44,460 nt of DNA from Thermodesulfovibrio sp. (GTDB taxonomy: Bacteria > Nitrospirota > Thermodesulfovibrionia > Thermodesulfovibrionales > UBA6898), in contig PNOC01000027.1 in NCBI GenBank assembly GCA_013824615.1, forward strand, positions 1-44,460. The letters are read 5' to 3'. Under the pieces are notes generated by a model that was given only the letters and a program-made list of their open reading frames with translations, was not told the origin of the DNA and ran no database searches. The first letter of the stretch is position 1; each line of letters starts with the position of its first letter. Position numbers and translations under genes: made by a program. Shown here piece by piece: positions 1-44,460 of the stretch.

Positions 1-591
1 GCCGGCGTAAAGATAAAGGGTAATTATACCGACAAGCATCAGCACGCTGCCCACCAGAGTATAGAGAAAGAACTTTACCGCGGCATAGATGCGGTTTGGG
101 CCACCCCAGACGCCGATCAGTAGATACATCGGAATCAGCATTGCTTCCCAGAAGATATAGAAGAGGAAGAAGTCGAGAGAGCAAAAGACCCCGATCATGG
201 CAGACTCAACTATCAGGATAGAAATAAAGAATTCCTTTGACTTCATCTTGACCGAATTCCAGGAGATCAGTACACAAAGGATGGTCACCAGGGTCGAAAG
301 CAGGACAAAAAGTATACTTATACCGTCCAGACCTAGATGATAATTAATATTCCACGCCGGGATCCAGGCATGTTTCTCGATAAACTGCATATGGTACGTC
401 GCCTTGTTGAAATTCGTAAAAAGCGGAAGAGAGACAAGGAACGTGGCAATGCTGAAAACCAGGGCTGCCCATCTGGCAAGACTCTCATTCGCCCTGCTTA
501 TCAGAAGGATAAGCACCGCACCGATAACCGGAAGGAAGATCAGGGTACTGAGTATCGGAAAACCCATCGTGTTAGCAGTAATCTGTTCCAT
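1..591 (-). CDS. nuoM: NADH-quinone oxidoreductase subunit M (partial, N-terminal 197 aa)
   Basis: Antiporter-like membrane subunit of complex I, one of the proton-translocating channels. I translated the minus strand from the ATG at 591, which directly follows the nuoL stop codon at 592-594. The frame stays open to the window edge, so the C-terminal part lies outside. The N-terminal region is hydrophobic. Near residue 145 it carries the family motif FWEAMLIPMY, whose glutamate is the conserved membrane carboxylate needed for proton pumping in E. coli NuoM. Its place directly after nuoL matches the usual nuo order, and nuoN would be expected next, beyond the edge. Confidence 0.93.
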   Translation of the reverse strand, partial: MEQITANTMGFPILSTLIFLPVIGAVLILLISRANESLARWAALVFSIATFLVSLPLFTNFNKATYHMQFIEKHAWIPAWNINYHLGLDGISILFVLLSTLVTILCVLISWNSVKMKSKEFFISILIVESAMIGVFCSLDFFLFYIFWEAMLIPMYLLIGVWGGPNRIYAAVKFFLYTLVGSVLMLVGIITLYLYAG

Positions 592-2517
592 TTACAGGGC
601 CCTCAAGAGCATAATTGCAGCTATAACGAGCACACCCATAGCCATAAATACTGCATAGTGGTGCATCAGTCCTGTCTGGACCCGGCGCAACTGCTGACTG
701 AACCCTCCGATAGCAGCAGGGACGCCGTTTACAATCGCTTCAATAATCTTCGCGTCGGTAATCCCGATCAGCACGTTTTTCGCTATCCATATGGTCGGCC
801 GGATAATCACGGCACTGTAGAGCTCGTCTACATAGTATTTATTGAACAATATCCTGTGTACTCCACTGAACTGCTGGGTCAGTTTGCCGGGAAGGTCGGG
901 CCTCAGCATATACATGAAGTAGGCTAACCCTATGCCGGTAAAGCCGACCGCAACTGAAATGGCCATGACCATCCACTCTTCACTGTGTGTTCCGTGCCCT
1001 TCAGCATGCCCCAGCACCGGCCTCATGAACTCAGTAAAATGTGCGCCGCCACCGACTAGATGGGGTATTCCGACCCAGCCTGCGGCGACCGCGCCGACAC
1101 AGAGCAGCATCAGCGGGATAATCATCGACTTGGGCGATTCATGCAGATGGTGTTCCTGCTCATGCGTGCCTCTGAAGCTGCCGTGAAAGGTCAGGAATAT
1201 AAGTCTGAAGGAATAAAAGGCAGTAAGAAAGGCTACCAGGGTTCCCATGCCCCAGACGAGCTTGCCGACAGGGCTCGCGCCGGAGTAGGCCAGCCAGAGT
1301 ATCTCGTCCTTGCTGAAGAAACCGGCCAACCCCGGAACCCCGGCGATGCTGAGCGAGGCAATCAGCATTGTCCAGTAGGTTACCGGCATGAATTTCCTGA
1401 GATTGCCCATCTTCTGAATATTCAGTTCTCCGCCCATCGCGTGCATGACGCTTCCGGCGCAGAGGAAGAGGAGTGCCTTGAAAAAAGCATGGGTATAAAG
1501 GTGGAAGACTCCGGCTGTATAGGCCCCGACTCCGCAGGCCAGGAACATATACCCGAGCTGGCTCACGGTTGAATAGGCGATAATCCGCTTGAGGTCATTC
1601 TGGACGAGTCCGATGGTTGCTGCAAAGAGAGAGGTTATGGCGCCGGTCAGGGCAACAACTATCATGGCAGTTTCAGAAAGACTGAATATAGGGTTGCATC
1701 TTGCAACCAGGAAGACACCGGCAGTGACCATGGTTGCTGCATGAATCAGCGCACTGACCGGGGTCGGGCCTTCCATGGCATCCGGAAGCCAGACATGCAG
1801 CGGCATCTGTGCCGACTTGCCGATTGAGCCACAGAACAACAGCAGCGCAATCAGGGTCATAAGGTGAACGTCGTAACCAAGGAAGCTGTAGCTCTTCGTG
1901 GCAAAGCCTGCGGCCTGGGCGAATACCTGATCATAGTACGTCGTACCGAAGGTCAGAAAGATTACAAATATTCCGATACCGAATCCGAAGTCTCCGAACC
2001 GGTTCACGATAAAGGCTTTTTTACCTGCATCAGCAGCAGATTTCTTGTCAAAGTAGTAACCGATCAGGAAGTATGAGCAGAGTCCGACCCCTTCCCAACC
2101 GAAGTAGAGCTGCATAAAATTATTGGCCATCACCAACATCAGCATACAGAAGGTGAAGAGGCTGAGATATGAGAAGAAACGGTAGTAGCCCTTGTCGCCG
2201 TGCATATAGCCGATAGAATAAATATGGATCAGAGTACTGCAGGTCGTGACTACAATCAGCATAATGGCAGTCAGCGGGTCAATCAGAAAGCCGACAGAAA
2301 CCCTGAAATCGCCCGAGAGTATCCAGGTGTAGAGGTTCTGGTTCAGGGTCTTTCCTCCAATCACCTCCATCATGGTCATCACGGAAACGACCCATGACAC
2401 AGCCACCGCAGGAATCGCAACCCAGTGGGCCTTGTCCTTCAGAAATGCCTTGCCAAAAAGGATATTTATCAGAAATGCCGCTAATGGCAGAAACGGTATT
2501 AAAAGGTAATACTCCAT
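592..2517 (-). CDS. nuoL: NADH-quinone oxidoreductase subunit L
   Basis: Distal proton-pumping antiporter-like subunit of complex I in the inner membrane. It has 641 residues, slightly longer than the roughly 613 of E. coli. Family signatures include NNFMQLYFGWEGVGLCSYFL near residue 130, with the conserved membrane glutamate, and PDAMEGPTPVSALIHAATMV near residue 245. Many hydrophobic helices follow, and the C-terminal portion contains the region corresponding to the long lateral helix. The ATG at 2517 lies 7 bases after the nuoK stop. It is cotranscribed with the whole nuo operon. Confidence 0.97.
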   Translation of the reverse strand: MEYYLLIPFLPLAAFLINILFGKAFLKDKAHWVAIPAVAVSWVVSVMTMMEVIGGKTLNQNLYTWILSGDFRVSVGFLIDPLTAIMLIVVTTCSTLIHIYSIGYMHGDKGYYRFFSYLSLFTFCMLMLVMANNFMQLYFGWEGVGLCSYFLIGYYFDKKSAADAGKKAFIVNRFGDFGFGIGIFVIFLTFGTTYYDQVFAQAAGFATKSYSFLGYDVHLMTLIALLLFCGSIGKSAQMPLHVWLPDAMEGPTPVSALIHAATMVTAGVFLVARCNPIFSLSETAMIVVALTGAITSLFAATIGLVQNDLKRIIAYSTVSQLGYMFLACGVGAYTAGVFHLYTHAFFKALLFLCAGSVMHAMGGELNIQKMGNLRKFMPVTYWTMLIASLSIAGVPGLAGFFSKDEILWLAYSGASPVGKLVWGMGTLVAFLTAFYSFRLIFLTFHGSFRGTHEQEHHLHESPKSMIIPLMLLCVGAVAAGWVGIPHLVGGGAHFTEFMRPVLGHAEGHGTHSEEWMVMAISVAVGFTGIGLAYFMYMLRPDLPGKLTQQFSGVHRILFNKYYVDELYSAVIIRPTIWIAKNVLIGITDAKIIEAIVNGVPAAIGGFSQQLRRVQTGLMHHYAVFMAMGVLVIAAIMLLRAL

Positions 2518-2524
2518 ATCTTCC

Positions 2525-2827
2525 TTATCCTTTCATCTCGTGCATCTCGTCAACGTGAACCGTATTCTTATTCCGGAAGAGCGCTATGATAATGGCAAGC
2601 CCTATGGCAGCCTCTGCAGCAGCGACCGTTATGATAAAGAAGACCAGTATATGCCCCCTCAAATCCTGTAAATAATGGCTGAAGGCTACCAGGCTTATGT
2701 TAACGGCATTCAGCATAAGCTCGATAGACATAAACATGATGATGATATTTCTCCGTGTCAGAAAACCGAAGACGCCGATCGAAAACACGGCCGCACTCAG
2801 CAGTAAATACCAGCTTAACGGTACCAT
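2525..2827 (-). CDS. nuoK: NADH-quinone oxidoreductase subunit K
   Basis: Small membrane subunit of complex I (100 residues, the usual family length) with three transmembrane helices. The second helix carries the conserved glutamate in the segment [14 protein letters not shown], and another glutamate follows in [13 protein letters not shown]; both positions are known to matter for proton translocation in E. coli NuoK. The gene sits one base after the nuoJ stop and just before nuoL, which suggests tight translational coupling. Confidence 0.96.
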
Positions 2828-2828
2828 T

Positions 2829-3350
2829 TCAGTGACTCCTCATCCTCTTTTTTGCAAGAACAATCGCCCCGATTACTGCAATCAGCAGGATAAGCGAGGC
2901 TATCTCGAACGGGAAAAGATACTCGGTGTAGAGAATCTGCCCCAGGGCCTTGGTATGCGTTATCTTCTGCACCAGGGCCACGGTGAAATTGCCGCTCTGA
3001 CCGAGGACAAGGCTTTTCAGGGCTGCTGCGAGACTGACAAATATCGCGACAGAAACCAGCAGGCCGGCGGGCCATGAACCGATAAACCGGTCTGTCTCCA
3101 GTTCGTCCTTCAAATTCAGGAGCAGCACGACAAACAGGAAGAGTACAAGAATAGCCCCGGCATAGACAATCACCTGTATCGCTGCAATAAACTCAGCGTT
3201 CAGGAACAGATACATGCTGGCAATATGGAAGAAGAGCAGCAACATCCACATAACGCTATGCACCGGGTTCTTCCGGGTAATAACCAGCAGGGACATCAAA
3301 ATAATAGCCGCGGCAAAGTAACCGAAAAAAAGCTGTGGGAGCATGCTCAT
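2829..3350 (-). CDS. nuoJ: NADH-quinone oxidoreductase subunit J
   Basis: Membrane subunit of complex I (173 residues) with about five transmembrane helices. The segment [22 protein letters not shown] is the typical NuoJ third helix, with the tyrosine-glycine pair that forms the pi-bulge region. The predicted start [12 protein letters not shown] at 3350 overlaps the 3' end of nuoI by 4 bases (ATGA), which favours this start and suggests coupled translation. Confidence 0.95.
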
Positions 3351-3925
3351 TTCTCCCCCCCCGCCTTGACCTTGCTCTGAATCCTGCCCGGAATTTTGTC
3401 AAACATAGCCTGCCCTTCATGGCCTTTGAAGTCTTCAGCCAAAGGCCTCCAGAACTCCCTGTAGTAACGCGCCCCTTTTTCTCCGGGGAAGTATTTGTCC
3501 CAGTTATCGAGCAGCTTTTCCTTGGTCATGTAAAAGGGCTCCCTCGAGTAATTCGAATATTCATAATGCTCGCTCAGCGATATCGCCCCAAAGGGACAGG
3601 CCTCAACACAAAAACCACAGAAAATACATCTGAGTATATCGATCTCGTAGCGCTCGACAATTTTCTTATTGTCCTCCCCCTCTTCCGTGTAAATATGGAT
3701 GCACTGGGAAGGGCAGTAGGCGCCGCAGAGACCGCAGCCGACGCATTTCATTCTGCCGTTTTCATCCTTTGCCAGGGCATGCAGTCCGCGGAACCCGGCA
3801 GCAACCTGCGGCTTCACCAGCGGGTACCGTCTGGTCACCGGCCGGACAAAGAGCGTCTTGAACGTCAGGGCCATACCCTTGAGGATCTCGGAAAAGGATA
3901 CAGTAGTAAGCAGTGAATTCTTCAT
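3347..3925 (-). CDS. nuoI: NADH-quinone oxidoreductase subunit I (2x[4Fe-4S])
   Basis: Ferredoxin-like subunit of the complex I connecting arm, carrying clusters N6a and N6b that pass electrons from NuoG to NuoB. It has 192 residues. Two complete cysteine motifs are visible: C61-x2-C64-x2-C67-x3-C71 and C100-x2-C103-x2-C106-x3-C110, each followed by proline. An amphipathic N-terminal segment likely lies on the membrane. It abuts nuoH (stop and start adjacent at 3925/3926) and overlaps nuoJ by 4 bases. Confidence 0.97.
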   Translation of the reverse strand: MKNSLLTTVSFSEILKGMALTFKTLFVRPVTRRYPLVKPQVAAGFRGLHALAKDENGRMKCVGCGLCGAYCPSQCIHIYTEEGEDNKKIVERYEIDILRCIFCGFCVEACPFGAISLSEHYEYSNYSREPFYMTKEKLLDNWDKYFPGEKGARYYREFWRPLAEDFKGHEGQAMFDKIPGRIQSKVKAGGEK

Positions 3926-4975
3926 TTAGAGCCATCCCATAATTTTCAGCGTCCCGGTAATCACGATATTTGCCAGGGCAATAGGGATGAGCACCTTCCA
4001 TCCGATCGCCATCAACTGATCATACCGGTATCTCGGCAGGGTAGCCCGTATCCAGTAATAAAAAAACATGAAGAAGTAGACCTTCATAAGAAACCAGACA
4101 ATACCCGGCACAATATTGAGAAAAGGAAGGGCGTTCGTCACAAATCCCGGAAGAGTCCAGCCACCCAGGAAGCATATCGTCGCCGTCGAAGACATGATCA
4201 GCATGCCGGTGTATTCTCCCAGGAAGAACATGGCAAACCTAAACCCGCTGTATTCGGTGAAGTATCCGGCTACCAGTTCGCTCTCTGCCTCAGGCAGGTC
4301 AAAGGGGAGCCGGTTCGTCTCGGCAAACATCGCAACCATAAAAACAAAGAACCCGAGTATCTGGGGGACAACAAAAACACCGATCGGAGAGGCATGCTGA
4401 CTGCGCACGATTTCGGTCAGGTTCAGAGAACCGGACATGATCATCACCCCGACAAGGCTGAGTCCCATGGCGATCTCATAACTGATCACCTGTGAAGCAG
4501 AGCGCAGACCACCGAGAAAAGAGTACTTAGACCCTGACGACCAGCCGGACATGACAATGCCGTATGCCCCCAGTGAGGACATCGCCAGCAGGAAGAGCAG
4601 TCCTATGTTGATGTCAGCCACCACAAATCCGTCGAAAAAAGGCAAAACCGCAAGAGAGGTCAGTGCTGACACAAAAAAGATGACCGGCGCCAGATAAAAA
4701 ATAGGCTTATCCGAGGTTGCCGGGATGATATCTTCCTTGAAGAAGAGTTTGATTCCGTCTGCAAATGGCTGGAACAAGCCGAAGGGGCCTACCTCTCGTG
4801 GCCCGAGCCTGAGCTGCATATGGGCAATCACCTTGCGTTCCCAGTATGTTGCATAGGCCACGTGCAGGAGCGTCACGACAAAAACTACCGCTATCTTCAA
4901 CAGAATAATAATCAGTTCGCCAAGAAAACCCAGCGGCTTGAGATATGATAGGGGAAGCGCCAAAAGGTCGTTCAT
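3926..4975 (-). CDS. nuoH: NADH-quinone oxidoreductase subunit H
   Basis: Membrane subunit of complex I that forms much of the quinone-binding chamber together with NuoB and NuoD. It has 349 residues and about eight transmembrane helices. Family hallmarks are AYATYWERKVIAHMQLRLGP near residue 40, FADGIKLFFKED near residue 72, and the acidic loop AETNRLPFDLPEAESELVAG near residue 217, which carries conserved carboxylates near the quinone channel. The start ATG overlaps the nuoG stop by 4 bases. Confidence 0.97.
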   Translation of the reverse strand: MNDLLALPLSYLKPLGFLGELIIILLKIAVVFVVTLLHVAYATYWERKVIAHMQLRLGPREVGPFGLFQPFADGIKLFFKEDIIPATSDKPIFYLAPVIFFVSALTSLAVLPFFDGFVVADINIGLLFLLAMSSLGAYGIVMSGWSSGSKYSFLGGLRSASQVISYEIAMGLSLVGVMIMSGSLNLTEIVRSQHASPIGVFVVPQILGFFVFMVAMFAETNRLPFDLPEAESELVAGYFTEYSGFRFAMFFLGEYTGMLIMSSTATICFLGGWTLPGFVTNALPFLNIVPGIVWFLMKVYFFMFFYYWIRATLPRYRYDQLMAIGWKVLIPIALANIVITGTLKIMGWL

Positions 4976-7572
4976 GCACTCACCTTTCCGACACGTTCAA
5001 GGGTCACCGGAGTACTGTCGAGGACCGGGGCCTTCAGAACCGGGTCAAGGGCGATCGCAATAAGACTCAGAGCCCCTTTGCCTTCAAATATATTTGGTAT
5101 CAGAACAACCTGCTTTTCAACATGCTTGTCGATAACAGCCGGCAGTTCCAGAGAACCGGCACTGGAAGTCACTCTGACTATGTCGCCATCGGCAATAGAA
5201 AGCGGGGCCGCTGTTGCCGGATTAATCCGGACCACCGCTTCAGGGTATATTTTGAGGAGCGCAGGGGACTTCCGGCTCAGCGTGCCGGAATGGAAAAGCG
5301 GCCGGGCAACGCCCAGCAGGAGCGGTCCATCAGGATAACTGCTCCCCTTTTCAATCTTAATCTCCGCGGTAGCACCGCGCAAGGGCTCTCCTTTATAAGG
5401 ATAAATAGTATGCCCCTCTGCTATCTCATCATAGGTCAGGTCGCGATGCAGGGGGGATACCCGGGTAATCTCTTCAAAAACTGCCCCGGCATCAGCATAC
5501 TGCATGCGCTGCGACATATGCTTCGACACCTCGGCAATAATCCTCCAGTCTTCCATCCCCTCCCGGTCGACTGTTTTTCTGACACGCTGAATCCTGCGTT
5601 CCATATTTGTAAAAGTCCCGTATTTCTCACCCCAGCTGAGGGCCGGGAGTACAACGTCAGCCTGTTGTGCGGTCTCGGTCATAAAAATATCCTGGACGAC
5701 AAGAAACTCAAGCTTCCGGAGGGCAGCTTCAACTGTTTTGGCATCAGGCAGGTTGAAGACAGGGTTTTCACCCATGACATAGAGTGCCTTCAAGGCTCCG
5801 TTTCCCGCAGCGTCGATCATTTCAAAGATATTCAGCCCCGGCTTGTCCGACAGCGTCGTTTTCCATGCAGTCTCATATCTCTTCCGGAACTCGGCATATG
5901 ACAGCGGCCGGTATCCCGGAAGCAGGTCAGGGGCGCATCCCATATCGAGAACACCCTGCTCGTTGGCATGGTCGGACAGCAGATATATGCGGCCGTTTAT
6001 AAGATAAGTTATGGCACAGATGAGGAAGAGCTTGTAGCCTCCTCCGCTGCTCTGGATCAACTCTTTACCGATAACAACCGCAGGGGTCGCTGCCCCGGCC
6101 AGCTTTTCAATAAAGCCAGCAAAGTCTTTTTCCGAAATCGCCGGTTCTTTCATCATCTCTGCCACATCTGCCTGCACGGTCTTTATTTTTGCCTCAAGCA
6201 GGGGGTTTGAACCGGGGAGAACTTTCCTGCTCACCAGTTCGCCAACTATGTGTTCAAGGATATGCTCAAAAAGCTGTGTCTCATGGTTAAGCCCTGGATT
6301 CAGTTCGAGAGGGCTGAAGTGCTGGAACCCGGGCAGATGACCGACGGTCAGGATACTGCCTCCCCTGCGGGAACAGGCGCGTATCTGAAGGCCCAGTATC
6401 GGGTTGACGGTTGTCGGGTCGCCGCCGACTACCAGGACGGCATCTGAATTCGAAAGTCCGGAGATGATGTTGCCGGTAGCCCCCTGACCAAAGATATTTT
6501 CGATGAAGCTTTGGGCACCTGCATAGCCCATCCTTGCCGTGCTGTCAATATTGTTGGTGCCGAGGGTCACCCGCATGAACTTCTGAAAAACATAGTTATC
6601 TTCATTGGTGCAGCGGGGAGAGGCAATCCCTGCCACTGCGCCACTGCCATTCTTGTCTTTGATCTCGCCAAGCCGCTGGGCAACCAGGCCAATCGCCTCT
6701 TCCCATGTAGCCACTTCAAAAACCCCGTTTTTCCTGATCAGCGGCGTTGTCAGCCTATCGCCGTGCCCCACAAATTCATAGCCAAACCTGCCGCGGGAGC
6801 AGAGCATGCCGTTGTTGACCGGGGACCCGATCTTAGGAACAAGCCTCTTGATAACATCATCTCTGACCTGGGCTACCACGGTGCAGCCGACACCGCAATA
6901 GGGACAGACTGTTTCGATATTCTCTTTTACCTGCCAGGGCCGGTAGCTATGCCGGTGAAGGCGTGACATAATCGCACCAACCGGACAGACCGAAACACAG
7001 TTGCCGCAGTATTCGCAATCGTACCGGTTTCCGGAAAAAGGCTCGACATGAGAATGTCCGCCACGACTTACAACACCTATGGCAGATGCCCCCTGTACCC
7101 CTTCACACATTCTGGTGCAACGGGTGCACATGACACACCGCTCCATATTCCGGACAATGACCGGGTCCTGAAGGTTCTCGGTAACCTTACGCTTCTTTTC
7201 TTTGAACCTGCCGGTCGTCGGTCCGTATTTTTCGACAAGATCCTGCAGTTCGCATTCCCCGGCCTTATCACAATAAGGGCAATCCAGCGGATGATTAATC
7301 AGCAGGAACTCAAGAATCCCCCGCCGGACATCGGCAATGGCCTCGGTCTCTGTTCTGACGATCATGCCGTCAGTAACCATCAGGGTGCATGCGGTCTGGA
7401 GGCGCGGCATTTTCTCTACCTCAACCAGGCAGAGTCTGCAGCCGCCGTACTTTTCGAGCTGCTCATGATAGCAGAGCGTCGGGATCTTGATTCCGGCAGA
7501 CCTGGCAGCCTCGAGAACCGTCACCGCCTTTTCGAGCTTTATCTCTTTATTGTTGATTGTTATCGTTATCAT
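4972..7572 (-). CDS. nuoG: NADH-quinone oxidoreductase subunit G
   Basis: Large Fe-S subunit of the NADH arm of complex I, 866 residues. In order it shows a [2Fe-2S] domain (C34, C45, C48, C62), a His-Cys [4Fe-4S] motif (HPLDCPYCDKAGEC, residues 94-107), a two-cluster ferredoxin region (C146-C156 and C186-C196), a further [4Fe-4S] site (C223, C226, C230, C258) and a molybdopterin-oxidoreductase-like fold to the C-terminus. Where formate dehydrogenases have catalytic Cys/Sec-His, this protein has G349-Y350. It is therefore an electron-transfer subunit and not a formate dehydrogenase. The long C-terminal region resembles FdhA more than E. coli NuoG does. The gap to nuoF is 42 bases. Confidence 0.95.
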   Translation of the reverse strand: MITITINNKEIKLEKAVTVLEAARSAGIKIPTLCYHEQLEKYGGCRLCLVEVEKMPRLQTACTLMVTDGMIVRTETEAIADVRRGILEFLLINHPLDCPYCDKAGECELQDLVEKYGPTTGRFKEKKRKVTENLQDPVIVRNMERCVMCTRCTRMCEGVQGASAIGVVSRGGHSHVEPFSGNRYDCEYCGNCVSVCPVGAIMSRLHRHSYRPWQVKENIETVCPYCGVGCTVVAQVRDDVIKRLVPKIGSPVNNGMLCSRGRFGYEFVGHGDRLTTPLIRKNGVFEVATWEEAIGLVAQRLGEIKDKNGSGAVAGIASPRCTNEDNYVFQKFMRVTLGTNNIDSTARMGYAGAQSFIENIFGQGATGNIISGLSNSDAVLVVGGDPTTVNPILGLQIRACSRRGGSILTVGHLPGFQHFSPLELNPGLNHETQLFEHILEHIVGELVSRKVLPGSNPLLEAKIKTVQADVAEMMKEPAISEKDFAGFIEKLAGAATPAVVIGKELIQSSGGGYKLFLICAITYLINGRIYLLSDHANEQGVLDMGCAPDLLPGYRPLSYAEFRKRYETAWKTTLSDKPGLNIFEMIDAAGNGALKALYVMGENPVFNLPDAKTVEAALRKLEFLVVQDIFMTETAQQADVVLPALSWGEKYGTFTNMERRIQRVRKTVDREGMEDWRIIAEVSKHMSQRMQYADAGAVFEEITRVSPLHRDLTYDEIAEGHTIYPYKGEPLRGATAEIKIEKGSSYPDGPLLLGVARPLFHSGTLSRKSPALLKIYPEAVVRINPATAAPLSIADGDIVRVTSSAGSLELPAVIDKHVEKQVVLIPNIFEGKGALSLIAIALDPVLKAPVLDSTPVTLERVGKVSA

Positions 7573-7614
7573 ATTTTTGTTATCCCAGATCTCGACATTG
7601 GATTCGTCGCCATA

Positions 7615-8874
7615 TTACCGGTTCGGGCAGGCCTTTGCTGATATATGCTCTTCAAACTCCGGCCTGAAGTGCTTTATGAAGTTCTGAACAACAGAAGCAG
7701 CCCCATCGCCAAGCGGGCAGAACGTCTTGCCGACCATATTCGCGGCAATTGACAACAGAAGATCAATATCTCCGCTGGCGCCTTCACCCTTTTCAATCCT
7801 GCCCAGAATGCTCCTGAGCCATCCGGTGCCTTCCCGGCAGGGAGTGCATTTCCCGCAGGACTCATGCTCAAAAAACTTCAGAGCCCGGTGACAGACCTTC
7901 ACCAGACAGACAGACTCGTCCATGACGATTACCGCACCTGACCCGAGCATGCTTCCGTGTTTCGGCATATTAACAAAGTCCATCGGACAGTCAATTTTAT
8001 CAGGAGGAAGCACCGGCGTCGAGATTCCACCGGGAATAACAGCCTTCAGTTTTTTTCCGCCCTTAATCCCGCCGCAGTGCGTGTAGATTATATCCTTCAG
8101 CGTGGTTCCCATAGGCAGCTCATAAACACCGGGGTGCTCAATATGCCCGCTCACGCAATAAATCTTGGGACCCGGGCAGTCGGCACTCCCGATCTTTGCA
8201 TAGGCCTCGCCACCGATTTCAATAATATAGGGCAGGTTCGACAGGGTCTCAACATTATTCACAACAGTCGGCTTGGCAAACACACCCACGTTGACCGGGA
8301 ACGGTGGTTTGATTCTCGGCTGCCCCTTATCGCCCTCAAGCGACTCGATCAGCGCCGTCTCTTCACCGCAGATATAGGCCCCGGCTCCCTGATGTACCGC
8401 AAGATGAAATTTCACACCCTTGTTAAGTATATTGTCTCCGAGAAGGTTGTCTGCATAGGCCTGTTTGATAGCCTTGTTAAGAATATCTTTTGCAGCAGGG
8501 TATTCCCCCCTGAGATATATAAAGCCGTATTCAGACCCCAGCGCATAACCTGAAATTACCATCCCCTCTATAAGAACATGAGGATTTTTTTCAAGTATAG
8601 GCCTGTCTTTGAATGTCCCCGGCTCTCCCTCATCAGCATTGCAGAGCAGGTACTTCGGGAACTTGGGGTCGGCCGAGGCAAAAGTCCATTTCATGGCCAC
8701 CGGGAAGCCTGCACCGCCACGTCCCCTGAGCCCGGCCTTCTTCACCTCATCGATAATCGACTTGGGGTCTTTGCCCAGCACCTTCTGAAGACTGGTATAG
8801 CCGCCGACTTTCTTGTATTCGCTGATATCAGCTGAGTTCGGATTCTCTATGTTTTTTAACAGGACATTTGCCAT
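7615..8874 (-). CDS. nuoF: NADH-quinone oxidoreductase subunit F
   Basis: NADH-oxidising flavoprotein of complex I: it binds NADH and FMN and passes electrons to cluster N3. It has 419 residues, the normal family length. The FMN/NADH glycine-rich motif GRGGAGFP lies at residues 51-58 and AYICGEETALIESLEG near residue 165. An SLBB domain is followed by the N3 ligand motif ESCGKCTPCREG near residue 336 with a further cysteine in KTFCPLGDGA. It is directly preceded by nuoE, whose stop codon ends at 8875. Confidence 0.97.
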   Translation of the reverse strand: MANVLLKNIENPNSADISEYKKVGGYTSLQKVLGKDPKSIIDEVKKAGLRGRGGAGFPVAMKWTFASADPKFPKYLLCNADEGEPGTFKDRPILEKNPHVLIEGMVISGYALGSEYGFIYLRGEYPAAKDILNKAIKQAYADNLLGDNILNKGVKFHLAVHQGAGAYICGEETALIESLEGDKGQPRIKPPFPVNVGVFAKPTVVNNVETLSNLPYIIEIGGEAYAKIGSADCPGPKIYCVSGHIEHPGVYELPMGTTLKDIIYTHCGGIKGGKKLKAVIPGGISTPVLPPDKIDCPMDFVNMPKHGSMLGSGAVIVMDESVCLVKVCHRALKFFEHESCGKCTPCREGTGWLRSILGRIEKGEGASGDIDLLLSIAANMVGKTFCPLGDGAASVVQNFIKHFRPEFEEHISAKACPNR

Positions 8875-9345
8875 TTATTGGTATTTTCCCAGAATCTCTT
8901 CAATGTATTTTTCTGTCAGGTTTTCGTAAAAATCGTCATTCACCAGCATCGCCGGCGCTGTGCCGCAGGCACCGATACATTCCATGATAACCAGGGAGAA
9001 CCGATTGTCAACAGTGGTGCCCCCGGGCTCAAGTCCATATTTATTTTTCAGAAAATCGACCAACTTTTCCGCACCCAGGATCATGCAGGATACATTGGTG
9101 CAGAGCTGCACGACATGCCTGCCCATCGGCTTGTTCTTATACATCGCATAAAACGTTCCAACACCGCGGGCGATGGCAGGGGGAACCCCCAGCAAGTCTG
9201 AAACAGCTGCATACGCCTCCGGAGAAAGCCACCCGAACTCCCGCTGGGCAACATAAAGCGCAGGCAGCAGGGCTGCCCGTGCTGTCGGGTAGTTCTGCCT
9301 GATCTCATCAATTTCCTGTAGTGCTGTCTGGCTCAATATCGTCAT
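8875..9345 (-). CDS. nuoE: NADH-quinone oxidoreductase subunit E
   Basis: Thioredoxin-fold [2Fe-2S] subunit (cluster N1a) of the complex I NADH module. I chose the ATG at 9345 (MTILSQTALQEI, 156 residues). The open frame continues upstream to 9459, but that extension would overlap nuoD and adds sequence unlike the family. Cluster ligands are C82, C87, C123 and C127. The segment YVAQREFGWLSPEA is typical of the N-terminal helical domain. It is a paralogue of the NuoE-like half of the receiver fusion at 15044-15973. Confidence 0.95.
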   Translation of the reverse strand: MTILSQTALQEIDEIRQNYPTARAALLPALYVAQREFGWLSPEAYAAVSDLLGVPPAIARGVGTFYAMYKNKPMGRHVVQLCTNVSCMILGAEKLVDFLKNKYGLEPGGTTVDNRFSLVIMECIGACGTAPAMLVNDDFYENLTEKYIEEILGKYQ

Positions 9346-9382
9346 AGTAGTCTTCTTCTTTTCCTGTCCTTTGTCCGTCCTG

Positions 9383-10585
9383 CTACCGGTCGCATTCGCC
9401 GAGCACGATGTCAATCGTACCGATATTGGCGATAACATCAGCCAGCAACCCGCCCTCACACAACCTCGGCATCACCGAAGCATGCACAAAAGACGGGGCA
9501 CGGACCCTCATCCGATAAGGCTTCCCTGTCCCGTCACTGATGAAATAGAACCCGAGTTCTCCCTTGGGGACCTCGGTGCCGACATAAACCTCGCCCTCTG
9601 CTACCGTCGGGCCCTTGGTGATGAGAATAAACTGATGTATCAGATGCTCCATATCCTTCATGACCAGGTCTTTCGGCGGGAGGGTGAATTTCGGGGCCTC
9701 TGCCATGACAGGACCGGCGGGAAGGTTCTCGATACACTGCTGTATGATTTTGTTGGCCTCCCGCATCTCGCCGACCCTGACCAGATAGCGGTCATAACAA
9801 TCGCCTTTAACGCCGACCGGGACTTTAAAGTCAACCTTATCGTAGGCATCATACGGTGCATACTTGCGGACATCATAATCAACACCTGAGCCTCGCAGGG
9901 TACCACCGGTCAGTCCCCAGTTTATGGCCTCCTCTGCCGAGATGATGCCGACATCGACCGTCCGCTCTTTCCAGATCCTGTTTTCGGTGACCAGCGTTTC
10001 ATAGTCATCCATTCTCGAGGGGAAATCAAGGACAAAGGCATATAGTTCATCCAGAAACTGCTGAGAGATGTCGTTGCGCACACCACCAATTCGTGGATAA
10101 CTGACTGTCAGACGCGCACCGCAGAGAATCTCAAAAAGATCCAATATCTTTTCCCGTGCGGTCATCGCCAGCAAAAACGGCGTGGTAGCCCCAATATCCA
10201 GAACATGAGTCCCGAGCCAGACAATATGGCTTGACAGTCTGCCCATCTCTGCTACCATCGTTCTTATAAACTTTGCCCTCTCCGGAGCCTCGATGCCAAA
10301 AAGCTTCTCGACCGCGTTGACATAGCCGACATTGTTATTCATGGACGAAATATAGTCCAGCCGGTCACTCAAAGGTAGAGCTGCAAAATAGGTCTTGTTC
10401 TCACCTAACTTCTCGATTCCGCGGTGAAGATACCCGACATACGGGGTGCATTTGACAACGGTCTCACCATTCAGGTCAAGGTCCAGCCTGAGAACACCAT
10501 GCGTGGCCGGATGCTGCGGCCCCAAGCTGACCGTCAGCTGCTTTGTTTCGAATGTAGTCTCTGTATCGTCGAATAAATTATCCAT
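9383..10585 (-). CDS. nuoD: NADH-quinone oxidoreductase subunit D
   Basis: 49-kDa-type subunit of complex I, evolutionarily related to the large subunit of [NiFe] hydrogenases and forming the quinone site with NuoB. From the ATG at 10585 ([10 protein letters not shown]) it has 400 residues; a TTG-initiated extension to 10621 is possible but less likely. The motifs [14 protein letters not shown] near the N-terminus and [12 protein letters not shown] nearby are family hallmarks, and [13 protein letters not shown] closes the protein. It is not fused to nuoC, unlike in E. coli. Confidence 0.96.
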
Positions 10586-10636
10586 TATCTCTCTTATGCC
10601 AGCGAGCGCACTGCCTTGCAAAGCAGGGGGAGGCGG

Positions 10637-11176
10637 TTATCCATGCCACTCATATTTTTTATACTGCTCAGCTCGATCAAGCACATCGACAAACCCCGGC
10701 CATTCCTGGTCAGGGCCTGGTCCCTTCAGCGGGTAGTCTTTTCTGAGCGGGTAACCTTCCCAGCCCTCAGGAAGCAGTATCCTCCTCAGGTCGGGATGTC
10801 CGGTAAAGGTAATGCCAAAGAGGTCAAAACACTCGCGTTCATGCCAGTTGACCCCGGCCCAAACCGGCAATACCGAATCAATCACCGGAGATGCCTCCGC
10901 AACCTCGGCCTTCAGGACTATCCTGTGCCGGTGCCTGATGGAGTAAAGATTATAGGCAACTGCAAAACGGTTCTCTTTTTTACCCAAGTAATCAATGCCG
11001 AACAGGTCTGCAGGGAAATCAAAGAACAGTGACGGCTCATCATGCAGATACCGGCAGAGCTCGACGATGCGAGCTTTTTTCACGGTAACCGCAACCTGCC
11101 CACGGAACTCCCTGATATCAAGGACTTCGTCCGGAAACTGCTCTTTTATCTCATCAGCTATTTTTAGTGGTTCCAT
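10637..11176 (-). CDS. nuoC: NADH-quinone oxidoreductase subunit C
   Basis: 30-kDa-type subunit of the complex I connecting arm, 179 residues. It carries no redox cofactor but stabilises NuoD and NuoB. The family signature WHERECFDLFGITFTGHPDL and the C-terminal segment EGYPLRKDYPLKG are both present near residues 111-153. It stands as its own gene upstream of nuoD with a gap of about 50 bases, and about 64 bases downstream of nuoB. Confidence 0.96.
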   Translation of the reverse strand: MEPLKIADEIKEQFPDEVLDIREFRGQVAVTVKKARIVELCRYLHDEPSLFFDFPADLFGIDYLGKKENRFAVAYNLYSIRHRHRIVLKAEVAEASPVIDSVLPVWAGVNWHERECFDLFGITFTGHPDLRRILLPEGWEGYPLRKDYPLKGPGPDQEWPGFVDVLDRAEQYKKYEWHG

Positions 11177-11240
11177 TTTATGTTTTACCCGTACTGCGTT
11201 TTTGTACGTAGACGCCCTTAAACGCTATAAAGCAGGGCAT

Positions 11241-11768
11241 CTATCTCCATCGGCTCCAGTGGAACTGCTCCCTCATCATCTTTTCCTGGAGCTTGATAAT
11301 TCCCTCAATAAAGGCCTCTGGCCTCGGCGGGCACCCGGGGATATAGACATCGACAGGAAGGAACGTATCGCACCCCTGCACCGTACTGTACGTATTGAAT
11401 ATGCCACCGCTGTTGGCACAACTCCCGACCGAGATGACGTACCGGGGTTCGGGCATCTGATCATACACGCGTCTGACGACTTCGGACATTTTCTTTGTCA
11501 CGGTGCCGGCTACAAACATAAAGTCCGACTGCCGGGGAGAACCACGCGGGATGATACCCATGCGGTCCAGGTCATTATGGCTGGCATAGACCGCCATCAT
11601 CTCGATGGCGCAGCAGGCCAGTCCGAACGTCATCGGCCAGAGAGATGAAACACGGGCCCAATTGATGACCTTGTCAAAAGACGTTATGACAATATTCGGA
11701 GCAAGGATCTTTGTCCCTTCTTCAGCCTCGACGAGCGACAGTGCTGTCGGAGAGGTTATCAATCCCAT
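11241..11768 (-). CDS. nuoB: NADH-quinone oxidoreductase subunit B
   Basis: PSST-type subunit carrying cluster N2, the terminal Fe-S centre that reduces quinone. It has 175 residues. The four N2 ligands are visible: the tandem C52-C53 in [11 protein letters not shown]117 in [10 protein letters not shown] and C146 in [10 protein letters not shown]. The first codons overlap the end of nuoA by 10 bases (11759-11768), supporting the ATG at 11768 and coupled translation. Confidence 0.97.
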
Positions 11769-12115
11769 ACAAATGCCTCTTTTCTCCAGGCATAGATATA
11801 GCCTATGAGCAATATGACGATAAAAATTATCATCTCGATGAATGCGTAGAGCCCTATGGCATCAAACACCAGAGCCCAGGGATATAAAAAAACTGCTTCA
11901 ACATCAAACACCACAAAGAGCATGGCTATAATATAAAACTTGACCGAAAACCTTACGTGTGCATTGCCCACCGGCTTGTTGCCCGACTCGTACGGCATCA
12001 GCTTTTCAGCGTAAGGCCTTTTGAGTCTGAACAACTCTCCGAGTAACAGGGAGCCGATTCCGAAGGCCGTAGCGGCCATAAGAAAAAGTAGAACCGGCAA
12101 ATATTGAGACGGCAT
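11759..12115 (-). CDS. nuoA: NADH-quinone oxidoreductase subunit A
   Basis: Small membrane subunit of complex I with three helices, first gene of the operon. I chose the ATG at 12115 ([12 protein letters not shown], 118 residues). It matches the family N-terminus and leaves a short leader of about 19 bases behind the -10 element at 12141-12146. An ATG at 12130 is in frame but would sit almost at the expected transcription start. Conserved segments are [20 protein letters not shown] and [14 protein letters not shown], the latter with the conserved acidic residues of the TMH1-2 and TMH3 region. Confidence 0.93.
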
Positions 12116-12140
12116 AAAAGTTCCGGGCATGACGTTATAA

Positions 12141-12169
12141 TTTATATTAAAACGAGACTGAGAAGTCAA
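12141..12169 (-). promoter_or_regulatory. Sigma-70-type promoter of the nuo operon
   Basis: On the minus strand a TTGACT -35 element (12164-12169) is followed by a 17-base spacer and a TATAAA -10 element (12141-12146). This is a near-consensus vegetative promoter. The predicted transcription start near 12134 gives a leader of roughly 19 bases to the nuoA ATG at 12115. The surrounding DNA is very AT-rich on the upstream side (12171-12200), which could act as an UP element. Confidence 0.7.
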
Positions 12170-12235
12170 GTAAAAAAATAAAAAAAATTTAAAAAGGTTT
12201 TATCTTGCATAAATCAAAGAAATGGTATAAATTTC

Positions 12236-13822
12236 ATGGATATGCTTGTTAAGAAATCATTGCACTCGCTGACGGGTAAACTCCTCCTTACCATCGGGAC
12301 GCTGATGATCGTCGGGAGCACGATATTCTGGTACTTTCTCTTCCGGCATCAGGAAAAAGAACTTCTCGAGAACTCGGTCAAGTACGCCTACTCGTTCGTC
12401 GACTATATCAAGAAGAGTACGCACTACGGCATGATTACAGCTCAAAGCGTGCTGATACAGCAGACCATCGAGGCCATCGGGTCGTCGGAAGGAGTCCTGA
12501 GCGTCAGAATTTTTGACTGCACCGGAAAGATCGCCTATTCTTCCAAAAGCGATGAAGCAGGCGTGCGAATGAAGAAAGACAGTCCTTCCTGTGTCCGCTG
12601 TCACGGCACCGGCCTCAGCCCGTCTGATAAGCCGGTGGTTTCGTTTATCCGTAACAGCGAGAACAAGCGCGTCCTGAATATCATGCATCCCATTTACAAT
12701 GAGCGGGCGTGCTATACTGCCTCCTGCCATTTTCATTCCAGGGACCAGAAAATGCTGGGACTGGTCGAGGCAAATGTATCACTGGCCCATCTGGACAAAA
12801 GTATTCAACAGCAGGGTATTGCTATAACCATGTATATTCTGATATTCCTGTTCGTGATATCGATCGCCCTCTGCACCATCCTCTGGAATCTGGTATCGAC
12901 CCCTGTCAGCCTTCTGAAGCAGGGCATGGAGCGGGTAGCCGGCGGTGATCTTGACTACACGCTGGACATCAGGACAAAGGATGAAATGGGAGATCTCGCC
13001 CGGGCCTTCAACGCCATGACCTCAGACCTGAAGAAAACCAAGGTTGAGCTCGTCGAATGGGGCAACACCCTCGAGAAAAAAGTCCAGGAAAAAACCCAGG
13101 CAATCCACATGGCACAGGCACAGCTCATTCACTCTGAAAAGCTGGCCTCTCTCGGAAGAATGGCTGCCGGTGTTGCTCACGAAATCAACAGTCCCCTGAC
13201 CGGTATTGTGACCTTCGGACACCTGCTTCTGAAACGCTTTCCTCCCGGAACTCAGGAACGGGAAGACGTTGAGGTGATCATTGAACAGGCAAACCGCTGC
13301 TCGAATATTATCAAAGGCCTGCTCGGGTTTGCCCGGGCTTCAGCAGCCGAAAAAGCTCCGACAAATGTCAACGATGTGCTGGACCGTTCCCTTAACATCG
13401 TAAGGAATAAGGCGGACTTTTTCAACATCAAGCTCATCACGGAGTTTGACGAGTCTCTGCATCGCGTCAAGGCCGATGCCTCGCAGTTGCAACAGGTATT
13501 TACCAATATGATTATCAATGCAGCCGATGCAGTCGAAGGGAAGGGAACCATTACGGTTATTTCCAAGAACATTACTGACGAAGGCCAACCTGTTGCCGAG
13601 ATAGAGTTCCGCGACACCGGAACCGGCATCAGTCCGGAGAATATCGAGAAAATATTTGAGCCGTTCTTTACGACTAAACCGGTAGGCAAAGGGACTGGCC
13701 TGGGCCTTGCCGTCAGTCACGGCATTATCCAGGACCACGGCGGCAAACTGCTGGTCAACAGCAAAATGGGAGAGGGTACAAGCTTCTTTGTGCAACTTCC
13801 CGCATACAGGGAAGAGGTATGA
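12236..13822 (+). CDS. Membrane histidine kinase with periplasmic di-heme c-type motifs
   Basis: Sensor kinase of 528 residues. Transmembrane helices lie at about 15-36 and 196-220. The periplasmic domain between them carries C119-V-R-C122-H123 (CX2CH) and C159-x4-C164-H165 (CX4CH), which are covalent heme-c attachment motifs; CX4CH is known from tetraheme cytochrome c3. A HAMP domain (about 219-272) and a coiled coil lead to HisKA with phospho-acceptor H315 in the HEINSP motif. A HATPase domain follows ([17 protein letters not shown] and [12 protein letters not shown]). It likely senses periplasmic redox state through heme. The stop overlaps the next gene by 4 bases. There is no clear ribosome binding site, and the ATG at 12242 is an alternative start. 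Confidence 0.9.
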
Positions 13823-14196
13823 GCAAAGGCAGAATACTGGTTGTCGACGATGAGGATATCGTCAGAACAAGCTGCAGCCGGACCCTCGTACCAGAAGGAT
13901 ATGAGGTAACCCTCGTCAAAAACGGATTTGACGGACTGGCCCTGCTTGAGCAGGGGCCTATTGATCTTGTACTGACGGACCTGAAGATGCCGGAAATCGA
14001 TGGCATTGAAATCCTGCGCCGGGTCAAAGAAAAGTGGCCCCAGGTTGAAGTAATTATCATCACCGGCTATCAGACCGTTGATACGGCGGTCAAGGCGATA
14101 AAACTCGGGGCCTTCGACTACCTCGAAAAACCGTTCACCCCTGATGGTCTTATCGCATCGGTAGCAAAGGCGTTTGCTCACAAAAAAACGGCATAG
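13819..14196 (+). CDS. Stand-alone receiver (REC) response regulator
   Basis: CheY-like single-domain receiver, 125 residues. It has the acidic pocket D10-D11, phospho-acceptor D54 in VLTDLKMPEIDG and the conserved lysine in YLEKPFTP near residue 104. No output domain is present, so it probably acts by protein-protein interaction or as a phosphate relay or sink. It overlaps the kinase gene by 4 bases (ATGA), which makes it the obvious first partner of the heme kinase. Confidence 0.92.
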   Translation: MSKGRILVVDDEDIVRTSCSRTLVPEGYEVTLVKNGFDGLALLEQGPIDLVLTDLKMPEIDGIEILRRVKEKWPQVEVIIITGYQTVDTAVKAIKLGAFDYLEKPFTPDGLIASVAKAFAHKKTA

Positions 14197-14225
14197 GGTT
14201 TTAATATTATTTAGGGAGGACTCAC

Positions 14226-15002
14226 ATGGAAAAGAAGGGGAAGGTTTTAGTACTCGATGACGACCCTGTCGTTACACTCAGCTGCAAGAGAATCCTCGGC
14301 GCAGAAGGGTACAATATCGTCACAGCCAACAGAGGCGAGGATGCCATCAAGAAAATCTCGAATGAGGAATTCGACCTTCTGATATCCGACGTCAGACTCC
14401 CTGATATAAACGGGATCACCGTCCTGCGGGAAACAAAACTGATCCAGCCAAAGCTGGATGTAGTCATTATTACCGGCTATCCGACACTGGAGGACGCAAA
14501 GGAGTCAGTCACCCTCGGCGCCTTCGAGTTTATAGAAAAGCCGTTCACCCCCGAGTTCATGCTGAACGTCGCGGGAAAGGTCTTCGACAATAAGGGCTGG
14601 ATCCTCAGAAAGGCCTTTATCGACGAATTCAGAAATGATATTGTTTCATTGCGGGATACGGCAAATCCGGTCCTGTTCTATAAAGAAGGGACCTGGGCCC
14701 GGCCACTCACCAACGGCATGTGGGAAATAGGCTGCGATGTACGGTACTGGCTGCTCAGCGGACAACTGACGTATGTTGATATGCGCACTGACCTGAAAGC
14801 CGTTATGGCAGGAGAATCCTTCGGAAAGATTATTTCCGGCGGCGGCAGGGAGGAAGACCTGGTGTCCCCGATGTCCGGAAGGATCGTGGAAATAAACAAG
14901 GAGGCGAATGCAGCCATGAGCGCACTCGTCCGCGATAACCTCAGTGAGGGGTGGCTTCTCTGGCTGGCCCGCGTTGAGCCGCTCTCGACAGCCCACGTCT
15001 AG
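14226..15002 (+). CDS. Receiver domain fused to a GcvH-like (lipoyl-less) domain
   Basis: A 258-residue protein with two parts. Residues 1-125 are a REC domain (D11-D12, phospho-acceptor D55, lysine in EKPFTP). Residues about 150-252 resemble the glycine-cleavage H protein, including a barwell-like segment ending FGKIISGGG, then LVSPMSGRIVEINKEAN and EGWLLWLARVEP. In true H proteins the lipoylated lysine lies about seven residues after the FG pair; here the position is glycine (near G206), so lipoylation is not expected. A strong Shine-Dalgarno sequence (GGGAGGA) precedes the ATG. The function is unknown; an adaptor role in the phosphorelay or oxidoreductase is inference. Confidence 0.8.
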   Translation: MEKKGKVLVLDDDPVVTLSCKRILGAEGYNIVTANRGEDAIKKISNEEFDLLISDVRLPDINGITVLRETKLIQPKLDVVIITGYPTLEDAKESVTLGAFEFIEKPFTPEFMLNVAGKVFDNKGWILRKAFIDEFRNDIVSLRDTANPVLFYKEGTWARPLTNGMWEIGCDVRYWLLSGQLTYVDMRTDLKAVMAGESFGKIISGGGREEDLVSPMSGRIVEINKEANAAMSALVRDNLSEGWLLWLARVEPLSTAHV

Positions 15003-15043
15003 CACAAGGCAGCGATAAACAAGAGAACTCCAGGAGGAAAAAT

Positions 15044-15973
15044 ATGGCAGGACCCAGGATATTGATAGTTGATGATGAACCTGTTGTTATAAAAAGCGCA
15101 GAGCGGGTGCTGAGAAGCGAAGGCTACGACGTTGAAGGCGCTGCCGGTGGGCGGGAGGCGATCCTCAAGCTTGAAAAGGGCGGCTATGACCTCGTCTTTA
15201 CCGATCTTAAGATGCCTGAGGTCGACGGATTGACGCTCATCAAGTGGATCAGAAAATCCTCTCAGGTAATCGGCATCGTCATTATCACCGGCTATCCGTC
15301 ACAGGATACCATAAAAGACGCCCTTGAACTCGGGATCATAGATTACGTGCCAAAGCCTTTCACCCCGTCAGTCCTGCTCGACGTTACGGCGCGGGCAGTC
15401 GAATGGACAGAAGGCCGGAAATCCAAAGAGGAATCGGCTGGTGAGGAATTCCCTCCTGCCATGGCAGCTGAACTGGACCGGGTCATCCAGCAATATAAAA
15501 ACAGGCCGGGAAGTCTTATCCCGGTTCTGCAGCGTGCCCAGGAGATTGTAGGGTACCTGCCACCCGTGGTGCAGAGAAGGATCTCGAGGGGATTGAATAT
15601 CCCGGTGGCTGAAGTTCACGGCGTGGTATCCTTCTATTCTTTTTTTACCATGAAACCGCGGGGAGACCATAATATACGGGTATGCCTCGGGACGGCGTGC
15701 TACGTCAAGGGAATTGAAGCTGTGACAAGTAAGATTAAGGATGTCCTGAAGATAGATATAGGGGAAACAACAGAAGACAGAAAGTTCTCCCTCGAAGGAG
15801 TACGCTGCCTCGGGGCCTGCGGCCTTGCACCGGTCATGGTCATCGATCAGGAAACCTTTGGAGCCATGTCAGCGAAAAAGGCCCTGGAAATCATCGGCCG
15901 CTATGACCAGTCCGCTGTCGGAGCGGCAGTGACCGAGGAAGCAGAAGCAGACCTGACGGGAAAGGAGAATTAA
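15044..15973 (+). CDS. Receiver domain fused to NuoE/HndA-type [2Fe-2S] subunit
   Basis: A 309-residue fusion. Residues 1-120 are a REC domain with D10-D11, phospho-acceptor D54 (FTDLKMPEVDG) and the PKPFTP lysine. Residues about 141-290 are a NuoE/HndA-like thioredoxin-fold subunit, with helical segment RAQEIVGYLPP and cluster ligands C214, C219, C255 and C259. NuoE-type subunits carry cluster N1a beside the NADH/FMN subunit. Here that subunit is covalently linked to a phosphorylatable receiver, so phosphorylation could alter electron flow or assembly; this is inference. AGGAGG precedes the ATG. The next three genes encode matching HndB, HndC/NuoF and NuoG partners. Confidence 0.88.
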   Translation: MAGPRILIVDDEPVVIKSAERVLRSEGYDVEGAAGGREAILKLEKGGYDLVFTDLKMPEVDGLTLIKWIRKSSQVIGIVIITGYPSQDTIKDALELGIIDYVPKPFTPSVLLDVTARAVEWTEGRKSKEESAGEEFPPAMAAELDRVIQQYKNRPGSLIPVLQRAQEIVGYLPPVVQRRISRGLNIPVAEVHGVVSFYSFFTMKPRGDHNIRVCLGTACYVKGIEAVTSKIKDVLKIDIGETTEDRKFSLEGVRCLGACGLAPVMVIDQETFGAMSAKKALEIIGRYDQSAVGAAVTEEAEADLTGKEN

Positions 15974-15974
15974 T

Positions 15975-16358
15975 ATGCCAAGACTGACCATTGAAGATTT
16001 AAAAAAAATAAAAGAAAAACACCGGGCAGATTTCACGCTGAGAGAAGGCGGATACAGGGCAAAGGTTACGGTACATATGGGTACCTGCGGCATAGCCGCG
16101 GGCGCACGCAATGTCATGACAGCGCTTATGGATGAGATTACCAAAGCGAACCTGACCGACGTTATTATAACCACATCCGGCTGTGCCGGACTCTGCGCCC
16201 GCGAACCACTGGCGACTGTAGAGATAATGGACCAGCCGCCGGTGAAATACTGCGATCTGAATGACGACAAGATGAGAGTAATATTCAAAGAACACATCAT
16301 GGGGGGAACCCCCGTTGAAAAATATGGCCTGGTCGTCGGCAGTGAAACAACGTATTAG
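15975..16358 (+). CDS. HndB-like (2Fe-2S) thioredoxin-fold ferredoxin
   Basis: A 127-residue small subunit like HndB of NADP-reducing and bifurcating hydrogenases. Its N-terminal helix precedes VHMGTCGIAAGAR and TTSGCAGLCAREP. Only three cysteines are visible in the usual ligand positions (C38, C70, C74), plus C93 further on. Cluster binding therefore cannot be assumed; I recall HndB proteins often have this pattern but cannot check it. It sits one base after the REC-NuoE gene, with a Shine-Dalgarno sequence inside that gene's end, so the two are probably translated together. Confidence 0.8.
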   Translation: MPRLTIEDLKKIKEKHRADFTLREGGYRAKVTVHMGTCGIAAGARNVMTALMDEITKANLTDVIITTSGCAGLCAREPLATVEIMDQPPVKYCDLNDDKMRVIFKEHIMGGTPVEKYGLVVGSETTY

Positions 16359-16384
16359 ATACAAGACGCTGAGGAGGAAATAGG

Positions 16385-18262
16385 ATGGAAAAGTTTCGGG
16401 CAAATTTAATGCTCTGTGCGGGGACCGGCTGTGTTGCCAGCGGCAGCGCGAAGGTGCATGCTGCGCTCCGTGATGAAATAAAAAAGAGAGGGCTTGAAGA
16501 CGAACTCAAGATAGTCCTGACCGGCTGCAATGGCTATTGTGCCGAAGGCCCTGTTATGGCGGTCTATCCGGATGAGATCTTTTACCAAAAATTAACCGTC
16601 GAGGATGTCCCCACCCTGGTCGAAGAGCATTTTCTGAAAGGCAGGCCCTATCAGAAGCTGATGTTCAAGGAACCGGAGAAAAAGACTGCCATTCCGTTAA
16701 TGAAAGATATCCCCTTTTTCAAACATCAGGTCCTGCGGGTTCTGAGAAATAAAGGGCTTATTGATCCTGAGAAGATCGAAGAGTACATTGCACGCGATGG
16801 GTACCTGGCAGCGGCAAAGGCGCTCACCGAGATGACTTCCGAGGATATTATCAAGGTGATCAAGGACTCCGGAGTCCGCGGCAGAGGCGGTGCCGGTTTC
16901 CCCACAGGCATGAAATGGGAATTTGCTTCCAAGGTCAAATCAGACATCAAGTTCATGCTCTGCAATGGAGACGAAGGCGACCCCGGTGCCTTCATGGACC
17001 GGTCGGTCATGGAGGCTGATCCTCATTCAGTCATCGAAGGCATGATCATCGGCGCCAAGGCTATTGGGGCCCATCATGGATTTATATATGTCAGGGCAGA
17101 ATATCCGCTCGCCGTACAGCGCCTCCAACTGGCAATAGACCAGGCGACCGAGGCCGGCCTGCTCGGCAAGAATATTCTGGATACCGGCTTTGATTTTGTG
17201 CTTGAGATATATCTGGGTGCCGGGGCTTTTGTCTGCGGCGAGGAAACCGCGCTGATGCGTTCGATTGAAGGAAAACGCGGCATGCCAAGACCACGCCCCC
17301 CCTTCCCGGCCGTTAAAGGCTTATGGGACAAACCATCAGTATTGAATAACGTAGAGACCCTGGCCCAGATATCCCCTATTATCCTCAATGGGGCCGGTTG
17401 GTACCGAAGCCTCGGGACAGAAAAGAGCGCCGGCACCAAGGTATTTGCCCTCACGGGCGCTATCAGCAATGTCGGCCTGGTTGAAGTCCCGATGGGCATT
17501 CCGCTCAGGACCATCATCTATGACATAGGCGGCGGGCCCAAGAAGGGCAGAACATTCAAGGCAGTGCAGCTCGGTGGACCTTCGGGAGGCTGTATCCCTG
17601 AAAGTCTCCTGGATATTCCTGTGACCTACGAAGATATTCAGGCAACCGGAGCCATTGTGGGTTCAGGCGGCATGGTTGTCATGGACGATAATACCTGCAT
17701 GGTGGGAACAGCAAAGTTTTTCCTTGAGTTTACGGCTGATGAGTCCTGCGGAAAGTGCGTCCCCTGCCGCGTCGGGACCAAGATTCTTCTGGATATTCTT
17801 ACTGATATAACTGAAGGCAAGGGCAAGGAAAGCGACATAGAAACCCTTGAAGACCTCGCACGGGATATTCTGGCATCGTCTCTCTGCGGTCTCGGGCAGA
17901 CAGCCCCCAATCCTATTCTTACGACCATAAAATACTTCAGGGACGAGTATGAATCGCATATCGTACATAAGTGGTGCAAAGCCGGCGTATGCCGCGACCT
18001 GACCACGTTCTGGATTGACGAAAAGATGTGTAAGGCCTGCGGGGCCTGCCTGAGGGCCTGTCCTTCCAAGGCCATCGTTGGAGAGAAGAAGGTCCCTCAC
18101 AAGATCATCCAGGAGCTTTGTGTCAACTGCAGAACCTGTTATGACACCTGCAAGTTCAACTCGATAAGAATTCTCCCTGCCGGCTTTGAGGGAGATCCCT
18201 ATGAATTCCTGGGTATCGGCGCTGCAGCGGCAACAACAGGCGAGAAGAAGGGAGATGCATAA
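16385..18262 (+). CDS. HndC/HydB-like NADH-binding flavoprotein (NuoF with extra Fe-S domains)
   Basis: A 625-residue diaphorase-type subunit. Residues 1-95 form a thioredoxin-like [2Fe-2S] domain (C11, C16, C48, C52). The NuoF core follows, with GRGGAGFPTGMKW for FMN/NADH, FVCGEETALMRSIEG, an SLBB region and ESCGKCVPCRVG with a later cysteine in SSLCGLG for a [4Fe-4S] cluster. The C-terminal 80 residues add a two-cluster ferredoxin (CKACGACLRACP and CVNCRTCYDTCK). This layout is that of HndC/HydB subunits of soluble, often electron-bifurcating complexes, and not of complex I NuoF. A strong AGGAGG precedes the ATG, and the stop directly abuts the next ATG. Confidence 0.92.
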   Translation: MEKFRANLMLCAGTGCVASGSAKVHAALRDEIKKRGLEDELKIVLTGCNGYCAEGPVMAVYPDEIFYQKLTVEDVPTLVEEHFLKGRPYQKLMFKEPEKKTAIPLMKDIPFFKHQVLRVLRNKGLIDPEKIEEYIARDGYLAAAKALTEMTSEDIIKVIKDSGVRGRGGAGFPTGMKWEFASKVKSDIKFMLCNGDEGDPGAFMDRSVMEADPHSVIEGMIIGAKAIGAHHGFIYVRAEYPLAVQRLQLAIDQATEAGLLGKNILDTGFDFVLEIYLGAGAFVCGEETALMRSIEGKRGMPRPRPPFPAVKGLWDKPSVLNNVETLAQISPIILNGAGWYRSLGTEKSAGTKVFALTGAISNVGLVEVPMGIPLRTIIYDIGGGPKKGRTFKAVQLGGPSGGCIPESLLDIPVTYEDIQATGAIVGSGGMVVMDDNTCMVGTAKFFLEFTADESCGKCVPCRVGTKILLDILTDITEGKGKESDIETLEDLARDILASSLCGLGQTAPNPILTTIKYFRDEYESHIVHKWCKAGVCRDLTTFWIDEKMCKACGACLRACPSKAIVGEKKVPHKIIQELCVNCRTCYDTCKFNSIRILPAGFEGDPYEFLGIGAAAATTGEKKGDA

Positions 18263-20731
18263 ATGATCGTTGAACTGACTATTAACGAAAAGAAAGTATC
18301 CGTTGAAGAGGGGACAACCATCCTGAAGGCTGCCCAGCAGAACGGAATAAAGATACCGAACCTCTGTTTTGACAAGCGGCTCAGACCCTATGGAGGCTGC
18401 AGGCTCTGCGTTGTTGAGGTGGAGGGCCAGCCCCGCCTCTTCGCATCGTGTTCAACGCCGGTTGCACCTAACATGATCGTAAAGACAGATACGCCAAAAT
18501 TGAAGAAGGCACGGCAGACGGTCCTCGAACTTCTGCTGGTCCATCATCCACTCGACTGCCCGATCTGCGACAAGGCAGGCGAGTGCGATCTGCAGGACCT
18601 TGCGTTTGAATTCGGAAAGCCTGAAGGAAGGTTCCTGCGCCACCGCAAAGCAATGCCGCCGGATGTGAGGGGCCCTCTCGTTGAACTGACAGCAAATCGC
18701 TGCATCCTCTGCGGAAAGTGTGTAAGAATATGTTCCGAGCACCAGGGCAGAGGGGCACTCGGCCTCATAAACAGAGGCTTTTCGACTGTGGTACAGCCTG
18801 CCTTTGGCGAAATACTTGAATGTGACTATTGCGGTCAGTGCATTGATATATGCCCGACAGGGGCGCTTCTGAGCAAACCGTTCAAGTTCCAGGCCCGTGC
18901 CTGGTACCTTGAAGAAAAAGATACAACCTGCCCCTTCTGCGGCTGCGGGTGCACCCTGACCCTCGGCTTGCGAGAAGGCAAGATTCTCAGGGCCCGGGGC
19001 AAGGAAGATACCGGCAGAAATGATGGAAATCTCTGCGGACGGGGCCGCTTTGGTTTTGACTATATCTACAATGAGAGCCGGCTGAAGAGCCCTATGATCC
19101 GAAAAGATGATGTCTTGACCCCGGTATCCTGGGACGAAGCACTTTCGTATATCAGCGACAGGCTAAAATCTATTATGGCCACAAAAGGGAAAAATTCGGT
19201 TGGAGCAATCGGCTCACACCGGTGCACCAATGAAGACAACCATATGCTGAGGAAGTTCATGCAGCAGGTGGTCGGCTGCAACAATATGGATTCGGCAGCC
19301 GCCTTTGGGTATGCAAAGGTGCAGAAAGCCCTCAAGAAGGCTTTTGGTACCACGCAGCACCCCATCCAGATGAAAGCCCCTTTGGGTAAAGACCTGATTT
19401 TTGTTATTGAGTCAGACATAAGCATCACCCACCCGGTCTTCGGGTTGAATATGCTCCAGGCAAAGAGGGAAGGAGCAAAACTTATCGTTGCTGATTCGAG
19501 AGGAACAAAGCTGACACGCCACAGTTCTGCATATCTGAAAATGCAGCCAGGCACCTCAGTCGCGCTGCTTAACGGGATATGCCGGATCATCCTTGACAAG
19601 GGACTCTTCAACCGGGAAATTGTTTCAAAAATGGCCGGTTTTGCAGATTTCGAAAAAAGTCTCGGCAACTATACCACCGACAAGGTTGCCGGGATAACCG
19701 GTATTTCTGAGCAGGAACTTGGCGAAACTGCGGTTGCGCTCGCAGAAGCAAAAAGCAGGATGCTCTCATTCACGGTCAGTTTTACTGAAAACAGCAAAGG
19801 GACCGACCTGGTCATGGCTGCAGCAAATCTGGTAATCCTCCTGGGGGAGGATGTAGATGCGCTTCAGATCCCGGCTGAATATGCGAACACCTATGGGCTA
19901 TATTCTGTTGGACTCAGGCCGGATGCCGATGCTCCTGACGGGAAGGATATCTTTGAGATGCTCTATGAAGCTGATGCGGTCAGGGCGCTTTATATCATGG
20001 GGGAAGACCCTGTCTCGTCATTCCCGTATAATACAAAACTCTGCAGCAATCTGAAAAACCTTGACCTGCTGGTCGTGCAGGATATAGCGATGACCGAAAC
20101 AGCCAAGTTAGCTCATGTTGTGCTGCCTGCTGCTGCCTGGGCCGAAAAAGACGGCACATTTATTAATGCTGAAGGGGTATCTCAAATTGCCAGGAAAATT
20201 ATTGATGCTCCGGGGCAGGCACTCCCTGACTGGCAGATCCTCAGGAACCTCTCGCTTGCCATGGGAAAGGAAATCTCGGTCAGAAGTGTTGCAGACGTTA
20301 CAGCCGAAATTAACGCTGCAATCCGGGACGAAAATATTCCTGACACACGGATCTTCCAGCCGGTTGCTTATACGCCGGGGGAAGAACCTGACGCTGAATT
20401 TCCTCTGGCACTGGTAACCAGAGATGTACTCCAGCATTCCGGCAGCATGACGACACGGTCCAAGTGCCTTGACCTTGTCGTTTCCGAGACCTTTCTTGAA
20501 ATCGGAGAGCAGCAGGCAAGGGAACTGGGAGTCGCTGACAACAGTTATGTCCGTGTGTCCTCCAGAAGAGGAAGCGTCTTTCTCAAGGCAAAGATATCAG
20601 ATACCATTCCCTCAGGCAGGGTATTCGTCCCGCTGCATTTTCCCCATGGAAAGGTAAATGCACTGACCTATCCGGCCTCGAACGGCACGGCAGGCACTGA
20701 TGCAGTGAAGATCGAACCGGCAAAAGGCTGA
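18263..20731 (+). CDS. NuoG/FdhA-like large Fe-S subunit without formate dehydrogenase catalytic residue
   Basis: An 822-residue paralogue of the window's own NuoG. It has a [2Fe-2S] domain (C35, C46, C49, C63), a His-Cys site (HHPLDCPICDKAGEC), a two-cluster ferredoxin (C147-C157 and C187-C197), a [4Fe-4S] site (C223, C226, C230, C258) and a molybdopterin-oxidoreductase-like fold. The FDH catalytic Cys/Sec-His is replaced by G349-Y350, exactly as in NuoG, and the neighbouring arginine is also lost (SAAAFGYA). It is therefore unlikely to oxidise formate. It probably completes a soluble NuoEFG-like complex with the preceding genes. Whether it binds a pterin cofactor cannot be told. A strong terminator follows. 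Confidence 0.85.
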   Translation: MIVELTINEKKVSVEEGTTILKAAQQNGIKIPNLCFDKRLRPYGGCRLCVVEVEGQPRLFASCSTPVAPNMIVKTDTPKLKKARQTVLELLLVHHPLDCPICDKAGECDLQDLAFEFGKPEGRFLRHRKAMPPDVRGPLVELTANRCILCGKCVRICSEHQGRGALGLINRGFSTVVQPAFGEILECDYCGQCIDICPTGALLSKPFKFQARAWYLEEKDTTCPFCGCGCTLTLGLREGKILRARGKEDTGRNDGNLCGRGRFGFDYIYNESRLKSPMIRKDDVLTPVSWDEALSYISDRLKSIMATKGKNSVGAIGSHRCTNEDNHMLRKFMQQVVGCNNMDSAAAFGYAKVQKALKKAFGTTQHPIQMKAPLGKDLIFVIESDISITHPVFGLNMLQAKREGAKLIVADSRGTKLTRHSSAYLKMQPGTSVALLNGICRIILDKGLFNREIVSKMAGFADFEKSLGNYTTDKVAGITGISEQELGETAVALAEAKSRMLSFTVSFTENSKGTDLVMAAANLVILLGEDVDALQIPAEYANTYGLYSVGLRPDADAPDGKDIFEMLYEADAVRALYIMGEDPVSSFPYNTKLCSNLKNLDLLVVQDIAMTETAKLAHVVLPAAAWAEKDGTFINAEGVSQIARKIIDAPGQALPDWQILRNLSLAMGKEISVRSVADVTAEINAAIRDENIPDTRIFQPVAYTPGEEPDAEFPLALVTRDVLQHSGSMTTRSKCLDLVVSETFLEIGEQQARELGVADNSYVRVSSRRGSVFLKAKISDTIPSGRVFVPLHFPHGKVNALTYPASNGTAGTDAVKIEPAKG

Positions 20732-20742
20732 ACAGAACGCTT

Positions 20743-20787
20743 GACCGTCATGCCGGCTTGACTTCAGCCGGCATGACGGTCTTTTTT
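20743..20787 (+). terminator. Rho-independent terminator after the kinase-oxidoreductase operon
   Basis: A perfect 16-base-pair GC-rich stem (20743-20758 pairs with 20766-20781) with a 7-base loop is followed by six T residues. It lies 12 bases after the NuoG-like stop codon. It separates the oxidoreductase operon from the DRTGG/PHP genes downstream, which would then need their own promoter or read-through. Confidence 0.9.
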
Positions 20788-20848
20788 ATATCTGCAAAAC
20801 TCCTGACAGCCGCCCGCAGTTTTTTTCCCGGTTGATTTCCTGCATGAA

Positions 20849-21226
20849 GTGCGATACCCTCAAGATATGACCTTGCGTGAAATTATGGATATACTCGGCG
20901 CAGAAATGCTTTCCAACAATGATGACGGAAAGATCGTCGTCGAAAACGTCTACTGCGCAGATCTCATGAGCAATGTTCTTTCGTATTCCATTACAAATTC
21001 TCTCCTGATAACGAACCTTACCAATGCACAGGTTGTGCGCACCGCTGATGTTGCGGATATCAAGGCCATAGTCTTCTGCAGGGGAAAAAAGCCTGAGCTT
21101 GGCACGATAATGCTGGCAGAAAGAAAAACCATCCCCCTGCTGGTGACCGGGCTGTCGATGTTCGAAGCATGCGGCAGACTTTATGAGAACGGGCTCAGGA
21201 GTGACAAAGACACTGGCAGGCAATGA
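20849..21226 (+). CDS. DRTGG-domain-like protein (first copy)
   Basis: Small protein of 125 residues from a GTG start, or 119 from the ATG at 20867 (MTLREIMDILGAEML). Neither start has a clear ribosome binding site. It resembles the DRTGG-type regulatory domain found alone next to [FeFe]-hydrogenase genes in clostridia and Thermotogae; the signature region is AIVFCRGKKPELGTIMLAERKTIPLLVTGLSMFEACGRL. No catalytic motif is visible. A weak promoter-like TTGATT-N17-TACCCT overlaps the GTG start and would favour the ATG. Its stop overlaps the next gene by 4 bases. The molecular role is unknown. Confidence 0.65.
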   Translation: MRYPQDMTLREIMDILGAEMLSNNDDGKIVVENVYCADLMSNVLSYSITNSLLITNLTNAQVVRTADVADIKAIVFCRGKKPELGTIMLAERKTIPLLVTGLSMFEACGRLYENGLRSDKDTGRQ

Positions 21227-21654
21227 CAAGCAGCTCTGAAGGGACTTTTTTTCTCACCGGCAAGGATTTTGTTAAGGCCGGGACTGCGTCAGGCAGCCTC
21301 AAGCGGGTCCTTGAAGATATGGGGGTTCCGTCTGCGGTTGTTCGTCGGGCCGCCATCGCCGCTTTCGAGGCGGAAATGAATACAATCATCTATGCTGTTG
21401 CAGGTATAATGCATTATTATGTGACCGCGGAAATGATCAAGGTCGTTATACAGGATATGGGACAGGGGATCGAAAACATTGAACTTGCCATGACAGAGGG
21501 ATATTCTACCGCACCTGATTATATACGTGAGATGGGGTTTGGTTCAGGCATGGGTCTCCCCAATATAAAAAAAAATGTGGATAAATTTATGCTGAGCTCT
21601 GTATCCGGGGAAGGAACAACGCTGGAATTTATTATTAATCTCGAAAAAACCTGA
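21223..21654 (+). CDS. RsbW-like serine/threonine kinase or ATP-binding protein
   Basis: A 143-residue GHKL ATPase of the anti-sigma factor kinase type. The N-box lies near residue 48 (AFEAEMNTIIYA), the G1 box is DMGQGIEN and the G2 box GFGSGMGLPNIKK. It has no dimerisation histidine domain and so is not a complete sensor kinase. Homologues of this kind sit between DRTGG genes in hydrogenase-associated clusters. It overlaps the preceding DRTGG gene by 4 bases and is 14 bases before the second DRTGG gene. Its substrate is unknown. Confidence 0.82.
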   Translation: MTSSSEGTFFLTGKDFVKAGTASGSLKRVLEDMGVPSAVVRRAAIAAFEAEMNTIIYAVAGIMHYYVTAEMIKVVIQDMGQGIENIELAMTEGYSTAPDYIREMGFGSGMGLPNIKKNVDKFMLSSVSGEGTTLEFIINLEKT

Positions 21655-21668
21655 TAAAGGAGTACTGC

Positions 21669-22010
21669 ATGATACTGCAGCAACTGGTAGACAGCCTGTC
21701 TCTCGAAGTATTAACAGAGGGTGCGGATCTGATGCGTGGGGTCTCCGGTGGGTATGTCAGCGACATGATTTCTGATGTCATAGGCAATGCACGGGAAGGA
21801 CAGGTCTGGATAACCTTTCAGGTCCACCTCAATATTGTTGCTGCAGCCTCCCTGAAAGGCCTGTCAGCCATCATCATGGTAAACAACCGCAGACCCCTTC
21901 CGGAAACTCTGCAGCGGGCCTCGGAAGAAAACGTCGTCATCATGACAACGTCACTCCCTGCCTTTGATCTTGTCGGCCTCCTTTATGACCTTGGCCTGAG
22001 ATGCCGGTAG
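21669..22010 (+). CDS. DRTGG-domain-like protein (second copy)
   Basis: A 113-residue protein weakly similar in layout to the gene at 20849: an N-terminal helical segment, YVSDMISDVIGNAREGQVWI in the middle, AAASLKGLSAIIMVNNRRP, and a C-terminal LVGLLYDLGLRCR that matches the RLYENGLR end of the first copy. I assign it to the stand-alone DRTGG-like group. AAAGGAG precedes the ATG. The 3' end overlaps the PHP gene by 10 bases. Confidence 0.65.
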   Translation: MILQQLVDSLSLEVLTEGADLMRGVSGGYVSDMISDVIGNAREGQVWITFQVHLNIVAAASLKGLSAIIMVNNRRPLPETLQRASEENVVIMTTSLPAFDLVGLLYDLGLRCR

Positions 22011-22741
22011 AGTTTATAGCTGACCTTCATCTCCACACCTGCCTGTCTCCCTGCGCCGAGCTTTCCATGACACCAAAGGGAATTGTCGAAAAGGCTTCTT
22101 CCCTGGGGATAAATATTCTGGCAGTATGCGATCACAATTCCGCGGAGAACGTTGCCGTGACCAGAGACCTGGCAAGGAAAAAAGGGATCTTCGCCGTTGC
22201 CGGAATGGAAATCTGTTCTGCGGAAGAGGTCCATCTGCTCAGCCTCTTTGATACTATTGAGGAAGCGTTCAAAATGCAGGAGATTGTCTATGAGCATCTT
22301 CAGCCCGGCGCAAATGATGAAAATGCCTTTGGCATGCAGGTTGTTGTCAATGCCGGGGATGAAGTGCTGGACTTCAACAAAAGGCTCCTTATAGGGGCAA
22401 CCAGCCTCTCTGTGGACAGGATTGTTGAACTGATACACAGTCTCAACGGCATTGCTGTTGCAAGCCATATCGACAGAGAGGCCTTCGGCATTATAGGGCA
22501 GCTGGGGTTTATAAGCCCGGAAATCCCCTTTGACGCCCTTGAAATTTCAGGCCGTACATCCTTTGACCAGGCTCTGTTGCAGTATGAGGCCTACCGTCAG
22601 ACCCCGTGGATAACGTCATCTGATGCGCACCTGCTGGAAGAAATTGGCAGACGGACCACCCGTTTTGTGATGAACCATGCGACTTTTGAAGAATTATCTC
22701 TTGCGCTCCGGGGCATTGACGGAAGGCGCCTTTACTTCTGA
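22001..22741 (+). CDS. PHP-domain metal-dependent phosphoesterase
   Basis: A 246-residue member of the polymerase and histidinol phosphatase (PHP) superfamily. Metal-binding motifs are visible in order: HLHTCLSPC near residue 11, AVCDHNSAEN near residue 44, a glutamate in GMEICSAEE, ASHIDRE near residue 153 and SSDAH near residue 208. Such enzymes hydrolyse phosphate esters or nucleotides; the substrate here is unknown. Stand-alone PHP genes recur in the DRTGG/ATPase/NuoE clusters of [FeFe]-hydrogenase loci. It starts inside the end of the preceding gene. Confidence 0.85.
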   Translation: MPVEFIADLHLHTCLSPCAELSMTPKGIVEKASSLGINILAVCDHNSAENVAVTRDLARKKGIFAVAGMEICSAEEVHLLSLFDTIEEAFKMQEIVYEHLQPGANDENAFGMQVVVNAGDEVLDFNKRLLIGATSLSVDRIVELIHSLNGIAVASHIDREAFGIIGQLGFISPEIPFDALEISGRTSFDQALLQYEAYRQTPWITSSDAHLLEEIGRRTTRFVMNHATFEELSLALRGIDGRRLYF

Positions 22742-22747
22742 ACGTTC

Positions 22748-23287
22748 ATGGAAGATATCTCCCTTCATATTCTTGACATCGCTGAAAATTCTGTTGCTGC
22801 CGGCGCCACGGTCATAGCCATTACGCTTGTTGCTGACGAAGATAGGGATATTCTCACGCTCAAGATAGACGACAATGGCAGGGGAATCCCGGCTGAGATC
22901 CTGGGGCAGGTCATGGACCCCTTTTATACCACGAGGACCACGCGCAAGACCGGGTTCGGACTGTCACTGCTTTCCCAATCCGCCAGAGAAGCAGACGGTG
23001 ACATACTGATCACCTCGGCCGAAGGCAAAGGCACACAGATATCTGCTTATTTCAGGAGCAGTCATGTTGACCGAAAGCCTCTGGGCAATCTGGCTGATAC
23101 GTTTTCAGTCCTTATTGCAGGCAATCCTGATATTGATTTTATTATCACCTGCAGTCTGAAGGGAAAAGAGTGTCAGCTTGACACACGCTTGCTCAGGGCG
23201 GACCTGGAAGAGGTACCCCTCAATGCCCCTGACGTAATTGCGGCAATTAGAAAATACCTGAAGAAAGCTCTGACAGGCCTGAACTAG
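22748..23287 (+). CDS. GHKL ATP-binding protein (histidine kinase-like ATPase domain only)
   Basis: A 179-residue protein. Its first 105 residues form a HATPase_c domain: N-box HILDIAENSVAAGA, G1 box DDNGRGIPAE, and G2 box TRKTGFGLSLLSQSA. The last 70 residues (from about GNLADTFSVLIAGNPDIDF) are not a recognised receiver or kinase domain. No phospho-acceptor histidine domain is seen. It begins six bases after the PHP gene and closes the small cluster. In hydrogenase loci such a gene normally lies directly upstream of the NuoE-like gene. Confidence 0.8.
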   Translation: MEDISLHILDIAENSVAAGATVIAITLVADEDRDILTLKIDDNGRGIPAEILGQVMDPFYTTRTTRKTGFGLSLLSQSAREADGDILITSAEGKGTQISAYFRSSHVDRKPLGNLADTFSVLIAGNPDIDFIITCSLKGKECQLDTRLLRADLEEVPLNAPDVIAAIRKYLKKALTGLN

Positions 23288-23340
23288 CCTGATAAAGGGT
23301 AATTGCCGGGCAGCGCCTGCGTCAGGCGGTCCGTTCGACC

Positions 23341-23529
23341 TTATCTTTTTTCGAGTATTATGCGATGCTTCAGGAGCGAAATCTCGCGTATCTCGCCTTC
23401 GAATATCTTCTGCTCGCCAAAGAGATTTTTCAGGTAAATCTTCCCCGGCTCGGGCTTCATGACATCTACATTTTCGAGATAAAGTTCCTCTACCCCGTCC
23501 TTAAACACATAGGCGTTCGCCTCACACAT
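23341..23529 (-). CDS. cooT: CooT-family nickel-binding protein
   Basis: A 62-residue protein matching the CooT family, small Ni(II)-binding dimers linked to carbon monoxide dehydrogenase maturation. I place the start at the ATG at 23529: a GGAGG Shine-Dalgarno sequence lies 6 bases upstream, and this start gives the family N-terminus Met-Cys-Glu-Ala, whose Cys2 is the nickel ligand in characterised CooT. A TTG at 23535 would wrongly add two residues. It overlaps the end of the DUF3842 gene by 8 bases. No CODH gene is visible in the window. Confidence 0.83.
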   Translation of the reverse strand: MCEANAYVFKDGVEELYLENVDVMKPEPGKIYLKNLFGEQKIFEGEIREISLLKHRIILEKR

Positions 23530-23938
23530 TTCCAACCTCCCTTATCCTGGATATCAGAGTATCGACAAGATGCGGCAATGGCTCCTTGCTGACGCTCACG
23601 ATTTCAACCCCCTCCTGGTTCAGGGGGAGCAGAATTTTTTTAGCCACGGACGCTATAATCGCCGCTGCCATCTTCGCGGTCACTTCGCCAAGCATGGCGT
23701 CAGGAAGAACTACGCTGAGGGGCCCGACGATCATATCAACCCGAGAAGAGTTCCAGACAATGGCATTCTCGCCGGTAGCACCCTTATTGGCCCTCGACTT
23801 CATCATCGCCGACGTTGCTGCCGCATTTGTCCCAAGGGCGATAATCTCAACGAGATCCGGGAGTTCCTCCCTGATCCTCCTGACAATGAGGGCTCCGATA
23901 CCGCCCCCCTGCCCGTCAATTACTGCAATACGCATCAT
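23522..23938 (-). CDS. DUF3842 family protein
   Basis: A 138-residue protein matching the DUF3842 family by its N-terminus MRIAVIDGQGGGIG, which looks like a nucleotide-binding glycine-rich loop, and the segments ALGTNAAATSAMM, ANKGATGENAIVWN and VVLPDAMLGEVT. The function is unknown. The ATG at 23938 (or 23935) is chosen because homology starts there; the frame stays open further upstream to 24061. It is coupled to cooT by an 8-base overlap, which suggests a shared role, possibly in metal-centre maturation (inference). Confidence 0.75.
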   Translation of the reverse strand: MMRIAVIDGQGGGIGALIVRRIREELPDLVEIIALGTNAAATSAMMKSRANKGATGENAIVWNSSRVDMIVGPLSVVLPDAMLGEVTAKMAAAIIASVAKKILLPLNQEGVEIVSVSKEPLPHLVDTLISRIREVGNV

Positions 23939-24034
23939 AGTTGAAGTATATAGAGATCGGACGCGGGGAGTCAAACCAAACATGCCTCGTGCGATATTTG
24001 GTAATGACTGATGACGGCTGCTATGCTTTTTTTG

Positions 24035-24040
24035 TATAAT
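24035..24040 (+). promoter_or_regulatory. Candidate -10 element for the outer-membrane protein gene
   Basis: A perfect TATAAT lies 43 bases upstream of the chosen ATG at 24083, giving a plausible leader of about 36 bases with an AAGGAG Shine-Dalgarno sequence at 24071-24076. No good -35 element is visible at 17-18 bases, so the call rests on the -10 alone. Confidence 0.4.
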
Positions 24041-24082
24041 GTTGAGGCTTTCAGAAGTCAATATCCAGATAAGGAGAACAAC

Positions 24083-25018
24083 ATGCTCAATGTAGAGAAG
24101 AGATTATCAGGGGGAAAACTATCAGGGTTGTTTTTGATGCTTTGCATTGCTCTTACCGCGGCATCGTTTTTTGCTCTGCCCGCGACAACAGTGCAGGCCA
24201 CCGAAATGGGCGGGGGGGCCTATCCCAACGGGGCCGAAGACTTTATGTCGGGGGCAGTCCCCCCTCCGGGCTTTTACTTTATCGATTATCTCACCCATTA
24301 TCGTGCAGATGTGATGAAAGATGGGAGCGGCAACAGCGCTGTCCCCGGGTTTGACCTGAAGGCTACAGCAAATGTTTTCAGATTTATTTATGTCACCAAA
24401 CAACAGATACTGGGCGGGTTCTGGGGCATGCATGCCTTTATTCCCGTTGTCAATCTGGATGTCTCAGCCGCAGGCCACAGCCAGTCGAATAGCGGGCTTG
24501 GCGATATCATAATAGATCCCTTTATTCTGTCCTGGCACTCCAAAAACTGGCATGCCGTAACCGGACTCGATATCTACCTGCCGACAGGTTCCTATAACTC
24601 TCACGACCTGGCAAATATTGGCCGGAACTACTGGACTTTTGAGCCGGTAGCGGCGCTCACCTATGTAAGTGACAACGGGTTCGATATTTCGGCAAAGGTC
24701 ATGTACGATATCAATACGAAGAACGATGATACTGACTACACTTCCGGACAGGAATTCCATGTTGATTACAGCATCGGCAAGAAATTTGACAACCTCAGCG
24801 TCGGACTCGGAGGATACTATTACAAGCAGGTTACCGACGATAAGCAGGCCGGAGCCAAGGTCGGCGATGGAAACAAGGGGCAGGTTTTTGGCATCGGGCC
24901 CCAAGTCAAATACGACCATAAAAACATGAGTTTTCTTCTTAAATATCAGGCTGAAACCAATGTAAAAAACAGGCCTGATGGCGACAAGTTCTGGTTCAAG
25001 TTTGTCTACGCATTTTAA
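24083..25018 (+). CDS. Outer-membrane beta-barrel protein, SphA/phenol-MetA-type
   Basis: A 311-residue exported protein. The ATG at 24083 follows AAGGAG by 6 bases; the frame opens earlier (24011), but that part overlaps the promoter. A signal peptide (residues about 1-40, ending VQATE) precedes a mature chain of alternating beta strands ending in FVYAF, with the terminal aromatic residue typical of outer-membrane barrels. The segments PPPGFYFIDYLTHYRAD, LGDIIIDPFILSWHSKNW and DIYLPTGSYN resemble the SphA/phenol_MetA_deg family, whose members are thought to act in uptake of hydrophobic compounds. The substrate is unknown. A terminator follows. Confidence 0.8.
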   Translation: MLNVEKRLSGGKLSGLFLMLCIALTAASFFALPATTVQATEMGGGAYPNGAEDFMSGAVPPPGFYFIDYLTHYRADVMKDGSGNSAVPGFDLKATANVFRFIYVTKQQILGGFWGMHAFIPVVNLDVSAAGHSQSNSGLGDIIIDPFILSWHSKNWHAVTGLDIYLPTGSYNSHDLANIGRNYWTFEPVAALTYVSDNGFDISAKVMYDINTKNDDTDYTSGQEFHVDYSIGKKFDNLSVGLGGYYYKQVTDDKQAGAKVGDGNKGQVFGIGPQVKYDHKNMSFLLKYQAETNVKNRPDGDKFWFKFVYAF

Positions 25019-25040
25019 TTATACCGCCTGAGTCTTTCGC

Positions 25041-25075
25041 GGGGGGGGGGAATCAGTTCCCCCCCCCCTTTTTTT
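25041..25075 (+). terminator. Rho-independent terminator with G10/C10 stem
   Basis: Ten consecutive G residues (25041-25050), an 8-base loop and ten consecutive C residues (25059-25068) are followed by seven T residues. It lies 22 bases after the stop codon of the barrel protein and would form a very stable homopolymeric stem. Confidence 0.88.
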
Positions 25076-25076
25076 C

Positions 25077-25360
25077 TGTACAGACAGTACCGTGACATAG
25101 ATATTCTGGCCCTTGACTCCCACGAGAAACAGCGCTCCTGTCCCAAAAAAAAGCCCCTGTTCTAATGTAATAATCTTCTATCCCCCTATTTGCCTCTGAA
25201 TAATGAAGCAAACTTAACTGGACTATACCCATAATCGCGGCTTAGAATAAGTAAACAAAATACTATATATATTATTAATAATAATTAATATAGCGCGCAT
25301 CCGGTTTCAAGGGTTCTGCTTTGGCAGATTCAGGGTTATTAACTATCACCAGGAGGAGAT
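25077..25360 (+). other. Intergenic region with AT-rich promoter-like tract
   Basis: No gene is seen in these 284 bases. The stretch 25253-25292 is almost pure A/T with several -10-like hexamers and is the likely promoter area of the secreted repeat protein. No convincing -35 element and no riboswitch I recognise were found; I compared by eye with the GEMM cyclic-di-GMP type without a match. A good AGGAGGAG ribosome binding site ends about 6 bases before the next ATG. Confidence 0.4.
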
Positions 25361-26368
25361 ATGAAAAAAAGGCTTATCATCACGCTATTGGCAACTATAT
25401 TCATTATGGGTACTCTCAGCAGTTCTTATGCTGTTTCATCGTATCTGAGCAGCTTCAGCAGTACATATCCGGCGTCGGGAAGTTCATCCTTCAGCTGTTC
25501 ACTATGCCACACAAACGTTCCAACCCGCAATGCATACGGCGCTGCATATGGCTCAGGCCATAATTTTAACACTATAGCATCCCAGGATTCTGACGGGGAT
25601 GGCTTTACCAATCTGGCAGAGATCACGGCAGGAACAAACCCCGGAGACGCCGCGAGCAAGCCGGCAGCCCCGGCAGCCTGTACCTCGTACACCTACTCAG
25701 CCTGGTCGGCCTGCCAAGCTAACAATACCCAGACCAGAACGGTAGCAACAAAATCACCTGCCGGCTGCACTGGAAATCCAGCTGCATCATTACTGACTCA
25801 GGCCTGTGTTTATGTTCCGCCGGTTACGGCCTGTACCTCGTACACCTATTCAGCCTGGTCAGCCTGTCAAGCTAACAATACCCAGACCAGAACGGTAGCA
25901 ACAAAATCACCTGCCGGCTGCACTGGAAATCCAGCTGCATCATTACTGACTCAGGCCTGTGTTTATGTTCCGCCGGTTACGGCCTGCACGTCTTTTACGT
26001 ACTCAGGATGGTCAGCCTGCCAAACTAACAATACCCAGACCAGGTCTGTTGTCTCAAGCTTGCCCGCTGGATGCACCGGCGGAACCCCACTGCTGACCCA
26101 GATCTGCAATTATGTTCCACCGGTTACGGCCTGCACGTCTTTTACGTACTCAGGATGGTCAGCCTGTCAAGCTAACAATACCCAGACCAGGTCTGTTGTC
26201 TCAAGCTTGCCTGCTGGATGCACCGGCGGAACCCCGCTCACTTCCCAAGCCTGCAATTATGTCCCTCCCACGCCTGGAAATCCGAGGTTGATATCTCCGG
26301 CATCAAGTGGATTATATTGGGACAATGTCAACCAGGTAATGATTATCGGAGGTACTGCAGGAGACTAA
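25361..26368 (+). CDS. Secreted CXXCH protein with TSP1-like tandem repeats
   Basis: A 335-residue secreted protein. The signal peptide covers residues 1-24 (ending SSSYA). The mature N-terminus has a single heme-c motif, CSLCH, near residue 47, then a calcium-binding-like DSDGDGFTNLAEITAGTNPGD (thrombospondin type 3 style) near residues 73-93. Four tandem repeats of 49-51 residues start at residue 107, each with a W-SAC...TQTR...AGCTG...C pattern that resembles thrombospondin type 1 modules. A short tail (NPRLISPASSGLYWD) ends the protein. Such architecture suggests a cell-surface or extracellular protein; redox activity is inferred from the single heme motif. AGGAGGAG precedes the ATG. Confidence 0.8.
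   Translation: MKKRLIITLLATIFIMGTLSSSYAVSSYLSSFSSTYPASGSSSFSCSLCHTNVPTRNAYGAAYGSGHNFNTIASQDSDGDGFTNLAEITAGTNPGDAASKPAAPAACTSYTYSAWSACQANNTQTRTVATKSPAGCTGNPAASLLTQACVYVPPVTACTSYTYSAWSACQANNTQTRTVATKSPAGCTGNPAASLLTQACVYVPPVTACTSFTYSGWSACQTNNTQTRSVVSSLPAGCTGGTPLLTQICNYVPPVTACTSFTYSGWSACQANNTQTRSVVSSLPAGCTGGTPLTSQACNYVPPTPGNPRLISPASSGLYWDNVNQVMIIGGTAGD
25679..26275 (+). repeat. Four in-frame tandem repeats (2 x 153 bp, 2 x about 147 bp)
   Basis: Units begin at 25679, 25832, 25985 and 26132, each at a cysteine codon. Units 1 and 2 (153 bases) differ at only about three positions by eye. Units 3 and 4 are similarly close to each other but diverge from 1 and 2 at the DNA and protein level. This points to two rounds of duplication, the last quite recent, and copy number may vary between strains. 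Confidence 0.9.
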
Positions 26369-26387
26369 GCAGAAGAATATCTAAAAA

Positions 26388-26422
26388 GGAAGGCGATGCC
26401 GGGCATCGCCTTCCTTTTTTTT
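26388..26422 (+). terminator. Rho-independent terminator
   Basis: A 12-base-pair stem (26388-26399 with 26403-26414) and a 3-base loop are followed by eight T residues, 20 bases after the stop of the repeat protein gene. A run of A residues just upstream could extend the stem. Confidence 0.9.
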
Positions 26423-26514
26423 CGCCTGCCAACAGAAACCTGCCTGGCCGGATTTGACTGATCAGCCCTGAATCTGATAGTCTAAACTCCATACTGTCAC
26501 TTTCAGGGGATACT

Positions 26515-26760
26515 ATGGACTCAGAACTTCAAACACTTATGGACCTCGCTACGCGCAGAGGGAATAAATATCTCAAGGGAAATTCAGGTCTTGCGGATAT
26601 CAGCACCAAAATGGCCGAACTGGGGGTAATGCTGCTGGAGGTAGCACGGCGTTTTCCCGACCTTGCTGAGCAAAGAAGCAAGGAAGAACTGATCGAGGTT
26701 CAGCAGAAACTTGACGACCTGAGAAAATCCATCTTTACAAGCAAGATAAAGTCTCCCTAA
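26515..26760 (+). CDS. Small hypothetical helical protein
   Basis: An 81-residue protein with no recognised family. It is charged and mostly helical by composition, with no signal peptide or membrane segment, and ends in a likely amphipathic helix (EELIEVQQKLDDLRKSIF). AGGGGA lies 4 bases before the ATG, and the gene follows a terminator, so it is probably a single-gene transcript. It converges with the minus-strand gene ending at 26780; a T-rich tract (26784-26790) lies between or just past them, with only a weak hairpin. Confidence 0.6.
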   Translation: MDSELQTLMDLATRRGNKYLKGNSGLADISTKMAELGVMLLEVARRFPDLAEQRSKEELIEVQQKLDDLRKSIFTSKIKSP

Positions 26761-26779
26761 CCGGCTGGTCCGGCTTCTG

Positions 26780-27376
26780 CTACTTTTTTTCGTCAGGCAC
26801 GGCCTGCTTCTTTTTATCGGAAAGTCTGCCAGCCTCTTCATTAAATCTCTTTATCCTGGTATCGAGTTCGGTATTGCGCCTGGTTAATTCATCGAATTGT
26901 TTTGCCGGCATCCAGTCCGGCGCTTTCTTGATGTCCTCCTGAACCTGCTGCCTCTCCCTAAACAAACTCTCTCTCTCCGCCTGAAGCGATAGTCTTTTCT
27001 GAGCAGAGTCATCTGAAGAATTAAACATGGCCGCCGGTTTCTGGTCCTTACCTTCCAAAGGAGCCCCCTGATTCTTACCCCCGGGCTTCACTGAATTGTC
27101 CGACACCCCCGAAGCAGCGGTATCGGTCTCGCTGGTTTCATAGACAGGCTGTTGCCTTATAGAAACGTTCTTCATGGACAGGACATCATGCTTATCGATC
27201 TCAAAACTGCCTCCCATCTTGAAGCAGATCAGCCTGTCAGTCTCCTCCCGGCATTCGTCAGCAATAATACTGGCCTCATTTTTCAGGCTGATCTGAACCT
27301 CTGCCGGGGCATGCACCGGCAGAAAAATCAGGGAGAGCAGAACTATAAGTCCCGGAGAGCGCAGTTGTTCTTTCAT
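26780..27376 (-). CDS. Exported coiled-coil protein of unknown function
   Basis: A 198-residue protein with a signal peptide (about residues 1-25, ending HAPA) and a short N-terminal domain containing two cysteines (DECREETDRLICFKMGG). A low-complexity linker rich in Ser, Gly and Lys follows, then a C-terminal coiled coil (residues about 125-190, heptad-like E/R/Q-rich). I do not recognise the family. Its ATG overlaps the stop of the DsbC-like gene by 4 bases, so the pair is translationally coupled. The two cysteines could be a disulfide client of that neighbour, which is inference. Confidence 0.7.
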   Translation of the reverse strand: MKEQLRSPGLIVLLSLIFLPVHAPAEVQISLKNEASIIADECREETDRLICFKMGGSFEIDKHDVLSMKNVSIRQQPVYETSETDTAASGVSDNSVKPGGKNQGAPLEGKDQKPAAMFNSSDDSAQKRLSLQAERESLFRERQQVQEDIKKAPDWMPAKQFDELTRRNTELDTRIKRFNEEAGRLSDKKKQAVPDEKK

Positions 27377-28197
27377 AGCGCCCCCTTTCTCGGATGGCTG
27401 TCAATGAGATTTCTGATACCCCTTGCATTGCGCCCGCCAAACAGCACAAAGCCGTCAGGCATAATCAGCGTCGGAGTACCGGTAATGCCAAGCTCAGCAG
27501 CAAGCCGCACATTCTCCTCCACCACCGGCGACTGGCAGGAAGGTTTCGGGATCGGTCTTTTGTTGAAGTTGTCCTCAAGCATCGTCAGAGAACGGTTGCA
27601 GAGAATGCTCTGAGATTTCCAGAGCGAGTCCGGATGTATTTTTAAAGGTAAAAGCTTCAGATAAAAAACAATGTCCTTATCTTCTTCGATGACTTTCCTG
27701 AGTTCAGCATGAAGCTTTGAGCAATAAGGGCAGTCCGGATCAGTAAAGACAACGATCTTTTTGGCCGCATGTATATCCCCGAGTACCAGGGCGTCTTCAA
27801 GCGGGATCTTCCCGGCTTCCACATACCGCTCAGGCGCCTGTGGTCTGATATCAGCAGGTTTTTTCTCCTGAACAACTGTCGCCAAGCTGTTGCCGGGGGC
27901 CTCAATATCAATAATGGTTCCCCTTACAACCTGCTTTTTCGAAAACCCTACGTAGAGGGTATCCTGTCTCCCCCGTCTATCAAGCGAAACCTCCCAGAGT
28001 CCGCGTACAGGACTCATCTTAATCCCCGCGACTTTTGCATCAGTCGCCTTCATCTTTGACAGGATCTCCTCAGCTTCCCGCTGCTCAAGGGAGTGGCACT
28101 TGGCGCAGTCCTCCTCGCATCCTCCAAAGCTGTATGCACGGGGACTGCTCATTAAAAACAGAGCTACCACAACACCGGCAATAAATATGTTTTTCAT
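27373..28197 (-). CDS. DsbC-like thiol:disulfide protein with N-terminal CXXCH motif
   Basis: A 274-residue periplasmic protein. The signal peptide (about 1-23) is followed by a cysteine-rich start, C27-x3-C31-A-K-C34-H35, where CAKCH fits a heme-c attachment site. A DsbC-type N-terminal dimerisation-like region precedes the thioredoxin fold with active site C155-P-Y-C158 (DPDCPYCSK) and the cis-proline loop GITGTPTLIMPDG. DsbC/DsbG relatives isomerise or reduce disulfides in the periplasm. The start is uncertain: the ATG at 28197 is used, but a TTG at 28206 lies nearer to the AAGGAG site. A TATAAT at 28239-28244 may be its -10 element. Confidence 0.85.
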   Translation of the reverse strand: MKNIFIAGVVVALFLMSSPRAYSFGGCEEDCAKCHSLEQREAEEILSKMKATDAKVAGIKMSPVRGLWEVSLDRRGRQDTLYVGFSKKQVVRGTIIDIEAPGNSLATVVQEKKPADIRPQAPERYVEAGKIPLEDALVLGDIHAAKKIVVFTDPDCPYCSKLHAELRKVIEEDKDIVFYLKLLPLKIHPDSLWKSQSILCNRSLTMLEDNFNKRPIPKPSCQSPVVEENVRLAAELGITGTPTLIMPDGFVLFGGRNARGIRNLIDSHPRKGAL

Positions 28198-28266
28198 GGG
28201 AAACAAGTTCTCCTTCCTCTGTTGTTGGCGGGCTCATTATTATATCATGCCCACGCCCTGGCCCAT

Positions 28267-30399
28267 CTAGCGGGTTATACGCAGGACCCCTTCCATCTGT
28301 TTTATCTTCTGCATAAGGCCCCGCAGCTGCTGCAGGTCCCGGACCCCGATGAGAAATGTAATTATTCCGTGCCGCTCCGGGGTCGATACCGCCTCCAGGT
28401 GGTTGATGTTGATATTGCTTGAGGAGACGAGGGAACTTATATTCGCAAGGATACCGGGCTTATCTATCGTCTCGACAACAAGCCGGGCATTCGCCGTCAT
28501 ATCGGCTGCCGCCAGCCAGTCGACATCAATCAAGCGGGCCTCTTCAACAACCATCCGCTCGATATTGGGACAGTCCCTCCGGTGTATGGTCACCCCTTTA
28601 CCGATCGTAACAAACCCCACGAGATTATCCCCGGGCACCGGGTAGCAGCATTTAGCCGTATGGTACAGGACATCGTCAATCCCCTTGATGCTAACCCCTT
28701 TATGCTCCTTAAGCGGCTTGTTGACCCTGACCTGCTCGGAAGGCTCCTCCTCAGCCTTGTCCGGGAGCAGTCTGTTGAAAACCTGGTGCGGGGATATCTC
28801 TCCGAAACCTACTGCCACAAAAAGTTCTTCAAGTGAACCGATACCGAGCGATTTCGCCGCTGCCAGAATCTCATCGGATTTCATCAGCGCGTTACTCATA
28901 TTATGCTTACGCAGTTCTGTCTCGAGCAGTTTAATGCCAAGCTCTACACTCTGTGTACGCTCCTCCGCCTTGATCCATTGCCTGATCCTGTTCTTCGCCC
29001 GCTGAGTAACCACAAACTTAAGCCAGTCCCTGCTGGGGCCATGAGTCTGGGAGGTAATGATCTCTATCGTATCCCCGTTTTTTAGGGCATAGCGGAGCGG
29101 GACTATCTTTCCGTTAATCTTGGCGCCAACGCATTTATGCCCGATCTGGGTATGGATGCCGTAGGCAAAGTCGACCGGGGTCGACCCCATCGGCATCTCC
29201 TTTATCTCACCCTTGGGGGTAAAGATATATACGACCTCCGGTACGACCTCCCCCTTGACGGCCTCAAGAAAGTCCATAGCGTTGGGAACCTCATTCTGCA
29301 CCTGCACCAGGTCTCGCAGCCATGAAATATATTTGCTGTTTCGTTCGTCGAGCTCACCTTTTTCCTTATACTTCCAGTGAGAGGCAATCCCCTCTTCTGC
29401 AACCCGGTTCATCTCCTCGGTACGTATCTGAAATTCTACCCTCTCTCCTTTCGGCCCGATAACCGTTGTATGGAGCGACTGGTACATATTGGATTTCGGC
29501 ACCCCAATATAGTCCTTGAATCTGCCGGGGATAGGCGTCCAGAGTGAGTGGATCAGGCCGAGGATAGCATAGCAGTTGGACTTTGAATCGGTCAGGATCC
29601 GGACTCCGGTGACATCATGCACCTCATCAAAGGTGATCCGCTGTTTCTGCATCTTCTGATAGATGCCGTAGAAGTGCTTAATCCGGCCCTTAACCTTCCC
29701 GGGGAGTTCTTCTTCCTTAAGTTTTCGGTTGATCAGGTCAATGACCTCCCGGATATACCCCTCCTGGTCTTCCCTGCGTTTGGCGACCTTTCTGACAAGC
29801 TCCTGATACAGCTCCGGCATCAGATACTTGAAGCTGAGGTCTTCAAGCTCGATTCTGAGCCATGCAATGCCGAGTCTGTTGGCAAGAGGCGCATAAATCT
29901 CGAGGGTCTCGGCCGCTATCCGCTGCTGCTTGTTCGGGGGAAGAAACTCAAGAGTCCTCATATTATGGAGACGGTCGGCAAATTTTATGAGTATGACCCG
30001 CACATCTTCAGACATGGCCAGCAGCATCTTGCGGAAATTTTCTGCCTGGGCCTCTTTCTTAGTCTGGAACTCTACCTTCGACAGTTTAGTCAGTGATTTG
30101 ACTATGAAGGCGATCTCCTTGCCAAAGATGCTCCGGAGATCTTCAGTCGTCGTGCCGGTGTCCTCCACCGTGTCATGCAGGAGCCCGGCAGAGATGGAAG
30201 CAACATCCATCTTCATGTCCGCCAGGATCGAGGCAACTTCAAGGGGATGTTTGATGTAGGGAGAGCCCTCGCTGCGCTTCTGGCTGCAGTGGGCCTCGCT
30301 CGAAAAATGATACGCCTTTTTCAGGGTAGCGATATCTGCATCATTCTTGTACGAGAGGACCTTGTCCAGCAGGCCCTTCAGGGATAACGTCTCAGCCAT
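28267..30399 (-). CDS. rsh: Bifunctional (p)ppGpp synthetase/hydrolase (Rel/SpoT family)
   Basis: A 710-residue RSH protein controlling the stringent response. The hydrolase HD domain has H51 and the H75-D76 pair in LLHDTVEDT. The synthetase domain has RFKDYIGVPKSN near residue 295; the RxKD form is typical of bifunctional enzymes and not of synthetase-only RelA. A TGS domain (IFTPKGEIKEMPMGSTPVDFAYGIHTQIGH) starts near residue 390, a conserved-cysteine region (HTAKCCYPVPGDNLVGF) near 580, and a C-terminal ACT domain covers about 635-710. Both active sites look intact. It lies 52 bases after the HD-GYP gene. Confidence 0.95.
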   Translation of the reverse strand: MAETLSLKGLLDKVLSYKNDADIATLKKAYHFSSEAHCSQKRSEGSPYIKHPLEVASILADMKMDVASISAGLLHDTVEDTGTTTEDLRSIFGKEIAFIVKSLTKLSKVEFQTKKEAQAENFRKMLLAMSEDVRVILIKFADRLHNMRTLEFLPPNKQQRIAAETLEIYAPLANRLGIAWLRIELEDLSFKYLMPELYQELVRKVAKRREDQEGYIREVIDLINRKLKEEELPGKVKGRIKHFYGIYQKMQKQRITFDEVHDVTGVRILTDSKSNCYAILGLIHSLWTPIPGRFKDYIGVPKSNMYQSLHTTVIGPKGERVEFQIRTEEMNRVAEEGIASHWKYKEKGELDERNSKYISWLRDLVQVQNEVPNAMDFLEAVKGEVVPEVVYIFTPKGEIKEMPMGSTPVDFAYGIHTQIGHKCVGAKINGKIVPLRYALKNGDTIEIITSQTHGPSRDWLKFVVTQRAKNRIRQWIKAEERTQSVELGIKLLETELRKHNMSNALMKSDEILAAAKSLGIGSLEELFVAVGFGEISPHQVFNRLLPDKAEEEPSEQVRVNKPLKEHKGVSIKGIDDVLYHTAKCCYPVPGDNLVGFVTIGKGVTIHRRDCPNIERMVVEEARLIDVDWLAAADMTANARLVVETIDKPGILANISSLVSSSNININHLEAVSTPERHGIITFLIGVRDLQQLRGLMQKIKQMEGVLRITR

Positions 30400-30451
30400 T
30401 TTCTATTATACAACGAACAGGGGCCCGAGCTTCATGGTCATATTTATTATC

Positions 30452-31432
30452 TCAGCTAAAAAGAAGGACAAATTTATCGAACAACTCTTTATGAAAGTGG
30501 TTAATCATCTGCTCTTTCATAAGTTTCAGGGCCTCAAAGGGCAGCAGTCTCTTTTTATACGGCCGTTCGGCGGTCAAGGCATCGTACACGTCTGCAATAC
30601 AGCAGATGCGGCCATACACATGGATATCGCTGCCCTTGAGCTGATTGGGATATCCGGTGCCGTCATCTCTTTCATGATGTTGCATGGCGATGATTCTGCA
30701 TTCTTCAGTCAACTGTTCCGTTTCTTTCAATATTTTATAGCCCTGGTACGGATGCGCCTTCATGGTCATCATTTCTTGATCAGTCAATCTGCCCGGCTTA
30801 TTGAGAATGGCCGGATCAATGCGCACTTTGCCGATATCATGCAGAAAAAACCCCGCCCCGAGCTCATGCATATTATGGGCAAGTGACTCGCTGAAAAGCA
30901 TCTTAGAAAGCAGGACCGACAATACTCCGACATTGACTGAATGGGTATAGGTGTAAAAATCATAGGAGGTTATAGTCAATAGATTTTTTGAAGTCGCATC
31001 GTCAGAAATAATCAGATCAACTATCTGGGAAATCCCTGCCTTGGCTTCACGAATATTTTCTGCGCGCGGCTCGTCAAGGAGGCGCTGCATTATAGTAAGA
31101 GAAGATTTATAGACAATGGCTGCTTTTTTTTCAGGTGCCATTGTCTTGCTGCTGACAGCTTCCCGCAATTCATCAGGGACCAGTTTCCCCGGCTCCCATT
31201 TTGGAGGAGGGGATGGGTGCTTATCGTCAAAGTCAGCTTTCTCCATTTTTTCAGGAGCAGCCGCATCTGTCTCGATGTCGACAGCCTCAAACCCGGCAGC
31301 CATAATCTCCCGAATCTGATCATCAGATGTGATCTCAAAGTGGTTTTTAAGGAAGGGGTGGCTGAACCACGAAGCAGGAAGGATGACGTACATACCGATC
31401 TTCAGTTCGCGTGTGGGAATAGTCCGTCGCAT
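30452..31432 (-). CDS. HD-GYP domain cyclic-di-GMP phosphodiesterase with DUF3391 N-terminus
   Basis: A 326-residue protein. The N-terminal 120 residues match the DUF3391 type (start RRTIPTRELKIGMYVILPASWFSHPF). The HD-GYP domain follows, with FFLHDIGKVRIDPAILNKPGRL near residue 195 and QHHERDDGTGYPNQLKG near residue 250, the residues used for binuclear metal binding and cyclic-di-GMP hydrolysis. It has no receiver or membrane segment, so it is probably cytosolic. It sits between recJ and the (p)ppGpp enzyme on the same strand. Confidence 0.92.
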   Translation of the reverse strand: MRRTIPTRELKIGMYVILPASWFSHPFLKNHFEITSDDQIREIMAAGFEAVDIETDAAAPEKMEKADFDDKHPSPPPKWEPGKLVPDELREAVSSKTMAPEKKAAIVYKSSLTIMQRLLDEPRAENIREAKAGISQIVDLIISDDATSKNLLTITSYDFYTYTHSVNVGVLSVLLSKMLFSESLAHNMHELGAGFFLHDIGKVRIDPAILNKPGRLTDQEMMTMKAHPYQGYKILKETEQLTEECRIIAMQHHERDDGTGYPNQLKGSDIHVYGRICCIADVYDALTAERPYKKRLLPFEALKLMKEQMINHFHKELFDKFVLLFS

Positions 31433-31509
31433 CAGAATATTCTATCACAACGGTGCCGGTTTGCGGCTAAGGATCCCGTCGCAGTCGGAAGCAGCCCCGC
31501 CGGCCAGAG

Positions 31510-33252
31510 TCAGGAACCTGGTCTCAGTGCTTTTATGACCAGCTGGAGATATCTGCTCCCTTTCCATTCATTGAACGAGGGCGTAAAGACTGCATCAATC
31601 TTTTCCGGAGCATCCATCTGCTGGAACGCAGCCCCCATATCAAAAGCGATGGAATCGATAGCAGTCAAGTTTCCTCTCAACCGCATTTTCAGATGGTTAC
31701 TTCCGACAATCCTGGGATTGATCACCTCCAGAGATCTTGAGCCCAGGAGAGGTTCCGGGTTCCCCATTCCAAAAGGTTCAAGCCTTTCGATCTCTGCAGC
31801 CAGGGCATGAGAAACGTCAGAGAGTGCAATATCAGCGTCAATTTCCAGGGTTGGAGCCAGGTCATGTTCGGGAATTGTGCTGCGCATAACCCGGCTCAGG
31901 GCGGCTTCAAAATCAGCCAGCCGGTGCGCCTCGAGCTTCACCCCGGCCGCCTGCCGGTGGCCACCAAAGGTAATCAGCATTTCGCTGCACTCCGCAAGCC
32001 CTTTGCAGATATCAAAAGCAGGAATACTCCGGGCAGAACCCTTGGCAATACCATTATCAGTGGAAAATATAAAGGTCGGCCTGTTGAATTCATCGGAAAT
32101 TTTTGACGCTACAATGCCCAGAACACCCGGGTGCCACCCTTCTCCGGCAAGGACTATGACCGAATCCATGGCCGCCTGATCAATCTTCGAGCGGGCAGCC
32201 TGGTATATCTCGCTTTCTATCTTCTGGCGTTCAGTATTCAACCCGTCAAGCCAGACACTAATCGGAATGGCCTCATCATCTGTCCGGGCCAATAGCATCC
32301 GGACAACATCATGAGCATCGGCCACCCTGCCCGCTGCATTAATTCTCGGCACCATGGTAAAGGCCAGCAGCCCGGACCTCACTGTCCTGGCATCAAGCCC
32401 GGATACGGTCTTCAGCGCCCGAATCCCGGGCCGAAGGGCGCTCTCGATATAGCGCATTCCCTCTCTGACCAGTATCCTGTTCTCTGCGGTCACGGGCACT
32501 ACGTCAGCCACCGTCCCCAGGGCGGCCAGATCAAGCAGGGACAGCAGGTCATCGGGAGAAAACCGAAAGCCGTCGGTCAAGGCCAGTGCGTGTCCGACCT
32601 TGAAGGCAATACCGGCCCCTGAAAGGTGGGCAAGTCTCGGCACCTCCTCATGCTGGAGCTTGGGATTAACAATCGCAATCGCCTCCGGTATCAGGAACCC
32701 GTTCAGTTCCGCAGCATGCTGAATTGTCTGTCCGACAGCGCGTACAGGCTCATGATGGTCTGTAATGATAACGTCTATCCCTGCTGCTGCTGCCGCGGCT
32801 GTTGCTGAAAAAGAAGAAATCCCACAGTCGACTGTCACGATAAGTTTGGCCCCGACTTCGCATGCCCGGTCCACCCCCGGCTGATTAAAGCCATAGCCAT
32901 GGTCTATCCGGTTCGGAATAAAGTACTGTACGTCCATGCCTGCAGTCCTGAGAGTCTGCACAATAATCGCCGTGGCAGTGACCCCGTCAGCATCATAATC
33001 ACCATGGACCAGAATGCGCTCCCCGAGTGCAGCAGCATGCCGTATTCTGGCAACAGCCGCCTGCATGCCGGAGAGGAGAAAGGGATCTTCAAGGCCGGAA
33101 ACCGAAGCATTAAGGAACTCAGAAACAGCAACGGGTGTCTTGAGACCCCGGTTAATGAGGATCTGTGCAGATATAGGGGAAACTGAGGCGGCTCGTGAAA
33201 GATGTCCGACAAATTCGGGATTTGTCCTGTTGACCAGCCATCGGGCCATCAT
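31510..33252 (-). CDS. recJ: Single-stranded-DNA-specific exonuclease RecJ
   Basis: A 580-residue 5'-3' single-strand DNA exonuclease acting in recombination and mismatch repair. DHH-family motifs are visible: VHGDYDADGVTA near residue 79, TVDCGISSF, ITDHHEP near residue 165, and the DHHA1 region GEGWHPGVLGIVASKI with GGHRQAAGVKLE near residue 430. The C-terminal OB-like region is present. Length is normal. Two adjacent ATG codons (33252, 33249) could start it. It follows secF by about 80 bases. Confidence 0.95.
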   Translation of the reverse strand: MMARWLVNRTNPEFVGHLSRAASVSPISAQILINRGLKTPVAVSEFLNASVSGLEDPFLLSGMQAAVARIRHAAALGERILVHGDYDADGVTATAIIVQTLRTAGMDVQYFIPNRIDHGYGFNQPGVDRACEVGAKLIVTVDCGISSFSATAAAAAAGIDVIITDHHEPVRAVGQTIQHAAELNGFLIPEAIAIVNPKLQHEEVPRLAHLSGAGIAFKVGHALALTDGFRFSPDDLLSLLDLAALGTVADVVPVTAENRILVREGMRYIESALRPGIRALKTVSGLDARTVRSGLLAFTMVPRINAAGRVADAHDVVRMLLARTDDEAIPISVWLDGLNTERQKIESEIYQAARSKIDQAAMDSVIVLAGEGWHPGVLGIVASKISDEFNRPTFIFSTDNGIAKGSARSIPAFDICKGLAECSEMLITFGGHRQAAGVKLEAHRLADFEAALSRVMRSTIPEHDLAPTLEIDADIALSDVSHALAAEIERLEPFGMGNPEPLLGSRSLEVINPRIVGSNHLKMRLRGNLTAIDSIAFDMGAAFQQMDAPEKIDAVFTPSFNEWKGSRYLQLVIKALRPGS

Positions 33253-33334
33253 GCTCTATTGCCTGACCGGCTTCGGAAAATCCAGACAGGAGACCCGGGA
33301 TGGCTTTTCTCTCCGGGGCCCCCATCCAGCTGGA

Positions 33335-34246
33335 TCATTTTTTTGTCAGAGGTTTATTCCCGCCCCAGAGAAGGACCACGGGACTTGCCACAAAAATAGA
33401 GGAATAGGTTCCGATGGCCACACCGATGAGCATGGCAAGAGAAAAGTCATGAATGACCTCACCGCCAAAAAAGAAAAGAGCCAGGGAGCTCAGCAGCACC
33501 GTCATCGAGGTAACAATAGTCCGCGAGAGCACTTCGTTGATACTGTCGTTCATAACTTTTTCAACAGGGTCCTTTAACCGCACCTTGAGATTTTCCCTGA
33601 TCCTGTCAAAAACAACGACCGTGTCCGTCAGCGAATATCCGGCAACGGTCAGCAGCGCCGTAATGAGTATGAGATTTATCTCGCGGCCCATAAGATAAAA
33701 TATGCCGAGGACCGCCAGCACGTCGTGCAGCGTTGCAATCGTGGCTCCCACCGCAAAATTAAATTTGAACCTGATCGCTACATAGATAAGTATGCCCAGC
33801 GTTGCAAGAGCCACAGCCTTCGCCGCATCCGCTCTTAATCTGCCGCCGACCTTGGGGCCGATAACCATCGTGGAATCGATCACGTACTTGTTGTCGGGTA
33901 GCTTCTGGGTAATGACTGCGGTTATAGCGTCTGAGGCCTGCCCCAGTTGCTGCTCGGTTTTTTTCACCCGTATCAGGACTTTATTGATTGCGGGAAAGTC
34001 CTGAAGATCAACGTCCTTAATCCCCCCTTCCTCAAGTGCCTTTCTTATCGCATGCAGCTCGACCGGCTTTTCGAACTTGAGCTGTATCGCTGTTCCCCCC
34101 GCAAAGTCAATGCCGAGGTTGGCCCTTCCGGTGGCAACCTGTACAATCGCAACGATCCCGAGTACCGAAAGGATGCCGGATATGACAAAGGCTATAACCC
34201 TCTTGCCCATAAAATCTATATTGGTATTTTTGATAAGTTCTAACAT
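33335..34246 (-). CDS. secF: Protein translocase subunit SecF
   Basis: A 303-residue inner-membrane subunit that uses the proton motive force to pull proteins through SecYEG. Six transmembrane segments are apparent; the family motifs include LGIDFAGGTAIQLKFEKPV near residue 30 and TVAGYSLTDTVVVFDRIREN near residue 210. AGGAGG lies 4 bases before the ATG. It follows secD by 25 bases. Confidence 0.96.
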   Translation of the reverse strand: MLELIKNTNIDFMGKRVIAFVISGILSVLGIVAIVQVATGRANLGIDFAGGTAIQLKFEKPVELHAIRKALEEGGIKDVDLQDFPAINKVLIRVKKTEQQLGQASDAITAVITQKLPDNKYVIDSTMVIGPKVGGRLRADAAKAVALATLGILIYVAIRFKFNFAVGATIATLHDVLAVLGIFYLMGREINLILITALLTVAGYSLTDTVVVFDRIRENLKVRLKDPVEKVMNDSINEVLSRTIVTSMTVLLSSLALFFFGGEVIHDFSLAMLIGVAIGTYSSIFVASPVVLLWGGNKPLTKK

Positions 34247-34271
34247 GATGCCTCCTCTGCGAGTTCTATAG

Positions 34272-35894
34272 CTAAATGCTCAGCGTCTTTACGTCCCGCC
34301 TGGAATGTACCAGGTCAAAGATCGCCTTGGTCCCTATCAGGGCCGTGTACAGATTGATGATAACGCCAAGGCTCAGGGTCACCGCAAAGCCTTTAATCGG
34401 GCCGGTCCCGAACTGAAAAAGAACCGCTGCAGTTATCAGGGTCGTCACATGCGAATCAAAGATAGTCCAGAAAGCCTTATGATAACCGGAATCAACTGCA
34501 GACCGCGGCGGTTTCCCTGCCCGCAATTCATCCCTGATACGCTCAAACATCAGAACGTTAGAATCGACCGCCATGCCAATGGCCAGAATGACGCCGGCGA
34601 TGCCTGGCAGCGTCAGCGTTGCATTGAGCGAGGCCATGGCGCCAAAAAGCAGAACAATATTCAGGAAAAGTGCAAAATCAGCGATAACACCGGAAAGCCG
34701 GTAATAAACTATCATAAAAACAACGACCAGGAGCGTTCCTATCATGCCTGCCATGGCACCGGCGGCAATAGAGTCCTCCCCAAGAGACGGGCCTACCGTC
34801 ACGTTCTGCAGCATTTTGAGCGGAGCCGGCAGAGCTCCAGCCTTTAGCACGATGCTCAGGTCCTTGGCATCCTCCATGGAAAAGCTGCCGGTTATCTGCG
34901 CATTGCCTCCGGCAATTTTCTCCTGAATGACCGGTGCTGAGTATATGCTGTTATCGAGAATAATAGCCATCCGTTTTTTGACATTTGCCCCGGTGACCTC
35001 CTCGAAGAGTCTGGCCCCCTCGGCATTAAAGGAAATAGAGACATATGGTTCACTGAACCGGGAGTCGAGACTAACCTTTGCTTCGCTCAGGAGGTTTCCG
35101 GTCAACGCCGCCTGCTTCTTAAGAAGAATCGGGAACTTTGTTGCTACCCCGGTCTCCCTGTTCACCTTCTTCTCGAAAAGTATCTCGTCGCCGGCCGGAA
35201 TCTTATCGGCAAACTGGGCCAGGATCTTCTCCTCATCCCCCGGGGCTATTGATTGCGGCAATTGGGCTGCAATCGGGGATTCATCATCAACCATCTTGAA
35301 CTCAAGCTGGGCAGTCTTGCCAACCAGTTCTATCGCACGGCGGGGATCTTTTACCCCCGGCAGCTGCACGACAATCTCGTTTTCGCCCTGCCGGTGAATC
35401 GTCGGCTCGGAAACCCCGAACTGATCTATTCTGTTTCGGATAGTCTCAAGTGCCTGATCAACGGCATTGTCCTTGATTCTCGTCACCTCTTTTGAGGCTA
35501 TCCGCAGCGAAAGAGCCTGACCAGACGACGCTGCATCAAGCAGCGGAAAGCTCTCCTTTACTGCTGCAGCAATTTCAGGACTGGAGGGTGATATCTCGAT
35601 CACCGGTCCGCTTTTCTTGACATCGGCCGGGAGCTTCTTCTTGGTGAGCAGCTCCTTAATCAAAAAGGCATAACGGTCCGTTGAGGTCTCAACTGCCTTG
35701 TCGCCCTCAACCTCAAATACCAGGTGCAGGCCTCCCTGCAGGTCAAGACCCAGGATTATACCCTTGTTCGGCATATTCTTCTGCCACCACTCCGGCATTA
35801 CTTTAAAAAGCGGCGTATTGGGCAGAAAGAAGACCACGGATATCATCAGGGTGAATCCAATAAGCAGGAATCTCCACAGTAAATTCTTTTTCAT
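34272..35894 (-). CDS. secD: Protein translocase subunit SecD
   Basis: A 540-residue inner-membrane translocase subunit partnered with SecF and YajC. The N-terminal helix is followed by [18 protein letters not shown] near residue 48, a large periplasmic region (about 65-360), and the C-terminal membrane domain with [20 protein letters not shown] near residue 450. I use the ATG at 35894, which lies about 4 bases after GGAGG; a TTG one codon upstream is too close to it. Length is about 75 residues shorter than E. coli SecD, as in many non-proteobacterial SecD proteins. Confidence 0.95.
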
Positions 35895-35971
35895 CAAACC
35901 TCCAGAAACAGGCTAAATTTATCTTTTTGTTTTACAGCAGACAGGTATACCCTCGAAACCATCAGGACAGA

Positions 35972-36301
35972 TTACTCGTCCTCAGTGCCCTGCAGTCCGA
36001 CAACATAGCCTCTGCCGAACTTCATCCGCACATTTTCAGCAACTTTAAGCGTGACGGTATCAGGCCTGACTTCCTCGATAAGGCCATAGATGCCTCCTGA
36101 GGTGATGACCCTGTCACCTTTTTTCAGGCCATCAAGCATGGCCTTGTGCTCCTTCGCCTTCTTCTGCTGCGGCCGTATCATCAGAAAGTAGAATATGACA
36201 AAAATAAGTACCAGCGGCAGAAAGCCCATCAGGCCGCCAGCCTGACCCTGACCACCGCCCTGGGAAGCAGGCCCCATCGCATAAGCAATTTCTGTAAACA
36301 T
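35972..36301 (-). CDS. yajC: Preprotein translocase accessory subunit YajC
   Basis: A 109-residue small membrane protein with one transmembrane helix (about residues 25-43) and the family segment MIRPQQKKAKEHKAMLDGLKKGDRVITSGGIYGLI. It binds SecDF. GGAGG lies 8 bases before the ATG. It starts the yajC-secD-secF-recJ run; the 172 bases upstream, up to the end of the nucleotidyltransferase gene at 36474, hold no further gene I can see. Confidence 0.95.
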   Translation of the reverse strand: MFTEIAYAMGPASQGGGQGQAGGLMGFLPLVLIFVIFYFLMIRPQQKKAKEHKAMLDGLKKGDRVITSGGIYGLIEEVRPDTVTLKVAENVRMKFGRGYVVGLQGTEDE

Positions 36302-36473
36302 TTCAATACCTCCAGGGAAAATAGTCTAGTAATATACCTTCTTTATAGTTCTTTTGGCAAGGTTTACAGGGTACCGAAGTTCTCCCCAATCTTCCGGCAT
36401 GAACGGTAAACAGCATGTCTTGTGCTTCGAAGCCGTTCCGGAAGCAGAGCCGCTCAAAATATCCAGACATCCC

Positions 36474-37613
36474 TCACCCCTGACTTCCTGTCCAGCACCT
36501 GATTCTCCAGACAATGAATTTCAGGTAAAGAAACGGTAACCCCAGACTGGTTCTAGTCCTGTATAACTCCCTGACTGCATCAGGGGACGGGAATAAGGTT
36601 CTGAAAAAAGAAGTCATTATTCTCGACGGCCTGTCGAGAGCAAAACGTGCAATAAATTTATCGGTGTATTTTTGAGAGTGTTGCGGCCTCCCCATGGTGG
36701 GCTGAAAATAGAACGCCAGAAGCACGGAACTGCTGCAGTCTCTCTGTTGGATACCCTGCGTCAGGCCAGGAAGTGAAGGCATCGTCGTCGGGGCATCCTT
36801 CCACACCCGCTGGATCTGATCAAGGGTAATCTGTGTAATGCGTAGAAGACCGATCGTTTCAAGCCTGCCGGCAAAATCCGGCCACTCTATCGTGTCACGG
36901 TATTTGTGCAAAGCCCATACAATATCGACGAGTATTCTCATCTCTCTGAAGGAGTGCGAATGATGATGAATAAGCAGCATTATCACAATCATTTCGGGGG
37001 ACAGCTTCGACCCTTCCGGATCTTTCTTGCTCAGCTCCTCCCCTATGTCTGCGGAGGTCAGACTAAAAAAATAGGGGACCCCGAAGTTCCAGTGCAGTTC
37101 GATGCAGATGCCCCAGTCCGGGTGTATATACGTTGTGTGGTGGATTCGGGCTAAACTGTAGCCGACCGGTTCCTGAACGCCTTTTTCATACCCGGCCGCA
37201 GACAGGATTGAATCCGCCCGTAATACATCAGGCTTTCGTATGAGAATATCAATGTCAGAAGACGCACGGCAGTTTGGATTGCCGTAAATCTCCCTGGCTA
37301 TTTCATTCCCCCTTATGACAACTGCCACAATATTATGACTGCCGAGGAGAGAAACAACCTCTTTCTCCATGGCCTCCTGTCTCATGCAATGAGCTATGCC
37401 TTTCAGATACAGAGGGCGCCAATCTTCCAGTGCCTTGGCCGCTATTTTCTTAACAGCGGCATGTTCCTGATGCTTTAATAACTGGCTGTACAGAAGCATA
37501 AAAAGATTGTTATTAATAGCCTCTGATTTCAATGAGGCAAGATGCTCACTATCGGCCTCCAGCAGCAGGCGGGGCGGAAACGGCAACACTAACTCAGGCA
37601 GGATTGAATTCAT
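36474..37613 (-). CDS. Nucleotidyltransferase family protein (NTP_transf_5-like)
   Basis: A 379-residue protein of the uncharacterised nucleotidyltransferase family PF14907. The catalytic-type motif is RASSDIDILIRKPDVLRAD near residue 115, with the paired acidic residues of the nucleotidyltransferase fold. KGIAHCMRQEAMEKEV and VVIRGNEIAREIYGNP precede it, and LIHHHSHSFREMRILVDIVW follows. Members occur in exopolysaccharide and RiPP clusters; the substrate is unknown. The start is uncertain: ATG at 37613, or GTG at 37625. It is the last gene of the polysaccharide run. Confidence 0.75.
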   Translation of the reverse strand: MNSILPELVLPFPPRLLLEADSEHLASLKSEAINNNLFMLLYSQLLKHQEHAAVKKIAAKALEDWRPLYLKGIAHCMRQEAMEKEVVSLLGSHNIVAVVIRGNEIAREIYGNPNCRASSDIDILIRKPDVLRADSILSAAGYEKGVQEPVGYSLARIHHTTYIHPDWGICIELHWNFGVPYFFSLTSADIGEELSKKDPEGSKLSPEMIVIMLLIHHHSHSFREMRILVDIVWALHKYRDTIEWPDFAGRLETIGLLRITQITLDQIQRVWKDAPTTMPSLPGLTQGIQQRDCSSSVLLAFYFQPTMGRPQHSQKYTDKFIARFALDRPSRIMTSFFRTLFPSPDAVRELYRTRTSLGLPFLYLKFIVWRIRCWTGSQG

Positions 37614-37657
37614 AACAGAGAGCACAAAAAAGAATAAGGCATAGCAGCAGAAGCAGC

Positions 37658-38644
37658 TTATTTCGTCAGCGCATCCGTTTTTCGAATCTGTTCAGCTATC
37701 CAGACATAGGTTTTCCCCATGCCTTCCTTCAGGGATATCAGGGGCTCCCATCCCAGCATCTCCTTTACTAATTTATTATCTGAATTCCGCCCCCTTACGC
37801 CCAGGGGGCCGGGAATATGCTTTAACGTTAATTTTCTTCCGGCTATTTCCATGACGACTCCGGCCAGTTCATTGATGCTGATCATTTCCTCTGAGCCGAT
37901 ATTGAGCGGTGTAGCTATCTGCGACCTGGTTAACCGGATTGTTCCTTCGATGCAGTCATCGATGAACAAAAAAGACCTCGTCTGCTTCCCATCTCCCCAT
38001 ACCTCTATTTCTCCCCCGTCAGATGCCCTGACGACTTTTCTGCAGAGGGCAGCAGGAACTTTTTCCCGTCCGCCGTCCCACGTGCCCTCAGGGCCATAGA
38101 TATTATGATATCTCCCAATCCTTACGGCCATCCCGTAGTCCCGGTAATACGCAAGATACAATCGCTCACTGAAGAGTTTTTCCCATCCATAATCGCTGTC
38201 CGGTGAAGCAGGATATACAGAATCCTCAGAGCAATTCGGGGTATCAGGGTCCATCTGGTTATATGATGGATACACGCAGGCAGAGGAGGAAAAGAAAATT
38301 CTGTTGCTGTTATTCTTCCTGCAGGACTCAAGCATATTAAGATTGATCATGGCGGAGTTGTGCATTATTGCAGCATCGTTCTCTCCGGTAAAAACAAAGC
38401 CCGCACCGCCCATGTCCGCAGCGAACTGATATACTTCATCAAACGTCCGGTCAAGACTTCTGTTGCATACGTCAGGATCTCTCAGATCACCAACAAGGTA
38501 ATCGTCAGCAGTGCTCTCGCTGAACTCGGGATGTTTCAGGTCCACCCCTCTCACCCAGAAGCCTTCTTTTTTCAGTCGTTTCACCATATGCGATCCGATA
38601 AAACCGGCCGCACCGCATACTAAAGCACATTTTTGCTGTATCAT
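37658..38644 (-). CDS. NAD-dependent epimerase, GDP-mannose 3,5-epimerase-like
   Basis: A 328-residue extended short-chain dehydrogenase. The Rossmann motif is GAAGFIGSHM at residues 12-21. Features close to plant and bacterial GDP-mannose 3,5-epimerases include AADMGGAGFVFTGENDAAIMHN near residue 75, SSSACVYPSYNQ with the catalytic serine and cysteine region, YGWEKLFSE with the YxxxK pair, and RYHNIYGPEGTWDGGREKVPAALCRK. It would interconvert GDP-D-mannose and GDP-L-galactose or gulose for the polysaccharide, although the exact substrate needs testing. It lies 28 bases after the ligase gene. Confidence 0.82.
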   Translation of the reverse strand: MIQQKCALVCGAAGFIGSHMVKRLKKEGFWVRGVDLKHPEFSESTADDYLVGDLRDPDVCNRSLDRTFDEVYQFAADMGGAGFVFTGENDAAIMHNSAMINLNMLESCRKNNSNRIFFSSSACVYPSYNQMDPDTPNCSEDSVYPASPDSDYGWEKLFSERLYLAYYRDYGMAVRIGRYHNIYGPEGTWDGGREKVPAALCRKVVRASDGGEIEVWGDGKQTRSFLFIDDCIEGTIRLTRSQIATPLNIGSEEMISINELAGVVMEIAGRKLTLKHIPGPLGVRGRNSDNKLVKEMLGWEPLISLKEGMGKTYVWIAEQIRKTDALTK

Positions 38645-38672
38645 GACTATTGCCTGCCTGACCTGAGGATAT

Positions 38673-40007
38673 TCACCATCGCAGTTTTACTTTCTGTATT
38701 ATGCCATATTCCTGATCAAGAATGCCCAGGTAGGTGATGACAGGCAGCATTATCATGAAATCCACACTGAACATGGCCCCTGCACCCTCTGTCACTCCCC
38801 GGACCGTGAAAAAGGCCAGGATACCGCCTGCCTGGATAAGAAATATTTTGTGTTTCTGTTCACGTTCGGATATCCTCCTTATCGCCCTGAAGAACAATAT
38901 CCAGGTCCAGAGCAGGCCGCATACATATGCTGTCGCCCCGGTGAAACCTGAGGTCAGCAGTGCATACAGGTAGGCATTATGAACATGCTCGGCAATCAGG
39001 TACCTGTCCGCCTGAAAACCCCTTCCGATAAGCGGTGCATTCAGTATTTCGCTCCATCCGAGTCCCCAGGCCCTTGTTCTTCCTGTCATCGACCGCAATT
39101 CTTCATTGCTCTGCCCGCGCTTCAGGAAGTCTGCTATTTCCTCAAATAATTGCCCTGGCAACGCATCACTCATGAGAATGAGTCCGAACAAAATCAACAG
39201 GATCAGAGCAAGAATCCTTTTCCGCCCTCCCAGAAAAAGCATCTCAAAAGCGAGCACAAAACCAAACCCGATAATCGCTCCCCTGGATTGCATTATGACA
39301 ACAATCCAGGCGAAAAAAAAGAGGGGAATTATCCAGAGAAACCTTGTCCAGCTCGACCCGAACCAGAGGTATATAAAAGATAAAATGCCGGGCACTGCGG
39401 CAAATCTCGCCATGCCGGAGGAGCGGGACATCGGCATCTGCGCTATCAGGGGCATCCTGCCCTCAATGCCATAGCCAGTAATACCGGCTCGGCCCTCGAC
39501 GTATAATGCGTCGAACGAAAAAAATATGAGAACACAAAGGAAAACAGTCAGGATTACCATATTGAGAATGTTCAAATTCACTATTTCATTCATCATATCT
39601 TTTTCATGGAGATAGAGTTTCATGGCGGCTATCGGAGCAAGATACGCAATCGCCCAATATGCTGCATCAAGAGGTTCCGGTGACAATATACACGCCAATA
39701 GCCCTGTCAGTCCATACAATAACCAAAGCCTCACGTTGCCGGGCAATTGCCTTCTGCTTTGCCCTGAAGTCAGGATAATGACCGGGGAAAAAATAACCAA
39801 AAGCGGAAACAGGGTGCGCAGCCAGTGCAGCCATTCAACCATATCCTCAGGCCGGGATCGCAACACCCATGGGCCGGTATTGATAGAAAACCAGAGCATA
39901 ATCCAGAATATTGCTGAAACAGACACAAATTTTTTTAACCAAACAATCCACTCCGGATAACGCGCTGACCCGTTGCCGGCTTTGTCTATATTATTATTGT
40001 CTGTCAT
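38673..40007 (-). CDS. O-antigen ligase/polymerase-like membrane protein
   Basis: A 444-residue protein with about ten to eleven transmembrane segments. The hydrophilic loop near residues 300-350 contains RGQSNEELRSMTGRTRAWGLGWSEI and RGFQADRYLIAEHVHNAYLYALLTSG, the typical Wzy_C/WaaL pattern with a histidine in the active loop. It would either polymerise or ligate surface glycan on the periplasmic side. I use the ATG at 40007 because the 50-residue small ORF upstream ends there with a 4-base ATGA overlap; a GTG at 40043 is also possible. Confidence 0.82.
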   Translation of the reverse strand: MTDNNNIDKAGNGSARYPEWIVWLKKFVSVSAIFWIMLWFSINTGPWVLRSRPEDMVEWLHWLRTLFPLLVIFSPVIILTSGQSRRQLPGNVRLWLLYGLTGLLACILSPEPLDAAYWAIAYLAPIAAMKLYLHEKDMMNEIVNLNILNMVILTVFLCVLIFFSFDALYVEGRAGITGYGIEGRMPLIAQMPMSRSSGMARFAAVPGILSFIYLWFGSSWTRFLWIIPLFFFAWIVVIMQSRGAIIGFGFVLAFEMLFLGGRKRILALILLILFGLILMSDALPGQLFEEIADFLKRGQSNEELRSMTGRTRAWGLGWSEILNAPLIGRGFQADRYLIAEHVHNAYLYALLTSGFTGATAYVCGLLWTWILFFRAIRRISEREQKHKIFLIQAGGILAFFTVRGVTEGAGAMFSVDFMIMLPVITYLGILDQEYGIIQKVKLRW

Positions 40008-40156
40008 AAGTTTAAGCCCTGTTTGCTGCCAGCTTTTTTCCACGCATAATCCTGCACTCGTTTAGATGCACCGTCAGCCGGCAGATCTTCAATCTCATCG
40101 GTTCTGTCGATACATACCGAATATTCCTTCGGAATATAATAATACAGAACTATCAT
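40004..40156 (-). CDS. Small ORF of 50 residues coupled to the ligase gene
   Basis: Translated by hand from the ATG at 40156 to a TGA at 40006-40004 that overlaps the ligase ATG by 4 bases. The product begins MIVLYYYIPKEYSV and continues acidic then basic (DEIEDLPADGASKRVQDY). No Shine-Dalgarno sequence is obvious and the codon just upstream is a stop. I do not recognise it. The overlap with the ligase start is the main support; it could be the C-terminal remnant of a broken gene. Confidence 0.4.
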   Translation of the reverse strand: MIVLYYYIPKEYSVCIDRTDEIEDLPADGASKRVQDYAWKKAGSKQGLNL

Positions 40157-40177
40157 TTACTATGACGTATTTATCTT

Positions 40178-40270
40178 TCAACTGTTATTTTGTGGTCTGA
40201 CCGGGGCACCTTCGGGATTTCGCAGGAAGGCATCGAAGGCTTCCTGTCGAGTTTTGTGATTGTCGGTCAT
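40178..40270 (-). CDS. Small ORF of 30 residues coupled to the deacetylase gene
   Basis: The ATG at 40270 overlaps the stop codon of the YdjC-like gene by 4 bases (ATGA). The predicted peptide starts MTDNHKTRQEAFDAFLRN and ends PVRPQNNS. It is in the same frame as the 50-residue ORF that follows but separated by three in-frame stops. It may be a true small protein, or the N-terminal remnant of a decayed gene filling the space between the deacetylase and the ligase. No family is recognised. Confidence 0.35.
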   Translation of the reverse strand: MTDNHKTRQEAFDAFLRNPEGAPVRPQNNS

Positions 40271-40995
40271 AACATTCTGAATCTGCATGAAATATCCGCC
40301 ATGCACGCTCCGTCTGTGGCGTCGATCAATGCTCCTCCGGTGTTATAGGCAGGATGCACCATGATCTCAATGGAGTGAGCCCTTTCAGCGCTTTTTCCCA
40401 GGAGGAATAGCGCATCTGCTGCCGAGCCAAAATACTCTGTTCTTGCCAGGCCGGCCTCCTGAATTCTCCTGTTGAGGTGATGCCGGTACCATCTTTTGAG
40501 AACAAACCGTCCCGGGCCGCAGTTGCGTGCCTTTCTGAGATACGGGATGCCCGCTTCACGGCATAAGGCGATTACAACGGCAGCAATGCCCCATTCCTCG
40601 TGGACATGGTGATGCGAATCGGCATGGGTAATGGCAATATCGTTTTCTCTGCACTTCGAAATCTGAACGCGCAACTCCGAGGCAAGAGCTCTTTTTTCGC
40701 TGCTGCTCAGCATCAGGTACCGGGATTCCCGGCTCATGATGAATTTGCCCTCCGAATTGCAAAAGCGCCGGCATCTCTTGATGTCATCGGTCAACGGAAA
40801 ACCCTCACTCAAGACAAAATGTATTCCTACGTCCTTCATCAGATTGTGATCATGAATCAGCTGACATGCCTCTTCAAACCCGGGCGTATTGGACATGACC
40901 GTTGCGCTGGAACAATATCCTTTTTCGAAGCACGCAACAATTGCTTGATTGATTTCACTGCTATAGCCAAAATCATCAGCGTTGATGACAAGCAT
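40267..40995 (-). CDS. YdjC/ChbG-family carbohydrate deacetylase
   Basis: A 242-residue enzyme of the YdjC family, metal-dependent deacetylases of N-acetylated sugars. The N-terminal MLVINADDFGYSSEINQAI supplies the catalytic aspartates, and ITHADSHHHVHEEWG near residue 115 supplies metal-binding histidines. MVHPAYNT near residue 215 is a third motif. I start at the ATG at 40995, whose A is shared with the stop of the upstream glycosyltransferase (TGATG); a longer frame to 41160 overlaps that gene and lacks homology. It probably trims a sugar or lipid-linked intermediate of the glycan. Confidence 0.86.
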   Translation of the reverse strand: MLVINADDFGYSSEINQAIVACFEKGYCSSATVMSNTPGFEEACQLIHDHNLMKDVGIHFVLSEGFPLTDDIKRCRRFCNSEGKFIMSRESRYLMLSSSEKRALASELRVQISKCRENDIAITHADSHHHVHEEWGIAAVVIALCREAGIPYLRKARNCGPGRFVLKRWYRHHLNRRIQEAGLARTEYFGSAADALFLLGKSAERAHSIEIMVHPAYNTGGALIDATDGACMADISCRFRML

Positions 40996-41939
40996 CAGGT
41001 ACTCTTCCCCTTCTTCTTCGTGGCAAGATAGCCTGAAATCCGCCTGATTACAGCCTCGGGTCTGAGAAGCGATGCACAGATAAGCCTGGCACTCCCCCGG
41101 ATCCTTCTCGACTCTGCAAAATCCAAAAGGGAATTCCGGTATTCTAAAGCAGACCAGCAATCTACCCGAACAAGGAACCGTGCGAGGCTGCTGCGCCCAT
41201 TTTGGCTCTGGGTATATTCATCATAGGCAGGCTCCTGAATGCCCCTCTCCCGGCACTTTGCGCACTCAGCAGCATATTTTACGGCCCGATTAATTTCAGC
41301 CTGCTTCAAGTAGTTGTCAGACTCCCGATGGAACCGCATCAGATAGAGAACCTCATCAAGGTTCACGACTTTACCTGCCTCGCTCATCCTCAGAAAAAGA
41401 TCCGTATCCTGGCCGGATTTAAGGAGCCTGTAGCCGCCAATCTTCCTCATAATCCCGGTCCTGAAGATACCGGCTCCATGACAGAAAACGGCCTTTTCTT
41501 TCATCAGCAACTTTCTGATATCTTCATGGGACAAAGGCAACCTTGGTCCTGCAAATTCTTTTATGCCTGCTATCATTTTTATCTGGCTGCCGAGCATGAC
41601 AACATCGGGATGGTGCTCCATATAGTCCACCTGAAACTCAAGACGACGGGGGAGAGAAATGTCATCAGCATCCATGCGCGCTATATATTCCGTATCACAG
41701 AGTCCGATCCCCCTGTTCAAGGCAGCCCCCTGCCCCTGGTTTTCCTGATAAACAATTCTGACTCTGGGGTCATGCAGTCCGTTCAGATATGAGGAGGAGC
41801 CATCCGTTGAGCCGTCATCAATTATCAATAGCGTAAAATCCTGCAACGTCTGATTCAGGATACTGTCAACCGCCTCGGGCAGATACGGCATACCGTTAAA
41901 GACGGGAAGCAGAACTGTCACCTTTGTTGTCATCCTCAT
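40995..41939 (-). CDS. Family 2 glycosyltransferase
   Basis: A 314-residue GT2 enzyme with a GT-A fold. The nucleotide-binding start TTKVTVLLPVFNGMPYLPEAVDSIL, the IDDGSTDGSS motif, and the metal-binding DXD-like RMDADDISLPRRLE near residue 90 are all present. There are no clear transmembrane segments, so it would work at the cytoplasmic face on a lipid-linked glycan. Start choice is uncertain: ATG at 41939 is used, GTG at 41954 and ATG at 41933 are alternatives. It shares one base with the next gene's start. Confidence 0.92.
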   Translation of the reverse strand: MRMTTKVTVLLPVFNGMPYLPEAVDSILNQTLQDFTLLIIDDGSTDGSSSYLNGLHDPRVRIVYQENQGQGAALNRGIGLCDTEYIARMDADDISLPRRLEFQVDYMEHHPDVVMLGSQIKMIAGIKEFAGPRLPLSHEDIRKLLMKEKAVFCHGAGIFRTGIMRKIGGYRLLKSGQDTDLFLRMSEAGKVVNLDEVLYLMRFHRESDNYLKQAEINRAVKYAAECAKCRERGIQEPAYDEYTQSQNGRSSLARFLVRVDCWSALEYRNSLLDFAESRRIRGSARLICASLLRPEAVIRRISGYLATKKKGKST

Positions 41940-41966
41940 AATATGCCGGATCACGAATAAAACTTT

Positions 41967-43235
41967 CTAGTACTTATCCCTATGAATACAACCATATGCA
42001 TCCACCTGCTTTGGGTACAGCATATTCAAAATCTCTGCTTTCTTTTCCCATGAAAAATCTGCGGTGCGCCGCAAGGCGCCTTCAGCCAATAGACAGCGCT
42101 TATGCTCATCGCGTGCAAGCATCTCTACAGCAGACGATATATCTGCAATTAATTGGGCCGGCTTCTCGATTGGCACTTTAATGCCACAGTCCTCCGTTAC
42201 TATATTTTGAAAGCCGCAATGATCCGGACATATAACCGGCACACCCTGGGACAGCGCCTCGATGAGAACGGTTGAGGTCAGATCTTTAAGGCTGGTAATT
42301 ACTAAAATATGGGCGTCGTGAACAAGCTGTACCGCCTCAGCGCGAGGCAGCCATCCGTGCCATCTGCATTTATTATCTACAGCGAGTTTTTTTGCAAGCT
42401 TCTGCCATTTCTCAGAGCACTGCCCACTCCCAAGGATATCCAGTTGCCAGTCAACATCCCCGGAAAGCGATGCCAATGCATAAAGCAGCAACGGGAGCGC
42501 CTTTGCCGGATCATGCAGACCGCTCCATGCTAATCGCAATGGCTCATCCGATTTTCGGACAGAATGTCGTGTTGCTATCTTATCGGGAGGGCCGATCTCG
42601 CATATGACTTCACTCTCCCTGCCATACCATGTGCGTATCTCCCGTCTAATCCCCTCAGTCGCGGCGATGGCACCTCCATCTGCTTTCCTGAAGGCTCGCC
42701 TGACTGAAAGCAGTAATATCTTGTGAAGCATATTGATAATATTTCTGGCCCCGTAATACACACATCCTTTAAAGCCGAGCATAGGGAGAAAGCGCCAGGG
42801 AGTATTTTCCAATCCACCTATGGGTCCCCAGACAAAGGGGATATCCATTTTCCACAAATAGCCCGGGACGCGGAAGCCCACATAGGTAAGCTGGTGGACC
42901 AGATCAAAACCGATCTCTTTGTGGAGTTGAACTGCCAAGCTATACGCCTCCTTTTGCCACAACTGATAGGTCCAAAGATATGAAGGAGGCCATAATTTCT
43001 CAAGTGTAAGCCAGCGGGTCCTCGGTATATAATGGAAATGGATATTATCACCGTGGCCTGGGGCTTCCGCAACTTTCCTGTCAATATCCGTTTTATTGAT
43101 CTCATCCGTAAGCACCCAAACCTCATGGTGCTCCGCAATGGTGTTTACCCATCCCCATCCGACCCCTTTCTCGGACCCCTGATAAGGGTTACAGGCGTAG
43201 GCACAGGCGAGGACTTTAAATCTTCTCTCCGGCAT
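41967..43235 (-). CDS. Family 4-type glycosyltransferase
   Basis: A 422-residue GT-B fold glycosyltransferase. The N-terminus ACAYACNPYQGSEKGVGWGWV contains a glycine-rich acceptor-side loop typical of GT4 enzymes acting on surface glycans. The C-terminal half holds RWHGWLPRAEAVQLVHDAHILVITSLKDLTSTVLIEALSQGVPVICPD, with the E-x7-E-like donor-binding region. It starts two bases after the stop of the upstream fusion gene, so the genes are cotranscribed. Confidence 0.9.
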   Translation of the reverse strand: MPERRFKVLACAYACNPYQGSEKGVGWGWVNTIAEHHEVWVLTDEINKTDIDRKVAEAPGHGDNIHFHYIPRTRWLTLEKLWPPSYLWTYQLWQKEAYSLAVQLHKEIGFDLVHQLTYVGFRVPGYLWKMDIPFVWGPIGGLENTPWRFLPMLGFKGCVYYGARNIINMLHKILLLSVRRAFRKADGGAIAATEGIRREIRTWYGRESEVICEIGPPDKIATRHSVRKSDEPLRLAWSGLHDPAKALPLLLYALASLSGDVDWQLDILGSGQCSEKWQKLAKKLAVDNKCRWHGWLPRAEAVQLVHDAHILVITSLKDLTSTVLIEALSQGVPVICPDHCGFQNIVTEDCGIKVPIEKPAQLIADISSAVEMLARDEHKRCLLAEGALRRTADFSWEKKAEILNMLYPKQVDAYGCIHRDKY

Positions 43236-43237
43236 CT

Positions 43238-44460
43238 TTATACCCGTGTAAATCCCATAACGCGACTGAGTACTCTTCGTAAAATACGGATGAAACCGAA
43301 CGGTATTGCTGCCAGGGCCTTTCTCAATGACATGGTCCTGGCGTTGCTTGTTTCTTCGAAAAGATCAGGGTGCACAAGCCTGAGAGGAAAGCCCATCCAT
43401 TTTGCAGATATAATCTTGAGTTCCGGATGGCATTCCAGGTGGTCTCTTCTGATAAAGAGAAACGTATTCTGCCTATACCACCACGCTATCTTCGCGTTAT
43501 CCCAAACTGCAGGCCTAATGCAGTCAATTACCACGTACCCCTGCTCATCGAAGCGTTTTACCCAGTAGTCCTGCCACTGCTCATTCACATGTCCATCCCC
43601 GCCGCCATGAGGTATATCCGCTGAAAACAGTATAACAGGAGCTGTTTTTGTCAGGGATTTCAGGAATACGCCTTCATGCTCCGGAGGAATATGCTCAGCC
43701 ACTTCCAGGCACAAGGCTAAATCAAACGTCCGGGCAAGATCAAACGGCTTTGTAAAATCAGCTACTAAAAAATACTCTTCAGGTATCATAAGTGCCTCTT
43801 TATCTACCCAGGGCCCGTCGACACCTGCAATGATCTTAATACCCAGGTCCCTGCATACAGATGCCCAGGTCCCTGTGCCGCATCCGATATCCACCACAGA
43901 CTCACACGTGATTAACTCCCGGACCAGCGGCAGAATCTCTCTCGCTGCATGTATTGACCCATTTTTCTGCTTTAGATAAAAATCCTTATCATACAAGCTC
44001 ACTTCGGCATTATTAGAGGACTTACTGCAGTCCTGACTATCCTTTGGCCAGGTGTTGTTTAGCCCTCGGGAAGAGAGATCATCAATAAAATGCTGCATAA
44101 TAATTTTCCATGAGTACTGCCTGTTCACAACTTCCCTCCCGGCGTTTCCAATCAATACAGCAAGATCCTGATTGCTCAGCAAATGGATAATCTCAGTCGC
44201 AACCTGTCCTGCATCTTCTGCTAATACTATATCCGTCCCATTTCTAACAAGAAGACCTTCTGCGCCCTTGGCTGTCGCCACAACAGGCATACAACCAGCC
44301 ATATATTCGAGAATCTTAAGTCTTGTTCCCGACCCTGTAAAGATTGGGGCAACACCTACCGTGCATGCTTTAGCAAATACCGGTATCTTTCCATGGGAAA
44401 CACAGCCTGGATTTATCAACCAGGCCTCTTTATAGGGGACCTCTTCACCGGTGATTACCA
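43238..44460 (-). CDS. Glycosyltransferase-methyltransferase fusion (N-terminus beyond the window)
   Basis: The frame is open to the right edge (first full codon at 44458), so the N-terminal part is missing; about 407 residues are visible. The first part is the end of a GT4-type donor-binding domain (VGVAPIFTGSGTRLKILEYMAGCMPVVAT, then GAEGLL). After a linker, a class I SAM methyltransferase begins (SVVDIGCGTGTWASVCRDLG), followed by ALCLEVAEHIPPEH and the C-terminal helices. Such fusions transfer a sugar and methylate the product, for example to cap chain growth. The target is unknown. Confidence 0.82.
   Translation of the reverse strand, partial: VITGEEVPYKEAWLINPGCVSHGKIPVFAKACTVGVAPIFTGSGTRLKILEYMAGCMPVVATAKGAEGLLVRNGTDIVLAEDAGQVATEIIHLLSNQDLAVLIGNAGREVVNRQYSWKIIMQHFIDDLSSRGLNNTWPKDSQDCSKSSNNAEVSLYDKDFYLKQKNGSIHAAREILPLVRELITCESVVDIGCGTGTWASVCRDLGIKIIAGVDGPWVDKEALMIPEEYFLVADFTKPFDLARTFDLALCLEVAEHIPPEHEGVFLKSLTKTAPVILFSADIPHGGGDGHVNEQWQDYWVKRFDEQGYVVIDCIRPAVWDNAKIAWWYRQNTFLFIRRDHLECHPELKIISAKWMGFPLRLVHPDLFEETSNARTMSLRKALAAIPFGFIRILRRVLSRVMGFTRV

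Follow-up and report, generated by a model that had tools for sequence, protein, structure and literature searches.

The window, i.e., the whole stretch of 44,460 nucleotides analysed here, harbours a tight operon with the gene order kinase, stand-alone receiver (REC), REC–GcvH-like protein, REC–NuoE fusion, thioredoxin-like (Trx) [2Fe-2S] protein, NuoF-type subunit (NuoF') and NuoG-type subunit (NuoG'). The following features were recognized in and around this operon:

592–12169, minus strand: complex I operon, transcribed divergently, that encodes a NuoE (8875–9459), NuoF (7615–8874) and NuoG (4972–7572) of its own; membrane subunits were named by inspection
12236–13822, plus strand: membrane histidine kinase with a periplasmic Cache-like sensor, followed by HAMP, HisKA and HATPase domains
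13819–14196, plus strand: stand-alone receiver of 125 amino acids (PF00072, 111.5 bits); its start overlaps the kinase stop
14226–15002, plus strand: REC–GcvH-like protein, with mostly glycine at the lipoyl-lysine position
15044–15973, plus strand: REC–NuoE fusion gene (309 amino acids, ATG start)
15059–15382, plus strand: receiver domain of the fusion, residues 6–113, with D10, D11, D54, T82 and K104
15383–15475, plus strand: flexible linker of the fusion, residues 114–144, with high column entropy
15476–15904, plus strand: NuoE/HydC/BfuC domain of the fusion, residues 145–287, with [2Fe-2S] ligands C214, C219, C255 and C259
15975–16358, plus strand: thioredoxin-like [2Fe-2S] ferredoxin (NCBIfam 2Fe-2S ferredoxin match weak, below cut-off)
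16385–18262, plus strand: NuoF', a NuoF/HydB (BfuB)-type flavoprotein with a Trx [2Fe-2S] domain, an FMN/NADH domain and two [4Fe-4S] clusters at the C-terminus
18263–20731, plus strand: NuoG', a NuoG/BfuA-like subunit with conserved Fe-S cysteines, lacking the formate Cys/Sec and His
20743–20781, plus strand: strong terminator-like hairpin closing the operon (consensus match only)
20849–23287, plus strand: accessory cassette DRTGG, RsbW-like ATPase, DRTGG, PHP, HATPase

The fusion protein and its operon

The fusion gene is a single unbroken open reading frame, which encodes a complete CheY-type receiver and a complete NuoE/HydC [2Fe-2S] domain. The N-terminal domain matched the Pfam model Response_reg (PF00072) with 101.3 bits (E = 4e-29; cut-off 30.2), while the C-terminal domain matched 2Fe-2S_thioredx (PF01257) with 162.5 bits (E = 7e-48), far over the cut-off. 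The earlier note on this DNA described the receiver as complete, with D10, D11, D54 and the lysine of a PKPF motif, and listed the four cluster cysteines C214, C219, C255 and C259; all of these residues are located exactly at these numbers. The top PDB sequence match of the NuoE half was NiFe-HydC (7t2r_C). Foldseek searches with the fusion model retrieved FdsG, HydC and NuoE chains for the C-terminal part and receivers for the N-terminal part. The AlphaFold2 monomer consists of two confident domains connected by a disordered linker (pLDDT <50 at residues 127–135). The pTM of this model is 0.43; the orientation of REC relative to NuoE is undefined and the receiver is not placed near the cluster.

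The genes for NuoF' and NuoG' were each present 3' of the fusion in 85 of the 88 loci with enough sequence, and that for the Trx [2Fe-2S] protein in 65 of the 88. REC–GcvH was encoded directly upstream of the fusion in 69 of 111 loci. Upstream flanks of 7 kb or more were available at 74 loci, of which 31 had a kinase of the type found in the window upstream of the fusion. No recurrent catalytic partner gene was found near the module among the loci.

The REC–GcvH-like protein is the second receiver fusion of the operon, and its residues D11, D12, D55 and K105 are invariant in 85 homologues. The lipoyl-lysine characteristic of glycine cleavage H proteins is absent from this product: glycine occupies the corresponding site, 8 residues before a conserved proline in a register deduced from the known motif, in 83 of 85 sequences. 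The accessory DRTGG/RsbW-like ATPase/DRTGG/PHP/HATPase cassette is linked to the module in many relatives. NfnAB-like genes were located upstream of the fusion operon in 8–9 loci (e.g., L173, 5552–7814). Also, positions 25361–26368 of the window encode what looks like a secreted protein, which has a CxxCH-like motif at its N-terminus and several almost identical, Cys/Thr-rich repeats of about 50 residues.

The sensor of the kinase has a predicted Cache-like fold and contains two cysteine-histidine motifs, CxxCH (residues 119–123) and Cx4CHxH (residues 159–167), which were detected in 28 and 31, respectively, of 31 kinase homologues. Among 28 members of this sensor group, 22 matched PF21563 at E ≤ 1 (best 3e-7); the window copy scored 19.3 bits, below the cut-off of 27. 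Like those to PF21563, the matches of the sensor group to the Geobacter heme sensors 3b42 and 3b47 were weak but recurred, and 3b42 was also among the Foldseek hits. A CxxCH motif within a Cache fold is expected of sCache_heme domains, and CxxCH together with Cx4CHxH suggests that the kinase sensor may carry one c-type heme or two. When fused to signalling modules, heme-Cache domains resemble NO sensors, while stand-alone ones look redox-related (PMC12889525); the input of the kinase is therefore likely to be the periplasmic redox state or NO.

Conservation, distribution and origin of the fusion

The residues D10, D11, D54, T82, K104-P105-F106, C214, C219, C255 and C259 were invariant in 32 of 32 relatives. 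In a set of 102 distinct full-length fusions, D10 was kept in 102, D11 in 101, D54 in 100 and K104 in 101 sequences, each position of the receiver signature D10/D11/D54/T82/K104 being retained in 98–102 of them and each of the four cysteines in all 102. Mean column entropy was 1.26 bits in REC, 1.06 bits in NuoE and 2.41 bits in the linker. Conservation of REC at about the level of NuoE, which the linker does not share, together with retention of D54 and K104, argues for a working phospho-acceptor site in the fusion receiver. The suggestion of the earlier note that the fusion puts a phosphorylation switch on the subunit beside the FMN site thus gains support from this strong conservation and from the presence of a kinase gene in the same operon.

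Several variants of the fusion were encountered. Two of them, in L134 (7817–8683; D54N) and L135 (8413–9294; D11N, D54Y, K104A), combine a degenerate receiver with intact cluster cysteines. In five second-copy REC–NuoE paralogues (L129–L133), the receiver is followed only by the helical half of NuoE, the cysteine ([2Fe-2S]) half being lost; the genes of these truncated paralogues adjoin those for NuoF' and NuoG'.

The first search for relatives revealed near-full-length matches to the fusion in 46 of 61 genomes, the source genome of the window included. The search across the nitrospirotal class Thermodesulfovibrionia yielded matches in 159 of 230 genomes and 87 of 115 genera; these matches were mostly full length and included a few fragments or NuoE alone. 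The carriers identified by a scan of named genomes were Nitrospirota, namely metagenome-assembled genomes of Thermodesulfovibrionales/Thermodesulfovibrionia. In a sample of 396 Nitrospirota genomes, which comprised the class members, genomes from outside the class displayed, at the thresholds used, matches to the NuoE part or none, and no fusion. At the thresholds applied there, four further phyla (993 genomes in all) yielded unfused relatives only, i.e., those of L057 (Desulfobacterales; 345 genomes), L055 (Spirochaetes; 198), L066 (Desulfosporosinus; 249) and L111 (Chloroflexi; 201); fusions with strongly diverged domains could escape these thresholds.

Six candidates with long open frames from Desulfobacterota and Spirochaetota (G849, G755, G721, G714, G735 and G557) were read and proved to be unfused. 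An apparent fusion in Bacteroidales (L097, query residues 1–287) resolved into two separate genes, one for HydC followed by one for a PorX-like regulator. In a locus of the Desulfobacteraceae (L114, 4036–12456), an unfused NuoE/NuoF/NuoG-like set is flanked by genes for a kinase and two regulators of the NtrC-like type. The earlier note had considered that homologues might always have the two domains separate; this describes the situation outside the class, whereas inside it the domains are fused.

In the tree of NuoE domains, the fused forms were placed on one side of a branch with a support of 79, which is not decisive. In the receiver tree, the RECs of the fusion formed one orthologous clade (support 100) apart from the other receivers of the operon. 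The simplest account of these trees would be a single ancient fusion event, handed down within the class Thermodesulfovibrionia.

The probable NADH- and ferredoxin-linked module and its complex I relatives

The partners of the fusion were compared with the subunits of the Bfu family. The Nuo-Bfu kind of BfuABC was described by Schut et al. (2022; PMC9304861) and includes BfuB clades 38 and 39, the latter with Planctomycetes and Nitrospirae. The NuoE part of the fusion corresponds to BfuC, i.e., a NuoE-like protein with one [2Fe-2S] cluster (PF01257; four cysteines in 102 of 102 sequences). NuoF' aligned end to end with the bifurcating NiFe-HydB (7t2r_B; 825 bits). Of the domains of BfuB, i.e., Nuo51 FMN, SLBB, NADH_4Fe-4S and 4Fe-4S ferredoxin, it matched PF01512, PF10589 and PF00037 over the cut-offs, with SLBB below its own (20.1 versus 27). 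The ligands C438, H525, C531 and C536 of the B2 (bifurcation) cluster and the C-terminal cluster cysteines were present in 98 of 98 homologues; C536 and the C-terminal clusters are the better discriminators, as His and Cys are likewise found at positions 525 and 531, respectively, when NuoF from complex I of this lineage is aligned. The B2 ligand site C/T476 is T476 in the window copy.

NuoG' possesses the domains of BfuA, namely PF13510, PF00111 and Fer4 models (2Fe-2S and 4Fe-4S ferredoxin domains), and its N-terminal and cluster cysteines were kept in 89 of 89 homologues. It scored narrowly over the cut-off of the NADH-quinone oxidoreductase NuoG model TIGR01973 (474.1 versus 470.05) and failed the formate dehydrogenase model. 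The best PDB hits of NuoG' suggested a formate dehydrogenase complex. This candidate was rejected, as the active-site residues are missing in all relatives: glycine occupies the Cys/Sec position in 89 of 89 sequences and is followed by Tyr or Phe where His is expected.

Judging from these sequence features, the operon probably encodes a soluble BfuABC-type (HydABC/NuoEFG-like) NADH- and ferredoxin-linked module, for which we infer electron bifurcation. The NuoE/HndA assignment with an HndC-like partner, given in the earlier note, holds for the NuoE type; the Hnd-specific part is replaced by BfuC of the Nuo-Bfu kind, with a Bfu/HydB-type NuoF and a NuoG-like subunit as partners.

The module adjoins nuoA in the window and is located between nuoD and nuoE in L024. 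Genes of nuo operons were in view in 14 of the 60 loci with long flanks. The NuoG' protein is only 34% identical to NuoG of complex I. Another Nitrospirota lineage (f25) encodes an unfused NuoE'–Trx–NuoF' set inside its nuo operon, after nuoD, together with the DRTGG/PHP/ATPase cassette that is also present in the window; the NuoF tree resolves this lineage and the receiver-bearing operons as sister groups (support 88). A single nuo operon in L124 (1108–15950) contains two NuoEF sets, one standard and one Bfu-type, with a single NuoG, which suggests interchangeable NADH modules. The module from the window appears to match most closely the complex-I-linked Nuo-Bfu kind of the Bfu family. As its third partner, the quinone arm of the neighbouring complex I, or an acceptor of that sort, is the likeliest candidate. 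This is the weakest step of the assignment, and physical docking to complex I is at most a possibility, since nuo genes are nearby in just 14 of the 60 long loci.

Possible roles of the receiver and comparison with known systems

In Bfu enzymes, bifurcation, or the flow of low-potential electrons, is proposed to be gated by a movement of the cluster domain of BfuC (PMC9304861), so that a receiver attached to this subunit would be in a good position to serve as a gate or a docking switch. The reading we favour, with some reservation, is a Bfu/complex-I-type NADH–ferredoxin module that can be switched through a two-component phosphorelay, of which phosphorylation, heme binding and bifurcation are the parts we infer. 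The kinase sensor would read the periplasmic redox state (or NO) through its heme c, and the kinase would phosphorylate the receivers of the operon, including REC on NuoE. Phosphorylation may then favour or block one position of BfuC, and the resulting shift would switch the NADH/ferredoxin electron flow post-translationally. The narrower proposal, that this heme-c-sensor phosphorelay acts on the gating subunit and turns bifurcation itself on and off without transcription, is more tentative still. In favour of the preferred reading, the kinase gene heads the operon and overlaps the next receiver gene. The retained phospho-site and cysteines of the fusion, its receivers forming a single clade, the kinship of the kinase sensor with heme sensors, the B2 ligands of NuoF', the position of f25 in the NuoF tree and the two NuoEF sets of L124 speak for it as well. 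Weighing against it are the limited occurrence of the kinase (31 of 74 loci) and of nuo genes (14 of 60), the two fusions with degenerate receivers, the five paralogues that lack the [2Fe-2S] half, and the model with a pTM of 0.43, in which the receiver is not close to the cluster.

It is conceivable, if rather unlikely, that the receiver is a switch for assembly or docking and not a gate of electron transfer. Phosphorylation would then determine whether the NuoEF(G)-like module is built into a larger complex, such as complex I, where it would replace the resident NuoEFG, or forms another oligomer. Receivers commonly act via phospho-dependent dimerisation. The position of the module beside nuoA in the window and between nuoD and nuoE in L024, the unfused NuoE'F' within the nuo operon of f25 and the two NuoEF sets sharing one NuoG in L124 agree with such an assembly role. 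It is less easily reconciled with the minority of loci that have nuo genes in view and with the module having its own NuoG-like subunit, so distant from NuoG of complex I.

We assign a low probability to a reverse flow of information, with the NADH/ferredoxin module serving as a redox sensor that alters receiver phosphorylation, or with the fusion competing for phosphate with the other receivers of the operon. Such a sensor or phosphate sink would fit the presence of several receivers in one operon, NuoG' without a formate-type catalytic site, the lack of a recurring catalytic partner gene nearby, and the paralogues that lose the cluster half yet keep the receiver. However, the Fe-S and FMN machinery displays enzyme-like conservation, ferredoxin-side clusters included, and receivers usually serve as inputs to the domain to which they are fused.

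A structural or vestigial receiver that has lost its role in phosphorylation is less probable again. The fusions of L134 and L135 do persist with degenerate receivers, but D54 and K104 are kept in 100 and 101 of the 102 fusions, and the entropy of REC is close to that of NuoE and far from that of the linker. Finally, an assembly error or frameshift joining two neighbouring genes, a concern of the earlier note, can be dismissed, as nothing was found in its support and about 100 independent assemblies contain the same continuous reading frame, with 46 of the 61 genomes of the first search, many more of the class and 102 distinct sequences.

The REC–NuoE fusion is real and conserved, and apparently undescribed: no report of it was found in the open-access literature searched, and neither 'receiver' nor 'response regulator' occurs in the text of Schut et al. 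(PMC9304861). For electron bifurcation in HydABC-type enzymes, the proposed gate is a movement of the BfuC cluster domain. A classical phospho-switch on exactly this subunit, kept across a bacterial class, offers a testable handle on Bfu gating and on post-translational control of the NADH/ferredoxin balance in mostly uncultured anaerobes. Receivers normally switch genes; the fusion suggests direct switching of electron flow by phosphorylation in these little-studied organisms.

Among known systems, sCache_heme/Mcp40H-20 sensors (GSU0935/GSU0582; PMC12889525) share the Cache-like predicted fold and CxxCH with the kinase sensor, which differs from them in the additional, invariant Cx4CHxH and in the weak profile score of the window copy. 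NiFe-HydABCSL (7t2r) and [FeFe] HydABC (7p5h, 8a6t, 7q4v) align end to end with the module in BfuB and BfuC, but the module is devoid of hydrogenase subunits and of an H-cluster domain. The large subunit and NuoE/NuoF of NAD-dependent formate dehydrogenase (6tg9, 6vw7) are related overall to those of the module, whose large subunit lacks the active-site Cys/Sec and His. Nuo-Bfu enzymes (PMC9304861) have in common with the module a BfuB with FMN, Trx [2Fe-2S], B2 ligands and two C-terminal [4Fe-4S] clusters, a BfuC, and a NuoG-like BfuA without the formate site; the nearest sampled relatives (f25) are encoded inside nuo operons, which also include the accessory cassette. In contrast to Nuo-Bfu, the module carries a receiver on BfuC and is encoded in a separate operon with a kinase and further receivers, and the complex I of the host has its own NuoEFG. 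Response regulators with enzymatic output, such as REC–GGDEF, show the same arrangement of an N-terminal receiver, a flexible linker and a C-terminal output, but in the fusion the output half belongs to a redox complex of several subunits, in which it serves electron transfer. The fusion can be placed both with the Bfu/Nuo-Bfu enzymes and with those response regulators that have an unusual output.
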